Shown here piece by piece: positions 1-64,000 of a stretch of 64,000 nucleotides of DNA. Position 1 is the stretch's first letter; the number at the start of each line of letters is the position of its first letter. The stretch is from positions 1 through 64,000 of IMG/VR virus record IMGVR_UViG_3300020020_000026. One strand, given 5' to 3'. The DNA comes from a virus. The notes below the pieces were generated by a model. That model was not told the DNA's origin. It did not search any database and saw only the letters and a program-made list of their open reading frames with translations. The position numbers and the translations under genes are program-made.

Positions 1-270
1 CTTGCATTTATTCCTATCGGTATTTATTATTATTCCCCCCTGGCCCCGGTGGGCTCGCCCCGCCCCTGGGGTGCCCGCCCATTCGTTTCAATAGCTTAGT
101 CCTCATTTTAGAACCTCTGAATACTTAAACGCATCCACGGCCTTCCTACAGCCTCGATACCCCACCCTCTGCAACCCATTGATCTATATAGCTTATTTTG
201 ACCCATCTAAGCGCTGATTACGTGTCTAATACCTCAATGATATCAATAGGTTAGGCCAGTACCCCCATAT

Positions 271-306
271 GGAACTTGGGTAGAGAAAACTATTCTCTAG
301 GGTTCC
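271..306. repeat. Inverted repeat / hairpin
   Basis: Inner arms TAGAGAA (281-287) and TTCTCTA (293-299) are perfectly complementary around a 5-base loop. Outer arms GGAAC (271-275) and GTTCC (302-306) extend the structure with an internal bulge. There is no T-run after it on either strand, so a structured RNA element or protein site is as likely as a terminator. Confidence 0.5.
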
Positions 307-369
307 ACAATGAGGTTGTGTCCGAAGCGGCCCTAATGGAACAACAACTTTTAGTTTAGTGTTTAAATT

Positions 370-397
370 ATTGAATAATATCAATAACTTATTCAAT
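370..397. repeat. 9-bp AT-rich inverted repeat
   Basis: ATTGAATAA (370-378) and TTATTCAAT (389-397) are perfect complements separated by 10 bases. The repeat lies 11 bases beyond the stop of the leftward 28-residue gene. It could be a weak transcript end or a repressor site. Confidence 0.45.
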
Positions 398-407
398 GCT
401 ACTATTC

Positions 408-494
408 CTAATATGGCATGAACGCAACCAGTAGAGCCATAGTGAATACGAGCAAATTAACTATGTATATCAGGTACATAGCCCTATTGCTCAT
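408..494 (-). CDS. 28-residue single-span membrane peptide
   Basis: A very short reading frame, M-S-N-R-A-M-Y followed by a hydrophobic stretch (LIYIVNLLVFTMALLVAFM) that makes up nearly the whole peptide. It is preceded by a perfect AGGAGG five bases before the ATG, which is the main reason to believe it. It lies 9 bases downstream of the HNH gene stop and would be the last gene of the leftward unit. Function unknown; small one-span phage peptides can be membrane effectors or lysis/exclusion factors, but nothing here decides that. Confidence 0.55.
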   Translation of the reverse strand: MSNRAMYLIYIVNLLVFTMALLVAFMPY

Positions 495-503
495 GGTTTC
501 CTC

Positions 504-827
504 CTAGGGCAACCTAGACTTCCAGAAGGGGTGGTTTTGCTGATCTATAGGAAAACCATCCTCGCCTATGTCAGAACGGAACCCTCTCTGTTCCTGGAAC
601 TTCTTCCCTGATTCATGGCAGTTCCTGCAGAGCGATTGCAGGGCACCTAGCCAGAACTCGTTCCAGTTCCCCTTATGTGGAACCACATGGTCAGCGACGA
701 TGGCCGGAACCACTAAACCCTTTTGCAGACAGTACGCGCAAAGGGGATGTTCCTGCATCTGAAAATTATGACGCTTGCGCCAGCGCCCTAGCTGATACCA
801 ATCGCGATAATTCTGGGACCGCTTCAT
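504..827 (-). CDS. HNH endonuclease
   Basis: 107 residues with a full HNH/McrA-type motif: Cys30-x2-Cys33, the Asp46-His47 catalytic pair, His51, then Cys67-x2-Cys70-His71. The Cys pairs hold structural zinc and the DH pair binds the catalytic metal. The spacing, and the C-terminal GEDGFP..HPFW tail, resemble the small HNH proteins that sit next to terminase genes in HK97-like phages and assist DNA packaging. No terminase is visible here, so the partner may lie beyond coordinate 1. No strong ribosome site precedes the ATG at 827. Family call is firm; packaging role is inferred. Confidence 0.85.
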   Translation of the reverse strand: MKRSQNYRDWYQLGRWRKRHNFQMQEHPLCAYCLQKGLVVPAIVADHVVPHKGNWNEFWLGALQSLCRNCHESGKKFQEQRGFRSDIGEDGFPIDQQNHPFWKSRLP

Positions 828-1055
828 CGTTTTAAGGCACCTCTGGTGCGTTATTTCGAGCGGAGGCTAGGGTGGCACAGGCGAAGCGCTTTAAGCGCCT
901 CTGTGAGTGCCGCCAGGGCAGGCACCGGAAAATCGACGCGGGGGATTGTGCTGTGCGCGCCGCTTTTTTGCACTGTCCTGGCGACCTGGGAGGCGAAGCA
1001 AAAACCAAGCTCCGCCATAACGAGTAGGACAACTTGTCCTATTCGAGGTGCTGAA
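828..1055. promoter_or_regulatory. Intergenic region with AGGACA-N3-TGTCCT palindrome (1025-1041)
   Basis: 228 bases between the NusG-like stop and the HNH start. TAGGACA and TGTCCTA (1025-1041) form a 7-bp dyad around ACT, and flanking CGA/TCG triplets extend the symmetry. The same dyad occurs at 23015 and 58939. A leftward frame starting at 1018 (55 codons) exists but lacks a ribosome site and I do not call it. The site is plausibly an operator for the HNH gene. Confidence 0.5.
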
Positions 1056-1598
1056 TTAACCCAGAAATCGACGGTTCCCACGTTGACGCATAAGTGTTTC
1101 GCGCCTTCTGCGCAAGCTATCTCTGGTATGCCTCTCGGCTTCAGACACAAGATCGTCAGTGGCGATGCTGATCTTGACCATGGAACCCAGCATATCGATC
1201 AGCACCATTTCGCGGTCGCGGGCGCTCATTCCGGTGTGGATCACCACCCTATACTTTAGTGTACCTCGCAGCACAGACAGCTTTTCACCTGGTCGAAAGC
1301 GTGGAGGTTCGGGGAGCTGCACCAGACCTCCTAGCTCCTGGGAGCGCCATGACGCGATGACCTCATCAGACAATTTTGCGGGCGCTTCGCCTCGCATCAG
1401 AATTGTACGCACGCCGACTGTGTTTTTTATTTCTGACCAGTAGGGCGTTGCGACGACGAAAATGTAGCTTGGAAAAAGCGGTTTTATTTTTCCGGTTGGT
1501 GCTTTGAATTGCGGAAAATATGGTTCGTGTTCTGCAAGGTGTTCTGCAGCGAAGGCTTCACGTTGCGGATTTGTCTGCACCACAAACCATGCATTCAT
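1056..1598 (-). CDS. NusG-like transcription elongation/antitermination factor
   Basis: 180 residues beginning MNAWFVVQTNPQREAFAAEHL, the typical start of a NusG N-terminal (NGN) domain. It continues through PLFPSYIFV to a C-terminal KOW-like segment (about residues 108-160: RPGEKLSVLRG, then a short beta-rich stretch). NusG and its paralogue RfaH bind RNA polymerase and alter pausing and termination; a phage copy suggests operon-specific antitermination. I chose the ATG at 1598 rather than the longer frame because GGAAGAG precedes it and the NGN motif starts there. The start overlaps the stop of the upstream Cys-containing gene by 4 bases. Which phage transcripts it acts on is unknown. Confidence 0.75.
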   Translation of the reverse strand: MNAWFVVQTNPQREAFAAEHLAEHEPYFPQFKAPTGKIKPLFPSYIFVVATPYWSEIKNTVGVRTILMRGEAPAKLSDEVIASWRSQELGGLVQLPEPPRFRPGEKLSVLRGTLKYRVVIHTGMSARDREMVLIDMLGSMVKISIATDDLVSEAERHTRDSLRRRRETLMRQRGNRRFLG

Positions 1599-1777
1599 TT
1601 TTTCTCTTCCAGGCACGAATGTTTTTTCATGTCGTCTGGAAGCGGCCCTTCGCACCCAAGCATGGTCATGATGGGACGCCCGGCAATGCGATGCGCCTGC
1701 ACCACTGAACAGTTCGGCGCGTGCGCCAGCGTTTTTCCTGGTTCTTTGTCGTCTTCAGTCAGCGCGATATTGATCAT
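1595..1777 (-). CDS. Small Cys-containing protein, paralogue 1
   Basis: 60 residues (MINIALTEDD...HSCLEEKK). It is clearly related to the next gene upstream: both share an LTE start, a HA-x2-C-x2-V segment, and a C-terminal (K/V)HSCL followed by charged residues. The two conserved Cys and the two His-Cys contexts could bind a metal. The ATG at 1777 has GAGGAAGG upstream. It overlaps its neighbours by 4 bases on both sides, so translation is probably coupled within the NusG operon. No known family recognised. Confidence 0.6.
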   Translation of the reverse strand: MINIALTEDDKEPGKTLAHAPNCSVVQAHRIAGRPIMTMLGCEGPLPDDMKKHSCLEEKK

Positions 1778-1962
1778 CGCCGCCTTCCTCGCAGGCATGA
1801 ATGCACAACGCAATTATCCGGCAGTTGCGTGCCTTCTTCGTAATCCAGCGCTTTGACGGATCGCTTGTTGTCTTGATCCTGTTTCACCATTGGGCAGTCT
1901 GCCGCGTGAGCGGTGACGCCTCCGCCTTCCTCTTCGGTCAGCATCAATTTAAGCGTCGCCAT
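1774..1962 (-). CDS. Small Cys-containing protein, paralogue 2
   Basis: 62 residues (MATLKLMLTEEEGGG...HSCLRGRRR), paralogous to the following gene with conserved HA-x2-C and HSCL segments. GGGAGG lies upstream of the ATG at 1962. Its 3' end overlaps the start of paralogue 1 by 4 bases, and its start overlaps the 65-residue gene upstream. Tandem duplication of such a small gene suggests dosage or divergence of a binding partner. Function unknown. Confidence 0.6.
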   Translation of the reverse strand: MATLKLMLTEEEGGGVTAHAADCPMVKQDQDNKRSVKALDYEEGTQLPDNCVVHSCLRGRRR

Positions 1963-2146
1963 TTTGCGCCTCCCTTGCGTAGTACTGTTTGCACCACTCA
2001 TCGATATCATCCTGAGTGAAGCCGCGCTTGGTCATGTCGCGTTCGAAGGTTTCGCGGTCGATCCTGTCGGACCCATAGAGCGATAAAAGCCGATCCATCA
2101 TCTCGAATTTGGTTTGCTTGGGTGCAGGCTGGTTACGTTTTTTCAT
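1949..2146 (-). CDS. Hypothetical 65-residue protein
   Basis: MKKRNQPAPKQTKFEMMDRLLSLYGSDRIDRETFERDMTKRGFTQDDIDEWCKQYYAREAQNGDA in outline: a basic start followed by two predicted helices rich in charged residues. The reading frame is longer, but a GGAG site places the start at 2146. It overlaps the CoiA-like gene 3' end. No family recognised. Confidence 0.55.
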   Translation of the reverse strand: MKKRNQPAPKQTKFEMMDRLLSLYGSDRIDRETFERDMTKRGFTQDDIDEWCKQYYAREAQNGDA

Positions 2147-3146
2147 TGGAGCTTCTCCAGTAATGATCGCCATGACGCAGGGCCATTTTCCATCGCTCTG
2201 TATCTCGATCAAATCTCTGCCAAGCCTCTGCTGTAATTTTATCGTATGACCCGTGAGCCGCCACAAGCTCCTGCAAATTAGGCGATTGCTTTTCCAGCGC
2301 CATCCATTCTGCTTCTGCTTTTTCCAGAGCCTCTTGTTGGGCACGCGCGTATAATTCAACGCGCTGCCTCTCGGCTATTTCGGCTCTGAATTTTTCCTTC
2401 TCGGCTTCTTCTTCGGCGCGAACCTTGTGCCACGCCTCTCGCATCAATTCCTTGTCGGCTTCTGTTTTAGCTTCCTTTCCTGCCCTGATTATATCCTCTT
2501 CCATTCTCGCTAATTCGGCTTCCTTGAGCCGCATCATCTCTTCCATTTCAGCTTTCCGCTTAGCTTCTTCCCTTGCGGCCAACTCAGCCGCCTGGGCCTG
2601 ACGGACAGACAATGGCGGATAGACCCAGCGACGCTGCGCACTATGCAGCACGATAGACTTGAACCTATCCTCATCCAGGTTGATTGAATCCCAATATCTG
2701 GACAGGTCTATTTCGAGCGTGCAAAGCCCGCGCGCGTGGATCAGCTCGATCTTTGATTTTGGCACGGGGTGCGTGACGTGAATTTCGATAGCAACATCCT
2801 CGTCGCCAAAGTGAGCCAGCACATCAGGACGAAGATCGCCTAGGGAGATTTCCTGCTCGGCGCTTAGCATAGCCCCAAAGGAATAGCCGTCAGGAAAAAA
2901 CACGCTCAGCTCATCGCAGATGATCTGCTTCGCGAACTTGTGCATGGCGGTTTCACGTCCACCTCCGCAATGGTCGCTGTGGTGCCGGAAGTGATGCTGC
3001 AACTTCTCGCCCTTAACGGCGACCAGCGACACCTGGCACTCCGGGCAGATGCAGTCGCAGGCCAGCCCTCGGACCACGCTTTGAACGGACACGATGCGCC
3101 GGTTATCGGCCCGCATTCCAAACGGAACTTTGATGTCGGCGGTCAT
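2133..3146 (-). CDS. CoiA-like nuclease with C-terminal coiled coil
   Basis: 337 residues. The N-terminus has a zinc-type cluster (Cys30, Cys32, Cys34, Cys37) followed by HHFRHH at 51-56, as in competence protein CoiA-like proteins. A PD-(D/E)xK-like core follows: Asp108 in LRPDV, and Glu121-x-His123 in AIEIHVTH. From about residue 185 to 290 the protein is a long charged coiled coil (AAREEAKRKAEMEEMMRLKEAELA...). CoiA relatives are thought to process DNA during recombination. Beside a primase-helicase and a RuvC-like enzyme, a role in phage DNA processing is sensible. Catalysis is inferred from motif spacing only. Confidence 0.65.
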   Translation of the reverse strand: MTADIKVPFGMRADNRRIVSVQSVVRGLACDCICPECQVSLVAVKGEKLQHHFRHHSDHCGGGRETAMHKFAKQIICDELSVFFPDGYSFGAMLSAEQEISLGDLRPDVLAHFGDEDVAIEIHVTHPVPKSKIELIHARGLCTLEIDLSRYWDSINLDEDRFKSIVLHSAQRRWVYPPLSVRQAQAAELAAREEAKRKAEMEEMMRLKEAELARMEEDIIRAGKEAKTEADKELMREAWHKVRAEEEAEKEKFRAEIAERQRVELYARAQQEALEKAEAEWMALEKQSPNLQELVAAHGSYDKITAEAWQRFDRDTERWKMALRHGDHYWRSSNEKT

Positions 3147-3438
3147 TCAGTTCCTCGTTTTTTGCATAACTCGATTTTTCTCCGCCTTATTTCACGATCT
3201 TGCGGACCGTCCTTAAATACTTCAACAAAATCAACGGCACCGGGAAAGTAGGGACGATCAGGGACGTTCCGCTCCTATAGACCCTGAATCCGCTATATCA
3301 CCCTCTATACCCCTCTTTCTTCATTAAGGGTCTTCTTTAATATAGAACGTCCCTAACGTCCCTACTGTACCTAAGTACAGACCACTATTGGTTTTTTGTG
3401 AGGGACGATCACTTTCCGTAGCCGTCCCTCGACCGTCC
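3147..3438. promoter_or_regulatory. Repeat-rich intergenic region, possible origin or operator array
   Basis: 292 bases between the primase-helicase stop and the CoiA-like start. The hexamer GGGACG or its complement CGTCCC occurs repeatedly, near 3248, 3259, 3347, 3356, 3402, 3423 and 3433, several as close pairs. The middle part (about 3270-3345) is AT-rich. Iterated short sites next to a replication gene and an AT-rich tract are what a phage origin or a multi-site operator looks like. No gene is visible. Confidence 0.45.
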
Positions 3439-5577
3439 CTAATTTGAGGGAGCTATGCCATTTCGCTCCCACATCCGCTGCCCTCCAGTGCCGCGTTTGG
3501 CCGCTCGACGCCATCCCAGGCTCGACATGATGGCCATGATCCGGTTCTGGTCGCGCTTGGGAAACTGGCCTATCCGATCCTTGACGATGAGGCCGGACTC
3601 CATAGCGGTCTGAAGCACTGTCGTTTTGGTGACGGTCTTGAGGTAGTCTTCGATGGGCTGCTCCCAGATATCGCTTTCGTAGCGCTTGGCCTGTTCCGGC
3701 ATTGCATGCTGTTTTTCGAATTCGGCTGTGGGCCACCATTGGGTGCCAGCACGAAAGAGGGCGACGGCTTCAGCAAAAAGTTGATCGCGGTCGCTCACCA
3801 ATTTTTCGACTGCGATCTTTACGGTTCGCACGGGCCAAAACCTTCGGCCGCCGGTCTCGTCGCGCAGATACTCGTCCTTATTTGTGGTGCCAACGAAAAT
3901 GCACTGGCGCGGTTCGACCGTTTCAGTTCGGCCATAAGGTGGACGAAAGCGCTCGACTGTTCGTGAGATAAAAGATTTTAGCAGCGACGCTTCGGCCTTC
4001 GACATAGCGTGCAGCTCTGCAACTTCGATCAGCCATTTGCCGCGCAGATGCTGTGACGTTTCCTTGCCTGCACCAATGTCCGGTAGGCTATCGCTGAACC
4101 AATCGTCGCCAGCGAGAACACGACACGCTGTTGATTTGAGTGTGCCCTGCTCGCCCTCAAGCACCAGCATATGATCGCCCTTGCATCCAGGCACAAAAAT
4201 GCGAGCGACAAGGCTGATGAAAAACATTCGACCGACGCCTGCCGCATACACTGAATTCTCTGCACCAAAATAAGTGTGCATGCATGTCTCAAGTCTCGGC
4301 ACGCCATCCCAGGCCAACCGATTGAGATAATCCCGCACCGGATGAAAACTGCACTGGCGTGATCGCACGTCGATACCCTGATGCACGGTGTCACGACCCA
4401 ATCGGCGCATGCCCTGCCATTGCAGATATTCCTGGACGACGGCCATGTCGGCATCGTTGACCTGGCGCACGACAAAGTCGGCATCCTCACGAAACAGCGG
4501 CTTCATCAGCATCGCGGTGCAGCTCATCTCATTGAACGCGAACGCATCGCGGAAGGCTTCATCCTTGCGTAGCGCGAGCAGCACGTTGCCGATGTTGCTC
4601 GCCATCTCGGTCTTGCTTCCCATTGCCTGTCCAGCCCATAATCCACTGTCTGCTTTTTCCGGCGGCTTCCAGTCCGCGCATCCGTTGATCAGCACATAGA
4701 GCTTCTCGACTGAGCCGCCGCTGACCATCCAATCCGACACGTCGCCCTTATCGGGCATTGCAGGCCAGTCGTGCCATAGCTCCAGGACGCGGACCCGCTT
4801 GGCTACGCCATAGAGCGAGCGCGCGATATCTTGCGCGTGATCCTGCCCAGGAAGGATCGGTCGCCCATCGGGATGAAACAGCAGTTCGCCGGTCTTGGGG
4901 TGCTTCTTCTGCGGGTCGCGATCAGGAACGATGACGATATCGTAATCCTTGAAATACTCTGACAGCTCATCGTGCCACTTGCCTGCGCCGCCAAGGTTGG
5001 TCGTCGCGGGAACGCCCATCGCCCATAAACGATCAGCATCCTTTTCGCCTTCAACGATCAGGACGACGCGGTCGGCCACCTCCAACAGCTCGGGGAATTT
5101 GTAGGGCACCTGACGGACGCCCTTGACGCTCCAGACCCATCCGCCTTTGATCTTGTCGGGCGGATCGGTCGGCAGTGGCCTGCGGCGCTGCCGGAAGTCT
5201 TTCGGCTCCATGCGGCAGACCTGGGAGAGCAAAGCGCCGCCCTCATCGCAGTAGTCGTAGGTCGCCACGATTTCGAAACGCTGGCGCGGAGCCTGGGCAG
5301 CTCCGCCGTCATGGGTCTCGAAGACGAAGCCCTTGCTCTTCAGCCACTCGAAGCGAGCGCCGCCCTTCAGCTTTGTCTCGCGCTCCACCAGGTCGAGCGC
5401 ACCGCCACCCTGGCTCTCCTGGTGGTCGTACCAAGTGCCCTTCACCAGATCGATGGACAGCGAGCCCTTGGAGCCGTAACGCCATTCCTTGTCGGAGGAG
5501 TACGCGGGGTTGGGATCACCAAAGAAGTGTTTGGCGAGCGGTCCAATGATGGCTGCAAATTCGGACGCTGCCGCCAT
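3439..5577 (-). CDS. Toprim primase fused to VapE-type helicase
   Basis: 712 residues. An N-terminal primase-type segment (GTWYDHQESQGGGALDLV, 47-64) is followed by a Toprim core with VEGEKDAD (175-182) and PDRD (218-221), the acidic residues that hold catalytic metals. The C-terminal half is a VapE-like P-loop ATPase: Walker A EGEQGTLKST (474-483), a Walker B-like KWLIEVAEL, and the family signature DETGGRRFWPV. The protein would unwind and prime DNA at the phage origin. It is the first replication gene of the leftward unit; the repeat-rich region directly follows its stop. Whether it makes primers or only carries a degenerate Toprim domain cannot be told. Confidence 0.85.
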   Translation of the reverse strand: MAAASEFAAIIGPLAKHFFGDPNPAYSSDKEWRYGSKGSLSIDLVKGTWYDHQESQGGGALDLVERETKLKGGARFEWLKSKGFVFETHDGGAAQAPRQRFEIVATYDYCDEGGALLSQVCRMEPKDFRQRRRPLPTDPPDKIKGGWVWSVKGVRQVPYKFPELLEVADRVVLIVEGEKDADRLWAMGVPATTNLGGAGKWHDELSEYFKDYDIVIVPDRDPQKKHPKTGELLFHPDGRPILPGQDHAQDIARSLYGVAKRVRVLELWHDWPAMPDKGDVSDWMVSGGSVEKLYVLINGCADWKPPEKADSGLWAGQAMGSKTEMASNIGNVLLALRKDEAFRDAFAFNEMSCTAMLMKPLFREDADFVVRQVNDADMAVVQEYLQWQGMRRLGRDTVHQGIDVRSRQCSFHPVRDYLNRLAWDGVPRLETCMHTYFGAENSVYAAGVGRMFFISLVARIFVPGCKGDHMLVLEGEQGTLKSTACRVLAGDDWFSDSLPDIGAGKETSQHLRGKWLIEVAELHAMSKAEASLLKSFISRTVERFRPPYGRTETVEPRQCIFVGTTNKDEYLRDETGGRRFWPVRTVKIAVEKLVSDRDQLFAEAVALFRAGTQWWPTAEFEKQHAMPEQAKRYESDIWEQPIEDYLKTVTKTTVLQTAMESGLIVKDRIGQFPKRDQNRIMAIMSSLGWRRAAKRGTGGQRMWERNGIAPSN

Positions 5578-5590
5578 GACCGCCTCTCCC

Positions 5591-6004
5591 TTAGCGTGTC
5601 GGATTGCAGATGCGGGTGTGCTTTACGCAGTAGGGACGCGACGCAGACAGCTCGGCACCAGGAGCGCCGCAGTAGAAATCGCAACTCACCGAATCATGGG
5701 ACCATAGCGGGAAGCGGCACCGTGTATCGGTCAATTGCCAAATCGTGCAACTGTAATCCCTGTCTTTCACAGGCCCGGCCTTCGGCGCTCTAGGCATGGG
5801 CTTCCTGGCTTTGGCAAACACAACGGGTGGGGGCTTCGGCTTCTTGACCGCGCGCGGGACGAACCCGGATCGGTGCGCCCTGCCGATCACTGCATTGCGG
5901 GAGCAGCCCAGGTCGTTCGCAATTTCGGTAAAGCTCATGCCGTTCTTGTAGAGCGACAACAACCGCGATGCCCGCTCCTCGGTCCAGGCGAACTCGACTA
6001 CCAT
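5591..6004 (-). CDS. GcrA-type cell-cycle regulator
   Basis: 137 residues. The N-terminal 45 residues have the GcrA signature: FAWTEERASRLLSLYKNG, SFTEIANDLG, SRNAVIGRAHR. A Pro/Lys-rich linker follows, then a C-terminal Cys/His-containing domain (CRFPLW, FYCGAP, YCVKH), as in GcrA. In Caulobacter and relatives GcrA binds RNA polymerase sigma70 and activates promoters methylated by CcrM. A phage copy could redirect that circuit toward phage promoters or hold the host at a suitable cycle stage. It also ties the phage to alphaproteobacteria. Its start overlaps the 3' end of the RuvC-like gene by 7 bases. Confidence 0.85.
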   Translation of the reverse strand: MVVEFAWTEERASRLLSLYKNGMSFTEIANDLGCSRNAVIGRAHRSGFVPRAVKKPKPPPVVFAKARKPMPRAPKAGPVKDRDYSCTIWQLTDTRCRFPLWSHDSVSCDFYCGAPGAELSASRPYCVKHTRICNPTR

Positions 6005-6540
6005 CCGGTCACTCTCAATCCTTTGTTGAACAACGGACTGACGCGCAGCGCCTGCTTGGGGTCGATCAGCGAGGCCGAGTATGACCAGATCGCGCAGGCG
6101 TCTCCCTCATTGTCGTTCCTCACGTTCCAGCCCAGCGCCTTGCATTGATCCATCACCGCCCGCTTTGCGTTGTCGCGCTGCATGTTGCGGAAGCCGGTGA
6201 AATGTTTGCGCACCTCACCGACGCCGCACTCGCTGATCTCGCCGACACCCCAGCGCCGGGCGCAGCCGCGAATGACGCCGTGCAGGCCAGCCAGGCGGTC
6301 GCGCACCTGGCGCGAGGTCTTGTTGAGCATGGCCTGGGGCGGCAGCATGCTTTCGATGACGACAATCTGCGGCGGGCTCTCGCGCACCATCTCCATCATC
6401 CACTGCAGCGCCTTGGCGAAGACCTGGTTCTGATCCTTGCCCTGGAAGGAGACGGTGCCAAACATCGGCGCATCGTCGCCGACACGGCCGCGCGCATAGC
6501 CAGTGGTCGTTGCAAGATCGATGGCGAGGATTTCGGTCAT
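5998..6540 (-). CDS. RuvC-like Holliday junction resolvase
   Basis: 180 residues from the ATG at 6540. RNase H-fold active-site residues are visible: Asp8 in ILAIDLATTTGYA, Glu63 in IVVIESM, and the C-terminal acidic pair in NDNEGDACA (Asp143, Asp147). Such phage enzymes cut four-way or branched DNA before packaging and process recombination intermediates made by exonuclease/RecT systems, both of which are encoded here. The start overlaps the stop of the upstream gene by 4 bases (ATGA), so the genes are translationally coupled. Confidence 0.8.
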   Translation of the reverse strand: MTEILAIDLATTTGYARGRVGDDAPMFGTVSFQGKDQNQVFAKALQWMMEMVRESPPQIVVIESMLPPQAMLNKTSRQVRDRLAGLHGVIRGCARRWGVGEISECGVGEVRKHFTGFRNMQRDNAKRAVMDQCKALGWNVRNDNEGDACAIWSYSASLIDPKQALRVSPLFNKGLRVTGW

Positions 6541-6923
6541 CGTATTCCCCACCCAAGCACACTCATCCATTCGCGAGTTGGATGTGTCAGAAGCCACCAC
6601 ACGACCGGGCTCTCTTCGTTCACCAGTTGCTTTAGGTGGCGCGCATAGCTTTGTGCTTTTCTGCCGTAGACAATTTTACTTTTTGGGAAGCCATCAACGT
6701 CAATCCCGAGATTGATTTCCCTCCAGCGAAGTCGTTTGAGTTCGTTTTCCAGCTCCTTAATGCGGCGCTTCAGGTCCAGCCACATCTCGAAATTGTCACC
6801 GCATTGACTAAATCCCTCATTGTAATACGCAAGCCACAGAGTAGCTTGGCGCACATATTGCTCGGCCAGTTCCTGACTTCTTTGCCGATATTTCGCCGCC
6901 GCTATTTTTTGTTCTTCGCTCAT
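6537..6923 (-). CDS. Hypothetical charged helical protein
   Basis: 128 residues from an ATG at 6923 with GGAGG eight bases upstream; the much longer open frame above it lacks such a site. Residues about 1-75 look helical and contain a heptad-like stretch (MWLDLKRRIKELENELKRLRWRE). The end is aromatic and hydrophobic (VVWWLLTHPTREWMSVLGWG). It is the first gene of the leftward replication unit. No family recognised. Confidence 0.55.
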   Translation of the reverse strand: MSEEQKIAAAKYRQRSQELAEQYVRQATLWLAYYNEGFSQCGDNFEMWLDLKRRIKELENELKRLRWREINLGIDVDGFPKSKIVYGRKAQSYARHLKQLVNEESPVVWWLLTHPTREWMSVLGWGIR

Positions 6924-7114
6924 GTCAATAGCCTCCACCGCATCAATCTCAGCGATAATCGCGTCATCGCGGCTGAAAAGTGCGTCAGAGAAAGCTATAA
7001 GCTGACAAGACGATTGGTAAATAGCATCAGGTGCGTCATGTGCCGCTCTAGACGCGCAGACATGCAACAGGCTGCGTGTAATCCTGTGAGAAGCGTGAAT
7101 CACAGGAGACAAAA
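6924..7114. promoter_or_regulatory. Divergent intergenic region between leftward and rightward units
   Basis: 191 bases between two genes transcribed away from each other, so it must hold at least one promoter in each direction, or the leftward and rightward units must be fed from elsewhere. A ribosome site (AGGAGA, 7104-7109) serves the GTG at 7115. I could not settle on -35/-10 pairs. Confidence 0.45.
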
Positions 7115-7744
7115 GTGTTAAAACCGAAAGCAAAATACCAGCGCTACCTGGAAGCGGATTGCTGGAAGATGACGCGGCGCGAGGCGCTGCAGCGCGCGAG
7201 CTATCTTTGCGAGCGATGCCATATGGCGCGAGCCACCCAGGTCCATCACAACGGCTATGCCAGCGTGGGGGTGGAGCGGCCCGAAGACCTGAAAGCGGTG
7301 TGCGACGCATGCCATCGCAAACTTCACGGCTTGGTCGAGGTGCCGAAGGCCGCGAATGACAACCAACAGATCGAGCTGCCAATGTTTCCATGGTCACGGC
7401 TCCCACCGGATGCGGTCGAGCGTGATGGGTCCATTGTACCCCCGGTCAAAAACAAACCAAGCGAAGGCAATGGCAGAGGAAGCGCGCCTGCCGTTCCAGC
7501 CGTCGCGGTGCATCATGGGCAACCGATTGGCAAAGACGTGGACCCGCGCGAGGCACCCCTCGTCCAACAGGTAAGAGCGCCTGACGCTTTCGAGGAACGC
7601 CAGCCGCAACAGGACAATCACCAGGGGCGCACGCTCCAGGCCGGTCGTGATGAACTTCTCGGCAAGCCGGAACGGCGGGTTAGTAACAACGGCATCGGCT
7701 TTGCCAACAAACTCGACCGCTGGCTGAAGGAAGTCGCGGATTGA
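7115..7744 (+). CDS. HNH-type zinc protein with antisense-overlapping tail
   Basis: 209-codon frame starting GTG with AGGAGA upstream. The first ~75 residues form a compact HNH-like domain: Cys32-x2-Cys35, His44-His45, Cys63-x2-Cys66-His67 and His71. It is probably a small homing-type or packaging-associated nuclease. From about residue 93 on, the frame runs antisense through the 3' part of the methyltransferase gene and has low-complexity, Pro/Gln-rich content, so the tail is likely a by-product of the overlap. The biological protein may be longer than the domain simply because no earlier stop exists. Confidence 0.6.
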   Translation: MLKPKAKYQRYLEADCWKMTRREALQRASYLCERCHMARATQVHHNGYASVGVERPEDLKAVCDACHRKLHGLVEVPKAANDNQQIELPMFPWSRLPPDAVERDGSIVPPVKNKPSEGNGRGSAPAVPAVAVHHGQPIGKDVDPREAPLVQQVRAPDAFEERQPQQDNHQGRTLQAGRDELLGKPERRVSNNGIGFANKLDRWLKEVAD

Positions 7745-8014
7745 GCTGTCGGGGCAACCGCGCGCGTTTAGGTCAGTAGCGATGACCTGATGCCCGGCGT
7801 GGCGCAATTCCTCCACGATGTTGCCGGTGCCGCAGCACGGTTCCCAGATGCGCAGCGGCAGGCGCTCGACCTTCATCAGGGCGCGGACTGCGACCGGGGA
7901 GGTATCATAGCAATCGTCCGCATGGTCGCGCGTGGGAGCGCGGCCAGCGTTGGCGGCCTTGTCCAGCATATTGATCAGCCTATGGAATCGGGCTTTGTCA
8001 GCAACACGACACAA
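7394..8014 (-). CDS. N6-adenine-type DNA methyltransferase
   Basis: About 207 residues. Motif I, EPCCGTGN (58-65), binds S-adenosylmethionine, followed by an acidic residue at the next strand (Asp81). Motif IV, NPPF (112-115), is the catalytic loop of N6-adenine methyltransferases. The order I then IV differs from CcrM-type enzymes. No restriction partner is adjacent, so it is an orphan that could protect phage DNA or mark promoters. The start is uncertain: 8014 is a TTG; an ATG at 7969 (residue 16) is an alternative. It overlaps the rightward HNH frame by 351 bases. Confidence 0.8.
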   Translation of the reverse strand: MCRVADKARFHRLINMLDKAANAGRAPTRDHADDCYDTSPVAVRALMKVERLPLRIWEPCCGTGNIVEELRHAGHQVIATDLNARGCPDSSIRDFLQPAVEFVGKADAVVTNPPFRLAEKFITTGLERAPLVIVLLRLAFLESVRRSYLLDEGCLARVHVFANRLPMMHRDGWNGRRASSAIAFAWFVFDRGYNGPITLDRIRWEP

Positions 8015-8158
8015 GCCGCGATATGGCCCGAGTCCAAAGCCGAAGGCAAGTGTACAGAGGTGTAGCTTGTGAACTCCGGGGAAGGAAAATCGTCCGCCTT
8101 GACGAATCGGCCTATCAGTCTAAAAGTGTGCAAAATTGCATAAACCTGAAAGCGCCGG
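8015..8158. promoter_or_regulatory. Divergent region with TGCAA dyad
   Basis: 144 bases between the leftward methyltransferase and the rightward exonuclease. TGCAA and TTGCA (8129-8140) form a dyad around AA, about 20 bases before the exonuclease ATG. A TTGACG at 8099-8104 could be a -35 element, but no good -10 lies at 16-18 bases. Likely the start of the recombination operon. Confidence 0.4.
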
Positions 8159-9082
8159 ATGATCGAACGCCGCGAAGTCACGACGCGCGAGGCTTGGTTG
8201 TCCTGGCGCAAAGAGGACATAACAGCCTCGGTCGTTGGAGGTTTGTTTAACTGCCATCCGTACACGACAGCGCTCAGGCTCTACGCCGAAAAACGCGGCA
8301 CCGAATTCGTCTTCGAGGAAAACAACGCGATGCGTCGCGGCCGGTGGCTTGAACCAGCGGTTGGAAAGGCCGTCGAAGAGCTGCGCTCGGCGTGGCGTCT
8401 GGAGCCAGCCCGGCATTATCTGCGCGACCCCGATCTGCGCATTGGTGCAACGCCTGACTTCATCATTCACGGCGACCCGCGCGGCAAAGGCGTCCTGCAA
8501 ACCAAGACCGTCGCGCCTTCCGTTTATGCGCGCGAATGGAATGACGGCGCGGAAGTGCCGCTCTGGATCATTCTGCAAGCGACTGTCGAAGCCATGCTGT
8601 CTGAGGCGGACTTCGTTGCTGTCGCAGCTCTACTAGTAGACGCGCACAACATGGATTGCGTCATCCATGAAATGCCGCGTAACCCGGCCGCCGAAGAAAA
8701 AATAAAGCGGGCGGTCGGGGAATTTTGGCGCAACGTCGAGGAGGGCCGCGAGCCTGAGCCCGACTTTGCGCGCGATGCCGACACCGTCAAGGCGATGTGG
8801 AAGCGCGAGGCAACGCCGCCTGTCGAGATCGACCTGTCGAGCAACAACCGCATCCCATCCTTACTGGAGCAGCGCACCGCTCTCAACGCAATCATCAAGG
8901 ACCATGAGACCAAGATCGAGGCCATCGACACCGAAATCAAATTCGCGATGAAGGACGCGGCAGTGGCCACCGGCCTGAACGGTTGGCGAGTGACGTACAA
9001 GACCAGCCACTACAAGGAATACGTTGTGAAGGCGCGCGATACCCGCGTGCTGCGCGTGACTGACCAAAGGGATAAGGCATAA
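8159..9082 (+). CDS. YqaJ-type phage recombination exonuclease
   Basis: 307 residues. The PD-(D/E)xK core of lambda exonuclease/YqaJ proteins is visible: GRWLE (Glu65), GATPDFII (Asp100), then GVLQTKT (Gln114-Thr-Lys116), and a helix EVPLWIILQATVEAML (132-147) typical of the family. The enzyme digests one strand of double-stranded ends so that a partner can anneal the other; the partner is the RecT-like protein two genes downstream. The last ~80 residues (LLEQRTALNAIIKDHETKIEAIDTEIK) look like a coiled coil and may contact the partner. It overlaps the next start (TAATG). Confidence 0.85.
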   Translation: MIERREVTTREAWLSWRKEDITASVVGGLFNCHPYTTALRLYAEKRGTEFVFEENNAMRRGRWLEPAVGKAVEELRSAWRLEPARHYLRDPDLRIGATPDFIIHGDPRGKGVLQTKTVAPSVYAREWNDGAEVPLWIILQATVEAMLSEADFVAVAALLVDAHNMDCVIHEMPRNPAAEEKIKRAVGEFWRNVEEGREPEPDFARDADTVKAMWKREATPPVEIDLSSNNRIPSLLEQRTALNAIIKDHETKIEAIDTEIKFAMKDAAVATGLNGWRVTYKTSHYKEYVVKARDTRVLRVTDQRDKA

Positions 9083-9450
9083 TGGGCAGGCGACCGAAGG
9101 CGACGACCGGCGTGATCACCGACGAGGAGATCGCCAAAATCCAGAACATGGCATGGGCCAATGCGCGCACCGCGTTCGAACAGGAGACCCAGCCGCAGCG
9201 CGAGCGCGAGGAGTTCGAACACTTCAAGCGCGCGGTCCGCACGGGCGACAGCGCCAAGATCAGCGAGGTGATCTTCCAGGCTCTGACCCGCGCCAACATC
9301 CGGGCCGACGTTGCGTTGCGTGAGTTTCTCGCTGAAGAGATCGATGCCGGTCGCACCGAAAAGCTGAACAACCAACTTAAGTTTTATCTGGTGCAGTATC
9401 TAGTGCATCCGTTGGTGCGTCCGCTGCAATCGTGGGTGCGCGAGACATAG
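9082..9450 (+). CDS. Hypothetical protein between exonuclease and RecT
   Basis: 122 residues, mostly helical and charged, starting MGRRPKATTGVITDEEIAKIQ. The basic N-terminus could touch DNA. Its start overlaps the exonuclease stop and it sits inside the recombination unit, which suggests an accessory role. No recognised family. Confidence 0.6.
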   Translation: MGRRPKATTGVITDEEIAKIQNMAWANARTAFEQETQPQREREEFEHFKRAVRTGDSAKISEVIFQALTRANIRADVALREFLAEEIDAGRTEKLNNQLKFYLVQYLVHPLVRPLQSWVRET

Positions 9451-9463
9451 CGGGGTGACTAGT

Positions 9464-9537
9464 GGGGACGGGGTGAACCCCTGAGCCAGGCCAGCCACCC
9501 TCCAGACGCGACGGCGGATTGGAGGGGCTCCCGTCCC
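9464..9537 (+). promoter_or_regulatory. Structured leader before the RecT gene
   Basis: GGGACGGG (9465-9472) pairs perfectly with CCCGTCCC (9530-9537), enclosing a second pair, CCCCT with AGGGG, and a GC-rich centre. The structure ends 25 bases before the RecT ATG and is followed by the AT-rich ATTTAATT and an AGGAGA ribosome site. It could tune RecT relative to the exonuclease, or act as an attenuator. Confidence 0.5.
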
Positions 9538-9562
9538 ATTTAATTCAACAGGAGACGACCAA

Positions 9563-10588
9563 ATGTCCGACACCACCGCAATGATCCCAAGCGACCGCAA
9601 GCCGCCTATCGTTGTGCTGCGCGAGCGCCTGGAGGCCCGCAAGGGCGAGCTGCAGAATGCCCTGACCGACATCAAGGCGGACCATTTCATCCGCGCACTG
9701 ATCACGTCCGCCCAGGTGAATCCGGACCTACAGGCCTGCAGCTTCCAGTCGCTATGGCTGGCCGCGATGCGCGCCTGCCGCGACAACCTTCTGCCTGACG
9801 GACGCGAGGGGGCGATTGTCCCCTACAAGACGAACGCCCAGTGGATTCCGATGTACCAGGGATTGCTGAAGCGCTTCCGCCAGTCCGGTATGGCGAAGTG
9901 GATCGCCGCCGATGTGGTCCGCGAGGGCGAGGTGTTCGAACACTGGGTTGACCAGTTCGGTGAACACTTCAAACACGTCCCGGAGGGCGACGAGAGCAAG
10001 CCGATCATCAAGGTCTATGCGGCGGCGCTGACGACCGATGGCGCGTTCTATTGCGCCGTGATGAGCATCACCGAGATCAACAAGGTCAAGGCGATGAGCC
10101 GCGCCAGCCGCGACGACAGTCCCTGGAAGCAGTGGCCGGGCGAGATGATGAAGAAGACCGCGCTGCGCCGCCTGAGCAAACTGCTCCCGGCCGGTCGCGA
10201 CTTCTTCGAGGAGGATGACGAGCCCGCCGCCATCAAAGAGCAGGGTCCAGCGCTCCAGATCGTGGAGCGCCAGGCCGGTGCCGCCAGCGCGCTCGATAGT
10301 TTTGCCGGGACGGCGCAAGAACCGCCAGCCCAGGAAGGCGGGGAGGTTTCGCGTCCCGCTGACCCGGCACCAACCGAAGCGACCGTTACCGACATTCAAG
10401 ACCCGCGCTCTATCGCATACGAGCGCGGCAGGATCGCCAAGCAGACAGGGGCGCAGCGTCGCGCAATGCCGGGGGAATACCGTGAAGAAGCGAACCGTGC
10501 GGAAGGCGAAGCGTGGCTCGCGGGCTACGACGGCAAAGAACTCGTCAACCCGGCGACCGGCGAAATCTATGGCAAAAGCGCCGATTGA
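9563..10588 (+). CDS. recT: RecT-family single-strand annealing protein
   Basis: 341 residues. Residues about 15-225 match RecT: RLEARKGELQNAL, FIRALITSAQVNPDLQ, SLWLAAMRACRDNLLPDGREGAIVPYK, WIPMYQGLLKRFRQSG, and PWKQWPGEMMKKTALRRLSKLLP. RecT coats single strands made by the exonuclease and anneals them to homologous DNA. After an acidic/Pro-rich linker (about 225-285) there is an extra C-terminal module, AYERGRIAKQTGAQRRAMPGEY...GEAWLAGYD, which resembles ribosome-modulation-factor-like small domains. AGGAGA precedes the ATG. The main call is firm; the tail domain is tentative. Confidence 0.9.
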   Translation: MSDTTAMIPSDRKPPIVVLRERLEARKGELQNALTDIKADHFIRALITSAQVNPDLQACSFQSLWLAAMRACRDNLLPDGREGAIVPYKTNAQWIPMYQGLLKRFRQSGMAKWIAADVVREGEVFEHWVDQFGEHFKHVPEGDESKPIIKVYAAALTTDGAFYCAVMSITEINKVKAMSRASRDDSPWKQWPGEMMKKTALRRLSKLLPAGRDFFEEDDEPAAIKEQGPALQIVERQAGAASALDSFAGTAQEPPAQEGGEVSRPADPAPTEATVTDIQDPRSIAYERGRIAKQTGAQRRAMPGEYREEANRAEGEAWLAGYDGKELVNPATGEIYGKSAD

Positions 10589-10784
10589 AGGCATCGTCCT
10601 CCGCGAGCTGCGCACAACCGCTCAGGCCTGTGCGCAGCTTGGAGTGACGCGCTATCTACTTCTCAAACTCTGTCGAGAAGGAAAGTTGGACCGCGTCCGC
10701 TTCGGCGGCCAGACACGAATCACAGCGCGCTCATTGAATGCGCTTGTGGATGAGATGCTGACGAACCCAAGAAGGAGGCGCTGA
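10569..10784 (+). CDS. Excisionase/MerR-like helix-turn-helix protein
   Basis: 71 residues, MAKAPIEGIVLRELRTTAQACAQLGVTRYLLLKLCREGKLDRVRFGGQTRITARSLNALVDEML and a basic end. TTAQACAQLGVTRYLLLKLCREGKLDRVRFGGQTRI reads as the winged helix of phage excisionases and MerR-like regulators (helix, helix, then a short wing). It starts inside the RecT 3' end. With no integrase in the window, a regulatory rather than excisive role is at least as likely. Confidence 0.65.
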   Translation: MAKAPIEGIVLRELRTTAQACAQLGVTRYLLLKLCREGKLDRVRFGGQTRITARSLNALVDEMLTNPRRRR

Positions 10785-11188
10785 TGGCCGACAACAACAT
10801 CGAGGCGGAATTGCAGAACATCGCCAAGGTCGCGAAGAAGAACGGCAACGGCAACAACACTCCGCCAGCGCCGGAATTGCCAGCGGACCGCATGAAGGCC
10901 ATCGAGTACGGGCTGACAGCGTTCCAGCAAGTCGGCCATGAGCGCGACCAGTTGCGCAAGGACGCGGCCGATCTGCGCGACAAAATCTCCTCGCTGCAGA
11001 TCACCAACGAGGGCCTCAACTCCCAGCTCAGCGAACTGCAGTCGCACCTTCGCTCCGCTGTCATGATTCGCGATCAGGCGGTGGCTGACCGCATCAAATA
11101 CGAAGCACTGTTCATTTCTGTCCATGCCCAGATGCGCGCCTTCGCGGTTCCGGCTGAGCCGTACATCAAGGACCATGACACGGAGTGA
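10784..11188 (+). CDS. Hypothetical coiled-coil protein
   Basis: 134 residues. After a disordered Asn/Gly/Pro-rich start, residues about 45-100 form a clear coiled coil (GHERDQLRKDAADLRDKISSLQITNEGLNSQLSELQSHL). Its ATG overlaps the upstream stop. Function unknown; likely oligomeric. Confidence 0.55.
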   Translation: MADNNIEAELQNIAKVAKKNGNGNNTPPAPELPADRMKAIEYGLTAFQQVGHERDQLRKDAADLRDKISSLQITNEGLNSQLSELQSHLRSAVMIRDQAVADRIKYEALFISVHAQMRAFAVPAEPYIKDHDTE

Positions 11189-11588
11189 GGCGCAGGCCTC
11201 GATCAACCTCGCGCTGATGCTGGCTCTGGTCATCACCTACCTGATGCCCAGGGCAGAACGGCGCAAGGAGCCACCACCGCCGCAGCCTTCGGTGGCCGCG
11301 AAGCTGTTGCAGGAGCCGCTGCCAAAACTATCACCGGACCGTGAAATCCGGGAGATCGACTGGAGCATGTACCGGCCGCTGATACCCAGGAGCGTGATGA
11401 CGGAACGGATCATGCCGCTGCCGCCGTCAACCAGCGCGATGGCGATAGCGCGGCCGGTCTACAAGGACGACCCGGAAGAGGTCGCGCGCATTCCAAAGCA
11501 GCGATCCAGAGCGAGCGACGACATCTGCACCCGGCACAAGCTGAGAAAGGTGTGGGTCAGCAAGTACAAATGGAGATGTCTGCGATGA
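11175..11588 (+). CDS. Membrane-anchored hypothetical protein
   Basis: 137 residues from an ATG at 11175, overlapping the previous gene by 14 bases. A hydrophobic segment near residues 8-24 (SINLALMLALVITYLM) is followed by a basic, Pro-rich stretch (PRAERRKEPPPPQPS), giving a probable N-terminal anchor with a cytoplasmic tail. The end contains CTRHKLRKVWVSKYKWRCLR. No family recognised. Confidence 0.55.
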   Translation: MTRSEAQASINLALMLALVITYLMPRAERRKEPPPPQPSVAAKLLQEPLPKLSPDREIREIDWSMYRPLIPRSVMTERIMPLPPSTSAMAIARPVYKDDPEEVARIPKQRSRASDDICTRHKLRKVWVSKYKWRCLR

Positions 11589-11857
11589 CCGACGTAAAGA
11601 AACTTCACGAACTCCACAACCGTCTCGCGCCTGAGCTGGCGCTGAAGATCATAGGTGAAGTGAAGAAGGCGGGCGGCGATCCCAGTGACGTTATGATCGT
11701 TTTGCAGAGCGTGGTCACGGGAGTGATGGGCGGAATCATCATGATGGGGATGACTGAAGACCGGGCATTGGACGCGATGGTGGAGCGCGTCAAGGAACGA
11801 TTGAAGGTGATGCCGCGTGACGGAGAACACAGGCGTGGCGTGGACGCCCTACTATAA
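11585..11857 (+). CDS. Hypothetical protein with hydrophobic Met/Gly segment
   Basis: 90 residues (MTDVKKLHELHNRLAPELALKIIGEVKKAGG...). The ATG at 11585 overlaps the upstream stop (ATGA) and has GGAG nine bases before it. Residues about 42-60 (VVTGVMGGIIMMGM) are hydrophobic but flanked by acidic residues, so membrane insertion is uncertain. Function unknown. Confidence 0.5.
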   Translation: MTDVKKLHELHNRLAPELALKIIGEVKKAGGDPSDVMIVLQSVVTGVMGGIIMMGMTEDRALDAMVERVKERLKVMPRDGEHRRGVDALL

Positions 11858-12824
11858 GCCGAAGTTCTACCGGCACCTGAACCACCTTGTCATCAACGGG
11901 TTCTATGCCCGCACGCTTGACGCGGACGATCATGCGTTCATCGAATCCGTCAAGACGAAGGGCATCGCCAACGGCTCGCTGCCCAGCACAAACGCGGTGC
12001 TGATCGAGGAGCTGGGCTTCTGGGAATTCCCCTACGCCATCCAGCCAGGGATCGAGCGCCGGGTCGGCAAGCCGCCGCCCATCCCTGAGACCCCGGAGCA
12101 GCGCGAGCTGCGCAAGGCAAGGGTCGCCCGGTGGCACGCCCAGCGCGCCATCCGCAAGCAGGAGCGCGAGATTGCCGCCGCAGAGCTGAAGCGGGAAGAG
12201 CGCGAGCAGGCGGAGGCGATGCGGCGGCGCAAGGTGCGCGATGCCATCACCGACGCCGAATGGGATGCGGCGGCACCGAAGGAAGCACCGTTTGGCGCGA
12301 CGATAGACGGCAAGCATGTCCCACAGTGGAAGCTGGAGGAGCTTGGCATCAAAGTGCCACCAGTAACGCGCCCGTCGCGCTGGAAAAACCCCAACCCTGC
12401 GATGAAGCTGGCCCCGCACCAACTGGACGAAGCCAAGAAGCGCCTGGCGGCGGCCGAGAGGGCGATGGTGCGCAAGAGGCTGATCGCCGACGAGAAGAGT
12501 GAGGAGCGGCGCAGGCAGATAGCGGCGAGAAGGCAAGAGAACAAAGTCGCCAATGAGCAGCATCGGCGCGAGCGAATACTAGCGGAGGCTCGCGAAACCG
12601 TCGCCCGCGTCGCCAGGATGGAGCGCGAGTGGGATGGGCTGCCCAATGTTTCGGAAAACCTCCTGAAGGAGGCGATCCTGACCCTGCTCCACCGCTCGCC
12701 CGGTCAGACCTGGACGGGACCGGATATGGCACGGGCAATCGGTTGCACCGATGTCCAGCAAATGAACCGCTGTCTTGATGAGCTGGTGAAGAGCGGCAGA
12801 CTGGAGACAAGGACACCTAAATGA
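11817..12824 (+). CDS. Hypothetical protein with C-terminal winged-helix-like domain
   Basis: 335 residues, GTG start with GAAGGTGA upstream. The N-terminal ~100 residues contain a globular part (WTPYYKPKFYRHLNHLVINGFYARTL). A long, highly charged coiled coil spans about residues 95-285 (QREIRKQEREIAAAELKREEREQAEAM...). The last ~60 residues (LKEAILTLLHRSPGQTWTGPDMARAIGCTDVQQMNRCLDELVKSGRLETR) read as a winged helix. A DNA-binding role is plausible. It overlaps both neighbours. Confidence 0.5.
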   Translation: MTENTGVAWTPYYKPKFYRHLNHLVINGFYARTLDADDHAFIESVKTKGIANGSLPSTNAVLIEELGFWEFPYAIQPGIERRVGKPPPIPETPEQRELRKARVARWHAQRAIRKQEREIAAAELKREEREQAEAMRRRKVRDAITDAEWDAAAPKEAPFGATIDGKHVPQWKLEELGIKVPPVTRPSRWKNPNPAMKLAPHQLDEAKKRLAAAERAMVRKRLIADEKSEERRRQIAARRQENKVANEQHRRERILAEARETVARVARMEREWDGLPNVSENLLKEAILTLLHRSPGQTWTGPDMARAIGCTDVQQMNRCLDELVKSGRLETRTPK

Positions 12825-13027
12825 AGCGCATCACCTCCGAGAGCAAGCTGCCCGGCATGAAGGCGACCCGCGACTGGGAATCGCCGGATAATTTGAGCGA
12901 GCAGGCGAAGACCGCAGGCGCAGCCAAGCGCCGCGAGCGCGAGGAGCTGGCTAGAATGGACCGCGAGATCGAAGGCCTGGAGGGCCTACTGCGAACGATT
13001 GATCGAGGACGGAGGAGACTGAAATGA
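12821..13027 (+). CDS. Hypothetical small charged protein
   Basis: 68 residues; the second half is a charged helix (AAKRREREELARMDREIEGLEGLLRTIDRGRRRLK). Overlaps the upstream stop and the downstream start by 4 bases each, typical of the tightly packed early operon. No family recognised. Confidence 0.5.
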   Translation: MKRITSESKLPGMKATRDWESPDNLSEQAKTAGAAKRREREELARMDREIEGLEGLLRTIDRGRRRLK

Positions 13028-13269
13028 GCATCCCGGCAAGCGTCGTGAAGGACACGGCCGACATCCGCATGAAGTTGTTGGATATCTGGAAGCAGATAGA
13101 CGAGAAGAAGATCAGCTCGTCAGAGGCGCGGCTGCATATCAGCGTGGCGCGAGCGATCCTGGATACGCTCAAGGTCGAGATGGCGGCGGCTCACCTGGCG
13201 CAGCAATCGATTCCGTCCGTTCCGATCCTGACAGCGGGCGTGCCGATCCGGCGCACGCGAGACCAGTGA
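13024..13269 (+). CDS. Hypothetical helical protein, last gene before the divergent repressor
   Basis: 81 residues (MSIPASVVKDTADIRMKLLDIWKQIDEKKISSSEARLHISVARAILDTLKVEMAAAHLA...), predicted all-helical. It ends one base before the stop of the leftward repressor gene, so the two genes converge with no terminator between them. Function unknown. Confidence 0.5.
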   Translation: MSIPASVVKDTADIRMKLLDIWKQIDEKKISSSEARLHISVARAILDTLKVEMAAAHLAQQSIPSVPILTAGVPIRRTRDQ

Positions 13270-13482
13270 TCAGCGTTTCTTCGGCCTGAAGATATCCGGC
13301 CGGATGTCCTCCGGACTCATGTCGAGTATCGCCGCGACCGACTGGACATGCTCAGGCGGCACCCGCTTCCATTGTTGGACGGCCTGATTGCTCAGGCCAA
13401 GCTCCCCCGCCAGCCGTGTAGCAAGGCCACGCTCGGCATAGATGCGGCGCATAACCCGGTCGCGCTGTTGCTCAGCAATCAT
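13270..13482 (-). CDS. Cro/YdaS-like repressor
   Basis: About 70 residues. LATRLAGELGLSNQAVQQWKRVPPEHVQSVAAILDMSPEDIRPDIFRP is the classic small Cro-like helix-turn-helix: the recognition helix after LGLS, then the VPPEH turn, then the C-terminal DIRPDIF typical of YdaS proteins. Such proteins bind operators in the divergent control region, here 13483-13623. Start: the ATG at 13482 with AGGG seven bases upstream is preferred; an ATG at 13500 and a TTG at 13518 are possible. It is the only leftward gene within the early rightward block, a position typical of an immunity or Cro regulator. Confidence 0.75.
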   Translation of the reverse strand: MIAEQQRDRVMRRIYAERGLATRLAGELGLSNQAVQQWKRVPPEHVQSVAAILDMSPEDIRPDIFRPKKR

Positions 13483-13623
13483 CTCTAAACCCTGTTGCAT
13501 CAATCCAAAATAATCCAATCAAAATAAAAAACAAGACGGCATTGCAAAACTAAAAAACCAAGCCTACCTTGTTTGTTAAGCCGGGAATGGTCCCGGTCGG
13601 GTCGAAACGGAGGGCATCCAAGG
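13483..13623. promoter_or_regulatory. Divergent control region of the Cro-like repressor
   Basis: AT-rich (13500-13560 is mostly A/T), with AACAAG at 13530-13535 and CTTGTT at 13568-13573 as an inverted pair, and repeated ATCCAA near 13503 and 13513. A ribosome site, GGAGGG (13610-13615), serves the ATG at 13624. This is where the repressor would act. Confidence 0.5.
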
Positions 13624-14010
13624 ATGACCGACACCACCAGCGACGGGATGATTCACGTCCCGTCTACTACGGCTGACTTGCAGCCGCCGCGTCCCGCCAA
13701 CCTCACGGTTGAAACCGCAAACTTCTTGCGGGCTCACTGGAACGAGGTTGTTGGGTTCTTCAAGGCGATCTCGGGCGAAAACCCGTCGATCCACGGCAGC
13801 ATCACGTTCGATGAAGCCGCCTGCATCTTCAAGATTCAGGAGATGGCCCGCGAGAACGGCTACGCGCTGCTTGGCGAAGTTCAGGCGAGCAAGCTGCGCC
13901 GCGTCGTGCGCTCTGCCTACAAGCAGACCACAAAGCAGTCGTTCAAGACGCTTGAAGCGCAGAACCGTAACCTGAAGCGCATCGCCGCACGCCCGCGCAT
14001 CGCGGGCTGA
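13624..14010 (+). CDS. Hypothetical early protein controlled opposite the repressor
   Basis: 128 residues (MTDTTSDGMIHVPSTTADLQPPRPANLTVETANFLRAHWNEVVGFFKAIS...). First gene rightward of the repressor operator, with a strong GGAGGG. The second half is helical and basic (KLRRVVRSAYKQTTKQSFKTLEAQNRNLKRIAARPRIAG), so nucleic-acid contact is possible. No family recognised. Its position suggests immediate-early expression. Confidence 0.55.
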   Translation: MTDTTSDGMIHVPSTTADLQPPRPANLTVETANFLRAHWNEVVGFFKAISGENPSIHGSITFDEAACIFKIQEMARENGYALLGEVQASKLRRVVRSAYKQTTKQSFKTLEAQNRNLKRIAARPRIAG

Positions 14011-14020
14011 AGGTTACTAC

Positions 14021-14042
14021 GGCGGGGGCGCAATCCCCCGCC
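14021..14042 (+). terminator. GC hairpin after the first early gene
   Basis: GGCGGGGG (14021-14028) and CCCCCGCC (14035-14042) pair perfectly around a six-base loop, 11 bases after the upstream stop. No clear T-run follows, so it may attenuate, need a factor, or protect the 3' end rather than fully terminate. The next gene follows within 40 bases. Confidence 0.5.
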
Positions 14043-14081
14043 GCCCTATCTCCTCCCACAAAAATCGAAAGGGGCACCGGC

Positions 14082-15080
14082 ATGTCAGCCGCAGAAGACA
14101 AAGTGATCCACAATCAATTCCCATCAATCGAGCAGCGCGCCGCGAAAGCAATGACCGACTACAAGGTTGGCATCGCAGACGAGGTTGCCGGAAAAGGCCG
14201 TGCAATCCGCGCTATCGTGGAATATGGCAGGGCGCTGCAGGAAGGCCGTAACAGGGATCGCAGCAACCGAAGGTTTGGCCAGTGGGTCACCGACAACGGG
14301 CTCGATGTCGGCAAGCCGTGGGACGACCGGCGCGAACGAACAGCAGCGATGGAGATCGCTAAGATTCCCGTTGACGGTACGCTACCGTCAACGACCTTCG
14401 ACGCCTGCCCATACACGACGCCAACCAATGTAATGAAATGGTATCGAAAAACGCTTGCGCCGAAGACCGATGAGGAACCGAAGCGCAAGAGCGCTGCCGA
14501 CAAGGCGCAGAGTAAGGGTGGCGACGATCTAGACGACCGCGCCGAATTCTTCGACTTGAAGCCACACTACAAGCAGGCTGAGATCGAGGAGCTGCTTGAT
14601 AAGAAGACACCGAAGAAAAAAATCGAAGAGATCACCGGCCTTAGCGACCGCCAGGTCCGTCACATCACGGAACGTGTCCGCGTCGAGCGCGCGGCTGTGG
14701 CGCGGGCATTATCCAGCGGGGCGCTGACCAAAGCTGAAGCTGACCTGTCGGAAAAATCAAAACTCACGCTGGCCGATGCCATCCGCATCCACAAAGCGAA
14801 GCTCGATAAGGCTTTCGAGCAACTCGTCAGCGACGAGGTGAAGAAGCGGATCGCTGCGGCAAACGACGCAGTTCGTGAGCGACTGAAGAAGGCCGATCAG
14901 GCAATCCTTCAGTTTGAGCGCGACCGTGGCAAGCGCGGCGTGTTCAGCAAACGCCAGTTCAAGCAACTGCAGATTTGCTGCCACCCGGATGCTTCCGCGA
15001 GCAAGGAGACGCGCGCTGAGTTGCTGCAAATTCTGGTCAAGTACGAAACCTATCTCGTTAACCCGGAGCTAAAACAATGA
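14082..15080 (+). CDS. Hypothetical protein with J-domain-like HPD motif
   Basis: 332 residues. The N-terminal ~130 residues are mixed (QGWVTDNGL..WDDRRERTAAMEIA). The middle contains a helix-turn-helix-like stretch (EIEELLDKKTPKKKIEEITGLSDRQVRHITERV). The C-terminus, QFKQLQICCHPDASASKETRAELLQILVKYE, has an HPD tripeptide (about residue 301) between two helices, as in DnaJ J-domains that stimulate Hsp70. The combination suggests a DNA-binding protein recruiting the host DnaK, or a primase-partner-like protein. Function is inferred; GAAAGGGG precedes the ATG. Confidence 0.55.
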   Translation: MSAAEDKVIHNQFPSIEQRAAKAMTDYKVGIADEVAGKGRAIRAIVEYGRALQEGRNRDRSNRRFGQWVTDNGLDVGKPWDDRRERTAAMEIAKIPVDGTLPSTTFDACPYTTPTNVMKWYRKTLAPKTDEEPKRKSAADKAQSKGGDDLDDRAEFFDLKPHYKQAEIEELLDKKTPKKKIEEITGLSDRQVRHITERVRVERAAVARALSSGALTKAEADLSEKSKLTLADAIRIHKAKLDKAFEQLVSDEVKKRIAAANDAVRERLKKADQAILQFERDRGKRGVFSKRQFKQLQICCHPDASASKETRAELLQILVKYETYLVNPELKQ

Positions 15081-15352
15081 CCGGCATCACAAACCTTGAA
15101 GAGGAGCGTAGGCGACGAGCGTTGGCCGCCGCCGAAAGAGAAAGCGCGGCAGAGGACGAGCAGTTTGAAACGACCGTCGATCAAATCATTGACACGATGG
15201 TGTCGTCGCCTCTCTCGTTGGGCGAGATGCTTACGGCCGCATGCGTTGCGATGATCGATCTGCTTGAGATCAACGGCCACAGCCGCGCAGACGCGATCAA
15301 GACTGTAGCCGAGAAGATCGGTCTGTTTCGGGCGCGAAAGATGAAGCCATGA
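15077..15352 (+). CDS. Hypothetical helical protein
   Basis: 91 residues. A charged N-terminal helix (NLEEERRRRALAAAERESAAEDEQF) is followed by an amphipathic segment (SLGEMLTAACVAMIDLLEINGHSRADAIKTVAEKIGLF). It overlaps both neighbours by 4 bases. No family recognised. Confidence 0.5.
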   Translation: MTGITNLEEERRRRALAAAERESAAEDEQFETTVDQIIDTMVSSPLSLGEMLTAACVAMIDLLEINGHSRADAIKTVAEKIGLFRARKMKP

Positions 15353-15636
15353 TCCTGCGCAAAAAGCCATATAGCGATGAGCGGGAGTATGAGGACTATC
15401 TCCACGACAGGGAGAACTGCGAAGGCCCGCTTCCATTGATGCGCTGGAGCAACGTCAGGCGCAATATGTTGCCGAGCAGCAAGTTTGTGACCTTTCATAC
15501 CCAGCTTGGACGAGAAGGCGGTCGCCGCTTTTCAAACGTTCGCATCGATGTCGAGTGGAATGATATCGTTCAATGCATCGAGAAGTTTGCAGAGTGCGGA
15601 AATGAGCAGGCCGTCCAATTAAAGACGAAGCTGTGA
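15349..15636 (+). CDS. Hypothetical protein
   Basis: 95 residues (MILRKKPYSDEREYEDYLHDRENCEGPLPLMRWSNVRRNMLPSSKF...), with a mixed alpha/beta character. ATG overlaps the upstream stop by 4 bases. No motif recognised. Confidence 0.5.
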   Translation: MILRKKPYSDEREYEDYLHDRENCEGPLPLMRWSNVRRNMLPSSKFVTFHTQLGREGGRRFSNVRIDVEWNDIVQCIEKFAECGNEQAVQLKTKL

Positions 15637-15639
15637 ACC

Positions 15640-16500
15640 ATGGCACCCGTCCCCACCACCAGCCGCATCTTCGCGGACCGCTACCGGCGCGAGGCGACCC
15701 GCCTGGAGAAGCTGCACGCCAACAACCTCGCGCCAGGCACGACAACCTGGGGCACGGCAATGCAGGCGATGGAGGACCGGGTCGGCAGACTGCCCGGCCC
15801 GATCAAGCGAACGACAGCCATCCGCAACGCCGCGATCTATCTGCGGGAGAACCAGAAGGACAGCATGCACTTCATGCTGGGTCTCTACACCCGCAAGCGT
15901 TCGTCAGCCATGAGCTTCGGCACCATCAACTTCGGCACCCATCCGCTGGCTGGCGTCAGCGAGGACGGTGTCAGCGTGATGCGCCACACCATGCTGTGCC
16001 GCCGGGACGGGGGCGGCGGCTCCAAGGTCAACCAGAGCATCGGCTACATCTCGCGCCACGCGGTGCAGCGGCTGCACGAACGCGGCCGGGAGCTGACCAT
16101 CGAGACCGCGACCAAGATGTTCACCGCCATCGGCATGCTGGGCTTCATGCTCAGCTACGACACCAGGCACATTGACGGCGGAATGTGCCTGCGCCTGAAC
16201 GACGACATGCTGGCGGTCGGCGTCGTCCGCTTTGCTGTCGGCACCAGTTGCGACATCAACGACTCCTGCACGTTCTTCGAGGTGCGGACGTTCCTGTCGC
16301 TGGACGAGTTGGACAGCCGTCCCACTCAACGCAGGCAGGGCGAGGCCGCCTTCAACGCAGTGTGCGAATGGGTCAAGGGCGACCGGGATGTCGAAAGCAG
16401 CAAGGCCCTGTCGGAGAAAATCCCGACGCTGGAGTGGCGCGAGCATGATTTCATCCAGCAAACGGCGGTGAAGATTTCCAGGGAGAGCGCGCATGGGTGA
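15640..16500 (+). CDS. Hypothetical protein, large early gene
   Basis: 286 residues starting MAPVPTTSRIFADRYRREATRLEKL. A central beta-rich region contains YISRHAVQRLHERGRELT and ICVGVVRFAVGTSCDIND-like strands (VGVVRFAVGTSCDIND, 190-205). A long rightward frame beginning at 15633 in a different phase is a shadow. No catalytic motif is obvious. It ends 7 bases inside the next gene. Confidence 0.5.
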   Translation: MAPVPTTSRIFADRYRREATRLEKLHANNLAPGTTTWGTAMQAMEDRVGRLPGPIKRTTAIRNAAIYLRENQKDSMHFMLGLYTRKRSSAMSFGTINFGTHPLAGVSEDGVSVMRHTMLCRRDGGGGSKVNQSIGYISRHAVQRLHERGRELTIETATKMFTAIGMLGFMLSYDTRHIDGGMCLRLNDDMLAVGVVRFAVGTSCDINDSCTFFEVRTFLSLDELDSRPTQRRQGEAAFNAVCEWVKGDRDVESSKALSEKIPTLEWREHDFIQQTAVKISRESAHG

Positions 16501-16804
16501 TCTATTTGACTATGCGAAGGCTAAAGAAGGACGCGACGCCGGTATGGGGCTGGTCGAGGAACACAATAAGGACTTCGCGTACCAGTTCCTCCACGCGGTC
16601 ATCGCCCTCCCGGTCGGCTGGGTCGGCACCTGTGAAGACATTCGCCGCGTTTGGACCGGCATCGTGCCAAAGCATCACAATGCGTGGGGGTCGTGCTGGG
16701 GTGCCGCCAAGCGACGCGGCCTTTTAATCGAACTGCCCGACAAAGTTCCGATGACAGCCGTGAAGAGCCACGCCAGAAAAACCCATCTGCACAGGCGCGT
16801 TTGA
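16493..16804 (+). CDS. Hypothetical phage protein of the VGTCEDIRR type
   Basis: 103 residues. The segment ALPVGWVGTCEDIRRVWTGIVPKHHNAWGSCWGAAKRRGLL reads like a small winged-helix-like unit seen in many phage hypothetical proteins. The basic C-terminus (SHARKTHLHRRV) favours nucleic-acid binding. It starts 8 bases before the end of the previous gene. Confidence 0.55.
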   Translation: MGDLFDYAKAKEGRDAGMGLVEEHNKDFAYQFLHAVIALPVGWVGTCEDIRRVWTGIVPKHHNAWGSCWGAAKRRGLLIELPDKVPMTAVKSHARKTHLHRRV

Positions 16805-16805
16805 A

Positions 16806-17132
16806 ATGACCACCGTCCTCGCCGTCTACAATGCCAAGGGCTGTGTCGGTCGCTGCGACGCGAACTGTTACAACGCCAAGCACGCCAAGTGTACTTGCAT
16901 TTGCGGCGGAGAAAATCACAGCAAGGGTTTCGAGTGTGCAGAAGTCAACAACGTCAGATCAGTCGGACTAACCCCGGCCGCCCTGCTCGCATACGCGGCG
17001 GCGACCAATCGCGACGCGCGCGAGCTGACCGTGATCGACCGGCTCCATATCCGCAACGCCAGGCACGCCCGCAAGCGCGCCCGCGACAAGCTAATGCAGC
17101 CTGACCTGTTCGATGAGAGGATCGCGACATGA
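16806..17132 (+). CDS. Cys-rich hypothetical protein
   Basis: 108 residues. The first 40 contain seven Cys in a compact arrangement (CVGRCDANCYNAKHAKCTCICGG, then ECAEV), which suggests a metal-binding or disulphide-rich knuckle. The remainder is basic and helical (IRNARHARKRARDKLM). No family recognised. Confidence 0.5.
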   Translation: MTTVLAVYNAKGCVGRCDANCYNAKHAKCTCICGGENHSKGFECAEVNNVRSVGLTPAALLAYAAATNRDARELTVIDRLHIRNARHARKRARDKLMQPDLFDERIAT

Positions 17133-17389
17133 CGGGTTACTCCATCATCCGGTGGCTGAGCGAGCAACCGCTCGACTGGCCAGAGGCGCACCTGAACCTG
17201 ATCGACGCGCTGCGCGAATACATCCGCGCCGAAGAAGCCCTCGCCAACGACTTGCTCGATGAGGGTTCGATCACGCGCGAGCAATACAACGAGGGAATGA
17301 TTTCAGTAGTGCCGATGCGGATGATGCTCGCGGACCTGGAGCGGCATGAGATCGATCCAACGCTGGGAGGATTCAAGGATGGCCGGTAG
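17129..17389 (+). CDS. Hypothetical acidic helical protein
   Basis: 86 residues (MTGYSIIRWLSEQPLDWPEAHLNLIDALREYIRAEEALANDLLDEGSITREQYNEGM...), acidic and mostly helical. ATGA overlap with the previous stop; its own end overlaps the next start. Function unknown. Confidence 0.5.
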   Translation: MTGYSIIRWLSEQPLDWPEAHLNLIDALREYIRAEEALANDLLDEGSITREQYNEGMISVVPMRMMLADLERHEIDPTLGGFKDGR

Positions 17390-17648
17390 ACGAAGAGAAG
17401 GACTCCACCATATCGATGCGGAAGTCGGTCGGCGCATCCGCGCTGCACGGCTCGACCAGGGAATGAGCCAGACTGCGCTGGGCCAAATCCTGAACGTCAG
17501 CTTCCAACAGATTCAAAAGTACGAAATGGGCGCAAACTCCGTCGCCCTCTGCCGCCTGCCCAGCCTATGCAAGGCGCTCAAAATGGAGGTTGCCGATCTG
17601 GTCAACGGCATAGACCGGGCTAAGCCGTTGAAAGGACCGGCAAAATAG
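17379..17648 (+). CDS. XRE-type helix-turn-helix regulator
   Basis: 89 residues from the ATG at 17379 with GGGAGG upstream. GRRIRAARLDQGMSQTALGQILNVSFQQIQKYEMGANSVALCRLPSLCKALKMEVADLV is a standard XRE/Cro-C1 domain: helices 2 and 3 are SQTALGQILNV and SFQQIQKYE. It lies just upstream of the first copy of the repeated promoter module, whose internal dyad would suit a dimeric XRE repressor. This is a candidate for the regulator of the whole module family, by position only. Confidence 0.8.
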   Translation: MAGRRREGLHHIDAEVGRRIRAARLDQGMSQTALGQILNVSFQQIQKYEMGANSVALCRLPSLCKALKMEVADLVNGIDRAKPLKGPAK

Positions 17649-17665
17649 CCGACAAAATAAATCGC

Positions 17666-17703
17666 TACGTCCTGTTGACATATAGGCTCAATGGGCCTAT
17701 CTA
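17666..17703 (+). promoter_or_regulatory. Promoter/operator module, copy A
   Basis: A near-consensus sigma70-type promoter: TTGACA (17675-17680), 17-base spacer, TATCTA (17698-17703). The spacer carries a dyad, TAGG-N9-CCTA, with ATAGGC and GCCTAT arms. Upstream, TACGTC (17666-17671) faces GACATA across five bases as a second, imperfect dyad. The same 38-base arrangement recurs at 20320 and 25949. It drives the gene at 17728. Confidence 0.75.
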
Positions 17704-17727
17704 CGTCCTGTAACAAGGAGACAGGAC

Positions 17728-18603
17728 ATGGCCCGCTTCGACGTTCACCGCCCCTCAGTCATCGATCCCAGCGACTACGAATACGTGTCGATGGAGTGCA
17801 TCAAGATCGAGAGCCTGGGCGACTGCCTCTTCATCCAGGCGCAGCGCGAGCGGCTCAGAGAACATATGGCCATGACCGGCGGCACCTACAGCGGCCACGA
17901 TCACGGGGGAAATTGTGGAGTCTGTGGCAACGCCAACGCGATCTACACCTCCCAGTTCTATCACAAGAAAACCAACAGCTACGTCCGGGTCGGCAGCGAG
18001 TGCGCCGAAAAGCTGGGCTGCTACGAGATGGAATCCTTCAAGAGCAAGTGCGCCAACTGGCTCGACGCCAAGGCCGGAAAGAACAAGGCCAAGGCCAAGT
18101 TGGAGGCCGCCGGAATCGGCGGGGCCTGGGCAGTCTTCGAGAAGAAGGAGGCCGCGACCAACGAGGAAGCCACGGTCCAGGACATTGTCGGCAAGCTGGT
18201 CAAGTACGGCTCGATCTCCGACAAACAGGAGAGCTACTTGGCCAAGCTGATGGACCGGATCGGCCGGGCTGGCGAGATCGCCGCCCAGCGCGCGGCAGAA
18301 ACGGCAGCGGCAGCTCCGGTGCCGGTGGTCGAGGGCCGGATGAAGGTCGAGGGCGAAGTCCTCACGGTCAAGGAGGTCCAGGGCTTCTACGGCAAGCAGA
18401 CCAAGATGCTGGTGAGACACGCCAGCGGCTGGAAGGTCTGGTCAACGGTCCCCGCCAACATCGTGGACGCTGGCATCGCCAGGGGCGACAGGGTCGAGTT
18501 CGTCGCAGCGATCAAAGTCTCAGACGACGATCCCAAGTTTGGGTTCGCCTCTCGGCCCGCTCAAGGCAAGGTGTTCAAAAAGGAAGAGGAGCAAGCAGCA
18601 TGA
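17728..18603 (+). CDS. Hypothetical Zn-finger-containing protein
   Basis: 291 residues. The N-terminal third has a cluster, HDHGGNCGVCGNANAIYTSQFYHKK...VGSECAEKLGC, consistent with a zinc-binding treble-clef-like fold. A Lys/Ala-rich helical middle (LDAKAGKNKAKAKLEAAG) follows, and then a C-terminal beta domain (EGEVLTVKEVQGFYGKQTKMLVRHASGWKVWSTVPANI...GDRVEFVAAIKVSDDDPKFGF) that looks like a single-strand-binding or OB-like barrel. AGGAGA precedes the ATG. First gene of the copy-A unit. Confidence 0.55.
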   Translation: MARFDVHRPSVIDPSDYEYVSMECIKIESLGDCLFIQAQRERLREHMAMTGGTYSGHDHGGNCGVCGNANAIYTSQFYHKKTNSYVRVGSECAEKLGCYEMESFKSKCANWLDAKAGKNKAKAKLEAAGIGGAWAVFEKKEAATNEEATVQDIVGKLVKYGSISDKQESYLAKLMDRIGRAGEIAAQRAAETAAAAPVPVVEGRMKVEGEVLTVKEVQGFYGKQTKMLVRHASGWKVWSTVPANIVDAGIARGDRVEFVAAIKVSDDDPKFGFASRPAQGKVFKKEEEQAA

Positions 18604-18785
18604 TGATCTCAAGCGCAGCGGAGCGAGACGCAATCGGATATGCGCTCCGTCGAGCGCGGCGTGAGCGCTGTCCCGTTCTGGTCTACGTCCGCAACGGCGT
18701 CGTGTACGCGCGGGCGGAGTACGAGCCAGCGCCGGAAGGCGCGGTGGTGATCTTCAACACGGCAGAGGAGAATGCAAATGGCTAA
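18600..18785 (+). CDS. Hypothetical 61-residue protein
   Basis: MMISSAAERDAIGYALRRARRERCPVLVYVRNGVVYARAEYEPAPEGAVVIFNTAEENANG: a basic helix followed by short beta strands. ATGA overlap with the upstream stop. No family recognised. Confidence 0.5.
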   Translation: MMISSAAERDAIGYALRRARRERCPVLVYVRNGVVYARAEYEPAPEGAVVIFNTAEENANG

Positions 18786-18999
18786 GCAGAAATATCGCGA
18801 GCTGGAGGCCGACGAGCTGGAGGCGCTCAAGGTATTCGCGGCCGAGAACGGCAAGAAGTGGAAGGACGTGCTGGCGTTCAAGTATTGGTACAACGCCCGC
18901 GTCTACCGCGCCAATGACGGCAAGGAGCGCCCGGCCCTGCACCGCCTGCGCAACGACCTGGGTCCGTCCTGGCTCGCTCAGTTCAAGCTGGTGGCGTGA
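18778..18999 (+). CDS. Hypothetical basic protein
   Basis: 73 residues from the ATG at 18778, chosen over 18772 because GAGGAG lies seven bases upstream. Sequence MAKQKYRELEADELEALKVFAAENGKKWKDVLAFKYWYNARVYRANDGKERPALHRLRNDLGPSWLAQFKLVA: compact, basic, with aromatic residues. Function unknown. Confidence 0.5.
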   Translation: MAKQKYRELEADELEALKVFAAENGKKWKDVLAFKYWYNARVYRANDGKERPALHRLRNDLGPSWLAQFKLVA

Positions 19000-19256
19000 T
19001 GGACGAGCCAACAACCTGGTCCGAAGAGAAGCTCGCCAAGTCCGACGAGCTGAAGCAGAAGCTGATCGAGCTGGCCGGTAAAGACCCGATCTTCATGCAG
19101 CAACTGATCGAGGCCATGATGGTCTGGTTCGCCTTCAGCGCAGCGCGCCAGAGCGAGCTGGATGCCTGCTTCATCCTCGACAGCATGGCGAAGCACGCGA
19201 AGCAATTCATGCTCGGCCCCAACCTGGTTGCTGAAGGAAAGCGACAGAACAAATGA
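18999..19256 (+). CDS. Hypothetical protein
   Basis: 85 residues, MDEPTTWSEEKLAKSDELKQKLIELAGKDPIFMQQLIEAMMVWFAFSAARQSELDACFIL...: helical with a hydrophobic centre. A GTG three bases earlier (18996) is an alternative start. It overlaps the next gene by 4 bases. Confidence 0.5.
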   Translation: MDEPTTWSEEKLAKSDELKQKLIELAGKDPIFMQQLIEAMMVWFAFSAARQSELDACFILDSMAKHAKQFMLGPNLVAEGKRQNK

Positions 19257-20332
19257 AAGCCGCGCCTACACTCTGCGATGACCTCTACCGGGCGAGCTAC
19301 AGCAAGGATCGCGTGCCCGGCTGGACCGACAACGCGAAGTGGCGCGATGCTCTGCGCCGGGCAAAAAAGTTCGTCCTGGACGACGAGATGAGTACCTTCC
19401 TGGGTGAGCTGGGCACCGCCGCCTTCACGCGGGACAAGCTGTCCCTGGTGGCGCGGACCAAGACCATCGAGCATCTGCGCATGGGCGCGCGACTGCCCGG
19501 CGAGATCGTCTGGGTCGAGTACAATCTCCAGAAGTCGATGACGCGCAGCAACGAGCTGCTCGGCCGCCCGTTCGATCCGTCGCAGACGCCAGAGAAAGAG
19601 GGCTGGCTCCTGATGCGGCATCCGCACCTGGAGACGGCGTTCATCTCGCACATCGTCACGCGAGACGTGGGCACGGACCACGGCGACGGATTCGATACCT
19701 GGACGTTCCCGGTCGCGCTCGCCTGGACTGCCGACATGGACACGGTGATCCCGTGGCGGCCGATTCCGCTCACCGGAGCATCCGCCGCGCCGTCCGAAGT
19801 CTGCACCGGCCTGATCGGCTACAAAACGGACCGCGCCGCAATCGTCTTCAGCGACATGATCCGCACGCCGGATGCCCCGGCGGCCCTGGCCAATCTGCTC
19901 CGCGAATGGGTCGGGGTGCAAAGGAGAATGTGGGCGTTCTTCGCCTGCATCAACGACCTCCCCGTCCTGGTGACGGAGGTTAAGGCGTCGCGCGGCTTCA
20001 TGGGCGCGCGGAACTACCGCAAGTTTTTAGACCATAAGACCGTCACCCTGACCGTGCCGCAGAAGCTGTACCGCAAGACCATCCGCGACGCCCTGGCGAT
20101 AGCGCACCGACGCGGCGGCCCGGTTCGGGGGCACTGGCGGCAAGACTGGCGCAATCCGCTGTCCCCGCTGTGCGATCACGACTTTGGAGCCGACGAGGCG
20201 CATATGTTCTGCAACCACTGCAAGGGCAAGAAAATCTGGATTCGGGACTTCATCCGGGGCGACACGTCGCGCGGGTTTGTCACGACGGACTTTCGGGTAA
20301 CCCACCCTGTGGACAACGATACGACCACTTGA
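19253..20332 (+). CDS. Large hypothetical early protein
   Basis: 359 residues starting MKAAPTLCDDLYRASYSKDRVPGW. The C-terminus has a Cys/His group (CDHDFGADEAHMFCNHCKGKKIWIRDF) that may bind zinc, followed by RGFVTTDFRVTH. The centre (WLLMRHPHLETAFISHIV...VALAWTADMDTVIPW) is alpha/beta without a motif I know. It is the last gene of the copy-A unit; promoter copy B overlaps its stop. Confidence 0.5.
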   Translation: MKAAPTLCDDLYRASYSKDRVPGWTDNAKWRDALRRAKKFVLDDEMSTFLGELGTAAFTRDKLSLVARTKTIEHLRMGARLPGEIVWVEYNLQKSMTRSNELLGRPFDPSQTPEKEGWLLMRHPHLETAFISHIVTRDVGTDHGDGFDTWTFPVALAWTADMDTVIPWRPIPLTGASAAPSEVCTGLIGYKTDRAAIVFSDMIRTPDAPAALANLLREWVGVQRRMWAFFACINDLPVLVTEVKASRGFMGARNYRKFLDHKTVTLTVPQKLYRKTIRDALAIAHRRGGPVRGHWRQDWRNPLSPLCDHDFGADEAHMFCNHCKGKKIWIRDFIRGDTSRGFVTTDFRVTHPVDNDTTT

Positions 20333-20357
20333 CATATAGGGTCAGGCGTCCTAAATA
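20320..20357 (+). promoter_or_regulatory. Promoter/operator module, copy B
   Basis: TTGACA (20329-20334), exactly 17 bases, TAAATA (20352-20357). The spacer again has TAGG-N9-CCTA, and TACGACC lies at the same upstream distance as TACGTCC in copy A. The first 13 bases of the module overlap the end of the upstream gene. An AGGAGG (20372-20377) and the ATG at 20385 follow. Confidence 0.75.
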
Positions 20358-20384
20358 CTGGACATACAGCAAGGAGGAGAAAAG

Positions 20385-20789
20385 ATGGTGATGAAGTTAG
20401 GAAGCGGCACCGGGAGCCTGGTGAACCATGTACTGAGCCGGATGACCAAGGACCAGCCTGAGCCGCAACTGGGCGACGGCGCGACCTTGCTCCACTGGTC
20501 GGACCGCGAACCGGCGACCGTGATCCACGTCCAGGCGACCAAGCTGGGACTGGTGGTGGCGGTACGGGAAGATCACGCCCGGCGCACCGACGACCGGGGC
20601 TTCTGCGAATCGCAGGACTACGAGTACACCCCCAACCCGAATGGCCGCATCCACTACTTCCGCCTGGAGCCCGGCAAGGGCTGGCGCGAGATCACCCCAG
20701 GCAAGCGCCTCAACACCTACAAGCTGACCGGCAGCGGTCAGGGCCTCCGGATCGGCGAGCGCGAGAAGTACCATGATTTCTCGTTCTGA
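20385..20789 (+). CDS. Hypothetical protein, first gene of copy-B unit
   Basis: 134 residues (alternative ATG at 20391). Predicted beta-rich: DGATLLHWSDREPATVIHVQATKLGLVVAVREDHARRTD, then QDYEYTPNPNGRIHYFRLEPGKGWREI. The segment KLTGSGQGLRIGEREKYHDFSF ends the protein. A recurrent type of phage hypothetical protein; no function known. Confidence 0.55.
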   Translation: MVMKLGSGTGSLVNHVLSRMTKDQPEPQLGDGATLLHWSDREPATVIHVQATKLGLVVAVREDHARRTDDRGFCESQDYEYTPNPNGRIHYFRLEPGKGWREITPGKRLNTYKLTGSGQGLRIGEREKYHDFSF

Positions 20790-20979
20790 CCGCAGGACTG
20801 AGGTCCAGAAGCTCCGAGAGCGCGCCAAGTTCGGCGGGTGCCGGTGGTTTCTCAAGTGCGACAACCCGGCGACAACGACCCGGCCGCACCCGGTACTAGG
20901 CGACGTGCCGATCTGCCAGCGGTGTGCCGACAAGATGACTGCAATCGAAAACGCAACCAAGGAAAGGAATGAGAAATGA
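20773..20979 (+). CDS. Hypothetical zinc-finger-like protein
   Basis: 68 residues with Cys-x5-Cys (CRWFLKC) and a C-terminal CQRCADK, separated by about 20 residues: a plausible four-Cys zinc site. Starts 17 bases before the previous stop. No known family. Confidence 0.5.
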   Translation: MISRSDRRTEVQKLRERAKFGGCRWFLKCDNPATTTRPHPVLGDVPICQRCADKMTAIENATKERNEK

Positions 20980-21275
20980 CTGACATCACCTCGCTAGACT
21001 TACAGGCCGCATTTCTTGATCAAGAAGTCGCTGGCATGGCCAGGGGCAGAGCCTACTGCTTCGTCGCGGTGGTCGGCTATCCCAAGGGATGGAAACTGGG
21101 CGTCGCCTTCGCCAACGAGCAGGGCTACATCGCCACGACCAAGGATTTCAAGACCGAAGCGGAAGCGCGCGACTACGCCGAGCGGATGAACCAGCACATC
21201 GGACGTTCCGATGACGAATGCATGCGGATCGTGATCTCGACCATGGGCGGCCAGCGCTACCGCCGGGTGGCGTAA
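20976..21275 (+). CDS. Hypothetical protein
   Basis: 99 residues, MTDITSLDLQAAFLDQEVAGMARGRAYCFVAVVGYPKGWKLGVAFANEQGYIATTKDFKTEAEARDYAERMNQHIG...; strands followed by a helix, in the manner of small alpha/beta domains. Overlaps both neighbours. Function unknown. Confidence 0.5.
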   Translation: MTDITSLDLQAAFLDQEVAGMARGRAYCFVAVVGYPKGWKLGVAFANEQGYIATTKDFKTEAEARDYAERMNQHIGRSDDECMRIVISTMGGQRYRRVA

Positions 21276-21451
21276 TGGCAACCTGGACATTCGAGCTGGT
21301 CTGCCCGCGCTGCGGCAAGGAGAGCCAAAGCGTAAGCGAGAACAACGATCCGCCGCCGACAGTCAATTGCGGCGACTGCCTGATGGAGGCGGTCGAGATC
21401 GTGGAATTCGAGATCGTCCGCGCAACCGTAGACGCACAAGGAAAACTCTGA
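21275..21451 (+). CDS. Hypothetical zinc-ribbon protein
   Basis: 58 residues. FELVCPRCGKESQSV and VNCGDCLMEAVEIVEFEIV give two Cys-x2-Cys knuckles about 20 residues apart, a standard zinc ribbon. TAATG overlap with the previous gene. Possibly a nucleic-acid or protein contact module. Confidence 0.6.
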   Translation: MATWTFELVCPRCGKESQSVSENNDPPPTVNCGDCLMEAVEIVEFEIVRATVDAQGKL

Positions 21452-21810
21452 TGACACCGCGCCAATACCATGAAGCGCTGAAGGAGCTGGGCCTAACCGT
21501 CGCCAGCCAGCGAACCGCGAAGCTTCTAGGCGTCAACATCCGGCAGAGCCAACGCTATGCCAGCGGTGATGCGGAAGTCCCGGAGGCTGTCGAGCGGCTC
21601 CTGCAGATGTATGCCCTGCACGGCACCAACGAGACCAGGAAGGTGGTGAAGTGCGGCGAAGAGGAAATCGAGCTAATCCATATCGAGGACAACCTGTGGG
21701 ACGCCAATTTCCCCTGGGGGACAGAGCGCGTCGTCAGCGATAGCAGCGAGCTAACCTCAACTGTTCGCGCCCGATTCAAGAAAAAGACGGCGGCGCTCGA
21801 TGCCGAATAA
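21451..21810 (+). CDS. Cro-like helix-turn-helix protein
   Basis: 119 residues from the ATG at 21451. LKELGLTVASQRTAKLLGVNIRQSQRYASGDAEVPEAVERLLQMY reads as a small helix-turn-helix (RTAKLLGVN, then IRQSQRYASG) like those of phage regulatory proteins. The C-terminal half is acidic and beta-rich. TGATG overlap with the zinc-ribbon gene. Confidence 0.55.
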   Translation: MTPRQYHEALKELGLTVASQRTAKLLGVNIRQSQRYASGDAEVPEAVERLLQMYALHGTNETRKVVKCGEEEIELIHIEDNLWDANFPWGTERVVSDSSELTSTVRARFKKKTAALDAE

Positions 21811-22288
21811 ACCGGACCTCCAGGCGCTGATCAGGAGCGCGTCGAAGAATGTGGAGATCATCTTCCGCAAGACCGGCGAGCTGCTCCCGATGTATCACGC
21901 GGTCACCAGCTACGGGCAGACGATGATCGTCCCGCAGCCCGATCCCAACAAGGACGTGTCGGTGGCGCTGATCAAGATGCTCTTCGCGGAGGAAGACGTT
22001 GCCTACTATTGCTTCATCGCCGAAGCCTGGATGCTTGCCGCCGTCAAAAATGTGCCTGCGGTGGACATCGAAAAGGTCGCGCGCCAGGGCCTGGAGTATC
22101 ACCCTGACCGGCGCGAGATCATCGCCTTCTCGGCCGAGAGCCGCGACGGCCAAGCGCAGACTGCCAGGCGCTTCATCCTGCGCCCGGAGATGGGCAAGCC
22201 AACGCTGTCGCCGCTGATCATGGACAACATGGAAGGGCGCACATCGGAAGGCCGGATGGTCGGACTGCTCACAAAGGAGAAACCGTGA
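21800..22288 (+). CDS. Hypothetical protein
   Basis: 162 residues, MPNKPDLQALIRSASKNVEIIFRKTGELLPMYHAVTSYGQTMIVPQPDPNKDVSVALIKMLFAEEDVAYYCFIAEAWML...: an alpha/beta protein without recognised catalytic residues. It immediately precedes the genes for secreted proteins. Function unknown. Confidence 0.5.
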   Translation: MPNKPDLQALIRSASKNVEIIFRKTGELLPMYHAVTSYGQTMIVPQPDPNKDVSVALIKMLFAEEDVAYYCFIAEAWMLAAVKNVPAVDIEKVARQGLEYHPDRREIIAFSAESRDGQAQTARRFILRPEMGKPTLSPLIMDNMEGRTSEGRMVGLLTKEKP

Positions 22289-22590
22289 TGAAGTGGATTG
22301 TTGCAACTGCATTGGTTCTCACTGCCTCCGCCGCATCGGCACAGGAGAATCGCGCCCGCTACTACTACGACGGCGAGCGGCACATTGGCCCGGCGCTATC
22401 CGGCACCATGTACGACGCGGCCGGTCGCAATGTCGGAAAGACCCGCACCCACAGCGACGGCTCGACAACGATCTACGGCAACGATGGCCGCGTCATGGGG
22501 CGCAGCTCGACCGACAGCCAGGGCACGACGATCTTCTACGACGCGGCCGGGCGCAAGACAGGCACCGCTGTCCCGAATGGTGCCCGGTGA
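22288..22590 (+). CDS. Secreted protein with YD-like repeats
   Basis: 100 residues. A signal peptide (MKWIVATALVLTASAASA) with probable cleavage before QEN is followed by about three ~21-residue beta repeats: YDAAGRNVGKTRTHSDGSTTI, YGNDGRVMGRSSTDSQGTTIF, YDAAGRKTGTA. These resemble short YD/RHS-like hairpin repeats. The protein should act in the periplasm or outside the cell. It opens a cluster of envelope-directed genes (22288-24732). Surface modification or superinfection exclusion is possible but unproven. Confidence 0.65.
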   Translation: MKWIVATALVLTASAASAQENRARYYYDGERHIGPALSGTMYDAAGRNVGKTRTHSDGSTTIYGNDGRVMGRSSTDSQGTTIFYDAAGRKTGTAVPNGAR

Positions 22591-22883
22591 TGCCGCTGGA
22601 TGAGGAATACATCGAGCGCCTGCAACGCGATCTGATCGCGCGCGGCAAGCTGATCGAGGCCGGGTGGGCTCGCATGCGCGCAATTGGCATCCCGCTCAGT
22701 GCGCCGCAGGCCCAGGTGGAATCAATGCGGACCGCGTTCTTCATGGGCGCGCACTATCTCTATCAAGTGCTTGAAGACCCAACAGAAGACGACGAGGGCC
22801 AGGTTCGGCTCATCGTCCAGGAGCTGGAGGCGTTCATAACGGAATTCTCGCTCCGTTATGTTCCATCAGACGGCACCGCATGA
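22590..22883 (+). CDS. Hypothetical helical protein
   Basis: 97 residues (MPLDEEYIERLQRDLIARGKLIEAGWARMRAIGIPLSAPQAQVESMRTAFFMGAHYLYQVLEDP...), helical and acidic; no signal peptide. Overlaps the upstream stop and the next start. Function unknown. Confidence 0.5.
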   Translation: MPLDEEYIERLQRDLIARGKLIEAGWARMRAIGIPLSAPQAQVESMRTAFFMGAHYLYQVLEDPTEDDEGQVRLIVQELEAFITEFSLRYVPSDGTA

Positions 22884-23002
22884 ACTATCGGAAGCGCCAA
22901 CAGCTTGATGATGCAACCGGATTGGTCATCTTCGACTTTATCTTCACTATCATCTTCGTCCTGCTTATCATCGCCGCTGTTATTTTCTACGCGACCCTGT
23001 AA
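22880..23002 (+). CDS. 40-residue single-span membrane protein
   Basis: MNYRKRQQLDDATG followed by a hydrophobic span, VIFDFIFTIIFVLLIIAAVIF, and YATL. A basic cytoplasmic start with one transmembrane helix. The ATG overlaps the upstream TGA (ATGA). Function unknown; it belongs to the envelope-directed cluster. Confidence 0.6.
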   Translation: MNYRKRQQLDDATGLVIFDFIFTIIFVLLIIAAVIFYATL

Positions 23003-23005
23003 GGT

Positions 23006-23072
23006 CATCGACGGTAGGACAACCTGTCCTACTATCGATGAACTTTCGTTCATCAGCCAGATGCATCTGGCT
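23006..23072 (+). promoter_or_regulatory. Leader with three consecutive dyads before the PEP-CTERM-like gene
   Basis: Three symmetric elements lie end to end. First, 23006-23040: CATCGA, GTAGGACA, a 3-base centre, TGTCCTAC, TCGATG. Second, 23037-23054: GATGAAC and GTTCATC around TTTC. Third, 23055-23072: an 18-base perfect palindrome, AGCCAGATGCATCTGGCT. The ribosome site and ATG follow at 23077-23092. The core of the first matches sites at 1025 and 58939. Operator stacking or an RNA switch is plausible. Confidence 0.6.
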
Positions 23073-23089
23073 CAACAGGAGTACTTCCA

Positions 23090-23881
23090 ATGTCGCTTAA
23101 GCATTTGTTAGGAGGGCTGGCCGTACTGGCCGCCACGACACTTCCCGCCAAGGCCGTCCTTCTTGGGAACGATGCCCAAGATTGGAACTTGGCAGGAGCG
23201 GCAACCCTGCAACTCACCAACGCAGTGCCGACAGGGCAGCAGACGAGCAACATCCCCTGCATCATCTGCGGTGCCCATCAGCCCCAACAGCCGAATTTGC
23301 TGGGATATAACTGGTTCGGCAACACCGGCAACGCTAACACGGTCAGCTTTTTCTCGACCGCTGCAGTACCAACTGGTCCGGGTGGACTTGCTCAGGATAC
23401 ACTCGGGACCGGCTACTCACTTCTGCCCGGCAGTCCGTTGTTGACGGCGTTGCAGGGCAACCTGTCGTTCACCATCGGCGTCGATGTGAACGATACCAAC
23501 ACGCCGCAGACGTTGGAGTCATTCTGGATTTTGAACCTGACTGACCACACCGTTTTGGCCGTGTTCTCGCCAAATCCTCTCGACGGTCAGCTACTGATCG
23601 CCGCGAACAACGGAACGGGTTTCCCCGATATGACTCTTAGCTTGTTGGGTGGCTCGCTGATCAATCTGTCGAACGTCGATCCGAATGATACGATCCTGTT
23701 CTTCGCAAGGATCACGGGCGCGAACGACGGGCCGGACTCCTTTTTTATAGTCCCGCAAGTGCAGGCCGTTCCGCTTGGACCGGCCGCCTGGTACTTCGGT
23801 GCCGGGTTGTTCGGACTTCTCGCACTCCAAAGGCGGCGTAAGCGCAAGCTGCTTGAACAGCAAGGCGCAGTCGCAGCGTAG
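23090..23881 (+). CDS. Secreted protein with PEP-CTERM/VPLPA-type sorting signal
   Basis: 263 residues. A signal peptide (MSLKHLLGGLAVLAATTLPAKA) is followed by a beta-rich, Asn/Thr/Gly-rich extracellular region. The C-terminus is tripartite: VPLGPAAWYFGAGLFGLLALQRRRKRK, that is a VPLPA-like motif, a hydrophobic span and an Arg cluster, the hallmark of PEP-CTERM-class proteins. In hosts with an exosortase, such proteins are cleaved and moved to the surface. A short extra tail (LLEQQGAVAA) follows the Arg cluster. The gene is flanked by the three-dyad leader and a terminator, so it looks like an independent cassette (moron). Its role in the phage life is unknown. Confidence 0.75.
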   Translation: MSLKHLLGGLAVLAATTLPAKAVLLGNDAQDWNLAGAATLQLTNAVPTGQQTSNIPCIICGAHQPQQPNLLGYNWFGNTGNANTVSFFSTAAVPTGPGGLAQDTLGTGYSLLPGSPLLTALQGNLSFTIGVDVNDTNTPQTLESFWILNLTDHTVLAVFSPNPLDGQLLIAANNGTGFPDMTLSLLGGSLINLSNVDPNDTILFFARITGANDGPDSFFIVPQVQAVPLGPAAWYFGAGLFGLLALQRRRKRKLLEQQGAVAA

Positions 23882-23891
23882 TAAGGAAGCT

Positions 23892-23932
23892 GGGCGGCGG
23901 ACCATCCCCCTGGCACCCGCCGCCCGGTTTTA
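23892..23932 (+). terminator. Rho-independent terminator-like hairpin
   Basis: GGGCGGCGG (23892-23900) and CCGCCGCCC (23917-23925) form a 9-bp perfect stem with a 16-base loop, followed by GGTTTTAT. It starts 11 bases after the stop of the PEP-CTERM-like gene. The T-run is short, so termination may be partial. Confidence 0.6.
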
Positions 23933-23943
23933 TCAGGTGATAG

Positions 23944-24108
23944 ATGGACTTGGACAAAGTTGAGCGAGAACTACAGGCAATCGTGCGCAAAGATCAGTGG
24001 GACAAATGGTACGACAGCCTCCCTGCTGACTTGCGCGCGAAATTGTCACTCCACGACTTCAAGCGTCTCGGGGACTGTTTCAAGACTGCGTTTCGCGTTG
24101 ATGGCTAA
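23944..24108 (+). CDS. Hypothetical 54-residue helical protein
   Basis: MDLDKVERELQAIVRKDQWDKWYDSLPADLRAKLSLHDFKRLGDCFKTAFRVDG in outline; amphipathic helices, charged. AGGTGA lies just before the ATG. It follows the terminator and precedes another secreted protein. Function unknown. Confidence 0.5.
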   Translation: MDLDKVERELQAIVRKDQWDKWYDSLPADLRAKLSLHDFKRLGDCFKTAFRVDG

Positions 24109-24122
24109 ACAAGGAGACTGAC

Positions 24123-24413
24123 GTGACATCTATCGCCGCAATCGTGCTGGCTACGTTGCTCATCATCCCCGCATCGGCACAACAGTTGGGGGATCAGTGG
24201 AAGCACTCAAACAACAAGACCATTTACTTCAAAGATAAAATCACTGGCGATCATATCGGCTCCGGGTTCGTCGCCGGAAATCGCATCTACATGCGCGACC
24301 GTCACAACAAGCACTATGCGACGGTCATCAAGGAATCAGACGGCACAACGAAGTGGTTCGATCCCAGCGGCCAACCGCTCGACCCGAAGACGACGATGTT
24401 TCCGGTCCAATGA
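24123..24413 (+). CDS. Secreted small protein
   Basis: 96 residues, GTG start with AGGAGA upstream. The N-terminus is a signal peptide (MTSIAAIVLATLLIIPASAQQ), then a beta-rich domain with aromatic and basic residues (KTIYFKDKITGDHIGSGFVAGNRIYMRDRHNKHYATVIKESDGTTKWFDPSGQPL). It resembles the YD-repeat protein at 22288 in its DGTT and DPSG turns. Probably periplasmic or released. Confidence 0.6.
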   Translation: MTSIAAIVLATLLIIPASAQQLGDQWKHSNNKTIYFKDKITGDHIGSGFVAGNRIYMRDRHNKHYATVIKESDGTTKWFDPSGQPLDPKTTMFPVQ

Positions 24414-24619
24414 GCGACATGACTCTGCGCGCGTTTCACAACGGGTTGCGCCTCCTGACCAGCCTCGACCGGCACGAACTGATCGATGGCGGCGTGATCC
24501 AGGAGGACGACGAGAAAGAGTGGGCGATCTTCCGTGAGAACCCGCACAAGTGGATGATCCTGGCGGACGACGATGAAGTCGCCGCATTGTGGGGCGTGAT
24601 GAAGAAGAGAGGCGCGTGA
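24410..24619 (+). CDS. Hypothetical protein
   Basis: 69 residues, MSDMTLRAFHNGLRLLTSLDRHELIDGGVIQEDDEKEWAIFRENPHKWMILADDDEVAALWGVMKKRGA. Acidic, no signal peptide. ATGA overlaps with both neighbours. Function unknown. Confidence 0.5.
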   Translation: MSDMTLRAFHNGLRLLTSLDRHELIDGGVIQEDDEKEWAIFRENPHKWMILADDDEVAALWGVMKKRGA

Positions 24620-24732
24620 TGCGTCTCGTCCTGGTGATCGCGCTGCTCCTGTCCGGTTGCTCCAGGCACTACGAGCGGACCGATCCAATCCCGCAGTTAT
24701 GCAAGGATTTGGGCAAGGGCGACTGCCGATAG
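24619..24732 (+). CDS. 37-residue lipoprotein
   Basis: MRLVLVIALLLSGC then SRHYERTDPIPQLCKDLGKGDCR. LLSGC is a good lipobox, so the Cys at residue 14 should be lipidated and the mature product is only 24 residues with two more Cys. TGATG overlap with the upstream gene. It is too far from the lysis genes to be assumed an outer-membrane spanin. It fits the envelope-directed cluster, perhaps as an exclusion factor. Confidence 0.65.
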   Translation: MRLVLVIALLLSGCSRHYERTDPIPQLCKDLGKGDCR

Positions 24733-24930
24733 CGGCGCGGCTCGCCCTATGTTTTCCGTGTCAAGCATTTTTTAAAATTCAAAATAATCATTATGCGTCA
24801 ATGGGCCATGTACGTCGTTTGGACGTATAGTCCAACTTCAGCAAAAGCCATTTGCTATAATGCCTTTGTCAGTTGGGATGAGCCCACCTGGCAGGCTGTT
24901 TGAAATTGTAAACCAGAAAGGAAGTAACCA
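24733..24930 (+). promoter_or_regulatory. Regulatory region with module copy C (24798-24827)
   Basis: 198 bases without a gene before a rightward unit. TCAATGGGCC (24798-24807) repeats a stretch of module A. TACGTC (24811-24816) and GACGTA (24822-24827) form a dyad as in copy D. TATAAT at 24856-24861 could be the -10 of a promoter, but the spacing to a -35 is unclear. The part from 24765 to 24795 is AT-rich. Confidence 0.5.
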
Positions 24931-25077
24931 ATGGCTCACAAGCCAGTGGACGGCCCGGTCTATCTCGACTTCAAGGGATGGTTCTGGGTCGAGTGGATCG
25001 GCCAACGGTCGATCTATCACGGACCTTACCGCACGGAGGCTGACGCGAGAGCCAAGCACCAGGCGGTGAAGTCATGA
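24931..25077 (+). CDS. Hypothetical 48-residue protein
   Basis: MAHKPVDGPVYLDFKGWFWVEWIG, then QRSIYHGPYRTEADARAKHQAVKS. Aromatic strand-forming first half and a helical end, like a small beta-beta-alpha domain. AGGAAG ahead of the ATG; its stop overlaps the next ATG. Function unknown. Confidence 0.55.
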   Translation: MAHKPVDGPVYLDFKGWFWVEWIGQRSIYHGPYRTEADARAKHQAVKS

Positions 25078-25553
25078 AGCACGTTGCGGACGACGGCGGT
25101 CGAAAGGCCGCCGGGTTCAAGGGCACGACCGGCGACTGCGTGGCTCGCTCCATCGCAATCGCCGCGCAGCGATCCTACAGCGAAGTCTATGACGAGCTGG
25201 CAGCGATCAACGCGCGCATGCCCAAGAGCAAGCGCCGCCGGAAGAAAGGTGCCGTAGGCAAGAAGACTGCCGCCCACGGCATCTACACCAGGAGCAAGCT
25301 GTTCAAGGACTACATGATCGGCTTGGGGTTCGCCTGGACGGCGACGATGCAGATCGGCAGCGGATGCAAGGTGCATCTGAAGGCCGACGAGCTGCCGCCT
25401 GGACGGATCATCGTCGCGCTCAGCAAGCACTACGCTGCCGTGATCGACGGTGAGCTGCACGACACCTACGACTGTTCACGCGGCGAGACCCGCTGCGTGT
25501 ACGGCTACTGGAAACAAAAAAAGGCCCCGGACGCGAATCCGGAGCCGATGTAA
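25074..25553 (+). CDS. Papain-like cysteine peptidase-type protein
   Basis: 159 residues. TTGDCVARSIAIA places Cys22 at the N-terminus of a helix, and ALSKHYAAVIDGELHDTYD puts His119 at the start of a strand followed by acidic residues (Asp125, Asp130/133), as in papain-fold C39/C58-like enzymes. A lysine/arginine-rich loop (KSKRRRKKGAVGKK) lies between. No signal peptide, so it would act in the cytoplasm; a protease against host factors, or a transglutaminase-like activity, is possible. The active-site reading is an inference. Confidence 0.5.
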   Translation: MKHVADDGGRKAAGFKGTTGDCVARSIAIAAQRSYSEVYDELAAINARMPKSKRRRKKGAVGKKTAAHGIYTRSKLFKDYMIGLGFAWTATMQIGSGCKVHLKADELPPGRIIVALSKHYAAVIDGELHDTYDCSRGETRCVYGYWKQKKAPDANPEPM

Positions 25554-25581
25554 GGGGTCGTCAAGCCTCAAGCCTAACTCA

Positions 25582-25610
25582 GCCCCGCACCCAGTTGCAA
25601 GGTGCGGGGC
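25582..25610 (+). terminator. GC hairpin, probable terminator
   Basis: GCCCCGCACC (25582-25591) pairs perfectly with GGTGCGGGGC (25601-25610) around nine bases; CTTCTC follows. It lies 29 bases after the peptidase-like gene stop. Confidence 0.6.
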
Positions 25611-25670
25611 CTTCTCATGACCGCCGCCTGATTGGGGTCAGCACGGCCTAGCCATGATGCCTATCGCGGC

Positions 25671-25740
25671 GGGTTGGTCGGGTTGGGGTTCGGGTTCGGA
25701 TTGGGGTTCGGGCTTGGATTCGGGTTCGGGTTGCCCGGAT
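25671..25740 (+). repeat. Degenerate GGGTTC/GGGTT tandem repeat, G-quadruplex motif
   Basis: Ten or so G-runs separated by TT, TTC or similar on the + strand. At least four runs of three or more G with short loops occur within 25 bases, which meets the usual quadruplex rule. It is non-coding on present evidence. Confidence 0.6.
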
Positions 25741-25948
25741 CGCCAGGCCTTTGCGCATTGCCCATGGGCTTCGTCCTGTTCTGGTTGTGGGGTGACCAGG
25801 ACAAACTCCCCAGCCAGACACCCGTTCCCAGGCCAGCGCCGCCCCATGGTGCGCTGCAGCGGACCCCTGGCTAGGGTCATACCGGCCTACCCAGAAAAAC
25901 GCGCCAGCGGCCCTCTCCCAGGCCCCAACTATTTTCAATAAATCGGCA

Positions 25949-25986
25949 TACGTCCTATTGACGTATAGGCTGTTATGCCCTATCTC
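25949..25986 (+). promoter_or_regulatory. Promoter/operator module, copy D
   Basis: TTGACG (25958-25963), 17 bases, TATCTC (25981-25986), with TAGG-N9-CCTA in the spacer. ATACGTC and GACGTAT form a 7-bp dyad around CTATT overlapping the -35. Downstream leader TCTCTGGTGTCAGG is shared with copy E. Confidence 0.7.
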
Positions 25987-26014
25987 TCTGGTGTCAGGAG
26001 AGAGGAGAAGGGAA

Positions 26015-26149
26015 ATGGCCCGCTACGAAGAAATCCGCGCTGAGCTGGGACGGCTCTACGTTCTCGCGCTCGCCGCCGCCGGGTATGAGGCCCGGATCGC
26101 CAGACTGGAGGCGGAGGCCGCAGTCATTCTTCACCTGGAGGGAATTTGA
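26015..26149 (+). CDS. Hypothetical 44-residue helical protein
   Basis: MARYEEIRAELGRLYVLALAAAGYEARIARLEAEAAVILHLEGI: one long amphipathic helix, probably a small coiled coil. First gene after promoter copy D with an AGGAGAAGGG ribosome site. Function unknown. Confidence 0.55.
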   Translation: MARYEEIRAELGRLYVLALAAAGYEARIARLEAEAAVILHLEGI

Positions 26150-26150
26150 G

Positions 26151-26342
26151 ATGCACAAGAAGATCATGGCCGCCCACAGCGCCGGTTGGTTTGACGGTGC
26201 GGGTGGCAAGCCGATGGCCGCCAGCAAAGTCCCAGGATTCGCTGCCTGCGTCGCCGCCTACACGGCGGGCTGGGCCAAGGGCTGGCTCGATATGGCCAAG
26301 TACAAGGCCTTCACCGCGACGCTCGCCCCGAAGGGAGCCTGA
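26151..26342 (+). CDS. Hypothetical 63-residue protein
   Basis: MHKKIMAAHSAGWFDGAGGKPMAASKVPGFAACVAAYTAGWAKGWLDMAKYKAFTATLAPKGA in outline. The repeated AGW/AYTAGWAKGW pattern recalls ribosome-modulation-factor-like domains, compare the RecT tail at 10.4 kb. GGAG before the ATG. The functional link is tentative. Confidence 0.5.
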   Translation: MHKKIMAAHSAGWFDGAGGKPMAASKVPGFAACVAAYTAGWAKGWLDMAKYKAFTATLAPKGA

Positions 26343-26343
26343 C

Positions 26344-26538
26344 GTGAGAGCCCTCGAAAAAATCCTCGCCAGCGATCTGCCGGTCGCGCGCAAGATTTCA
26401 AAGCTGCAAATCCTGGCGCTCCGCGCCTTTCCAAGCAGCCCGTTCCAGAAGGCAGTGATCGCCGCCTACCAGGAGCTGGAAAGGTCAAACGTGCCGGGTC
26501 GGTCGGAGGGAGGCTCAGTTTACCGCCCGGCACGCTGA
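26344..26538 (+). CDS. Hypothetical 64-residue protein
   Basis: GTG start with AGGGAG upstream. MRALEKILASDLPVARKISKLQILALRAFPSSPFQKAVIAAYQELERSNVPGRSEGGSVYRPAR: a helical first part and a basic tail. No family recognised. Confidence 0.45.
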   Translation: MRALEKILASDLPVARKISKLQILALRAFPSSPFQKAVIAAYQELERSNVPGRSEGGSVYRPAR

Positions 26539-26586
26539 CGGCAGAGGAAGAGGAGACTACCCCTGCAATGAAATATTTCGTGATCG

Positions 26587-26622
26587 TAGGCCCCATTGCC
26601 CTATACGTCCCCAGGACGTATA
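26587..26622 (+). promoter_or_regulatory. Promoter/operator module, copy E (rearranged)
   Basis: TAGG-N9-CCTA (26587-26603) is immediately followed by a perfect 9-bp inverted repeat, TATACGTCC and GGACGTATA around CCA (26602-26622). The order of the two dyads is reversed relative to copies A, B and D and the -35 is poor. The downstream leader matches copy D. Confidence 0.6.
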
Positions 26623-26651
26623 TCTCTGGTGTCAGGAAAGAGGAGAGAGAA

Positions 26652-26912
26652 ATGGCGAAGAAGGAAAAAGGCTGGACCGTCTATCACGCCGGTTCGACTA
26701 TGTGGGTCAAGGACTACGCGGTGAAGTCTGCCGCCGAGAAGTACGCGGCCAAGATGGGCGCGGGGTACGCGGTCACGGACGCGGTCACCTACGCCTTCAA
26801 GGTCGTCCACATGGTCGAGAAGACCAACATGATGTCCGGAGGCAAGTACATGGAGGCCTCCAACACCCCTGGCTACATGAGCCCCGCCTCCGAAGCCTAC
26901 TGGAGCATGTGA
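26652..26912 (+). CDS. Hypothetical protein, first gene of copy-E unit
   Basis: 86 residues starting MAKKEKGWTVYHAGSTMWVKDYAVKSAAEKYAAKMGAGYAVTDAVTYAFKVVHMVEK. Basic, alpha/beta. AGGAGAGAG upstream. The start MAKKEK recurs in the next gene. Function unknown. Confidence 0.55.
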   Translation: MAKKEKGWTVYHAGSTMWVKDYAVKSAAEKYAAKMGAGYAVTDAVTYAFKVVHMVEKTNMMSGGKYMEASNTPGYMSPASEAYWSM

Positions 26913-27097
26913 TGGCAAAGAAGGAAAAAATCGACGCGGTCGCGCTGGAGAGCGCGGCCATCGCGGCCGGTGTCTCGGAGGAGTGGCTGGGCATGTGGCG
27001 TCGCGGCGGACTGAGCAACGAGGCTCTCGCCACTCTGACATACGGCAGCAAGGCAATCCAAGCTGCCATCGATCTCAGCCACGTCAGGAGCAAGTGA
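26912..27097 (+). CDS. Hypothetical 61-residue protein
   Basis: MAKKEKIDAVALESAAIAAGVSEEWLGMWRRGGLSNEALATLTYGSKAIQAAIDLSHVRSK: three short helices with a SEEWLGMWRRGGLS turn that could be a degenerate helix-turn-helix. TGATG overlap with the previous gene. Confidence 0.5.
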   Translation: MAKKEKIDAVALESAAIAAGVSEEWLGMWRRGGLSNEALATLTYGSKAIQAAIDLSHVRSK

Positions 27098-27348
27098 TGG
27101 ATACCTACCAGGAGAAAGTGAACCGCTGGCGGATCATCCGCCACGAAGAGCTGCCCGAAGAACACAAGGCCGCGTACCGGCTGGAAGGGATCGATCCGGA
27201 CGACAACTGGTCGCTGATCTGGTCGTTCGAAACCGAAGAGGCCGCGATCAAGTGCCTCGCCGACTGCAACGAGACAAAGGCGAAGTGGCAGACCTACCGC
27301 CTGGTCGATGGTGGCAAGGCGGAATTCATCGAAAGGGGAATCTGGTGA
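27097..27348 (+). CDS. Hypothetical protein
   Basis: 83 residues, MDTYQEKVNRWRIIRHEELPEEHKAAYRLEGIDPDDNWSLIWSFETEEAAIKCLADCNETKAKWQTYRLVDGGKAEFIERGIW. Alternating strands and helices. TGATG overlap. Function unknown. Confidence 0.5.
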   Translation: MDTYQEKVNRWRIIRHEELPEEHKAAYRLEGIDPDDNWSLIWSFETEEAAIKCLADCNETKAKWQTYRLVDGGKAEFIERGIW

Positions 27349-27566
27349 GATCGAAGCTCTACGCCACCTACGGCTTCTACAAAGTCTGGCAGCGCCCGCT
27401 CAACAAGGGCAAGGGCTTCCGCTTCGAGGTCCGCAAAGGCAACAGCGTCCTCGGAAGTTTCATGAGCCTGCTCACCGCGATGGAGGACGCAAAGGCCCGC
27501 ATGAACGCCTTCTGGGACGAGCAGGCCCGCGTCTACAACGAGCTGAAAGCGAAGGGAGAACTCTAG
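27345..27566 (+). CDS. Hypothetical protein, last rightward gene
   Basis: 73 residues, GTG start overlapping the previous stop, with GGGGAA upstream. Basic and aromatic (MRSKLYATYGFYKVWQRPLNKGKGFRFEVRKGNSVLGSFMSLLTAMEDAKARMNAFWDEQARVYNELKAKGEL). Its TAG shares CTAG with the stop of the first converging leftward gene. Confidence 0.5.
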   Translation: MRSKLYATYGFYKVWQRPLNKGKGFRFEVRKGNSVLGSFMSLLTAMEDAKARMNAFWDEQARVYNELKAKGEL

Positions 27567-27910
27567 CCCACTGGCGGCTTTTTCACGGGGGTGCCAGGAG
27601 CGGGGACGGGAGCGTCGGGGAAGGCTAGAGCGAGGGGAGCGGCGGGAATAGCGGTGGGGATGCCGCGCTTGGCGGATTCATCGGTACTGCTCTCTTTCAC
27701 GGTCGTGCAATTCCAGCCGTGTATCCTGCACCATGCGCCCATCGGCGGAGCCGTGAGGTCGTTGCCAGCGTAGTCGGGATGGGGCCGCGCTTCATATTCG
27801 CACGGCGGCAGATTCAGCGTATGACCCACGTCCCGCTTGTCTTCGTCCTCTTCGGTCCTGGGCTTGGCCACCTTCCTGGTGGACGGCCGGGCGAATTGTC
27901 TAGGGTCCAT
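27563..27910 (-). CDS. Hypothetical protein, last gene of the late leftward operon
   Basis: 115 residues from the ATG at 27910 with AGGAGAGGG upstream. A charged start (MDPRQFARPSTRKVAKPRTEEDEDKRDVGH), a middle with two Cys (YAGNDLTAPPMGAWCRIHGWNCTTV) and a Pro-rich tail (APVPAPGTPVKKPPVG). Function unknown. Confidence 0.5.
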   Translation of the reverse strand: MDPRQFARPSTRKVAKPRTEEDEDKRDVGHTLNLPPCEYEARPHPDYAGNDLTAPPMGAWCRIHGWNCTTVKESSTDESAKRGIPTAIPAAPLALAFPDAPVPAPGTPVKKPPVG

Positions 27911-28115
27911 GTCCCTCTCCTTTTGATGCAGCGGCAATCTTTGCCAGCCCGTCCTCGACAGCTTGCTCGATTTTACCGATAGGACAAAGTTGCGGCCCAA
28001 ACGTCGGCGGCACGTCGAACCAGTGGTGCGTATTGCACTGGAAGCACTTCCGCGCCGAGCCACTCGCAGACATCGGATTGTTCGACACGAAGAACTCAAC
28101 GATCTCGCACTTCAT
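27900..28115 (-). CDS. Hypothetical Cys-containing protein
   Basis: 71 residues, MKCEIVEFFVSNNPMSASGSARKCFQCNTHHWFDVPPTFGPQLCPIGKIEQAVEDGLAKIAAASKGEGHGP. Cys-x2-Cys with His-His and a later Cys-Pro could bind zinc. A GTG at 28121 is an alternative start. Function unknown. Confidence 0.5.
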   Translation of the reverse strand: MKCEIVEFFVSNNPMSASGSARKCFQCNTHHWFDVPPTFGPQLCPIGKIEQAVEDGLAKIAAASKGEGHGP

Positions 28116-28178
28116 GGTCACCTACGTTCCGGCCGCATGATATCCGGCGTCGGCCTCAGTCTCAAATTGTAGTCTTCG

Positions 28179-28424
28179 TCACGTACTGATGACTCCGCTG
28201 GCCGCGACGACCCGAAAGGGAAGCGGCATGCCGAGAAGCAGCGCGACGATCATGTATAGCGCGATCAGCGCCACGATGACCATGAACACCTTCTGGATTT
28301 GATCCGGGATCGGAAAGCCGAGCCAGTTCATCAGCCAGAGGACGATCAGGCCGATCAGGACCAGGATCGCGACCGCGATTGCGATGTTGATGATGCCTAG
28401 AAGGACTGCGCCAAGCGAACCCAT
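28179..28424 (-). CDS. Two-span membrane protein, holin candidate
   Basis: 81 residues with two hydrophobic segments (about 5-33, GAVLLGIINIAIAVAILVLIGLIVLWLM, and 45-68, VFMVIVALIALYMIVALLLG) joined by a short loop (GFPIPDQIQ). AGGAGAGG precedes the ATG. Its position directly after the amidase gene suggests a class II-type holin that releases the wall enzymes, but small two-span proteins are common in phages and three other membrane proteins lie nearby. Confidence 0.6.
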   Translation of the reverse strand: MGSLGAVLLGIINIAIAVAILVLIGLIVLWLMNWLGFPIPDQIQKVFMVIVALIALYMIVALLLGMPLPFRVVAASGVIST

Positions 28425-28436
28425 GGGCCTCTCCTA

Positions 28437-29069
28437 TTATGTGACCTGAACACCGTTGACGGTGATGATAACGTCCCCCTCGACCTCTATGTCGATGCGC
28501 GGGACGACTGCGGTTACCGGCGGCGGCTCGACCTCTTCGCCGTCAAGCGTGCCGCCCAGCTCGTTCGCCAGCGCCTCGCAGATGTCATCGAAATTGTCCA
28601 GGTACAGCTCCGCATCGGTTTCGGAGTCCACGAAGCAGACCTCCAGCAATACACAGGGCATCTCTGTGTTATTCAGCACGTAGAGGTCGGTCCGTTTTTT
28701 GGGGCCGCGATCCAGGAGCGAACCGGCCTCGGCGATTGCCGCCGACAGCCGCGCCGCCAGCGAGGACTGCGTGACGTAGAGAACCTCGCAGCCCCTGGGC
28801 GCGTCGGTCTGTTCGAAGGCATTGAAGTGGACCGAAATATCCAATTCCCGCGTCGCGTCGTTATGGGCGTCGGTTATGCGTTCCAAATTCTCCGACTGGC
28901 TGACGGAGACGTTGTCATGAAACACAAAAACCTCAACGCCGCGCTTCTTCAGCTCGTCCGCCAGGCGGTCGGTGACCTTGCGGGCCTCGTCCACCTCGTC
29001 AAGGATGCCGTGCGCGCCGCGAACCTTGAGGCCGTGGCCTGACGAGATAAAAATCGATTTATAGGTCAT
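28437..29069 (-). CDS. N-acetylmuramoyl-L-alanine amidase (Amidase_3)
   Basis: 210 residues. All zinc/catalytic residues of the Amidase_3 family are present: His12 (SSGHG), Glu25, His81 (SVHFNA) and Glu143 (LLEVCFVDS). The enzyme cuts the bond between muramic acid and the stem peptide. No signal peptide, so it would need the holin. The last ~40 residues (VEPPPVTAVVPRIDIEVEGDVIITVNGVQVT) form a beta tail. It overlaps the lysozyme gene by 11 bases, giving two wall enzymes in one cassette. Confidence 0.85.
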   Translation of the reverse strand: MTYKSIFISSGHGLKVRGAHGILDEVDEARKVTDRLADELKKRGVEVFVFHDNVSVSQSENLERITDAHNDATRELDISVHFNAFEQTDAPRGCEVLYVTQSSLAARLSAAIAEAGSLLDRGPKKRTDLYVLNNTEMPCVLLEVCFVDSETDAELYLDNFDDICEALANELGGTLDGEEVEPPPVTAVVPRIDIEVEGDVIITVNGVQVT

Positions 29070-29625
29070 CGTTAACCTCCACCTTCTGCGGCATCGGGTC
29101 GGGCAGCGGCACGATCACCTTGTCCGGTTTACCGTCGTAGTCCTCGTCCGCGATGTTCTGGAAGAGCAGCGCCTCGCTCGCGCGCCTGCGCACAAGCCCG
29201 GCGAGAACTTTGCCGCCGCCCTTATTCCATTTGTGGAATTCCAGCGCCGCGCCATCGAAGTTCTTCGCGTTGACCTTCTTGAGCAGGGTCGAGCCAGCCA
29301 AGGCACCGGACCCGCAATTGTATGCGAAGCTCACCAGGGCATCGAACTGCCATTGCGCCAGCTTCACCTTGACCAGGCGCTTCACGTCGGCCTCGAAGAC
29401 GCGCATGTCCAGGCGAAAGGCTGCGTCGCATTGCGCCATCGACCACACCGTGCCGCTGGCGATCCGGTGACCGTTCTCACTCGTCGTGCCCCATCCGATG
29501 GTCATGACGCCAGCGGGACATTTGTACGCCGCGTAGCGATCCGGCCCGCACTTCTTCATGCAGTTTTCGAAATGCTTCACCAGATTCGCGCCAGCGCGCG
29601 ACAGCGACAGACTTTCGTTTGGCAT
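29059..29625 (-). CDS. Lysozyme (glycoside hydrolase 24 type)
   Basis: 188 residues. The T4-type catalytic pattern is visible as Glu20 (LVKHFENC), Cys36 in place of the usual Asp (AYKCPAG), and Thr42 (VMTIGWGTT), followed by FDALVSFAYNCGSGALAGSTLL, the conserved helix. It cleaves the glycan chain. No signal-arrest-release segment at the N-terminus, so export depends on a holin. About 30 residues of acidic tail follow the domain. Confidence 0.85.
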   Translation of the reverse strand: MPNESLSLSRAGANLVKHFENCMKKCGPDRYAAYKCPAGVMTIGWGTTSENGHRIASGTVWSMAQCDAAFRLDMRVFEADVKRLVKVKLAQWQFDALVSFAYNCGSGALAGSTLLKKVNAKNFDGAALEFHKWNKGGGKVLAGLVRRRASEALLFQNIADEDYDGKPDKVIVPLPDPMPQKVEVNDDL

Positions 29626-29629
29626 CTGG

Positions 29630-29863
29630 TTATCTCTGCGCCGGGGCCGGGACGATGCACTGGCTCAACAGCTTCTGCACCTCGGCCTGCATCTGCACGA
29701 ACAGCTTCACATTGTCCTGGCGCTGCGAATTGAACATGGACGACTGGTAGTACAGCAACCCGATCAGCGAGAAGCTGACGACGATCAACGCCAGCACCAA
29801 CGGCATGCCCTTCATCGCGTCGAGAAAACTCAACGCGGCCTGGCCTCCTGGGATGTTGCTCAT
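29630..29863 (-). CDS. Single-span membrane protein of the lysis region
   Basis: 77 residues. One hydrophobic span (MPLVLALIVVSFSLIGLLYY, about 20-39), followed by a helical part facing the periplasm (QSSMFNSQRQDNVKLFVQMQAEVQKLLSQCIVPAPAQR). Candidate inner-membrane spanin or accessory holin. It overlaps the upstream gene by 4 bases. Confidence 0.5.
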   Translation of the reverse strand: MSNIPGGQAALSFLDAMKGMPLVLALIVVSFSLIGLLYYQSSMFNSQRQDNVKLFVQMQAEVQKLLSQCIVPAPAQR

Positions 29864-30147
29864 GGCGGTGGCTTCCCTAGGTCGCGGGTTAAGAGGGTAA
29901 CGATGCGTTCGATTGAGGTTTCATTCTTTTTGATGCTCTGCTCCAGCACCGTGATTCGGTTTTGCATTTCCTGCATTCTGGCCACCGTATATTCGGCACC
30001 GCGATGTTCCATGATGTAGACTCGCGTTTCTAAACGCACCGAATATGCGAGGATCGCTGCGGCGGCTGTACCCAGCGCGACCGCCTGCGCAATGAGGAAA
30101 ATAGCCAAGGCCTGGTTCTGGTGAAACCAGCTCTTGAACTCTGTCAT
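29860..30147 (-). CDS. Membrane protein with coiled coil, i-spanin or holin candidate
   Basis: 95 residues. A single span (ALAIFLIAQAVALGTAAAAILAYSV, about 13-37) and then a coiled coil (EYTVARMQEMQNRITVLEQSIKKNETSIERIVTLLTRD). This topology fits an inner-membrane spanin, though no lipoprotein partner with a lipobox is visible beside it. It overlaps both neighbours by 4 bases. Confidence 0.5.
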   Translation of the reverse strand: MTEFKSWFHQNQALAIFLIAQAVALGTAAAAILAYSVRLETRVYIMEHRGAEYTVARMQEMQNRITVLEQSIKKNETSIERIVTLLTRDLGKPPP

Positions 30148-30269
30148 GCGGGCGGAGGAGCTAGCCCGTCCTCACTGTCACCCTTTTCGGGGAACGGTGG
30201 GGGTGGCACGACCGGCGGCTTTGGTGGCGCGGGGATCGGCGGCGTTGGCTCTTGTGGCTCGTTCTGCAT
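30144..30269 (-). CDS. 41-residue Pro-rich peptide
   Basis: MQNEPQEPTPPIPAPPKPPVVPPPPFPEKGDSEDGLAPPPA. About 40 percent proline, as in outer-membrane spanins, but there is no lipobox. AGAGAGGG precedes the ATG at 30269. It is encoded in another phase inside the 3' half of the gene at 30178-30369. Confidence 0.45.
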   Translation of the reverse strand: MQNEPQEPTPPIPAPPKPPVVPPPPFPEKGDSEDGLAPPPA

Positions 30270-30369
30270 GGTACGGCCCTCTCTGCTGATTAAACGGGGT
30301 GCGGGGTATCCAGGCACGCAACGCTGCGGCAATTTTCGCCCGCCGTTCCTCGCAGGAGCGGCAAGCCAT
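30178..30369 (-). CDS. Small CRSCEERR-type phage protein
   Basis: 63 residues from the ATG at 30369 (TGATG with the upstream stop). MACRSCEERRAKIAAALRAWI is a start seen in many small phage proteins; the Cys-x2-Cys could bind zinc with a partner. The last ~30 residues overlap the Pro-rich peptide in another frame and are low in complexity. Confidence 0.5.
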   Translation of the reverse strand: MACRSCEERRAKIAAALRAWIPRTPFNQQRGPYHAERATRANAADPRATKAAGRATPTVPRKG

Positions 30370-30815
30370 CACGGACCGGCGACCGTCCCAATCAGGACCG
30401 CAACGTCTCCGTCTTCTATTGCAATAAGCCTGTTGCCGCCCGGCGGCAGCGTGCCGGGTTCTGGAATCAACTCGTCCAGCGCGGTCATGAACTCCGCGTC
30501 GCCGCAGCCCAGCACCAGGTTGCCGTGCAGCTCCTGCGCGTTGACTGTACTCTTGCCCTGCCGCAGCAACGATGAGGCCTGCAAGATCATGGCCGCCTCG
30601 TTAATCTCCAGTCCAAGCTGAATATTGTCGCCGGGGTATGCCGCGATTGTTGGGACGACAGCGCCGTTCTGCTCAAACGTCGTGATGCCTTGGGCAATGC
30701 CCACATAAGACGAGCCAATCAAATCATACAGCGTCTCCAGGTCGGGAGAGGTGCCGTTATATTCGGTTACGACCATGTTGCCGTGCGGCGGAACCTGGCT
30801 CAGCGTCCCGATCAT
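30369..30815 (-). CDS. Hypothetical late protein
   Basis: 148 residues (MIGTLSQVPPHGNMVVTEYNGTSPDLETLYDLIGSSYVGIAQGITTFEQNGAVVPTIAAYPG...). Beta-rich, ending IAIEDGDVAVLIGTVAGP. Lies between the fibre genes and the lysis cassette. No family recognised. Confidence 0.5.
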   Translation of the reverse strand: MIGTLSQVPPHGNMVVTEYNGTSPDLETLYDLIGSSYVGIAQGITTFEQNGAVVPTIAAYPGDNIQLGLEINEAAMILQASSLLRQGKSTVNAQELHGNLVLGCGDAEFMTALDELIPEPGTLPPGGNRLIAIEDGDVAVLIGTVAGP

Positions 30816-31201
30816 GCCTTGTCCTTCAGCCGGGCCATCACCTCCGCGATGATCTCTTCTTTGAACCGCTGCTTTTCCTCTTTCTCTCTTTGTTGGTTAG
30901 CAACCACCGCCTCTTCACTCCTTTTTTTGTTCACTACCGCCTCCGCCTCAAGCCTCTCCTTCTCGACAAGCCAGGCGTCGTAATAGCTTTGGTACTCCGA
31001 GAAATCGTGGATGACCTCGTTCGGCTTGCGGGATATCGCGCCGGTTTCAGCATTGACGTTAGTCAGGAACTCGACTGAGCCGATGGTGTTGGACCACTGC
31101 ACAGCGTGCTTGCCCTCGGCAACCAGGGCTGAGCAATCGATCCGACAGGCGAACCCATCGACCAGCATCGTATTGTCCCTAGCGACTATTGTGGCGCGCA
31201 T
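30812..31201 (-). CDS. Tail-fibre-associated protein, possible assembly chaperone
   Basis: 129 residues from the ATG at 31201 (GGGGAGG upstream). The first ~85 residues, MLVDGFACRIDCSALVAEGKHAVQWSNTIGSVEFL...KPNEVIHDFSEYQSYYDAWLVEKER, follow the pattern of small proteins encoded beside tail fibres. A charged coiled coil makes up the rest. An assembly role is inferred from position. Confidence 0.5.
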   Translation of the reverse strand: MRATIVARDNTMLVDGFACRIDCSALVAEGKHAVQWSNTIGSVEFLTNVNAETGAISRKPNEVIHDFSEYQSYYDAWLVEKERLEAEAVVNKKRSEEAVVANQQREKEEKQRFKEEIIAEVMARLKDKA

Positions 31202-31493
31202 CGATAAGCCTCCCCTGCTCGCTGGCCAAGTTAACAGCATCCTTCACGCCAGCGACGACACCGTTGCGGAATGTTTCTATGGCCGCGCCAGCCTGGCGGG
31301 TTTGCTGGGCGTTCTCGATCAACAGCATCGGCAACAGCGCGACCGCGCAGCGCCAGTCGTCAATCATTTCTTCGGTCTGTGGGTTCTTGCCGATGACGCG
31401 CGTCCACCATGGGCACTTATGGCAGACCGTCGAGGTATCCACCTTGTGCAACGGGCAGATCGTGCCTTCGTCAGCGTGTGGAATTCTTACCAT
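31179..31493 (-). CDS. Hypothetical Cys-rich late protein
   Basis: 104 residues. CPLHKVDTSTVCHKCPWWTRVIGKNPQTEEMIDDWRCAVALLPMLLIENAQQTRQAGAAIETFR is a pattern I know from other phage hypothetical proteins next to fibre genes: Cys/His knuckle, CPWW, then a helix. Probable metal-binding small protein. Overlaps the next gene by 23 bases. Confidence 0.55.
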   Translation of the reverse strand: MVRIPHADEGTICPLHKVDTSTVCHKCPWWTRVIGKNPQTEEMIDDWRCAVALLPMLLIENAQQTRQAGAAIETFRNGVVAGVKDAVNLASEQGRLIDARHNSR

Positions 31494-32519
31494 TTAGTTT
31501 TTGCTCCGCACATTAAGGGCCTCTAGCTCTTCGACCCTTGCCTTGAGTTCTTTGACCGCGTTGACCAGCGCAAACAAGATAGGGCCGGTATCAAGCGAAC
31601 GCAGATCGGTCACCTCAACGCCATTGATGAATGCCGTCGATAGTTTCACCGTCTCAGGCATTGACACTTCAGCCTCCTGCGCAATGAGGCCGATGTATTC
31701 CTTCTGATCGACGGCCGCGCCGTAGTGCATCGACGTGTCGTATGGCGCTACACCAATATCCTTCCGCATTGGCAACGGCTTGCCATCGTCACCCAGCTTC
31801 ATCGGATTACTGGGATGCAGATCAGTCTCGTTGCCCTTGAATGTGAAGCGGACAGGCCGCAGCGCCGCAACAGCATCGAGGCTGTTGGTGTAGTCACCAA
31901 TGACGTTCTTGATGCGTGCATCGGAGTAGGCAATGAATGGACCGCCAACTGTGGTGTAACAATAGTCCCCACGGAAATCCATGAAGTAGGAACCACCATA
32001 ATTAAGACGAATGCCTGCCCATACACCGGGGATGTGTTCGCCCGAAATAGCGCACGCTACACCAGGGCTAAAGCTCGCAACTGTCACCCCATAGCCGCTG
32101 CCGTACCAACCGTCACCCTGCACACCCAGACCCTGAGTGCCGCAATAAACTACCCCTGCTGATTGGAGATAAGAGGTTCCGTAAACGGAAGGGGCCGTCA
32201 AGCTGCCCGACATCGTGTCGCCAGTCTTCGCCACCCTAGAGCTAGCGTGTGACGCACCCCACGCACTGGCGCGAGTTTCTACATAGGAAGTGTTCGCGAT
32301 GTTATCGTTGCCGACTGTTGGTGGAGTCGGCACCGTCGAGTCTGATGCAAGAGCCAGCGGACCCGTCATCGTGTCGCCAGCCTTCGAAACCTTTGTATTG
32401 ATATCGATTCCGATGATGACCCACTTCTCTCCGTCCCACTTATAAGAGGGAATGCCAGCAATAGGCGTCGCTGGATAGGTCTGATCGATAGTTGGCGATG
32501 CTGGAAAATCGAACGCCAT
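31494..32519 (-). CDS. Tail fibre with S74 intramolecular chaperone
   Basis: 341 residues. The C-terminus (about 230-341) is a peptidase_S74 autoprocessing domain: YSDARIKNVIGDY carries the Ser-Lys dyad, with the later YIGLIAQEAE and a terminal coiled coil (LVNAVKELKARVEELEAL). It trimerises the fibre and then cuts itself off. The N-terminus (MAFDFPASPTIDQTYPATPIAGIPSYKWDGEKW) is duplicated in the next fibre gene. Confidence 0.85.
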   Translation of the reverse strand: MAFDFPASPTIDQTYPATPIAGIPSYKWDGEKWVIIGIDINTKVSKAGDTMTGPLALASDSTVPTPPTVGNDNIANTSYVETRASAWGASHASSRVAKTGDTMSGSLTAPSVYGTSYLQSAGVVYCGTQGLGVQGDGWYGSGYGVTVASFSPGVACAISGEHIPGVWAGIRLNYGGSYFMDFRGDYCYTTVGGPFIAYSDARIKNVIGDYTNSLDAVAALRPVRFTFKGNETDLHPSNPMKLGDDGKPLPMRKDIGVAPYDTSMHYGAAVDQKEYIGLIAQEAEVSMPETVKLSTAFINGVEVTDLRSLDTGPILFALVNAVKELKARVEELEALNVRSKN

Positions 32520-32525
32520 CAGATA

Positions 32526-33143
32526 TCAGTCCTTGCTCGCCAGTATGACATCAATATACGCCATGTTCATCGTAATCGCGTGGGTATGCCCCCAGTTTGC
32601 ACCGGCAAATCCGGTATACGTCCCGTAAACACCAGCGCCGCCACTGTCGCCATACAGCGTGTAGCTGGCACCGGAAGCATTCGGGAGTTCGTAATAGTGC
32701 TGATGGTAAGTGAGTTCGTTGCCGTCGATGGAGTGATAGCCAACAGTGCTTTGCGCCATCACTGTCGAGAACCCATTGACGCCGCCCGCCACGCCGCCCG
32801 ATCCGCTGACGACTCGCAACGCCCTGTCGTTCTGGGTGACTATCTTCGTCCAGCCGGTCGGCGCTGCCGCCATGTAGAACGGCAAGACGGTGCCCGCAGC
32901 AAAGCCGCCGGGCTTGTTGTCAACGTATTGCTTTGTCGATGCCTGCAACGCGCTCGCGGGGTCGGCGGGCAGCACCAGCGGACCCGTCATCGTGTCGCCA
33001 GCCTTTTGCACGTAGCCGGTGGAAAGGTTCACTCCTGTTGTAGCCCACTTTTCGCCGTCCCAAGTGTATTGCGGCTGACCCGCAGCCGGGGACGCCGGGT
33101 GCTTCGTGCCGATACTTGGAGAGGAAGGAAAGTCGAGCGCCAT
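32526..33143 (-). CDS. Tail fibre/collar-like protein
   Basis: 205 residues. N-terminus MALDFPSSPSIGTKHPASPAAGQPQYTWDGEKW is paralogous to the S74 fibre. The C-terminus (AGTVLPFYMAAAPTGWTKIVTQNDRALRVVSGSGG...GHTHAITMNMAYIDVILASKD) is paralogous to that of the fibre at 36640 and has GHTHAI, typical of tail-collar/receptor-tip domains. It looks like a recombinant of two fibre modules. Confidence 0.75.
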   Translation of the reverse strand: MALDFPSSPSIGTKHPASPAAGQPQYTWDGEKWATTGVNLSTGYVQKAGDTMTGPLVLPADPASALQASTKQYVDNKPGGFAAGTVLPFYMAAAPTGWTKIVTQNDRALRVVSGSGGVAGGVNGFSTVMAQSTVGYHSIDGNELTYHQHYYELPNASGASYTLYGDSGGAGVYGTYTGFAGANWGHTHAITMNMAYIDVILASKD

Positions 33144-33149
33144 GCTACC

Positions 33150-34535
33150 TCAATAGGGTGCAGTCGGAGGTGTGAAGTTGGCAGTCCACCGCGCTATGCC
33201 TTTGCTGATGCGAAGCTCGTCCACCAGGCCGTGCGACCACTGCTGTCCGCCGCCAGTGAGATTCCATGCACCGAGTAGCGGTGCATGGTCGATATAAGTC
33301 GGAAGAACGCCATTTATTGCCGTGTTAATTGTTTGCTGAAGCACGCCGTCCTTAAACCCATAAAAGACGCCGTCCTTGCGGACAACGGCGCGATGCGCCC
33401 ATACACTGAGCGAGTATGTACCCAGCGAAAGGTCATTCACGATATTCCATGACGCCTGGTCGCTGGAGCTATAAAAGCGAATGTATCCGGCGGCCTGACG
33501 ATAGAACAGGAATGGTTGATAAGTTATTCCTGCACCGGACCGCACTATTATCGGACGGTTTTCTGCATCTGATGGCCAGTCCCACCAATCAATCGTGAAG
33601 TCGCCACCACCGAAATTCCAATCGTCGTCAGCCGGTATAGAAACGTAAAGGTTTGCAGTATTGAAATACGTCGAGGCGCTCCCGAATTTTGCGGTAGGTC
33701 CATAACCGTATGAGTTGCCGCCTGTATTCGGTTTTGCATATGGCGAACTGTCCACAAACACTGTGCCCACGGCATTGGTCGGGTTGTCGAAGTGATACAG
33801 ACCAACTGTATGATAAGCGGAACGATCTGGTGGGGCCGGTCCGTAGGCGCGCGACGGGGGCGTAAAGTTGGTTGTCCAACGCGCGATGCCCTTGCTGATG
33901 CGAATCTCGTCCATGTAGCCGTGAAACCCGACTCCGGACCAATGGCCGAGTGTCAGAAGTTGGTTCGCGGGGGCCGCCAGCAATGCGGCCGATGAACTCC
34001 ACGTTGCCGTCTGCACGCCGTTCTTGAAGTGATAGAACGTGCTGCCGTTGCGCACGACCGCGTAGTGAACCCATACGTTCAGATCAATCGACCCGCAGAT
34101 TGGTCCGCCAGCGATATCCCACGACGATCCGTTGCTAGACATATAAGTCTGATAGCGACCATCGTTCGTGGCGTGATTTAGGAGAAACCCCTGAACGGCA
34201 TTGTCGGCCTGCCTCCTGAAGGAAGCAGACGAGAGGGTCGAGCTAAGCCGGTATTCCCACCAATCGACCGTGAAGTCGCCACTGCCGAAGTCGAAGTCTG
34301 GGGTGTTCTTGACGAACATATAACTAGCGTTGCCGCCAGGGAAATATAGAGACGAGGTGCCGAATTTCTTTATCGAGGTATTGATCGACGCGCCGCACGG
34401 GGTCGCGACGCGCGGTGTCCCGCCAATCGAAGCGTCCATGAAGCGCGTGTCGTCAAAGTGCAGCAACAACTTTGTGTAGGCGTCGTTGCCAAACTCTTTT
34501 TGCCCCGCCAGCGTAACCGTAGTGCCGGGCATCAT
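33150..34535 (-). CDS. Virion protein with two LamG/concanavalin-like repeats
   Basis: 461 residues. Two tandem ~200-residue domains end in the same signature (DEIRISKGIARWTTNFTPPSRAYGP, and DELRISKGIARWTANFTPPTAPY) with the inner strand FDFGSGDFTVDWWEY / WNFGGGDFTIDWWDW. This is a LamG-type jelly roll, often carbohydrate-binding. A fibre tip or adhesin is likely. Confidence 0.8.
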   Translation of the reverse strand: MMPGTTVTLAGQKEFGNDAYTKLLLHFDDTRFMDASIGGTPRVATPCGASINTSIKKFGTSSLYFPGGNASYMFVKNTPDFDFGSGDFTVDWWEYRLSSTLSSASFRRQADNAVQGFLLNHATNDGRYQTYMSSNGSSWDIAGGPICGSIDLNVWVHYAVVRNGSTFYHFKNGVQTATWSSSAALLAAPANQLLTLGHWSGVGFHGYMDEIRISKGIARWTTNFTPPSRAYGPAPPDRSAYHTVGLYHFDNPTNAVGTVFVDSSPYAKPNTGGNSYGYGPTAKFGSASTYFNTANLYVSIPADDDWNFGGGDFTIDWWDWPSDAENRPIIVRSGAGITYQPFLFYRQAAGYIRFYSSSDQASWNIVNDLSLGTYSLSVWAHRAVVRKDGVFYGFKDGVLQQTINTAINGVLPTYIDHAPLLGAWNLTGGGQQWSHGLVDELRISKGIARWTANFTPPTAPY

Positions 34536-36628
34536 TATTTAAAGTCCGGAGAATGCGTGCAGTAAACAGTACTCGCGTTTGACGCGAGATAGGAAATTAC
34601 GTCGATCCCGCTAAGCGTCAACGTCGGCTTCACGCCACCGGAAAACTTGTAGGAGCTTCCCCAGGTCGTAATCGTCCCGGCCGCGCCCGGCGAAATGATG
34701 AAGAGGCCTTTTTGTCCAGCCTTGACGTTGGTTGGATTGGCAATGGTCCGCCCGGCACCACCCATCGTCCAGGTGAAATCAAAACCCAACGAAAAATTCG
34801 GCGTGACGGTCGAGGCGCTTTCCGTCAGCGCGACAGGGGCTGCCGCGCCCCACACCGTGTCGATAGACAGATATTTACCCGGCGCGTTGTTCGCTTGATA
34901 TTCCGCGACGGTCGCTATCGGCAGATTCGGATACGGCGCGGCCATCACCCACTGCGATGATGTGCCGTCGTTGTAGTAGATATAGAGCAACCCCGTGTCG
35001 CTCTCCCACCACAGCGCACCGGCTACCGGCGACACTGGTGGCGTGTCGCTGATAACGATTGATGCACCGCCGCTGGACGCTGCCCAAGAGAGCGAGCCAG
35101 CGGTTGCGCCAGCGGTTAGAACCTTGCCGTTGTTTGTCGTGCCGGTTGCAGGGACGTGCAAATTGCCGTCGCCGGTCGGGTGAACGTAATTGTTCGCGCC
35201 GGTCGCAACGCCATCGAGCTTGGTCTTGTCCGCGCCGGTCATGAACCCGGCAGCGCCCGCCGCGACCACGTTGGCGTGGGCCGTCCCGCCGGTCCCGGCA
35301 TGGGACGCAGCGAGTTTCTCGCTGTCGAGTTCCTGGATCGCCGCCTGCACGTCGGTCGCGGCGATGTTGCCAACCGGCGTAGACGGCACAAGGCTTGCTG
35401 ACGAAACAACGCCCGCCGGTCCCTGCGCGCCGACATCGCCCCTTGGAATCGTCAGGTTCAGGGTCTGGGCGGGCGAGGTGCCGGTGATGGTCGAGGCGGC
35501 GGCGCTGCCTGGTGCGCCGGTTGTTACTGTGCCGATGGCCAGCACGTTCGGCGGACCCGTTGCACCTGTGCTGCCGGTCGAGCCGGTGTTGCCGGTGTCG
35601 CCCTTGACGCCCTGAGTGCCCTGCAAGCCGCTTGGGATGCCAAGGTTCAGCGTCTGGTTTGGACTTGTGCCGGTAATGGTCGAGGTCGCAGCACCGCCTG
35701 GCGCGACCGTAGTGACCGTCCCGATGGCCAGCGTATTGGACGGTCCTGCCGGTCCCTGCCCGCCGGTACTGCCGGTCGGCCCTTGAATGCCTTGACTGCC
35801 GGTGTCGCCCTTGACGCCCTGAATGCCCTGCAAGCCACTGGGAATACCAAGGTTGAGGGTCTGGTTCGGGCTGGTGCCGGTGATTGTCGAGGTCGCGGCT
35901 CCACCGGGAGCAACGGTGGTGACGGTGCCGACAGCCAGCGTATTTGATGGTCCTGTCGGTCCCTGCCCGCCGGTACTGCCGGTCGGTCCCGGCTCTCCTT
36001 GCTCTCCCTGCGGCCCGGTATCGCCAGGAATGCCTTGCGGCCCCGTTGGCCCCGGCGGCCCCGGAGAGGCGGCCACCCATTGCGAACTGTTGTCGTCGCT
36101 GTAGAAGATGTACAACTGACCGCTATCGCTCTCCCACCACAGCGAACCGGAAATTGGCGAATCCGGTAGTTCGTCTGAAACCGTGATGGTCGAGCCGCCG
36201 CCGCCGCCAGCGACCCACCCGGCATCCTTCCTGCCATAGATCAGGCCATCGATTGGTGCGTCTTCAACGATGCCCTGCGGGCCTGTCGGCCCTGGCTCTC
36301 CCTGCGGCCCCCTCGGCCCCATATCGCCGGGGATGCCTTGCGGACCCGTCTCGCCTACTGCGCCTTCCGCGCCCGTCTCGCCCATCGGTCCGCGCGGACC
36401 TTGGATCGAGCCACCCAGCACGATTGTATTGGTGTGCAGCGTCGGCACGACCAGAGGCTCGACCGAGACACCTACGGTGGTTTTGAAGCGCGGCGTCGGC
36501 GGCTCAGCCGGGGTCTTAGTTGGGGCACCTACGGTGGTTTTGGAGTGCCGCGTCGGCTCGTCCGGTGGCTTGGTCGAGCCCCCAACGGTGGTCTTGCCCC
36601 TACCCCTTAACCCCTTGCGTTTTGCCAT
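34535..36628 (-). CDS. Collagen-like tail fibre with three tandem modules
   Basis: 697 residues. After a ~20-residue repeat with KTTVG (three copies near the start), there are Gly-X-Y collagen blocks (GPRGPMGETGAEGAVGETG...). Three near-identical ~55-65-residue modules, NTLAVGTVTTVAPGGAATSTITGTSPNQTLNLGIPSG, are linked by collagen pieces, about 206 bp apart in the DNA. A ...SGSLWWESDSGQLYIFYSDD... unit appears twice. This is a long trimeric fibre. Confidence 0.8.
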   Translation of the reverse strand: MAKRKGLRGRGKTTVGGSTKPPDEPTRHSKTTVGAPTKTPAEPPTPRFKTTVGVSVEPLVVPTLHTNTIVLGGSIQGPRGPMGETGAEGAVGETGPQGIPGDMGPRGPQGEPGPTGPQGIVEDAPIDGLIYGRKDAGWVAGGGGGSTITVSDELPDSPISGSLWWESDSGQLYIFYSDDNSSQWVAASPGPPGPTGPQGIPGDTGPQGEQGEPGPTGSTGGQGPTGPSNTLAVGTVTTVAPGGAATSTITGTSPNQTLNLGIPSGLQGIQGVKGDTGSQGIQGPTGSTGGQGPAGPSNTLAIGTVTTVAPGGAATSTITGTSPNQTLNLGIPSGLQGTQGVKGDTGNTGSTGSTGATGPPNVLAIGTVTTGAPGSAAASTITGTSPAQTLNLTIPRGDVGAQGPAGVVSSASLVPSTPVGNIAATDVQAAIQELDSEKLAASHAGTGGTAHANVVAAGAAGFMTGADKTKLDGVATGANNYVHPTGDGNLHVPATGTTNNGKVLTAGATAGSLSWAASSGGASIVISDTPPVSPVAGALWWESDTGLLYIYYNDGTSSQWVMAAPYPNLPIATVAEYQANNAPGKYLSIDTVWGAAAPVALTESASTVTPNFSLGFDFTWTMGGAGRTIANPTNVKAGQKGLFIISPGAAGTITTWGSSYKFSGGVKPTLTLSGIDVISYLASNASTVYCTHSPDFK

Positions 36629-36639
36629 TCGCGCAAAAC

Positions 36640-37542
36640 TTAGTTCTTACTCGCGAGAATGACATCGATGTATTGAATGCTCATCGTGATCGGGTGGGTA
36701 TGACCGTAATTGTTGCCTTGGTAATCCGTGACCATTCCATAAAAGGCGGCAGCGCCACTTACGGCGGACACCGTTAAGTCGGCCCCGAAACCATTTGGGA
36801 TCACATAGTTGTGGGCGTGTCTGGTCATTTCGTTGTAGTCAACGGAGTGATAGCCAACCACGCTCTGCGCCATCACCGATGAGAACGGATAGATGCCCGC
36901 AGCACTGCCACCGGCTCCGCTGACGACGCGCAGCGCCTTGTCGTTCTGCGTCGTGAGCTTGGTCCAAGCAGTCGGGGCCGATGCCTGGTAGAACAGCATG
37001 ACCGTGCCAGCCGGGACCAGCGCCACTCCCGGCGTGCCTTGAATACCCTGCGGACCTTGCGGCCCGGTCGGACCAGTCGGTCCAACGGGGCCAACCGGAC
37101 CCTCTACAGTCGAAGCTGCGCCAACCGGCCCAACGTCGCCAGCGACACCCAAAGTCCAATTGTCGAACTCCCCCGATCCAACCGCACGATCAAGAGAAAC
37201 TTGTAGTTCCTTGACAGCGAATGTCGTGACGAGGCCTTCCATGTAATTGGCAGGCGCGTTTTTCGACACCGCGCGCACGCGGACGCCAGGCGAATAGGCG
37301 AGGTTCTCTTCGTTGAGGACCAGGGTAACGATTCCGGCCGCAGCAATCGTCGCGGTGGTACTGCTGGTCGCCAGAAAGCCCGCACCGTCCGCACCAGCGG
37401 CACCCGGTGTACCAGGCGGCCCCATCGGACCCACCAAGCCCTGAGCGCCGTCGTCACCGGCCTCGCCCTTCGGGCCGCGCGGCCCCTGGAGCGAGCTTCC
37501 AAGGGCGATGGTGTCGGTGAGCGGATTGATTTCTGTGGTCAT
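36640..37542 (-). CDS. Collagen-like tail fibre
   Basis: 300 residues. N-terminus (DTIALGSSLQGPRGPKGEAGDDG) parallels that of the larger fibre (IVLGGSIQGPRGPMGE). Middle beta domain (about 50-135), a second Gly-X-Y piece (GPVGPVGPTGPTGPQGPQGIQG), then a C-terminal tip homologous to the 32526 fibre (LRVVSGAGGSAAG...YGHTHPITMSIQYIDVILASKN). Confidence 0.8.
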   Translation of the reverse strand: MTTEINPLTDTIALGSSLQGPRGPKGEAGDDGAQGLVGPMGPPGTPGAAGADGAGFLATSSTTATIAAAGIVTLVLNEENLAYSPGVRVRAVSKNAPANYMEGLVTTFAVKELQVSLDRAVGSGEFDNWTLGVAGDVGPVGAASTVEGPVGPVGPTGPTGPQGPQGIQGTPGVALVPAGTVMLFYQASAPTAWTKLTTQNDKALRVVSGAGGSAAGIYPFSSVMAQSVVGYHSVDYNEMTRHAHNYVIPNGFGADLTVSAVSGAAAFYGMVTDYQGNNYGHTHPITMSIQYIDVILASKN

Positions 37543-37937
37543 CGCGTCGGCCCAATCGTATTGATGAAGTTGCCGCGCCAGAGGTCTTGATAAAGACCGT
37601 CAGGGGTTTTGATGATCAGGCTATGCTCGTAGGTGCCCTGGGGAATTCGTTGCAGCTCCGCGCGCAGGATGATCACCGCAAATTCCCAGAGCCCCGCCGT
37701 CTCCTGATCTTCCGGGTCGTAAATATCGATGCCGCTTTCGGTGACCAACAGCCCTGCGCTGCTGTTCAGGTCCAGAAACACCTGGTTGTCTGGCGCATTC
37801 TTGCGAATCATCATCCGCAGCGAGCATCCGGTGAAGTCGTAATAGACCGGCGGAATTGCGGTGCCTAGTTGATAGCGAAACGCCTGCGCGTAATCGGCAT
37901 CGGTCCACGTTTCGATGGTCACCGTGAATGCTGTCAT
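37539..37937 (-). CDS. Hypothetical virion-associated protein
   Basis: 132 residues, MTAFTVTIETWTDADYAQAFRYQLGTAIPPVYYDFTGCSLRMMIRKNAPDNQVFLDLNSSAGLL...: beta-sandwich-like, as in phage fibre-network proteins. It overlaps both neighbours by 4 bases. Specific role unknown. Confidence 0.55.
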   Translation of the reverse strand: MTAFTVTIETWTDADYAQAFRYQLGTAIPPVYYDFTGCSLRMMIRKNAPDNQVFLDLNSSAGLLVTESGIDIYDPEDQETAGLWEFAVIILRAELQRIPQGTYEHSLIIKTPDGLYQDLWRGNFINTIGPTR

Positions 37938-38365
37938 TTGCGTTGTGCCGCCGTGATGAAAAAGTCATCGACATCCTCGACGCCAGCATCAAGAAGGGTT
38001 TTGCTGACGCGATCATCGTTGCGGCGCAGCGATGCAGAAAACCGCCACACCGCCTCAGACTTGCGGTCCACAAACGCAAACACATCGACGCCGCGCTCAG
38101 CCAGCTCCAGGTGAGCCTGGAGCAGGCTCACCGTCTCTGGCACCCGCCTGCGCGCAACGGTTCGATCCGCCTTCTCGACCAGATCGCGGACCTCGACGCC
38201 GTAATGCAGCATCTCCTCCTTGGGATCGTAATACAGCATATGCGACATCGCGACATCGAGCGGCAACTGCCTTGAGATGTTGCTCATCTCCGTAGGCGTG
38301 ACCGGCATCTGAAGCATTTGCCTCGGACGCCTGGCCAGTTGGTCTTTGACGCTTGTTATGGCCAT
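37934..38365 (-). CDS. Hypothetical late protein
   Basis: 143 residues. Helical and charged (RQLPLDVAMSHMLYYDPKEEMLHYGVEVRDLVEKADRTVARRRVPETVSLLQAHLELAERGVDVFAFVDRK). Lies between two fibre-related genes. No family recognised. Confidence 0.5.
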   Translation of the reverse strand: MAITSVKDQLARRPRQMLQMPVTPTEMSNISRQLPLDVAMSHMLYYDPKEEMLHYGVEVRDLVEKADRTVARRRVPETVSLLQAHLELAERGVDVFAFVDRKSEAVWRFSASLRRNDDRVSKTLLDAGVEDVDDFFITAAQRK

Positions 38366-38368
38366 GGC

Positions 38369-39580
38369 TTACAGCCCATGCCTCACGCCGTCGATAACCA
38401 CTGACGCCGCGCCGCTGCCAACGAGGTGGTGAACGTCAAAGATGGCCTGATCGCCCTCATTGTAGTATCCGATACAGGATACGCAGGCAGAGTTGCCCTG
38501 GTTGCCTGAGTGCTGCGCGTTGTTTTGCGAAAAGTAACCAGCGGGGCCGGTGATACGAACACTGTAGGCGCTCTCCGATGTCACACCGCCATAACCCGGC
38601 ATGTATCCGCTATCCATGCACATGGTCCACCAGCCGGTTTCGCCAGCACCGCATGTGAACACGCCGTCCTGGAAGTACGACGTTCGCATCGTGTTTCTGA
38701 GGTTCATGTAGCTTGGCGCGGCGCGGACCCAGGTGCTTTCCGGGACCGAGAAGAAGCCGCTCCAGCAAGCGAAGCCAGCCGCGTACTGCGGATAGCGCAC
38801 GCTCAGCATCTGCATCTTGGAGCCGTCGAAGATCACCCAAAGGATCGCGCCGGGCCTGATATCACCGTTCTGCAAATGCGCGCCGTCTGGCCAGGTAAGG
38901 TAGTAATTGCCAACGGAGTCGATTTGCAGGGTGGTTGTGGTGGTGTTGGCATGCACCGCCATGATCAGGAACGGGTCGCCAGCAACGAGTGACGTGATCG
39001 TCGGATTGAAGGTGGCATACAAGTTGTTCGGTCCGCCGCCCGCGACCGCATAAGGAATTTTCGTCGTGTAGTTGTTGATGGTCGAGCTTACGCCGGGAGG
39101 GCCATTCCAGTTCTCGATCTGCCAGCCCGCGCCGTCGAAATTCAGGTTGAGGATTTCGCCGGTCAGGAAGTCGCCGCTCTGGCACGCCGCGCCGTTGGCG
39201 CGAATGATCGGCCACGCGCCCAGGTCATTGAGAGCTAGCGTGCTGGCACCAACGCAGTCGTATGCGACCTTGATCCGCACCACCATTCCAAAGAACAGGG
39301 CTATTGGAGAAGGGTTGAGCGTTGCCACCAGCGCGCTCGCCGTGCCGGTGTCGAGCGCCGCATGGGTGAGCCACGGGTTGCGCTGCGTCGCCTGCCAAAG
39401 TTGCTGGAGGTTGTCGTTTGTCGGCACCATCCCGGCAAACTTGACGCTGTTGACGATCTCGCGCTGGGTAAACTCGATGCTCTCTGCCGGGATGATCGAG
39501 CCCTGGATGCCAGCGGATGGATTGCCGTTGATATAAGGTCCATCCACGCTGTTGATGCCATACGGCGGATTGTACTTAAT
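38369..39580 (-). CDS. Tail fibre/receptor-binding protein, probable ATT start
   Basis: 403 residues. The leader is TAGGAGGCAACA then ATT AAG TAC AAT..., so an AGGAGG lies five bases from an ATT, with an in-frame TAG immediately before. The product would begin MKYNPPYGINSVDGPYINGNPSAG, a start typical of such fibres. The only other candidate is a GTG at 39547 without a ribosome site. The body is beta-rich with several short Gly/Ser loops and C-terminal strands. I judge ATT initiation likely. Confidence 0.7.
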   Translation of the reverse strand: MKYNPPYGINSVDGPYINGNPSAGIQGSIIPAESIEFTQREIVNSVKFAGMVPTNDNLQQLWQATQRNPWLTHAALDTGTASALVATLNPSPIALFFGMVVRIKVAYDCVGASTLALNDLGAWPIIRANGAACQSGDFLTGEILNLNFDGAGWQIENWNGPPGVSSTINNYTTKIPYAVAGGGPNNLYATFNPTITSLVAGDPFLIMAVHANTTTTTLQIDSVGNYYLTWPDGAHLQNGDIRPGAILWVIFDGSKMQMLSVRYPQYAAGFACWSGFFSVPESTWVRAAPSYMNLRNTMRTSYFQDGVFTCGAGETGWWTMCMDSGYMPGYGGVTSESAYSVRITGPAGYFSQNNAQHSGNQGNSACVSCIGYYNEGDQAIFDVHHLVGSGAASVVIDGVRHGL

Positions 39581-39598
39581 TGTTGCCTCCTATTTGAT

Positions 39599-40312
39599 TC
39601 ATGGCGTGCCCTGCATCGGCCCGCCCAGTGACAGTGCAGTGAAGTCTGGGACGATGTCGGTGTGCGCCGGTTTCCAGCGTTCAAGCAAGCAAACGATCTC
39701 GGTCGGAATGCCAAACTCAAGGTGATGATCGACGCCAACCTCGCCGCCGCCAGGTCCAGCGCGAAACCACCGCAAGCTGATCTGCCCGATGTTGACGGTC
39801 CAGACGAAGCGCATCTCTGGCGGTCCGAGATACCAGCGAAAATTGTCTTCAGGAAACGGACGGGTGTCGCCAACCCTGCTGACGCCGCTCATATACGGCG
39901 CGTACTCTCGAATGACGACATCCGGGTATCCAACCCAGTCCAACAGGTCGATAAAGAACTGCCGCGATTGGCCCCCGATCATCGTCATGATCAGGACCAA
40001 CAGCTTCTGGCGCTCCGCAATCGACGTGGCCGATGGGAAGCAATCGTCGGGAAGCCCCCAGTTGCGTTCCCAGTCGGGGAGCAATTCCGTCGTCAGACGC
40101 GGATCGCTTTCCCGGTCCAGGAGATCGCAAGCCCTGCTGTCGAAAAAGCCCCAGTATTGCGCCAGCCCGTTGCAGGCCCGCTCCAGCGTCGAGCCGGGGT
40201 TCTTCGGCCACGCCTGCCCTTGCGGCAACAATGTCAGGAAAGCCTCGGCGTAGTCGTCCCCTGTTCGGCAAACGTGCCGGTCGCGCGGGAGAGGCTTGTC
40301 TGGGACTGTCAT
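39599..40312 (-). CDS. Mu gp48-like tail/baseplate protein (YmfQ family)
   Basis: 237 residues. DDYAEAFLTLLPQGQAWPKNPGSTLERACNGLAQYW...RESDPRLTTELLPDWERNWGLPDDCFP, then ERQKLLVLIMTMIGGQSRQFFIDLLDWVGYPDVVIREY are the hallmarks of DUF2313/YmfQ proteins. It completes the baseplate and links to fibres. Overlaps the next gene upstream by 4 bases. Confidence 0.85.
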   Translation of the reverse strand: MTVPDKPLPRDRHVCRTGDDYAEAFLTLLPQGQAWPKNPGSTLERACNGLAQYWGFFDSRACDLLDRESDPRLTTELLPDWERNWGLPDDCFPSATSIAERQKLLVLIMTMIGGQSRQFFIDLLDWVGYPDVVIREYAPYMSGVSRVGDTRPFPEDNFRWYLGPPEMRFVWTVNIGQISLRWFRAGPGGGEVGVDHHLEFGIPTEIVCLLERWKPAHTDIVPDFTALSLGGPMQGTP

Positions 40313-41388
40313 AGAAACATGAGGTTACCGAGAACTGCCATGTAGCCCGGCGCTGGCATGATGTCGTCCTCGGCGTTGACGAGATGGAAGGAGGTCACGT
40401 TCGGCGTGTTCATGATCGCTGACGACTTCCAGGCCGCGAAGATCGTCTGGCCAGGCGTCGCCAGCCGAAGCAGCATATCCTCCAGGCTCTTCTCGATTTC
40501 GGCTTGAACCGACAAGCCGCCAGGCAACAGGTTATCGACCGTGACATGGACCGGGTGCGGAATCGGTGACATGACGAAGATATCTTTCACCGCGACCGGC
40601 CGCATGATGTCGAGGTAAGCCGCAACGTCATCGATGTCCTGTTGCAGCGGGAAGCCGCTGTTGTAGGAACGCAGCTCGTCCATCATGAAGCGCACGGTGA
40701 CGGTGCCGATCCCCATCTCCAGTGGATAGCACCAGGCCCGCGTGACGCCAGGCACGGCGAGCGCCCAGTTGATGTAGTCGTGCGCCGCCCCGCCCATCGG
40801 CGGCTGTCGAATGCGGTGCAAGACGCGGGCGCGGAGGTCGTCGTCGTTCTCGACATCGACGCCGCCGGTCATCTCTACGACGGTCACCGTATTATCGACG
40901 CCGGGGATGGTCTCGTTCAAATCCAGGATGTCGCCCGTGGCGCGATTGCCGAGAGCCCCGGCCGACAGCGCCCGCGCCGTTGTTTCGGTCGCCGCCAGGC
41001 TGACGGTGGTTTCCGCCGTGACCTCGTAATTCATTTCGTCGGTGCCGGTCAGCCGCGCTCCCACCGGAATAACGGTGCCCTCGGTCCCGGTGAACGCGAC
41101 GACACCCTCCGCGAAGGTTGCCTGCTTGCGGCCGATGGTGCCGTCAGAATTGACCAGCCAGATCGCGCCGTGCCGATCCAGCCACTCCGTCTCTGCGGTG
41201 TCGGGCAGAAGCTGCAGCGCCAGCCAGTCGATGTATTGCAGATTGAGGTGGGCAAGCGCGCCCTGGGCGTCAGACAGGACGCGAAGCACTGAGTTTGGAA
41301 CGCTGGCGTCGGCACCAGGAAGCGACGCCCGGATGTTGTCCCGGACGAGCGATCTGATTTCACGAAGGCTCGGGGTACTCCAAGGCAT
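40309..41388 (-). CDS. Baseplate J-like protein (Mu gp47-like)
   Basis: 359 residues. PSLREIRSLVRDNIRASLPGADASVPNSVLRVLSDAQGALAHLNLQYIDWLALQLLPDTAETEWLDRHGAIWL and the beta domain GTEGTVIPVGARLTGTDEMNYEVTAET are the classic baseplate J pattern, with VTRAWCYPLEMGIGTVTVRFM in the C-terminal half. It forms a wedge of the contractile-tail baseplate. Confidence 0.9.
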   Translation of the reverse strand: MPWSTPSLREIRSLVRDNIRASLPGADASVPNSVLRVLSDAQGALAHLNLQYIDWLALQLLPDTAETEWLDRHGAIWLVNSDGTIGRKQATFAEGVVAFTGTEGTVIPVGARLTGTDEMNYEVTAETTVSLAATETTARALSAGALGNRATGDILDLNETIPGVDNTVTVVEMTGGVDVENDDDLRARVLHRIRQPPMGGAAHDYINWALAVPGVTRAWCYPLEMGIGTVTVRFMMDELRSYNSGFPLQQDIDDVAAYLDIMRPVAVKDIFVMSPIPHPVHVTVDNLLPGGLSVQAEIEKSLEDMLLRLATPGQTIFAAWKSSAIMNTPNVTSFHLVNAEDDIMPAPGYMAVLGNLMFL

Positions 41389-41389
41389 G

Positions 41390-41896
41390 TCAGGCTCTTT
41401 CGATATCGTTCCAGAGGATTTGGAATCGCATTTCTACCGGCCTGTTCGGGCCGCGATAGATCACGACAGCCGCCTCGATACGCTCGACGCTGCCGCGCCA
41501 GACCTCGACATCGAAGCTGGTCGCAATCCGGTTGTCTACAAAGGGCTGGATTGCCTCCCTGATGTACTGCTCGACACGGACGACGGTCGCGCCTTCCGGG
41601 TCTTCCGGCCCCACGATCTTGGAGCGCCTCAACAGCCACAGCTTGGTGCCTATCGGCCAGCCGTTGAACAAATCCTCCGCCTCCAGGTCGCCCCACCATC
41701 CGGCGCGGTCGGTGCTGTCCGGATCGGGCAGGATGTCGTCAGGAGACGCGAGCCGGTTCGTTCCAAGCGCGACGATGACAGCCGTCGCCAGCGCCTGGGT
41801 GTCGTCCAGCGTTCCGTCATCGAGCAGAAGCCAGTCGATGGGAATCGAGTATCTTGGAAAGGCGTCCGGGCTTTGAAGCAGACGGATATCTGGCAT
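41390..41896 (-). CDS. Mu gp46-like baseplate wedge protein
   Basis: 168 residues. DDGTLDDTQALATAVIVALGTNRLASPDDILPD...RAGWWGDLEAEDLFNGWPIGTKLWLLRRSK is typical of phage GP46 proteins, and the C-terminal half, VEQYIREAIQPFVDNRIATSFDVEVWRGSVERIEAAVVIYRG, resembles T4 gp25-like wedges. Overlaps the spike gene by one base. Confidence 0.8.
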   Translation of the reverse strand: MPDIRLLQSPDAFPRYSIPIDWLLLDDGTLDDTQALATAVIVALGTNRLASPDDILPDPDSTDRAGWWGDLEAEDLFNGWPIGTKLWLLRRSKIVGPEDPEGATVVRVEQYIREAIQPFVDNRIATSFDVEVWRGSVERIEAAVVIYRGPNRPVEMRFQILWNDIERA

Positions 41897-42918
41897 TATG
41901 TCGTCACCCTGATGAAGTCTTTGGCGCGGATGACTCCGCTGACATTGAGGTTGCCGGTTATGTTGAGGTCGCCAGTGATGAAGATGCCGTCCTCGGTGAT
42001 CCTGATCTTGTCCTCAAGCGCCCGCTTGCGCGTGAGGAAAGCTTCCTGCTCTGCGCTGAGCGGCGGCGGCGATCTCTTGACGTACTCGGCAACATCAGCG
42101 TCGTCGCCCGGCGGCGGCATGGCCGTGCCAGCAAGCCACGTTCCATCGGTCGGCTTGTAAGCCTCCTTGGTGATGCGGAGGTTGCCGATGATATGCACGT
42201 CGCCGTCGAAGTAGTGCGCCCCGGCCTTGCGCTTGATTGCGGTGCCCTCCATCGCCAGCGTCTTGCCCGCCTTGGCTGAGATGTCCGCGTCGTGCGCCAT
42301 GTCCATCTTCTTCTCGCCGAGATCGAGAAACCGCTTGCTCTCCTTCTCGGCCTTTTCATAGCGCTGCTTCTGGCCGGTCTTCTTCTGGTTTCCGCCGCTG
42401 GACGATGACGACGAACTGCCAGTGCCACCGCTGTCGCCCTCGGCATACTGGGTGGGTCCAGCCCCTTGCTGCTGTTGCTGTTGCTGCTCGACCTTGTGCA
42501 GCGCGATCCTGATCTTCTTGTTGTCCAGCCCGGTCAGGAAAGCGCCGTCCTTGTTGAAGTGGAATTGCTGTTGCTGGTGGTCGAAGAACGCCACGTCTCC
42601 AGGCTTCAGCTCCTTCAACCGAAAGCGCCGGTCGTCCATCACGGTCGCGACCGGAAACGATCTGTTGCCGCCCAGGAACGACAGGTAGGCCTCGGCGCAT
42701 TGTTCTATCACGCCGCCTTTGCCCTTGGTCGCTGGCATGACGACGGAGGTGAAGCCGTAATTCTGCGGGCTTTCGATCTTCGAGCGGTTCTCGCCGCCCA
42801 TGAACATTCCCTTCATCTCTTGCATCAAGGGATTGTCGCTGACCGAATCGACCAGAGCGCGAGCCCCGCCGCTGGTGTAAGCGGTGAACGCCTGTTGCAG
42901 TGGGTTTTGACGATGCAT
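41896..42918 (-). CDS. Mu gp45-like baseplate spike protein
   Basis: 340 residues. An OB-fold-like N-terminal half (YGFTSVVMPATKGKGGVIEQCAEAYLSFLGG...VMDDRRFRLKELKPGDVAFFDHQ), then QQQQQQQ and a Ser-rich linker, and a C-terminal beta-helix-like spike (GDVHIIGNLRITKEAY, GIFITGDLNITGNLNVSGVI). It makes the central puncture device. Confidence 0.8.
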   Translation of the reverse strand: MHRQNPLQQAFTAYTSGGARALVDSVSDNPLMQEMKGMFMGGENRSKIESPQNYGFTSVVMPATKGKGGVIEQCAEAYLSFLGGNRSFPVATVMDDRRFRLKELKPGDVAFFDHQQQQFHFNKDGAFLTGLDNKKIRIALHKVEQQQQQQQGAGPTQYAEGDSGGTGSSSSSSSGGNQKKTGQKQRYEKAEKESKRFLDLGEKKMDMAHDADISAKAGKTLAMEGTAIKRKAGAHYFDGDVHIIGNLRITKEAYKPTDGTWLAGTAMPPPGDDADVAEYVKRSPPPLSAEQEAFLTRKRALEDKIRITEDGIFITGDLNITGNLNVSGVIRAKDFIRVTT

Positions 42919-42930
42919 TAAGCCCCCTCT

Positions 42931-44037
42931 TTATGTGCTGACTGTCGGGTCGGGCGGTGGCGATCCTGGCCCTTGCTGCGGGTTTCCAAGCTGGTAGAGC
43001 TTGTCGCCCAGCATCCACGGCAGGACGCACTCAAGCACTGTAATCGTGCCGCCCCTGGTGTCCTGGGTGAAGGTCGCGGTCTGTATCTTCATGCCCATGT
43101 TCAATGGGCACATTGGCGAATAGATCATGACGTTATCGCCGGTCTGCCAAAGCGCGCCACCATCGCGCAGCCAGCCTTGCACCGTGACGTTGCAGCGGAT
43201 TTGCGTGCCGTCAGCCTGCAGCGCCTCGTAGTTGGCGCGCATCTGCGCCTCGGCGGCGTTCTTTGCCGGTTGCTCCAGGACGATCTCCTTGAAGCGATAC
43301 CATCCCTTGAGGGCACCCTTTGTCCTGGCCATGATCGCGTTAACCGCAGCGCCAAACCTGTTGTCGCTAACGGCATATTGCCCGTGCAGCTTGTAGAGGC
43401 TGTACATCAGTTCGTTGGAGAAGATGCACGTCATCTTCAGGATGTTCTGGCCTTCGGTCAGTTGCTGCACGACAGGCATCGAATGTTCGCCAATCAGCAG
43501 CAAGTTGCCGAGATGGTCCGATCCCAGCGTCGCGTTACGCATGCGCGCGACTTTGTCGAGGAAGTCGAACACCAGCTCGCCAGGCTGCGATTGCAGCCGC
43601 TCAAATTTGGTCAGGTCCACCTTGCCGATGACCTTGAGCATTCCGCCTGCATCGGTCACGGCCTTCATGGCCGACTGGATAACGGTCATGTTGTCGAAAT
43701 TATTCTTGTTGTCCTCGCTGGGAATGCTGGACGTAGACGCCGCCCATTGCTTACCGACACCTGACAACTGCACCCCGTGTTCGGTGCCAGCGTAGCCAAC
43801 TTGCCGCTGGGTGATGATTCCGGTCACCGCGAGCTGGCCGCCAAGTCTGATTTCGCACGGGTCGCCAGGTTTGAATTTCAATTCGCGATATAGAAAATTC
43901 GAATGGGTGCCTTCAGCCGCAGTGAACCGGAATGTTGGCCACCCCTCCTGCCACCGATGCTGGACGTAAACCGATTCCCAGTCCTGAAACGATACGCCGC
44001 TAACAGTAAGCTGCGCGACCTCATGCGGGTTCGGCAT
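42931..44037 (-). CDS. Mu gp44-like baseplate hub protein
   Basis: 368 residues. PWESVYVQHRWQEGWPTFRFTAAEG, LKFKPGDPCEIRLGGQLAVTGIITQRQVGYAGTEHGVQLSGVGKQWAAST and QPGELVFDFLDKVARMRNATLGSDHLGNLLLIGEH follow the tail-hub (P2 gpD/Mu gp44) plan. It surrounds the spike and joins the tube. Confidence 0.75.
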   Translation of the reverse strand: MPNPHEVAQLTVSGVSFQDWESVYVQHRWQEGWPTFRFTAAEGTHSNFLYRELKFKPGDPCEIRLGGQLAVTGIITQRQVGYAGTEHGVQLSGVGKQWAASTSSIPSEDNKNNFDNMTVIQSAMKAVTDAGGMLKVIGKVDLTKFERLQSQPGELVFDFLDKVARMRNATLGSDHLGNLLLIGEHSMPVVQQLTEGQNILKMTCIFSNELMYSLYKLHGQYAVSDNRFGAAVNAIMARTKGALKGWYRFKEIVLEQPAKNAAEAQMRANYEALQADGTQIRCNVTVQGWLRDGGALWQTGDNVMIYSPMCPLNMGMKIQTATFTQDTRGGTITVLECVLPWMLGDKLYQLGNPQQGPGSPPPDPTVST

Positions 44038-44038
44038 T

Positions 44039-44710
44039 TCAGAACGCCAGGGCTCGTCCCTCGCGTGGCGCGAAGGCGGGATGCACGACTTTATTCTCTG
44101 CTCTTAACTGGTCGGCCCGCCCTGCGGTGTCGTACAGCCGGTGCGACAGAACCAGGGTCGGACGCGGCTTGGCGAATCGATAGGACAGCATTTGCGGAAG
44201 CGGATGAGCCGTCTGGTACAGGTGGAATGTCACGGCAGCGTGCAGCGTGACCAGCGCTCGATACGCCACCAGCACCATCTCGTCGGCGGCAGTCTCTTCG
44301 GCCGGGTTGAATGCTGCGTTGACCTCGTCCCGCACCTTATCGACATCCTGTCGGCTGACGAACGTCATATCGACAATGTTCATCGACATATGCTGCAAAG
44401 CGAAACAGACGCAGCCGTTCTTGAGCAGTGTCGCGACCAGGGAGTACGGATTTTCCAGAAGAATGCGCTCCCGGATATGATTGAACTCGCTCAGCGTCGC
44501 CCCGGTCGCCCGCGCCAGCTCGAAGCATTCGGACAGCTTTTCACCGATAGTATTGTTGGCGATGTAGCTTTCCGCCCCCGCCTTGATGTCCCCGCAAGCA
44601 CGCCGCAGAGCTGAGCCAGACATTCCCTTCTGGTCGTTCGATGTCGCGAGCAGCAAATCGGCAACAAGAGTTACAATAGCTGCGCCCTCGCTGATGTCCT
44701 GATGGATCAT
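44039..44710 (-). CDS. Hypothetical tail-operon protein
   Basis: 223 residues, helical (MIHQDISEGAAIVTLVADLLLATSNDQKGMSGSALRRACGDIKAGAESYIANNTIGEKLSECFELARATGATL...). It sits between the hub and the gp43-like protein, an extra gene relative to Mu. Overlaps upstream gene by 4 bases. Function unknown. Confidence 0.55.
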   Translation of the reverse strand: MIHQDISEGAAIVTLVADLLLATSNDQKGMSGSALRRACGDIKAGAESYIANNTIGEKLSECFELARATGATLSEFNHIRERILLENPYSLVATLLKNGCVCFALQHMSMNIVDMTFVSRQDVDKVRDEVNAAFNPAEETAADEMVLVAYRALVTLHAAVTFHLYQTAHPLPQMLSYRFAKPRPTLVLSHRLYDTAGRADQLRAENKVVHPAFAPREGRALAF

Positions 44711-45354
44711 GCTCCGACTTGCCCCTGGCTGGCTTCGTGGGCCTTCTTCAGCTCAGACGCGATCCAGCCTTTGTTCGCCTCGTTGAGCTGACTGACCGCA
44801 TAATAGACCCCAGCCTTGCTGTTGCGTTCGCCGGTCGCGGGGGCTTTGCCGTATTCGGTAAAGCTCATATCGAATGAGCAATAGCCACCCTGCCGGTTTT
44901 CCTCCGTGACACGATAGCGCGTGCAGACCGCCTCGATCAGCCCAAGCAGCGGCAACTGAAGAATGGCCGGGCCTTCTGTTTCCAGCGCCAGGATCAGCGC
45001 ATCGCGCGCCGTGATGTAGTTCTTCTTCTGCAAAACACTTTCGCCCTCTCTCGGATAGACGACGATGTAGCCGCGCACGGTGAACTCGCGCTGGCGGCGG
45101 CCCATATCCTCGGCATACGGCAAGTCGCGCTTCGGGAATTCATGCGACACGATGCGACGTGCAGATTCGCGCACTGCTGTATCGACATGAAACCGCGCGT
45201 TGCGAAACTTGGCTGGCATCCACCGGCCGCGCCAGGCCTTGCCGGACTCCAGCTCCAGAATCTTGGTGGCTCTGGCGGGCCTCAACCCTTTGCCGGATGC
45301 GACGGGTTGAGAAAGCTGTTGCGGCTGCATTGCTGGAGGAAGGACTGGAGGCAT
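44707..45354 (-). CDS. DNA-circularisation-type tail protein (Mu gp43-like)
   Basis: 215 residues. GKAWRGRWMPAKFRNARFHVDTAVRESARRIVSHEFPKRDLPYAEDMGRRQREFTVRGYIVVYPREGE is the N-terminal domain of the so-called DNA circularisation protein, a baseplate component in Mu-like tails (gpN). It links the tape measure end to the hub. Confidence 0.75.
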   Translation of the reverse strand: MPPVLPPAMQPQQLSQPVASGKGLRPARATKILELESGKAWRGRWMPAKFRNARFHVDTAVRESARRIVSHEFPKRDLPYAEDMGRRQREFTVRGYIVVYPREGESVLQKKNYITARDALILALETEGPAILQLPLLGLIEAVCTRYRVTEENRQGGYCSFDMSFTEYGKAPATGERNSKAGVYYAVSQLNEANKGWIASELKKAHEASQGQVGA

Positions 45355-45364
45355 GAGGGGTTAC

Positions 45365-47782
45365 CTAGATGTTCTGATACAAATAATTGTCGGCGGTGTC
45401 GTAGGCGTTCGGCCCGCTCTGGGTGTTCTGACCGGCCTCTGATCTTTGCAGCGGCGTGTTCTGGAACAGCTTCGCGCGAGCCGATCCCTTTGGCTTGGCA
45501 GGCGCTCCAACATCCACCTTAACAGTACCGTCAGCCCTAACTGACGTTGTGTCCGAGAGAGCCTTGCGGTCGAGCGCCTCACGGTCCAGGTCGCCCGGCG
45601 TGAATGGCGCGGCTTCCGGCGGTCCCGTGGGAGCATCGCCCGGCGTAAAGACCGGAGCCTCCGGTATCCCGGCGACCTTGGATTCCTGCGCGGCCTTGCT
45701 TTGCGCGTAGCGCTTCGCGCCCTGCGGCGTGAGCTGGGTGTGAAGATGCTTGCCGGTCGCGTAGCCGACTGGATTGCGCACCTCATCTCTGAATTTGTAG
45801 TCCCGGCCCTCGACCATGCCGTGCCTCGCGAATATTTCGCGCTGCTTGGCCATCGCGGCATCGACCTGAGCCGTCGTCCTGGCCCGCGTGTCGAATGCCA
45901 GGGCCTTGGCATGGGCTGAATTCGGGTTTCTCTTTGTCAGCCTGTGATCTGGGCCGCGATAGCCGGATGTCGTCGTCATCCCGGCTTCCTGTACCTCGCC
46001 CATGATCGACTTCAGACCGGCAATCCGGTCCTTCATGCTGCCGGTGAATGGAGCCGAATCAGTTGGAGCTGAAGCTGCGCCACTAGGAGCTGGAGCCGCG
46101 CTCGGAGCCGTGCCGCCACTGCTGGGAGCTGGAGCCGCGCTCGGCGTGCCGCCGCCGCCGCTGGGAGCCGCAGTGTCGCCGCCGGTCGCCGGGGCCGCCG
46201 GTCCGCTCGGAGCTGCCGTTGTGCTGCCGCTGGAGGGTGGCTCGGACGACGGCGAAGAAGGAGCCGCAGTGCCGCCGCTGGTCGGAGCGCCGGTCGGAGC
46301 GCCGCCGGTCGGACTGCCTGCGCCGCTGCCGGTGCCTCCGCCACCAGGTGGCGAATAGCTGGCCTTCTGGACGCCGCCGCCCTGGCTTCCAGTCGAGCGA
46401 TCCTCCATCCGCTCGAAGTAGTTGTTCAGCCTGTCGAGCTGGCCGGTCAGCTTCTCGGTCTGCTCGGTGTTTTGTCCGGTCTCGTCAATCAGCTCGTCGG
46501 TCGTAAAGCTGGCGGGCTGAAGCAGAGGATTCGTCTCGCCGGGCGGCGTGTAGCTTTGCGGGGTCGCGCCCGGCATGTCTGGCTGGGTCGCATCACTGCT
46601 CTTCAAGGCTCCTAGCTTGTTGAGCCCTTGAATAACCGTGATGACCTGGCCAAGCAGCGGGATACCCTTCAGCAATTCAACGAGGTTGACCCCAAGCCCA
46701 GGGAGCTGTTCATCGATGTAGGTGATGCCCCTGCCGATAGCGCCGAAGAGATCATCCGCAAGCCTCAACGCCCCAAGCAACACCGGCAATCCAGCGGAGA
46801 GGGCCGAGAACGTGATGCCCTTCAACTTGAGACTTATTTCGCCCCAGATTTCCGAAACACGTTTACCAGACGCCGCGACCTCCGCCATCTCCCTGGCCTT
46901 CTCAGGGCTAACCGGCTTCAGCTCCAGCTCCATGCCTTCGCGCGTCTGGCCGAAATCTCCCCAGAATTGATTTGCGAGAGCCGCCGCTACGCTCTTGCCC
47001 CAACCGGCTTCCAGGGCTTGCTTCTCTAGCGCTTTGCCGTACTGCGCGATCATCTGCCGCGCCTTGGCGGGCTCGACGGCGGCTAGCTGGTTTACCCAGT
47101 TGGCATCGACGCCCTGGCTGATCAGCTTCTGACGGAGCTGCGAATTATTCTTGTACAAATCGAACTGCGCGGCCTGGATGCCCTGGAAACTTCGAGTGAT
47201 CAACTCGGCCGAATGCCCAAACGCCTTCGCCTGATCCTGTGCATACTTCAGCTCGGCAAAGCTCATGCCCAGCGTGCGCGCCGTCCTGCCAAGCTGGTCC
47301 ATCTCCTTGGCGAACTTGAACACCGATATGCCGTAGGCGACGGCGACCAGGCCGATAGCCGCAACGCCAATGGCAAGCCTGCCAAGGCCGACAACCGCAG
47401 CCTGCGAGACGCCGGGGATATTCTTCATCGACTCGCCAAGGCGGTTAACGCCTTCGGCTGCGTCCCACAGCCCCACCGCCAGCCTGGGCAAACCAGAGAG
47501 GCCTTGCTGGGCCGCGTTCCCCATCTGGGCCAGCGAACGGCCGGTGTCAGCAGCGTTGCGCGACAGGGCGCTCAGCTCTGTGCTGATCGTTCGCAGCCTG
47601 GGTCCAGCGGTCAGTGCTGCGTTACCCAGAGCGGTCGCGCTGGCGGTAGCCTGCGTAAAGCTGGTCGTCATCTGACCGGCGGTCTGGGTCAGGTTCACCA
47701 GCTCGGTGCGAATTTTCGCGAGCCCAGTGGACGCATTGTCCACCAGGTTTACTGTCAATCTTAGTTCTTCAAACTCAGCCAT
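45365..47782 (-). CDS. Tape measure protein 1 with peptidase M15-like C-terminus
   Basis: 805 residues. The N-terminal ~400 residues are a tape-measure type protein: ELRLTVNLVDNASTGLAKIRTELVNLTQTAG, then GLGRLAIGVAAIGLVAVAYGISVFKFAKEM (hydrophobic), and an all-helical middle. A long Pro/Ser/Ala/Gly-rich region (about 470-590) leads to a C-terminal domain with SGYRGPDHRLTKRNPNSAHAKALAFD (His-x6-Asp near 620-630) and HLHTQL (near 677), the zinc site of M15-type D,D/L,D-carboxypeptidases. Clearly paralogous with the next gene upstream. Confidence 0.8.
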   Translation of the reverse strand: MAEFEELRLTVNLVDNASTGLAKIRTELVNLTQTAGQMTTSFTQATASATALGNAALTAGPRLRTISTELSALSRNAADTGRSLAQMGNAAQQGLSGLPRLAVGLWDAAEGVNRLGESMKNIPGVSQAAVVGLGRLAIGVAAIGLVAVAYGISVFKFAKEMDQLGRTARTLGMSFAELKYAQDQAKAFGHSAELITRSFQGIQAAQFDLYKNNSQLRQKLISQGVDANWVNQLAAVEPAKARQMIAQYGKALEKQALEAGWGKSVAAALANQFWGDFGQTREGMELELKPVSPEKAREMAEVAASGKRVSEIWGEISLKLKGITFSALSAGLPVLLGALRLADDLFGAIGRGITYIDEQLPGLGVNLVELLKGIPLLGQVITVIQGLNKLGALKSSDATQPDMPGATPQSYTPPGETNPLLQPASFTTDELIDETGQNTEQTEKLTGQLDRLNNYFERMEDRSTGSQGGGVQKASYSPPGGGGTGSGAGSPTGGAPTGAPTSGGTAAPSSPSSEPPSSGSTTAAPSGPAAPATGGDTAAPSGGGGTPSAAPAPSSGGTAPSAAPAPSGAASAPTDSAPFTGSMKDRIAGLKSIMGEVQEAGMTTTSGYRGPDHRLTKRNPNSAHAKALAFDTRARTTAQVDAAMAKQREIFARHGMVEGRDYKFRDEVRNPVGYATGKHLHTQLTPQGAKRYAQSKAAQESKVAGIPEAPVFTPGDAPTGPPEAAPFTPGDLDREALDRKALSDTTSVRADGTVKVDVGAPAKPKGSARAKLFQNTPLQRSEAGQNTQSGPNAYDTADNYLYQNI

Positions 47783-50628
47783 CAGATTGACATCGCTTCC
47801 GGTTCAGCCACCTTCGTTGTTCTCGAAGTCTCGGTGTCCTTGAACGCACCACTGCCCTCGACCTCGACCTTAGTGCCAGTCGGCCCGGTAACCTCGGCCT
47901 TCAGCTTTCCTTTGACATCCGGCTTCTGCGAATCGGTGAGCGCGCTGCGGTCGAGTGTTGCGCGATCTGGCTCTTTCTTATTTGCAGCGACAGCGGCAGC
48001 GGCGGCGGCTGCGTCGGCGGCGGCGATCTCCTGCTCTCGCTTCTGTCTCCATGCAGCGGAGCCAGCGTAATCCAGATCGTTAAAACGCTCTTTGTTGATA
48101 TTGACGCCAACCCCACCTCGCTCGTAATTCGGGTCTCCCCTGCTGCCCTGGTCGGTGTGGCTTTTAATGACGTTGCTGCCGCCAACCGCTTGATCGACCA
48201 GCTTGTTCATAGCTGCAGCGTAGGCCGGGTCTTTCATCAGCTCTAGATGCTTAGCCAGGTGCCCGTGTTTAACCGGCCCATAGAAGCTCTCGGACGGGCT
48301 TCTTCCCAGTATCATCTCCCTAAGCGTTTTCGGCGGCAGACCTCTCTTCGCACGAGACTCGTTAACCATCTCAGTCCGGTTCATCAGGCTTTCAACAACG
48401 GCTGGACCAGCTCCGGGATTTTCGGCGCTGAGAATCGCACCCACCAATTTTCTGGTTTCCGGGTCTTCCAATTGCTTCTTAAATCCAGCGCGCTTCGCAG
48501 CCAGAAACGCCGCCCCACCACCGCCGCTGGGAGTAGTCGCAACGCCCTCGACCCTAGCGGGACCGGCCTTGTCACCCGTCGCGACGTTGCCTTCCGCCGC
48601 TCGCTTCGCGCGCACCTCCGCGACCGTCGCGTCGCTCGCGTAGCGCAAGTCCATTCCTTTGACGCTGCGCGGCTTGACGCCGTACTGGTCGGCAAACCAT
48701 GCGGTGTTCGTCTTCGGATCGTATGACCCCGGCACGATGGTCATGACGTGACCGCCGGTCTGGCCCTTGGGAGCGCGCCCGCTGTAGCTTGCGATCATGC
48801 TGCCGAAGGGACGGTTCGGATTGTTGATGTCCGCCGCCTTCTGCGCTTCACCCCAATCATTCCAGTTGGTGGCAACCTTGCTGTTCGCAGTCGGCGGCTT
48901 GAAGCCTGCCGACATCACGTACTTGGTGGCGACGATCCCGCAGGCCGGGCCACTCATCTTGTAGCCCTTGGTGTCGAACAGCTTCTTCAGCCCGGCGGTG
49001 TCACCCGCGCGACCCAGCCGCTCGACCTCCTTCATCGTCTCGGGATCGATGCCCTTGCCAGCCTGATCGACCATCCCCGCAGGACCACCAGGACCAGCGG
49101 GACCAGAGGAACCAACCCCATAGCCGCCCGTACTTGCGCCGCCGTAACCTCCTCCGCCGCCGTAGCCGCCGCCTGCGCTGGCACCAATGCCGCCTCCACC
49201 AGCGCCACCACCCGTGCCCTCCATGCGCTCAAAGAAAAGATTGAGCCTTTCGAGCTGACCGGTGTTCCTCTCGGTCTCGGTCGAATTGCGGTCGGTCTCC
49301 TCGCCCAGGGTGAAGCTGGCGCGCTGGAATAGCGGACGCCCTCCACCCTCATCGCCGCCGTCGTAGCTCTGTTTGCGCCAGAACGGTTGCTGGTTCGGGC
49401 GCGTGCGGTTCGGACGAGGCGCGGGTGCGGGCTCCGCGTCGCTCTTTTGACTACCGTACCGAGAGAGCCCGTCAAGCAAAGTGATTGCTGGGCCAAGGCC
49501 CGGCACCAGCTTCAGGATGTCAACGAAGTTGACCCCGATCTTTTTCAGGTGCGCATTGACCCAGCCGATGGCCTTTCCGATGCCGGTAATGATCGGATCG
49601 ATAAGTCTCAGCAACCCCAGCAAAGCCGGAAGACCGGCAGAGAGAGCCGAGAATGTCATCTTCTCCAGCTTGAGACTGATCTCGCCCCAGATAATGGAAA
49701 CCTCTTTGCTCTGGTCCTCGACCCTCTTGTACTCAGCCGCCTTCGCCGGATCGTCAGCCAGCTTGATCGCCAGCTCCATATCCTCGGCGTTCTGCCCGTA
49801 CTCCTGATAAAACTGGTTCATCAGGGCGGCGGCATTGCTTGCGCTCGCGCCCCTTGCCAGTGCCTGCTTCTCAAGCGCCTTGCCATAGCGCGCGATCATC
49901 TCGCGAGCCCTGGTCGGATCGGCCAGCATGAGCTGATTGATCCAGCCCGCATCAACGCCCTGCGCCAGCAACTTCGCCCGGAGCTGAGAATTGTTTTTGT
50001 AGAGGTCGAACTGCGCAGCCTGGATGCCTGCGTAGCTGCGGATAACGCCCTCGGCCGTGTAGCCGAATGAGGTCGCCTGATCTTGCGCGCTCTTCAATTG
50101 GGCAAAGCTGATGCCCAGGGAGCGCGCCGTTCGGCCAAGCTCGACCATCTCTCTTGAGAACCGGAAGACCGACACGCCGTAAGCCGCAATCGCAACGCCA
50201 ACAGCGGCGACGCCAAGAACAACACCGCCGATGGCGAGTACCGCAATCCGCGACGCTGGCACCAGCTCTCCCAGCGCAGAGCCCATGACTTGGACGCCCT
50301 GCGCCGCGTCATACAGGCCGACAGCCATCCGTGGCAGTCCGCCGATTCCGCGATTGACCGAAAGGGCCATCTGAGCCAGCGCCTGGCCGGTCTGGGCGGC
50401 GTGACGCTGCAGATCACGCATCGCCTGATTGGCGGTGCGAACGTGAGGTGCCGCGTTTAGCGCAGCGGTGCCAAAGTTGGTGACACCGCCAGACGCACTT
50501 CGCAGCCCTGTCGCCGCATTCGCCGCCGCTACACCCAGCCCGCCGATCTCACCGCGCAGTCTTGCAAGCCCCGCAGACGCGCTGTCTGCGAGGGTGACGG
50601 TAAGACGTAGTTCTTCAAACTCCGCCAT
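47782..50628 (-). CDS. Tape measure protein 2 with Cys-peptidase-like and glycosidase-like C-terminus
   Basis: 948 residues, N-terminal half homologous to tape measure 1 (MAEFEELRLTVTLADSASAGLARLRGEIGG...; FDLYKNNSQLRAKLLAQGVDAGWINQL). A Gly/Tyr-rich linker (about 480-530) leads to a papain-like segment with GPACGIVATKYVMSAGF (Cys near 562), GGHVMTIVPGSYD (His near 626) and WFADQYG. After it comes LVGAILSAENPGAGPAVVESLMNRTEMV (near 729), similar to wall hydrolases of the lytic-enzyme type. ATG overlaps the end of the frameshifted chaperone. The two-domain C-terminus is inferred. Confidence 0.75.
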   Translation of the reverse strand: MAEFEELRLTVTLADSASAGLARLRGEIGGLGVAAANAATGLRSASGGVTNFGTAALNAAPHVRTANQAMRDLQRHAAQTGQALAQMALSVNRGIGGLPRMAVGLYDAAQGVQVMGSALGELVPASRIAVLAIGGVVLGVAAVGVAIAAYGVSVFRFSREMVELGRTARSLGISFAQLKSAQDQATSFGYTAEGVIRSYAGIQAAQFDLYKNNSQLRAKLLAQGVDAGWINQLMLADPTRAREMIARYGKALEKQALARGASASNAAALMNQFYQEYGQNAEDMELAIKLADDPAKAAEYKRVEDQSKEVSIIWGEISLKLEKMTFSALSAGLPALLGLLRLIDPIITGIGKAIGWVNAHLKKIGVNFVDILKLVPGLGPAITLLDGLSRYGSQKSDAEPAPAPRPNRTRPNQQPFWRKQSYDGGDEGGGRPLFQRASFTLGEETDRNSTETERNTGQLERLNLFFERMEGTGGGAGGGGIGASAGGGYGGGGGYGGASTGGYGVGSSGPAGPGGPAGMVDQAGKGIDPETMKEVERLGRAGDTAGLKKLFDTKGYKMSGPACGIVATKYVMSAGFKPPTANSKVATNWNDWGEAQKAADINNPNRPFGSMIASYSGRAPKGQTGGHVMTIVPGSYDPKTNTAWFADQYGVKPRSVKGMDLRYASDATVAEVRAKRAAEGNVATGDKAGPARVEGVATTPSGGGGAAFLAAKRAGFKKQLEDPETRKLVGAILSAENPGAGPAVVESLMNRTEMVNESRAKRGLPPKTLREMILGRSPSESFYGPVKHGHLAKHLELMKDPAYAAAMNKLVDQAVGGSNVIKSHTDQGSRGDPNYERGGVGVNINKERFNDLDYAGSAAWRQKREQEIAAADAAAAAAAVAANKKEPDRATLDRSALTDSQKPDVKGKLKAEVTGPTGTKVEVEGSGAFKDTETSRTTKVAEPEAMSI

Positions 50629-50805
50629 CGTCCATCGTCGCGCGCTCGCGTTTCTTCTGATGCGCTAGTTCGATGGTGCGCTCCAGGTGGACGCGAACCT
50701 CCGATGCAGGCATCTCAAGAAAAACGACGGGCGAGATTTTGTAGAAGTCAGCGAGCCGATAGCAGTCGAGGACCGTAGTCCCTACCACGCTGTCGGGTCC
50801 GGGAT
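50615..50805 (-). CDS. -1 frameshift extension of the tail assembly chaperone
   Basis: In the -1 phase after the slippery T7 the frame reads YPGPDSVVGTTVLDCYRLADF, then YKISPVVFLEMPASEVRVHLERTIELAHQKKRERATMDDGGV and a stop at 50617-50615, inside the tape measure 2 start. The segment fills the otherwise empty gap between the chaperone and tape measure genes. This is the conserved arrangement of tail chaperones (lambda G/GT, P2 E/E'). Confidence 0.75.
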
Positions 50806-51207
50806 AAAAAAACCGCGTAACCGATAGGCGCAGCTATTCCAGTCCCGTGGGTCCATCGCCTCGATGAACGGAGGTAGAATGCCGGATAGCGCCGACATCA
50901 TCGTCGTCATCTTGCGCTCCAGGATGACAACGTCGCCGTCCTGGTTGACGTGACACGGATTGCCATAGCGGTTGATGTCGCCGCCGGTCGGCTCGCGGAA
51001 CGACAGCTCATGCACCGTCTCCGCACCCTGGCGGACGCCGCGATGCAACAGCTTCACCTTGACCGGCCAAAGGTCTTTCGGCTGCTCAAGAACTTCCGGC
51101 TCTTCCGGCATCGGAGGCAGTTGATGCACGGGCTCGGGCGCGGGCGTCTCGGGGAGAGGCTCGGCGCGTTGCTTGACGAACCCCTCCCGGTTGCTTGGCT
51201 TGTTCAT
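50782..51207 (-). CDS. Tail assembly chaperone (Mu gp41/P2 E type)
   Basis: 141 residues. After a disordered Pro/Glu-rich start, the core is WPVKVKLLHRGVRQGAETVHELSFREPTGGDINRYG, then VILERKMTTMMSALSGILPPFIEAMDPRDWNSCAYRLRGFF, as in tail assembly chaperones of Mu/P2-like phages. It binds the tape measure before tube assembly. Near its 3' end the slippery T7 allows a longer product (about 197 residues). Confidence 0.8.
   Translation of the reverse strand: MNKPSNREGFVKQRAEPLPETPAPEPVHQLPPMPEEPEVLEQPKDLWPVKVKLLHRGVRQGAETVHELSFREPTGGDINRYGNPCHVNQDGDVVILERKMTTMMSALSGILPPFIEAMDPRDWNSCAYRLRGFFIPDPTAW
50806..50812 (-). other. Slippery T7 for programmed -1 frameshift
   Basis: On the minus strand the codons GGT TTT TTT ATC allow slippage TTT TTT back by one base to TTT TTT TAT. 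It lies seven codons before the 0-frame stop and opens a 63-codon extension with no stop. Confidence 0.7.
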
Positions 51208-51231
51208 ACCCTCTCCTCTTGTCGAACGAAC

Positions 51232-51633
51232 TTATCGAGCGAATTGCTGGACCGGCGACACCGGGTTGTCGATGGCCATCTCCTCGCACCACAGGCCCTC
51301 CCAGCGCACGCGCACCTGGCCGTCGCGGGCGTTGGCTTCAAGCGCCGCCTTGCACGTTGCGCCAATCAGGCTGTACTGCCAACCGTTGGCGAGCTGCGCG
51401 ACGACGTTGACATCCGTGGCCCCGTCGAGGTCTTCGAGGGCGAGCCCCCGCGTTGTCGAGATGTCACCCTCGATGAAAGGCACCCTCGGCAACTCTTGAT
51501 AACCATGAACGCCATCCTGGCCAGCGAGCATCGTCCGCTCGACAGGCGAAGGGCTGACAGTGAAGTTGCCGCGCAGCGCCATCATCTGCGAGCCAACGTA
51601 CAGGTATGCAATACCCGCGAATCTCTGTGCGAT
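51232..51633 (-). CDS. Tail tube protein (Mu gpM-like), probable ATC start
   Basis: 133 residues. The leader is TAGGAGGCTACA then ATC GCA CAG AGA TTC GCG, with AGGAGG five bases before ATC and an in-frame TAG just before. The encoded N-terminus, (M)AQRFAGIAYLYVGSQMMALRGNFTVSPSPVERTMLAGQDGVHGYQELPRVPFIEG, is the conserved tail-tube start. The first ATG in frame (51585) would remove it. The tube forms the DNA channel inside the sheath. Confidence 0.75.
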   Translation of the reverse strand: MAQRFAGIAYLYVGSQMMALRGNFTVSPSPVERTMLAGQDGVHGYQELPRVPFIEGDISTTRGLALEDLDGATDVNVVAQLANGWQYSLIGATCKAALEANARDGQVRVRWEGLWCEEMAIDNPVSPVQQFAR

Positions 51634-51684
51634 TGTAGCCTCCTATTGTTTCGGAAGTGTCAGCGTAAGAAAGCGACGCGGGGA

Positions 51685-53253
51685 TTAACCCGCGCCACCG
51701 GCAGCAAGACGAACACCAGCTTCGCCGATGTCTCGGTCTACCCCACGGTCGTACTGGAGGCGGAACTGACTTAACACGGCAAACACACGTAATTGGTTAA
51801 TCAGGTCCGGTGGATAGAGGACGTTGACGCGATTTGGGTTGTTCGGATCGCGCTCGACAATCAGGTTGTTCTTGAACGCGCGGGTGTCCTCGACCAGCCC
51901 GTTGTACTCATCCATCCGGTATTCCGCGACCAGTTCGGCCTTGAGAATGCCCGGCGTGACGATGGCCTGGCCGGGGCCGAAGCGGGTGCCGTCGTTGGCC
52001 AGCTTGTGCCTCGGGAATTTCGAGGTGATCGCCTGACGCTGATTGCGCATCAAGCGGGCGAGCGTCGCCAGCGTTGTCACCAGCTCGTAGGCGTCGTCGC
52101 CCTGGCCGTACAGGTTGAGCTGGTAGGTCGTCGTTTCCCGAAGGATCATCGGGGCACCTTCGCTGCCCATCTCCTGGGTCGCGATGCCGTAGCCTGCGAG
52201 AGTGTTCAGCTCCTGCCGGTTAAAGCGTTCGTGCAGCGGCGGGGCCAGGATGCCGGTGAGCGCCAGCGTCTGCAGCGGGCGCGCGGGATCGTTGGTCAGG
52301 CCGCGAGCGGCCTTGGCTGTGTAGGCCGCCGTCCACTCGTAGACCGGCGACGGGGCATCCAGCTCGACGCCCATGATGGAGGTCACGCCGGAATTCCTGG
52401 TTTCGCCAAACGCGATCATGCTGGCGTAGTCGCCGCGCTTGGCCGAGAAGATGTGACCATAGAGCTGGCGCATCCAGCCCCAGCGGCCACTGTCACCGAA
52501 ACCGTACTCGGTTTCCCAGGCGTTCAGGCTGGTGCTGTCGGTGAACGGCAGAGCAACGTATTCGAAATTGCGTTCGCCAAGATTGGAGATCGCAGTATCG
52601 AAAACCGGCACGCTCGCGCCGCCTGACATCATGCCAAGGGTGGAATAGGCGACGGTGATACCCTTCGGAAGCTCTTCGCTGCCGATGCGGCCGTAGTGGC
52701 TGTCGCGCATATCGATGTCGTTGCCGGAAGTGCCCTTCCAATTGCACGTCAACGTGCAAACGGTCGGGCCACCCACCGATGTCACCGGCAGATCGAAGTC
52801 CTCGTTGATCGCGGCGGAGATCGCGACATGGATTTGGTTGACGGTGTCGGCCGCGCCGATGTTGACCGGCACATGGTGGCCGCCGATGTAGAGGTGGATG
52901 GTTCCCGCCTCATGGCCACCCGCGTCCGCCGTCACGGTAATCGTGCCCGTGGCTGGGGTGCCAGCGACAGGCTCCGCGACCGGAAGGCCCCAGACTTCGT
53001 GCGCGAAATTGTTGGCGAAGAACGCCTGGAACATCAGCGCCAGGTGCGAGCCCTGGCCAAACTGCTTGTTGGCCTGGGCCTGCGTGCCAATCGGAATCGG
53101 CACATTTGGCACGCCCACGCCATCGGCGGTCATGATGCCGACAAGCAGGGCGGGCTGGCGGATCGTCCAGATGCCAGCCTTGGATGGATCGACCTCCACC
53201 CAGTAGAGCGGCAATTTCCAGTTAGCGGGAATACCGGCGAAAGAGACGGGCAT
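51685..53253 (-). CDS. Tail sheath protein (Mu gpL-like)
   Basis: 522 residues, MPVSFAGIPANWKLPLYWVEVDPSKAG, VPIPIGTQAQANKQFGQGSHLALMFQAFFANNFAHEVWGLPVAEP and the C-terminal VLSQFRLQYDRGVDRDIGEAG fit Mu-type contractile sheaths. This gene is the best evidence that the phage is a myovirus. CAAGGAGAG precedes its ATG. Confidence 0.85.
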   Translation of the reverse strand: MPVSFAGIPANWKLPLYWVEVDPSKAGIWTIRQPALLVGIMTADGVGVPNVPIPIGTQAQANKQFGQGSHLALMFQAFFANNFAHEVWGLPVAEPVAGTPATGTITVTADAGGHEAGTIHLYIGGHHVPVNIGAADTVNQIHVAISAAINEDFDLPVTSVGGPTVCTLTCNWKGTSGNDIDMRDSHYGRIGSEELPKGITVAYSTLGMMSGGASVPVFDTAISNLGERNFEYVALPFTDSTSLNAWETEYGFGDSGRWGWMRQLYGHIFSAKRGDYASMIAFGETRNSGVTSIMGVELDAPSPVYEWTAAYTAKAARGLTNDPARPLQTLALTGILAPPLHERFNRQELNTLAGYGIATQEMGSEGAPMILRETTTYQLNLYGQGDDAYELVTTLATLARLMRNQRQAITSKFPRHKLANDGTRFGPGQAIVTPGILKAELVAEYRMDEYNGLVEDTRAFKNNLIVERDPNNPNRVNVLYPPDLINQLRVFAVLSQFRLQYDRGVDRDIGEAGVRLAAGGAG

Positions 53254-53301
53254 ATTGCTCTCCTTGTGTCAGTTGAAGCTGTCCACGGATTTAATGCGGG
53301 C

Positions 53302-53766
53302 CTAGGCAGCGCCCGGCGGCGGGGTCTGCGGCGACTGTGCAGGCTTGTTGCCGTTCTTCTGCCCAACCTCCCGCTGCTGTTCGGCCTTCTTCGGCTTGTT
53401 CGCTTCCGCCTGCTCGCGCGGGTTCAGGCTTTCATCGACGGGCTTCGACTGGGCTGTGCCCGGCCCTTCAGTGCGGACAGAGCCATCCCTGATGCGGCGG
53501 AACGTAAAGCTGTCGTTCGGCCACTCGACGGATTGATTCAGCTCGGCCTTGAAGCGGGTGCCGCTGGAGTGCCGCATCGTTGCGCGGACGGACTCGTTCG
53601 CAGCGAAGACCTTGAGCGTCTTCGGCGGCCCTTCGATCACACGCAGGCGTTTTTCGCGTGCCTCGCGGATCGCCTTGCGCGGGTTCTCAGCGGCCTTCTC
53701 TTGAGCCTGGTCCGGGGCGTTCTCGGCCACGGATGCGGGAGCTGGATTGTTTTTGGGGTCGGCCAT
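53302..53766 (-). CDS. Mu gp38-like protein (DUF2635 type)
   Basis: 154 residues from the ATG at 53766. The core is PKTLKVFAANESVRATMRHSSGTRFKAELNQSVEWPNDSFTFRRIRDGSV, similar to the small DUF2635 protein encoded just before the Mu sheath; both tails are disordered and charged. Overlaps the upstream gene by 80 bases in another frame. Role unknown. Confidence 0.6.
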   Translation of the reverse strand: MADPKNNPAPASVAENAPDQAQEKAAENPRKAIREAREKRLRVIEGPPKTLKVFAANESVRATMRHSSGTRFKAELNQSVEWPNDSFTFRRIRDGSVRTEGPGTAQSKPVDESLNPREQAEANKPKKAEQQREVGQKNGNKPAQSPQTPPPGAA

Positions 53767-54418
53767 GGCCTTCATCCTTCTGTGCTGATGGGTCAAATTC
53801 GTAGACAGTGGTGACGCGCTGCACTTCATCCGCTGGCGGCATGGTGCCGTCCGTCGCAAGCGGCACGACCTCCTCATGTATCAAGAGGAAGTCGTCCACG
53901 ATGATTGGCGTGTAGTCGGCTCGATATCGAAGCGTCTGCTCATACCGCAGCTCGCTCATCGGCGTTTCGTTGTTGAGCGGCGGATGATCCACGAACCGCC
54001 AGGAGCCGTTCCCCAATCCCTCGATCCGCACGTTGTCGGGGTTGCCGATGCCGCCCGGATAGGCGCGGGTGTCGATCATGTTCATCAGGTACTGGTCGCG
54101 CCAGAGCCGGTTCATGATCACCCAGTAGGCTTGATTGAGTTTCTCCTGGGTCGCCTCCGGGTCGTTGTTGACGATGACCACTGAGAACCCCAGCGTCAGG
54201 CTGTGAACGAACTCGATATCGCCATGGTTCGGGTCGCCGTCCGGTGCCATGTCCTCCTTGACGAGATAGAGAGCCAGAAGAGGAAGATGGTTCGTCATGG
54301 TCTGAAGCTGGCGGCTCTTGCGCACGGTGAAGCCGGAAAAGAACGGCGCGGTCACCAGCTTGTCCAACAGCATGTCGCGAATCACGTAGCCGTAGCTCTG
54401 CACCTCGGTGATGGTCAT
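53687..54418 (-). CDS. Tail terminator-like protein (Mu gp37-like)
   Basis: 243 residues. MTITEVQSYGYVIRDMLLDKLVTAPFFSGFTVRKSRQLQTMTNHLPLLALYLVKEDMAPDG...SLTLGFSVVIVNNDPEATQEKLNQAYWVIMNRLW is alpha/beta, as in tail-terminator and neck proteins. The last ~27 residues are basic and lie across the start of the next gene. Confidence 0.6.
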   Translation of the reverse strand: MTITEVQSYGYVIRDMLLDKLVTAPFFSGFTVRKSRQLQTMTNHLPLLALYLVKEDMAPDGDPNHGDIEFVHSLTLGFSVVIVNNDPEATQEKLNQAYWVIMNRLWRDQYLMNMIDTRAYPGGIGNPDNVRIEGLGNGSWRFVDHPPLNNETPMSELRYEQTLRYRADYTPIIVDDFLLIHEEVVPLATDGTMPPADEVQRVTTVYEFDPSAQKDEGHGRPQKQSSSRIRGRERPGPGSREGR

Positions 54419-54780
54419 GACGGCTTCGCAGTCAGAACCTTGCGAAGAACCAGCGTCGTCTCGCCGCCGCCGTTGCTCTCGGTGTCGGTGATTTCGAACG
54501 TGCCAAGCGCCGCACCCGCATCGGTGTCGGCGGGAATGGTCACCTGGTCAAGTTGCTCGGGCATCACCGGGAATTCAGCGTCGCGGATATCGACAATGGT
54601 TTGCTGATCGGAAGTGATCGCGCCATCCATCGCCGCCACGTCAACCGGCCGCGTGTCGTAAATCCCGCGCGCGGTATACGCAGGCACGCCCGGCTGCGAG
54701 GCGCGCGGCGTGATGATGATCGCCCGCGCGAAGGTGTCGTAGTTCGGCAGGTAGACCAGCGTTGAGAAATTTATTGCCAC
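54415..54780 (-). CDS. Head-tail neck protein
   Basis: 121 residues starting at a GTG (54780) with GGAGG seven bases upstream: MAINFSTLVYLPNYDTFARAIIITPRASQPGVPAYTARGIYDTRPVDVAAMDGAITSDQQTIVDIRDAEF. This resembles small head-completion proteins (beta barrel with an extended arm). It overlaps the previous gene's end. Confidence 0.6.
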   Translation of the reverse strand: MAINFSTLVYLPNYDTFARAIIITPRASQPGVPAYTARGIYDTRPVDVAAMDGAITSDQQTIVDIRDAEFPVMPEQLDQVTIPADTDAGAALGTFEITDTESNGGGETTLVLRKVLTAKPS

Positions 54781-55127
54781 TCGATTGCCTCCATGCACAT
54801 CGTCTTCATGCGGGAGAACAGTTGCTCGACCAGGACCGGCCGCAGGATCGGCCGCTTGACGCCAGCTATGCGACGCGGGGCGTTGCGCCGGGTCGCCGTG
54901 CCCTTGCTCACGCGCGGTCCGCGCGACCGGCGCGAACGCGGATAGACCAGCGTCGTCACCGACATCCAGCCGCTCTCATCGACCTTCGGGAATTTCCGCT
55001 TCATGTCCTCGCGCTGCCAGTCGAGGAAAACGGCAGGCAACTTGTCGTCCAGCTTGTTGATGCGTTCCTGCATGTCGGCAAATTGCTTCAACAGCCCGGC
55101 GGACTCGACCTTGACCTCGAATGCCAT
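54771..55127 (-). CDS. HK97 gp10/Mu gpG-like neck protein
   Basis: 118 residues from the ATG at 55127. MAFEVKVESAGLLKQFADMQERINKLDDKLPAVFLDWQREDMKRKFPKVDESGWMSVTTLVYPRSRRSRG is the pattern of gp10/virion-morphogenesis proteins. A basic stretch (PRSRRSRGPRVSKGTATRRNAPRR) may contact DNA or the portal. It probably completes the head-tail joint. Confidence 0.6.
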   Translation of the reverse strand: MAFEVKVESAGLLKQFADMQERINKLDDKLPAVFLDWQREDMKRKFPKVDESGWMSVTTLVYPRSRRSRGPRVSKGTATRRNAPRRIAGVKRPILRPVLVEQLFSRMKTMCMEAIEWQ

Positions 55128-55129
55128 GG

Positions 55130-55753
55130 CTAGACCCAGAGCCTGGTGTAGTGCCCAAGCAAATTTGCGACGGTCTCCTTGGCCTGCGAGCTGACGCTTC
55201 CGCCGCTGTTGCCACTGGAGCCGCCGCTGCTCGGGTTGTGAAACATCACGCGGCTTTCCTTGTGCGAGATCATGCGCACGCCCGTGAGCGCCGCTGACGC
55301 CTGCTCGCTCTTCGACGCGCCAACCAACAGGCTGCAGCAATGCTTCAGCGCGTAGGGAGCCTCTTGCGGCAGATCAAAGCCGCCAGTGTAGGTGACAACG
55401 ACCGGCTCGTTGTGACTGGAGAAGATCGAGAGTTTCCCCGATCCTTCTTCTAACTCCCAGTCGATATTGGCGAGGCCTGCAGTAGTAACGCTTTCGATGT
55501 CGTCCTCCTTCACAGGCCAGTGCGTCAGGAAGCAGCGCCGGGTGCCTTGCTCTCGCCATGTCTCCCGCACTTTCTGGCGCGCGAACACGCGGTTCGCCAT
55601 CTCAGAAACAACTGCGGAGTTAACTTCGATCAGCCACGTCAGTTGCTCGTCGCTGGCGGCGTCGTTGATGCCAAGCGCTGTCTTCGCCTCTGCCAAGGTC
55701 ATCAGCTTGAAGTCGTCCGCTGGGGTTAGGACTTTGACGGTGACATCCGCCAT
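55130..55753 (-). CDS. Head-tail connector (gp6-like)
   Basis: 207 residues. MTLAEAKTALGINDAASDEQLTWLIEVNSAVVSEMANRVFARQKVRETWREQG is the standard gp6-like connector helix pair, then a beta region (VVVTYTGGFDLPQEAPYALKHCCSLLVG) and a Ser/Gly-rich tail. It attaches under the portal. Confidence 0.8.
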   Translation of the reverse strand: MADVTVKVLTPADDFKLMTLAEAKTALGINDAASDEQLTWLIEVNSAVVSEMANRVFARQKVRETWREQGTRRCFLTHWPVKEDDIESVTTAGLANIDWELEEGSGKLSIFSSHNEPVVVTYTGGFDLPQEAPYALKHCCSLLVGASKSEQASAALTGVRMISHKESRVMFHNPSSGGSSGNSGGSVSSQAKETVANLLGHYTRLWV

Positions 55754-55755
55754 CG

Positions 55756-57168
55756 CTACCTCGCCTCAATTTGGAACTGTTCAAAGAAGTCGCGCATCTG
55801 CAGCGGCGGCCCTTCCCGGCCATCCGCCAGGATCGGGATCGCGGTGAAATTGGCGCGGTCGATCTGCCACTTCTGGATCATGCCGGAAGCACCGGCCGGT
55901 CCCCGCTCGCCCTTCTCGCCAGCGAAGCCGCGCTCGCCCTTCGGACCCATCTTCCCCTGGCTTACCAGGAGCTGCCAGCCTGGGCCGGGGCACGGCCCTG
56001 GGGACGCCGTCTTGGCAATGAACGAAGAGCCATTGACAGCCACGATGTCCAACTCTTTGTAAGTTTCCGAATCGGAGAACAGCCCGCGAACGCGAGGGGA
56101 ACATCCGTCCACGCCCCCGCGCGCGAGGCATACCCAATCCTTGCCGCTTTCCGGCGGTTCGGCGGTGTCCTTGGTCGCCTGGTAGGTCGCCCCGGACTTG
56201 GTGACGACGTTCCCCGCATAATGAACGCCCGGCTCCCAGACTTTGACGGACGGCAGCATGCCGACAGGGCCACGCTCGCCGCGCTCACCGGGTTGGCCGG
56301 GCTCCCCGCGCGCACCGGGCAACCCCGGCTCGCCACGCAAGCCCATTTTCCCGATTACGCCGGGCAGGCCCTGATCGCCTTTCTCGCCTTTCTCGCCACG
56401 TTCGCCCTTGATGCTTAAGCCGGGCAGGCCCTGCTCGCCGCGATCCCCCTTCTCGCCGCGCTCGCCGGGTCCGCCCTGAAGGCCCTGGTCGCCCTTGACG
56501 CTGAGCCCCGGAATGCCGGGCTCACCCCGGTCACCCTTTTCGCCCCTCTCGCCCCTCTCACCGGCCGGTCCCTTGATGCTGAGCCCCGTATCGCCTTTGA
56601 TGGTCAGCCCCGGCTCGCCCCTCGGGCCGCGCTCTCCCTGCTTGCCCATGAGCCCCGGAGGCCCCGCTTCGCCCCGGTCGCCACGCTCGCCCTTGATCGA
56701 CAGGCCTGGTGAACCCTGATCGCCCTGCGGTCCCCGCTCGCCCTTCTCGCCGATCAAACCCTGGAGGCCCTGCGGCCCCGCCTGCCCGTCTATTCCGGCT
56801 GGCCCTTCCGGACCTACCGGCCCTGGCTCGCCGCGCTCTCCCTGGGCACCCGGCAGCCCCTGGGGGCCGATCTCGCCAGGATTTCCAGGCGCACCGTCTG
56901 CACCGGACTTGATGGTCGCAAGCTTCTCGCCCAGCGCCCGGTCAACCTTGGCCTGCAGATCGACAACGATGGCCTTCAGCTCGGCCACGGTCGCCCGCGC
57001 CTGCGCCTCGATCAGCTCGCGCTCCTTGTCCCACTGCTTGCGGTGCTGGTGGATGACGTGAGCGAGCGCGTCGCGCAGCGCGTCAATGGTCGCTTCTGGT
57101 ATGTGCATCGGCGCGGGAAAGGGCCTCGGTGAGGGAGGTGATGATTCTGAGTTCTGTGGCAACGGCAT
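55756..57168 (-). CDS. Collagen-like head-region protein with CBM
   Basis: 470 residues. A helical start (TIDALRDALAHVIHQHRKQWDKERELIEAQARATVAELKAIVVDLQAKVDRAL) would trimerise the protein. Residues about 88-300 are Gly-X-Y collagen repeats. Next comes a CBM5/12-like module (VKVWEPGVHYAGNVVTKSGATYQATKDTAEPPESGKDWVCLARG), a second similar stretch, another collagen piece, and a beta tail. It starts inside the portal 3' end and sits between portal and connectors, a position that suggests a head fibre or neck fibre that sticks to carbohydrate. Confidence 0.75.
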   Translation of the reverse strand: MPLPQNSESSPPSPRPFPAPMHIPEATIDALRDALAHVIHQHRKQWDKERELIEAQARATVAELKAIVVDLQAKVDRALGEKLATIKSGADGAPGNPGEIGPQGLPGAQGERGEPGPVGPEGPAGIDGQAGPQGLQGLIGEKGERGPQGDQGSPGLSIKGERGDRGEAGPPGLMGKQGERGPRGEPGLTIKGDTGLSIKGPAGERGERGEKGDRGEPGIPGLSVKGDQGLQGGPGERGEKGDRGEQGLPGLSIKGERGEKGEKGDQGLPGVIGKMGLRGEPGLPGARGEPGQPGERGERGPVGMLPSVKVWEPGVHYAGNVVTKSGATYQATKDTAEPPESGKDWVCLARGGVDGCSPRVRGLFSDSETYKELDIVAVNGSSFIAKTASPGPCPGPGWQLLVSQGKMGPKGERGFAGEKGERGPAGASGMIQKWQIDRANFTAIPILADGREGPPLQMRDFFEQFQIEAR

Positions 57169-58570
57169 CGCTATGGTCCTTTGCCGTGATGAATTTTTTC
57201 ACAGGCGGCTCGTCCTTTTCCGGCTCTTCTTTCTCGCCAGGCTTCGGCTGGTCGAGCTTTGGAGCCAGGGCCGGTGGCGCACCAGCCGCGCCTGGAGCTG
57301 CAGGCATGGCCGGGATCGCTGCAGCCGCGCTGAGCGGGACAACCTGTTGCTGCACGCGCGGCTCGTCGCCATGCTCGACAGCGTCCAGGCTCTCGGAGGC
57401 CCGCGCCTCGTTCGGGGAAAAGATGCCGCCCTGCACCGCCTGGGCGAGCGCCCCGATCCGCTCCTTGAACGCGGACCTGAGCAGCGCCTTGGTGTCGAAT
57501 TCCAGGTACTCATCGGGCTGACCCTTCAGCCCAAACAGCAACCCATAGGCGTCCTCGATATGGTTGAGCGCAAAGCCCAGGCCTGACGATATCCATTGCA
57601 TCATCAGTGCTTCGGTCGAGCCGACACCCGTGCCGCTGATACCAAGCACCGCCATCGGAATCCGGAAGGCCAGGGCGATGCGCTCTTCCGGCACCTTCAT
57701 CATGTTGGCCAGCTCGGCGTCCCGCGAAGGCGCGGACAGCATCGCGGGCTTCAGGCCGCCGGTCAGGATCGGCGTGCCGCCAGCCTTCAGTCCCTTCGAC
57801 TGCTCTTCCCAGCGGTCGCGAATGAACTGCACCTGGTCCTTGTCCAGGATCAGGTCGGTGGTCAGCACCGCGCTCGGCCTGGCCTGGTTCATGTAGAACT
57901 GAATTTGCTGATCGTTGATCGCCTTCGACAGCATGATGTCCTGCATCGCTGAGCCAAGCGGCGTGTCCCCGACAATCGGATAGGGATAGCGGCGGCGCGA
58001 TGAGTGCAGACGGACGTGCAGCACGTCGCGCTGCGGGACGACCAGTTGCTCCTTCACCTGGCGGTCGATGATGCTGTTGCCCGCGAGCGTGTAGAAAACG
58101 TCGCCGGTCGGAGCAACCTGGGGATACGACATGGCCGAATCCATCAGGTGCAGCTCGTCAATCTCGTAACGCTCGTTGCGCAGCGCCAGCGCATAAGCAT
58201 TGCCGTCATAGTACAGGTTGCGCGTCAGGTTCATCATGAAGTCTGACGGCGTCTGATAGCCGTTCGGAAAACGCAGGATGCGGGAAAGCGCGCTGGTGGT
58301 AACGCGGTCGCGCCCGTCTTTGTCGTTTGCACGCCAATGATCGCCGGGGCACATCGCAACCGTCTGGGCGTATGCCGACAGGCACGCCTCGACTATTGCG
58401 GATGTGTCGTATCCGGCGGGATTGATGCCGCTCTGCCACCAATTCCACGGCGAGTCGGCAGGCAACCAGCCGCCGGTCACCGGGAGATGGTAGGGGCCTC
58501 GGTGAACTTCGCCCTCGCCAGCGGCCTTAAGCTGGCGAGGAGCAAAGATTCGCGAGAGAAAGTTGGCCAC
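57083..58570 (-). CDS. HK97-type portal protein
   Basis: 495 residues, GTG start. STSAIVEACLSAYAQTVAMCPG, LSRILRFPNGYQTPSDFMMNLTRNLYYDGNAYALALRNERYEIDELHLMDSAMSYPQV, and IPMAVLGISGTGVGSTEALMMQWISSGLGFALNHIEDAYGLLFGLKG are typical. The dodecamer is the DNA gate of the head. The C-terminal ~90 residues are Ala/Pro-rich. Confidence 0.9.
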   Translation of the reverse strand: MANFLSRIFAPRQLKAAGEGEVHRGPYHLPVTGGWLPADSPWNWWQSGINPAGYDTSAIVEACLSAYAQTVAMCPGDHWRANDKDGRDRVTTSALSRILRFPNGYQTPSDFMMNLTRNLYYDGNAYALALRNERYEIDELHLMDSAMSYPQVAPTGDVFYTLAGNSIIDRQVKEQLVVPQRDVLHVRLHSSRRRYPYPIVGDTPLGSAMQDIMLSKAINDQQIQFYMNQARPSAVLTTDLILDKDQVQFIRDRWEEQSKGLKAGGTPILTGGLKPAMLSAPSRDAELANMMKVPEERIALAFRIPMAVLGISGTGVGSTEALMMQWISSGLGFALNHIEDAYGLLFGLKGQPDEYLEFDTKALLRSAFKERIGALAQAVQGGIFSPNEARASESLDAVEHGDEPRVQQQVVPLSAAAAIPAMPAAPGAAGAPPALAPKLDQPKPGEKEEPEKDEPPVKKFITAKDHSDAVATELRIITSLTEALSRADAHTRSDH

Positions 58571-58573
58571 CGA

Positions 58574-58909
58574 TCAGGACTGCGGCGTCGTGGCTCGGGT
58601 CTGATAGCCAGGCGTGCCAGGAGCAGGCTTGGCCTCCATCTGCTTCCGCCGCTCCTCGTCCTGCTGCTTCTTCTTGGCGGCGGCCTGCTGCGGATCGCCT
58701 GACCCCGGCGGCTGGAAGATCGCGTCAAGCTTGGCCTGATCGTTCTCCTCCTGCGTTGGGGTCGGCGTTTCGTGATCGTAGGCCTGCTTCACGATCTCTT
58801 CCTTGGGGCGCGGCTCGTTGAACTGGTACGGCTGCGTCCGCGCAGGATCGTTGGGACCGCTCACATCGCGGCCGTGACGCTGGTTCTGGTCTTGCTTCTG
58901 GTCGGCCAT
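58574..58909 (-). CDS. Disordered hypothetical protein between capsid and portal
   Basis: 111 residues, Gln/Pro/Lys/Glu-rich (MADQKQDQNQRHGRDVSGPNDPARTQPYQFNEPRPKEEIVKQAYDHETPTPTQEENDQAKLDAIFQPPGSG...). Strongly charged and probably unfolded; could be a scaffold or assembly helper. One of the three AGGACA palindromes lies 30 bases before its ATG. Confidence 0.5.
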   Translation of the reverse strand: MADQKQDQNQRHGRDVSGPNDPARTQPYQFNEPRPKEEIVKQAYDHETPTPTQEENDQAKLDAIFQPPGSGDPQQAAAKKKQQDEERRKQMEAKPAPGTPGYQTRATTPQS

Positions 58910-58938
58910 TTCAATCTCCTGGGTTGATCTTGATCGAG

Positions 58939-58955
58939 TAGGACACTATGTCCTG
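58939..58955. promoter_or_regulatory. AGGACA-N3-TGTCCT palindrome
   Basis: TAGGACA and TGTCCT around CTA, 30 bases upstream of the ATG at 58909 on the leftward late strand. CGAG precedes it as at 1021. Probably bound by the same factor as the sites at 1025 and 23015. Confidence 0.55.
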
Positions 58956-59023
58956 CCGTTGGCGAGGCGAGGCCCGGTACGGCCCGGTACGGTCAGGCGA
59001 GGCGAGGCAGGGCAGGCATGTTT

Positions 59024-59054
59024 GGAAGGAGGGGTTCGCCCCTCCTTCCTTTTT
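59024..59054 (+). terminator. Hairpin with UUCG loop and T-run, reading rightward
   Basis: GGAAGGAGGGG (59024-59034) and CCCCTCCTTCC (59039-59049) form an 11-bp perfect stem with a TTCG loop, followed by TTTTT (59050-59054). It is an excellent intrinsic terminator for the + strand, though genes on both sides are on the minus strand. It lies 10 bases past the capsid stop. Confidence 0.7.
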
Positions 59055-59058
59055 CAGT

Positions 59059-61155
59059 CTACCAGGTCACGCCCGCCACGAATGAAACGACACCAGCGCG
59101 GCGCATCGTCCAGTTCATCGGCAGGATGAGTCGAAGCGCCAGTGAATCCGTCTGGAACATCGAGACGGCGGGAGCCGCGACAACGCCAGGGGTTCCGGCG
59201 GTGCCGATATGCGCAGGCGAGGTGTCCTCCATGTGTAGCGTAGCTTGGTCGCTGATCTCAAACCTCGGATTGTCGCCAGAGATCGAGACGTAGTCGGCCG
59301 CGTCGAGGCACAGCACCGTACCGAGAGGCACGGTCCCGCTCTTGATCACCGGATAGCCCATCAACCGATTGTTGTTGATGTCCGTTGCGAACGGGAAGAG
59401 CCCGCCCGGCACCGGAGGCTGCACGAACCCAATCGACAGCGCCTGTTGCGGGTTCATGATGAAGACCATCGAGCGGACGTTGCCGTTGGTCGCCGTCAGG
59501 ATCGAACCGGACAGCCCCTTGAGATCGCCAACGAGGGCGTTGAAGCCGCCGCCTGCGGTCGGGGTCAGGCCGACAACGCCGTTGCGCAGACCGGCGGGAC
59601 GAATGGTCGTCGCCGGGTTGGCGTCGAGCAGGATGGTGTCGATGGCGATCTGCGTGTCTTCCTGGATGGCATTGCGCAGAAGGCCTTCGATGGCGGGCAC
59701 GGAATGCTCGTCCATCTCCCTCGTCCAAGTCGTAATCACGGCCATCTTTTTCGGAACCATCGAAGTGGTCGTGAACGCGGCCTGACGCACCGGGATCGGA
59801 GCGCCTTCACCGACGAACGAACCGGCCACGGTCGGCGTCGCCGCTCGGGTCGGCACGTTGATCTTGCCGTTGCGGCCGAAGCTGAGCTTGAGGCCCATCG
59901 CTGACAGCGACGGGTAGACCGAAGACGGCAGAAGGCTCGGCATCAGATCGGCATTGATCTGTTGCACCAGCTCGGCCGCCCAGCCAGCGACGGTCGTCAT
60001 CGCCGGGGCGGTCGCCGCCTTCAGCGTGAGATCGCAGATGACCTTGGTGGCTTCATCTTCGCCGTAAATCTTCTGGCGAATCTGATCGATGGTAAAGCCA
60101 GCGAAGTCCGGAGCCTTGGACAGCGCCTTGATCGTACCGGCGCGGACCAGGAACTCGATGGGGTCGATCTTCTTGGCCGGGAGGTTGAACGGCCGGGCGC
60201 TAGCGGTCGCGCGCAGGGCCACCTTGGTCTTGCCGTTGCCGTTGCCGTTGTCCTCGCTGGACTGTGCGGCCATCTGGGCCTCCGAATCTTCCAGGGCCTT
60301 GAGCGCCAGCACCTGATCGCTGATGCGCTTGTTCAGCTCCTGGGTGGTCGCGAGATCGGCCTCGGTGACGTTCTCGTCGTCAACCTTTTCCAGATGCTCG
60401 TTCAGTTGGTCCCGCAGCGCGACAATGCGCTGTTGGGTAGCTTCGATGCGTTTCGTAAGGGGTGACATTGTCACTGTCCTTGTGTTCGGTTTCGACTTGG
60501 CTTGCCCGCCGTTGAGACCGCGACGTTCGGCGCTCTGGTCTTTCTCGTTGCCATGCCCGGCAAAGACCATTGCGACGGTGTCGCGGGAAATCTTGAGCGA
60601 TTTTGCAATCGCCAGTGCGTTCGGGTTGGCCGGGATCGCGACCAGGGAGGTCTCGACCAGCTCGGCCTGTTTGAATCGGTAGCCGCCGCTGCCGTCCTTG
60701 GTGATCGGCTCCGCCACTCGCGGCAGGAAGCCGACGCTGACCGCCTTCAGAATGTCGGCCTCGATCAGCCGGTGGATTTCATCGATCCGTTCGGAGGTGC
60801 CCAGCGGCGCTAGGCGCAGCTCGCCGCGCAGCTCGCCGTCCGCGACTTTCAGATTGTGCCACTTGCCGATTGGAAAGTTCGGATTGTGGTTGAACAGCGC
60901 GACCGGATTGCGCTTGAAGTTGACCAAGTCCCAGCCCTCGGCCTCGATGATGTCGCCCATGCGGTCCGGGCTAGCGTCCGACAGGATGAAGGTCAGCCCG
61001 CCGACATCGGAAACGTGCGTCTTGCGGACGACCTTCTTGGCGGCGCGCTCGTCCCATTGCAGGGCGCACGCCTCCTCGTCCCCGCCATCGCTGACGCAAT
61101 GCTCCATGAATTCTTCGCGGGTATCGAAATCGTCCGGAGAGGCTTTGGTCTTCAT
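59059..61155 (-). CDS. Prohead protease-major capsid fusion
   Basis: 698 residues. Residues about 45-200 are an S78-type prohead protease: FNHN (His90), ADILKAVSVGF (Ser140), VETSLVAIPANPNAL. From Met230 the protein is an HK97-type major capsid protein: a delta domain coiled coil (MSPLTKRIEATQQRIVALRDQLNEHLEKV) and then the shell part ending VSFVAGVTW. An AAGGA eight bases before the ATG at 60468 could give capsid alone. In most relatives the two are separate genes. Confidence 0.85.
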   Translation of the reverse strand: MKTKASPDDFDTREEFMEHCVSDGGDEEACALQWDERAAKKVVRKTHVSDVGGLTFILSDASPDRMGDIIEAEGWDLVNFKRNPVALFNHNPNFPIGKWHNLKVADGELRGELRLAPLGTSERIDEIHRLIEADILKAVSVGFLPRVAEPITKDGSGGYRFKQAELVETSLVAIPANPNALAIAKSLKISRDTVAMVFAGHGNEKDQSAERRGLNGGQAKSKPNTRTVTMSPLTKRIEATQQRIVALRDQLNEHLEKVDDENVTEADLATTQELNKRISDQVLALKALEDSEAQMAAQSSEDNGNGNGKTKVALRATASARPFNLPAKKIDPIEFLVRAGTIKALSKAPDFAGFTIDQIRQKIYGEDEATKVICDLTLKAATAPAMTTVAGWAAELVQQINADLMPSLLPSSVYPSLSAMGLKLSFGRNGKINVPTRAATPTVAGSFVGEGAPIPVRQAAFTTTSMVPKKMAVITTWTREMDEHSVPAIEGLLRNAIQEDTQIAIDTILLDANPATTIRPAGLRNGVVGLTPTAGGGFNALVGDLKGLSGSILTATNGNVRSMVFIMNPQQALSIGFVQPPVPGGLFPFATDINNNRLMGYPVIKSGTVPLGTVLCLDAADYVSISGDNPRFEISDQATLHMEDTSPAHIGTAGTPGVVAAPAVSMFQTDSLALRLILPMNWTMRRAGVVSFVAGVTW

Positions 61156-61172
61156 GACTCAATCTCCTGGTT

Positions 61173-61448
61173 CTATTTCGTGCGGCACTTCAGCGTGCAA
61201 GTTTGTTCGCGCGTGCGCCCGGCCGCAGTCGTGATCCGGTTGATCAGTGCGTAATTTTCGCCAGCCGATCCGCCTGACAGCCAGATCGTCGTTGTGCTGT
61301 CGTCAAACATATCGACGCCTTTGCTGACTCCGGTTGGCACGGTCCACGTCGAGGTGCTGATGACATCGCCAGCCAGCGGCTTGGTCCAATCAACGACGTA
61401 GTCCAGTACTTCGTCCGGGTCTTTCGGGTCGTCCCAGCTCTTCGCCAT
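61173..61448 (-). CDS. Small phage structural protein
   Basis: 91 residues. KDPDEVLDYVVDWTKPLAGDVISTSTWTVPTGVSKGVDMFDDSTTTIWLSGGSAGENYALINRITTAAGRTREQTCTLKCRT is a pattern common in HK97-like head operons and is one compact beta domain. Likely a head decoration or connector element; not verified. Confidence 0.65.
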   Translation of the reverse strand: MAKSWDDPKDPDEVLDYVVDWTKPLAGDVISTSTWTVPTGVSKGVDMFDDSTTTIWLSGGSAGENYALINRITTAAGRTREQTCTLKCRTK

Positions 61449-61459
61449 TCGCTATTCTC

Positions 61460-63049
61460 CTAAGCTGCGACCGGCAGACCGCCGCCTCCGACATCGATGT
61501 CGCGGTCGTCTGCCGCGACGGTGATCACCCGGCTTGCTGCCGTGACGACGAGAGTCCGGTTGCTCGCCGCGACGGCGATGATCCGGCCGCTTGCCGTGAT
61601 TTCCATCGTGCGGTCGCTGGCGGCGACAGTGATAATCTGGCCGACAGTAGTCGGCGTGACGAACACCTCGCCCAGACCGGACACCGTGGCTGGCTGCGCC
61701 TGCAGGACACCGAAGCCTTCCTGCCGTTGCGTGCCGTAGACCGTGGCCGGTCGCGCGGCTGGTGCGCCAACGCCAACCGATCCGGATATGCCCTGGCCTG
61801 CGACGGCGGCCACGCCCGCGTGTGCTGCGCCCGCGCCTGTCCACGCGCCCGCGCCCGTGCCGCTGACCAGGGCCACTGAGGCGACGAGCGTGCCGCTGGC
61901 GATCCATCGTATTGAGCCGGTGCCGGTGACCGTGTGGGGCGCGGCGACCAGGGTGCCGGTGCCGTGCCACCTGGCTGAGCCAAACCCACCCAGCAATGCC
62001 TTCGCCGATACCAGGGTGCCGGTGCCAAACGACACCGACAGGCCGGTGGCTGCAATGATCGAGTGCTGCGTCGCGAGCGCGACTGTGCCGGTCGATGACG
62101 ACTTGCCGCTGCCGGTGACGACCGAAGGCTGCGCAATGACTGTGCCGATTCCGGCACCGACAATACCGCCACCACCGGAGACGACAGAGGCTTGCGCAAC
62201 CAGGGTGCCGGTGCCGGTCGATGACGACTTGCCGACAAACGCAGCGGTGTCCGCCGCTTCAATCGCCGCCAGGGTGGCGCGAAATTCGACCTTGCCTATG
62301 AAGCTCGCGGCATCGGCCGTCTCGACGGCCACCAGCGGACCGCTGAAGACCGTATTGACAACGCTACCGGAGAAACTTGCGACATCCGCCGCTTCGATCC
62401 TTGCCAGCGTGCCGGTGACGATGACCTTGCCAGCGAACGCGGCGGTGTCTGCCGCCTCCGTTGCCGCCAGCGGCCCCCGGACCTCGACCTTGCCCGCGAA
62501 TGTCGCGGCGTCTGACGCCTCAACAGCAACAAGCGGGCCGGTAGCGACGGCAGCCGCCCCGCTGCCGAGAAAGAGCGCTGTATCGGCCCCTTCGGTAACC
62601 GCCAGCGAACCGACGACGGAACTTATGCCGGTGAGGCTTGCGGTGTCCGCTGCCTCGATAACGGCAAGCGTGCCGCGCGTCTCTATCTTGCCTGCGAAGC
62701 TTGCCGTATCCCCGGCTTCGAGAACGACCAGGGGGCCGCGTACCTCGACCTTGCCTGCGAGGCTCGCGATGTCAGCCGCCTCGACAACCGCCAGCGTCCC
62801 GCGTGTCTCGACCGTGCCGGTGAATACCGCGCTGTCGGCCGCTTCGGTGACGGCCAGGGTGCCGCTTGTCCGGACCTCGCCCGCGAGGCTCGCAGTATCC
62901 GCCGCCTCCGCTGCCACCAGGGTGCCGGTGACTGCGGCAGCGACTTCTCCAACGACGCCGGAAAGCTCGACCCAGGAGACAACGACGCGAGTGTCCCCGG
63001 CCACCGCCGGGGCACCGGCTCGCCCAAAGAACAGTTTGAATTGAGCCAT
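61460..63049 (-). CDS. Repeat-built virion fibre protein
   Basis: 529 residues made of three repeat types. About a dozen ~21-residue units (RGTLAVIEAADTASFAGKVE) are followed by several ~20-residue units (GTGTLVAxxxxVxGxGxxxW), and then ~16-residue units ending in VAASDRT. Each repeat has the look of one or two beta strands, so a beta-solenoid or stacked fibre is likely. It sits between capsid and Gly-rich gene. Exact place in the particle unknown. Confidence 0.6.
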   Translation of the reverse strand: MAQFKLFFGRAGAPAVAGDTRVVVSWVELSGVVGEVAAAVTGTLVAAEAADTASLAGEVRTSGTLAVTEAADSAVFTGTVETRGTLAVVEAADIASLAGKVEVRGPLVVLEAGDTASFAGKIETRGTLAVIEAADTASLTGISSVVGSLAVTEGADTALFLGSGAAAVATGPLVAVEASDAATFAGKVEVRGPLAATEAADTAAFAGKVIVTGTLARIEAADVASFSGSVVNTVFSGPLVAVETADAASFIGKVEFRATLAAIEAADTAAFVGKSSSTGTGTLVAQASVVSGGGGIVGAGIGTVIAQPSVVTGSGKSSSTGTVALATQHSIIAATGLSVSFGTGTLVSAKALLGGFGSARWHGTGTLVAAPHTVTGTGSIRWIASGTLVASVALVSGTGAGAWTGAGAAHAGVAAVAGQGISGSVGVGAPAARPATVYGTQRQEGFGVLQAQPATVSGLGEVFVTPTTVGQIITVAASDRTMEITASGRIIAVAASNRTLVVTAASRVITVAADDRDIDVGGGGLPVAA

Positions 63050-63052
63050 CGG

Positions 63053-63367
63053 CTAGGCCGTAGTCGGAATGGACAGAACGAAGTCCGCCCACTCCTTCGG
63101 CACCGTCTGATCTATGCCAACGATGCTCACGACATCCGCATTCATCTCGGTTGCCGACAGCGTGATCTTGACCAGCACCGATCCCGCTGGCGTGACCACC
63201 GGCAACGTCGCCAGGTCCGTCAACGCGCCGCCGTCCTTGCTCACCTTCCAATCGCCGCTGGCAATCGCTGGATCGACTTTGAAGCTCGCACCGTCAGACG
63301 TGCTGGCAAGCGCAACGTATAGAACAAAGTCCTCATTCTTGACCGGCGGGTTATACGGCGCTGCCAT
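63053..63367 (-). CDS. Small late structural protein
   Basis: 104 residues, MAAPYNPPVKNEDFVLYVALASTSDGASFKVDPAIASGDWKVSKDGGALTDLATLPVVTPAGSVLVKITLSATEMNADVVSIVGIDQTVPKEWADFVLSIPTTA. A beta-sandwich-like sequence often found next to repeat-type virion proteins. Function unknown. Confidence 0.55.
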   Translation of the reverse strand: MAAPYNPPVKNEDFVLYVALASTSDGASFKVDPAIASGDWKVSKDGGALTDLATLPVVTPAGSVLVKITLSATEMNADVVSIVGIDQTVPKEWADFVLSIPTTA

Positions 63368-63370
63368 TGG

Positions 63371-64000
63371 CTACATCCCTATCCCAAACATCGCCTGCGA
63401 TTGCGTGCCTTCGCCGTAACTGATCACCCAGATTTCGCCGCGCCCGCCGTTGCCGCCGTTGCCCGCAAAACCGCCATTGGTGCCTGCGCCGCCCCCACCG
63501 CCACCACCGCCGGGAGCGCCGCCGTCGCCACCGACGCCCGTCACAGGACTGCCTGAGCCGCCGCCACCGCCGCCCGATCCGGGATAACCATAGCCGGGAT
63601 AACCCGGAGCGCCGTTGCCGCCTGTCGTGCCACCCGCCGCCGCCAAGCCCAGACGATTTCGCCCGCCAGCACCGCCTGCCCAGTCGCCCGGCGTGCCCTT
63701 GCCACCACCACCGCCACCGCCAGCGCCGCCAGCCACCGCGTCGCCACCAATAAATCCCACTGAACCAGCCCCCGGCGATGCCCCGCCGCCCGCGCCGCCG
63801 AAGGGTCCGACGTTATTGGTGCCGTTTGTCGAGCCGCTGACGACGCCACCGTTGAAGCCCGCAGCACCCTGCGTACCTGTGCCTAGTCCGCCATTGCTGG
63901 CCAGCCCCGCGCCGCCACCACCGCATATCGTTGCGGTCAGCGATCCGCCCGCACCACCGCCGCCGTTGTACGCTGTGAGGTCAACGCCATTGATGGAGAA
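63371..64000 (-). CDS. Gly-rich virion protein, 5' end outside the window
   Basis: The frame stays open to the window edge, beginning FSINGVDLTAYNGGGGAGGSLTATICGGGGAG at 64000. More than half of the visible ~209 residues are Gly, Ala, Asn or Pro, ending in GGNGGRGEIWVISYGEGTQSQAMFGIGM. A polyglycine-II-type fibre or adhesin like T4 gp38 is plausible. The first internal start-like codon (GTG at 63760) is not the true start. Confidence 0.65.
   Translation of the reverse strand, partial: FSINGVDLTAYNGGGGAGGSLTATICGGGGAGLASNGGLGTGTQGAAGFNGGVVSGSTNGTNNVGPFGGAGGGASPGAGSVGFIGGDAVAGGAGGGGGGGKGTPGDWAGGAGGRNRLGLAAAGGTTGGNGAPGYPGYGYPGSGGGGGGSGSPVTGVGGDGGAPGGGGGGGGAGTNGGFAGNGGNGGRGEIWVISYGEGTQSQAMFGIGM

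Follow-up and report, generated by a model that had tools for sequence, protein, structure and literature searches.

Tandem tape measure paralogues with divided C-terminal motifs and different muralytic-type cassettes in uncultivated contractile-tailed phages

Introduction

The tape measure protein is usually viewed as a ruler encoded by one gene, which raises the question of what a phage would do with two such genes lying side by side. We examined a 64,000-nucleotide stretch of viral DNA (the window), part of an 82,286-base IMG/VR virus record, in which a contractile-tail module lies on the minus strand. A sequence-only reading of the window had described two tandem tape measure paralogues with a common N-terminal half and different wall-degrading tails. 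It had proposed that the pair could mean mixed assembly, variable tail length, or the conversion of one copy into a dedicated entry enzyme.

Two intact tape measure genes lie in tandem

The pair consists of adjacent intact open reading frames (ORFs) that, according to their coordinates, overlap by 1 base at 47782. The genes and their common blocks are as follows.

47782..50628, minus strand: tape measure paralogue 1, upstream, intact ORF of 948 aa, motif I type (motifs are defined below)
45365..47782, minus strand: tape measure paralogue 2, downstream, intact ORF of 805 aa, motif II type
49219..50628, minus strand: common N-terminal block of paralogue 1, spanning residues 1-470 and including a hydrophobic segment around residues 130-150
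46403..47782, minus strand: common N-terminal block of paralogue 2, spanning residues 1-460 and including a hydrophobic segment around residues 136-154

In a BLASTP comparison, 246 of 473 aligned positions were identical (52%, E 7e-134) over residues ~1-470 and 1-460, respectively, with a single 1-residue gap within the first 395 aligned residues. The segments MAEFEELRLTV, FDLYKNNSQLR and WGEISLKL, pointed out earlier as common to the two proteins, were found in both, and the claim of two tandem paralogues with a common N-terminal half was confirmed. Since identity at the DNA level is 66-74%, the duplication is old. The C-terminal halves are unrelated, apart from a linker block and a few residues near the C-terminus (DR..LDR.AL.D).

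Both proteins matched PHROG tape measure families (E 7e-7 to 3e-5). A Pfam search returned no hit for either protein itself, but the Pfam tape measure models (TMP_2/TMP_3/TMP_N) matched relatives of both paralogue classes. In addition, both genes are placed between a frameshifted tail chaperone gene and the DNA-circulation/hub genes. The PHROG matches, the Pfam matches of the relatives and the gene position support the assignment of both paralogues as tape measure proteins.

The pair sits in a Mu/SfV-type tail module

The genes flanking the pair are the following.

51685..53253, minus strand: tail sheath, used as survey anchor (phrog_165, E 1.6e-157)
51232..51585, minus strand: tail tube (PF10618)
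50782..51207, minus strand: tail assembly chaperone (Phage_TAC_7)
44707..45354, minus strand: N-terminal half of a DNA-circulation/hub protein encoded by a split gene (PF07157; phrog_184)
44039..44710, minus strand: C-terminal half of the same split gene (phrog_184 positions 298-403)
42931..44037, minus strand: Mu gpP-like baseplate hub (profile matches)

The chaperone gene carries a T TTT TTA slippery site at 50805-50811, from which the -1 frame stays open to 50615 and enters the first tape measure gene. A -1 frameshift at TTTTTTA is thus probable, and the gap of exactly 153 nt that separates the chaperone gene from the first tape measure gene in the window and many close relatives is consistent with a conserved programmed frameshift. 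Among tandem relatives, the order sheath, tube, chaperone, first and second tape measure, DNA-circulation protein is kept. This order, together with the sheath, tube, TAC, DNA-circulation and gpP homologues, fits the contractile tail module of Mu/SfV-type phages (SfV orf11-orf17; Mu gpL, gpN, gpP), which runs from sheath through tube, chaperone, tape measure and DNA-circulation/hub to gpP. The window sheath is up to 45% identical to those of Mu/SfV-type phages and 37.5% identical to that of Mu. The module nevertheless departs from this type, in which one tape measure gene is expected: the window and 27 other distinct loci have two, and the DNA-circulation gene of the window is split. The tape measures are also larger, at ~800-1000 aa with enzyme cassettes compared to 560-611 aa in Mu/SfV-type phages. 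Whereas SfV and Paraburkholderia phage IPK encode the DNA-circulation/hub protein in a single ORF, the window and the relatives with complete context have two.

Several other features of the window were recorded. ORFs at 55756-57168 and 34535-37542 matched collagen-like tail fibre families, and one of these is flanked by the portal and head-tail adaptor genes, where a fibre gene would not usually be expected. The 698-aa protein encoded at 59059-61155 matched a major head protein over most of its length and a head maturation protease N-terminally, and is apparently a fused protease-capsid gene product. Beside the head genes, a 529-aa ORF (61460-63049) had no PHROG match.

Tandem pairs recur among uncultivated relatives

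A tblastn search of INPHARED with both paralogues gave no match; relatives of the pair were found in IMG/VR and in one Bradyrhizobium genome. That first search had used the tape measure itself as its key; the survey was therefore rerun keyed on the sheath with four seeds, and large ORFs were counted between the chaperone and the DNA-circulation gene. After removal of duplicates, the tape measure- and sheath-anchored surveys of uncultivated relatives yielded 28 distinct tandem pairs alongside 54 loci with a single copy, a ratio that is approximate since ten counted loci, the Bradyrhizobium locus and the window included, came from the tape measure-keyed search or are the window itself. About a third of the surveyed uncultivated family thus carries two tape measures. 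The cultured Mu/SfV-type phages checked, SfV and IPK, have a single one. The statement that phages normally have one tape measure holds for these two and for the 54 single-copy relatives, but not for that third. A tree of the sheath requires ~8 changes of state, indicating that the copy number changed repeatedly. No precedent for two paralogous tape measures in one phage was found in the openly licensed PMC papers searched.

One further candidate pair (L105) was rejected, as it reads as one frame-broken single gene. An unusually long single-copy tape measure of 1607 aa (L115:12638-17461) could be a fusion or belong to a long-tailed phage. The Bradyrhizobium locus (L036, Bradyrhizobium sp. SRL28) is a tandem tape measure module within a 907-kb bacterial contig, which suggests a prophage and a possible laboratory source. 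A search of 399 genomes of the host's family returned it as the only strong match, with four marginal ones.

Both copies are full size and under purifying selection

Among close relatives, dN/dS of the N-terminal domain ranged over 0.22-0.28 in copy 1 and over 0.15-0.18 in copy 2, indicating purifying selection on both copies. Each tandem copy is as long as the single-copy tape measures, and the idea that paired copies match in total length, as a ruler constraint, was rejected because their lengths showed no correlation. The pair is not a single ruler split into two pieces, nor does it consist of a gene and its pseudogene. It is scarcely credible that one copy is a decaying duplicate or that the pair is an assembly artefact. 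The second copy of one locus does end early, at 350 aa near the contig end (L005:5451-6503), by truncation or sequencing error, but intact pairs were seen repeatedly, both in many independent contigs and in the Bradyrhizobium genome; this recurrence largely refutes the explanation, and dN/dS lies well below 1.

Two C-terminal motifs are divided between the copies

Single-copy tape measures of the family carry motif I (G.L.VDV.AP.GT.V....G.F; ..KVDV.AP.GT.V) followed by motif II (RQ.QM.PA..GP) close to the extreme C-terminus. The copies of a tandem pair differ: one retains motif I without motif II, and its partner has lost motif I and keeps a motif II-like end. In the window, the corresponding stretches are as follows.

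47827..47910, minus strand: motif I kept in paralogue 1, residues 907-934, GKLKAEVTGPTGTKVEVEGSGAFKDTET; motif II is lost
45449..45532, minus strand: degenerate motif I of paralogue 2, residues 751-778
45368..45448, minus strand: motif II-like extreme C-terminus of paralogue 2, residues 779-805, QRSEAGQNTQSGPNAYDTADNYLYQNI

The split was first seen in 12 pairs. Scoring matrices were trained on single-copy proteins only, and the fixed matrix was then applied to 16 new pairs and 26 single-copy proteins from later scans, with a score of >=15 as the cut-off for presence of both motifs. In the discovery set, both motifs were present in 27/28 single-copy proteins and 0/24 tandem copies (Fisher 6e-14, ignoring relatedness), and the test set gave 24/26 and 0/32 (Fisher 3e-14, likewise ignoring relatedness); the pairs compared are not all independent. 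Over all loci, the counts were 51/54 and 0/56. Motif score differences were opposite in 10 of the 12 discovery pairs (11 with the first matrix, before one mis-registered training window was dropped) and in 13 of the 16 test pairs. Some pairs are less clear: L009 and L036 have a weak motif II in their second copies, motif I reaches no score in either copy of L066, and both copies of the most distant pairs (L194, L200 and L208) have low motif II scores.

Complementary loss of functions after duplication is the general model of subfunctionalization. The tape measure pairs present the same pattern: single-copy relatives hold both motifs, the losses are complementary between the two copies, and both copies are retained, the dN/dS of 0.15-0.28 being consistent with a need for both. 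The openly licensed PMC papers searched contained no description of subfunctionalization of tape measures.

The division could instead be a by-product of the duplication event, with the 3′ end of the upstream copy lost where the copies were joined and the remainder having drifted. Such a joint would leave an upstream copy of motif I type without motif II, as is found in 19 of the 28 pairs. The I-type copy is however downstream in the other 9, so that neither the location of the joint nor operon position explains the split; loss of motif I from the partner is also left unexplained, and purifying selection on both copies speaks against drift. We regard this account as very improbable.

N-terminal halves group by genome, C-terminal halves by position

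The two halves of the proteins differ in their relationships. In the window's clade, the C-terminal (enzyme) halves correspond by position as orthologues: comparison with the tandem locus L004 showed this, with 63% identity over 443 aa between the first copies and 51% over 231 aa between the second copies. Over residues 1-375, in contrast, the window copies are 54% identical to each other and only 44-48% identical to their positional counterparts in L004. Trees of the N-terminal domain, including a 50-row tree, group copies by genome or lineage, and trees forcing all first or all second copies together were rejected (p 3e-6 and 2e-5). This grouping was strongest for residues 238-375 and weaker for 1-237; for the window's own pair, it was strong for residues 238-375 only, residues 1-237 giving no resolution. 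This conflict between the two halves suggests, as the simplest reading, sequence exchange between the copies. Repeated independent duplication with imported C-terminal halves could possibly mimic such exchange, although it would require several position-matched imports. In the wider family, a separate N-domain pair is found in each of the lineages L029, L033, L034, L066, L070, L087/L114 and L118, in some of them next to sisters with a single copy, which implies either that the split arose many times or that a heteromeric ancestor underwent repeated loss and homogenization.

The copies carry different muralytic-type cassettes

The C-terminal halves contain the following predicted domains.

48589..49074, minus strand: Cys/His hydrolase-like cassette of paralogue 1 (putatively CHAP/TIGR02594-like), residues 519-680
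47974..48543, minus strand: third conserved domain of paralogue 1, putatively muralytic, residues 696-885 (from alignment)
45707..46039, minus strand: M15-like zinc peptidase cassette of paralogue 2, residues 582-692, with the motif SAHxxxLAFDTR ... HLHTQ

Searches of the window's C-terminal halves against Pfam, NCBIfam and PDB sequences gave no significant match. The 805-aa protein carries the putative Zn-binding motif S.H(x6)D...H.H, which is invariant in four relatives, and the Peptidase_M15_3 profile matched two relatives only, weakly (E 0.04). AlphaFold modelled the C-terminal half of paralogue 2 well in the M15 region only, and Foldseek matched that region to Hedgehog domains alone, none significantly. 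The Hedgehog domain fold is related to the M15 fold. BLAST links the Cys domain of the 948-aa protein to Cys/His domains of L013, L014, L026 and L030 (E 4e-6 to 3e-4); TIGR02594 is present in five family members, not resolved by member, with no direct match for the 948-aa protein itself. Its C-terminal model was poor (mean pLDDT 54) and returned nothing significant in Foldseek. The third domain had no family match in Pfam, PHROG or PDB, and the glycosidase of the proposed Cys-peptidase-like and glycosidase-like pair is therefore unproven. Lysozymes, amidase, M23, SLT, glucosaminidase and M15 domains all occur at this position among family members. The view of the pair as tandem tape measures with differing wall-degrading cassettes is supported. 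As the phage has a separate endolysin gene at 28437-29069, the cassette enzymes more likely act at entry than at lysis.

In the main rival explanation, only one protein is the ruler, the other being a tape measure-derived enzyme carried as cargo in the tube and ejected during entry. In its favor, both proteins carry muralytic-type cassettes, which differ within the window's pair and between the two classes across the family. On the other hand, both classes keep the N-terminal domain with its hydrophobic segment, match tape measure profiles, equal single tape measures in length and are under purifying selection, and free cargo would not predict reciprocal C-terminal loss. We consider this explanation unlikely, although it deserves to be taken seriously. 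The suggestion of a dedicated entry enzyme carried in the tube is likewise weakened by cassettes and tape measure profile matches in both copies and by the separate endolysin.

A mixed tape measure is the favored explanation

Known tape measures are trimers or, in some phages, perhaps hexamers; their C-terminus is fixed to the hub/spike and their N-terminus lies at the collar (PMC10996793, PMC11042391); trimer versus hexamer is still debated (PMC10996793). The tandem duplication, the N-terminal block kept in both copies, the muralytic-type cassette of each and the C-terminal division are read directly from the genes. On this basis, we think it more probable than not that the products of the two genes are different subunits of a single hetero-oligomeric tape measure. 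In a single-copy phage, the hub and spike would meet both motifs on every chain of the trimer or hexamer. Once the gene was duplicated, each motif would be required on one partner only, making the copies mutually dependent within the same tube. Should the hub require both C-terminal motifs, a pair in which they are divided would have to co-assemble. Sequence exchange would keep the N-terminal blocks compatible as the enzyme halves stay different, and at ejection the mixed bundle would bring the M15-type peptidase of copy 2 together with the Cys-hydrolase and third enzyme of copy 1 to the wall. Here, binding of the hub by motifs I and II and enzyme action at entry are what we infer.

The difference of 143 residues between the two proteins counts against a mixed tape measure. 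It would suit two alternative homomeric tape measures, one type per virion, since the paralogues are full length with different enzymes, and the result would be a mixed virion population. However, the difference is confined to linkers and cassettes, and each copy is without one C-terminal motif found in nearly every single-copy relative, so that neither looks self-sufficient; alternative homomers therefore seem improbable. The same location of the length difference, with the first ~375 residues collinear, leaves variable tail length without support. Among the three readings first offered, mixed assembly is best supported, by the reciprocal motif division, by the conservation and full size of both copies and by N-domains that group by genome, with co-assembly itself a deduction from these.

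A more general proposition seems to us evenly balanced between right and wrong: that tape measures can be obligate hetero-oligomers, in which recurrent tandem duplication divides two C-terminal hub-binding motifs between paralogues, resolving two-conformation (quasi-equivalent) anchoring at the hub, with a different wall hydrolase on each paralogue. The diffocin tape measure, also from a contractile system, is a homotrimer (PMC10996793), as opposed to the heteromer proposed here. Enzyme-bearing tape measures include phiCbK gp95 (CHAP) as well as those of mycobacteriophage TM4, phage T5 (pb2) and phiIPLA35 cited in PMC3556154 and PMC6145125. They likewise have a muralytic-type domain proposed for entry, but are single proteins rather than two paralogues with different cassettes. 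The single tape measures of SfV and IPK end in a motif I-like stretch with PPG.RV. No precedent for a hetero-oligomeric tape measure with divided motifs was found in the searched literature.

The C-terminal region has been divided between paralogues, apparently many times, so that the parts proposed to anchor the tape measure are genetically separated. A tape measure divided in this way would make stoichiometry and anchoring testable, in contrast to the usual view of a one-gene ruler, and a contractile phage could by this means load two different enzyme sets into one tail.
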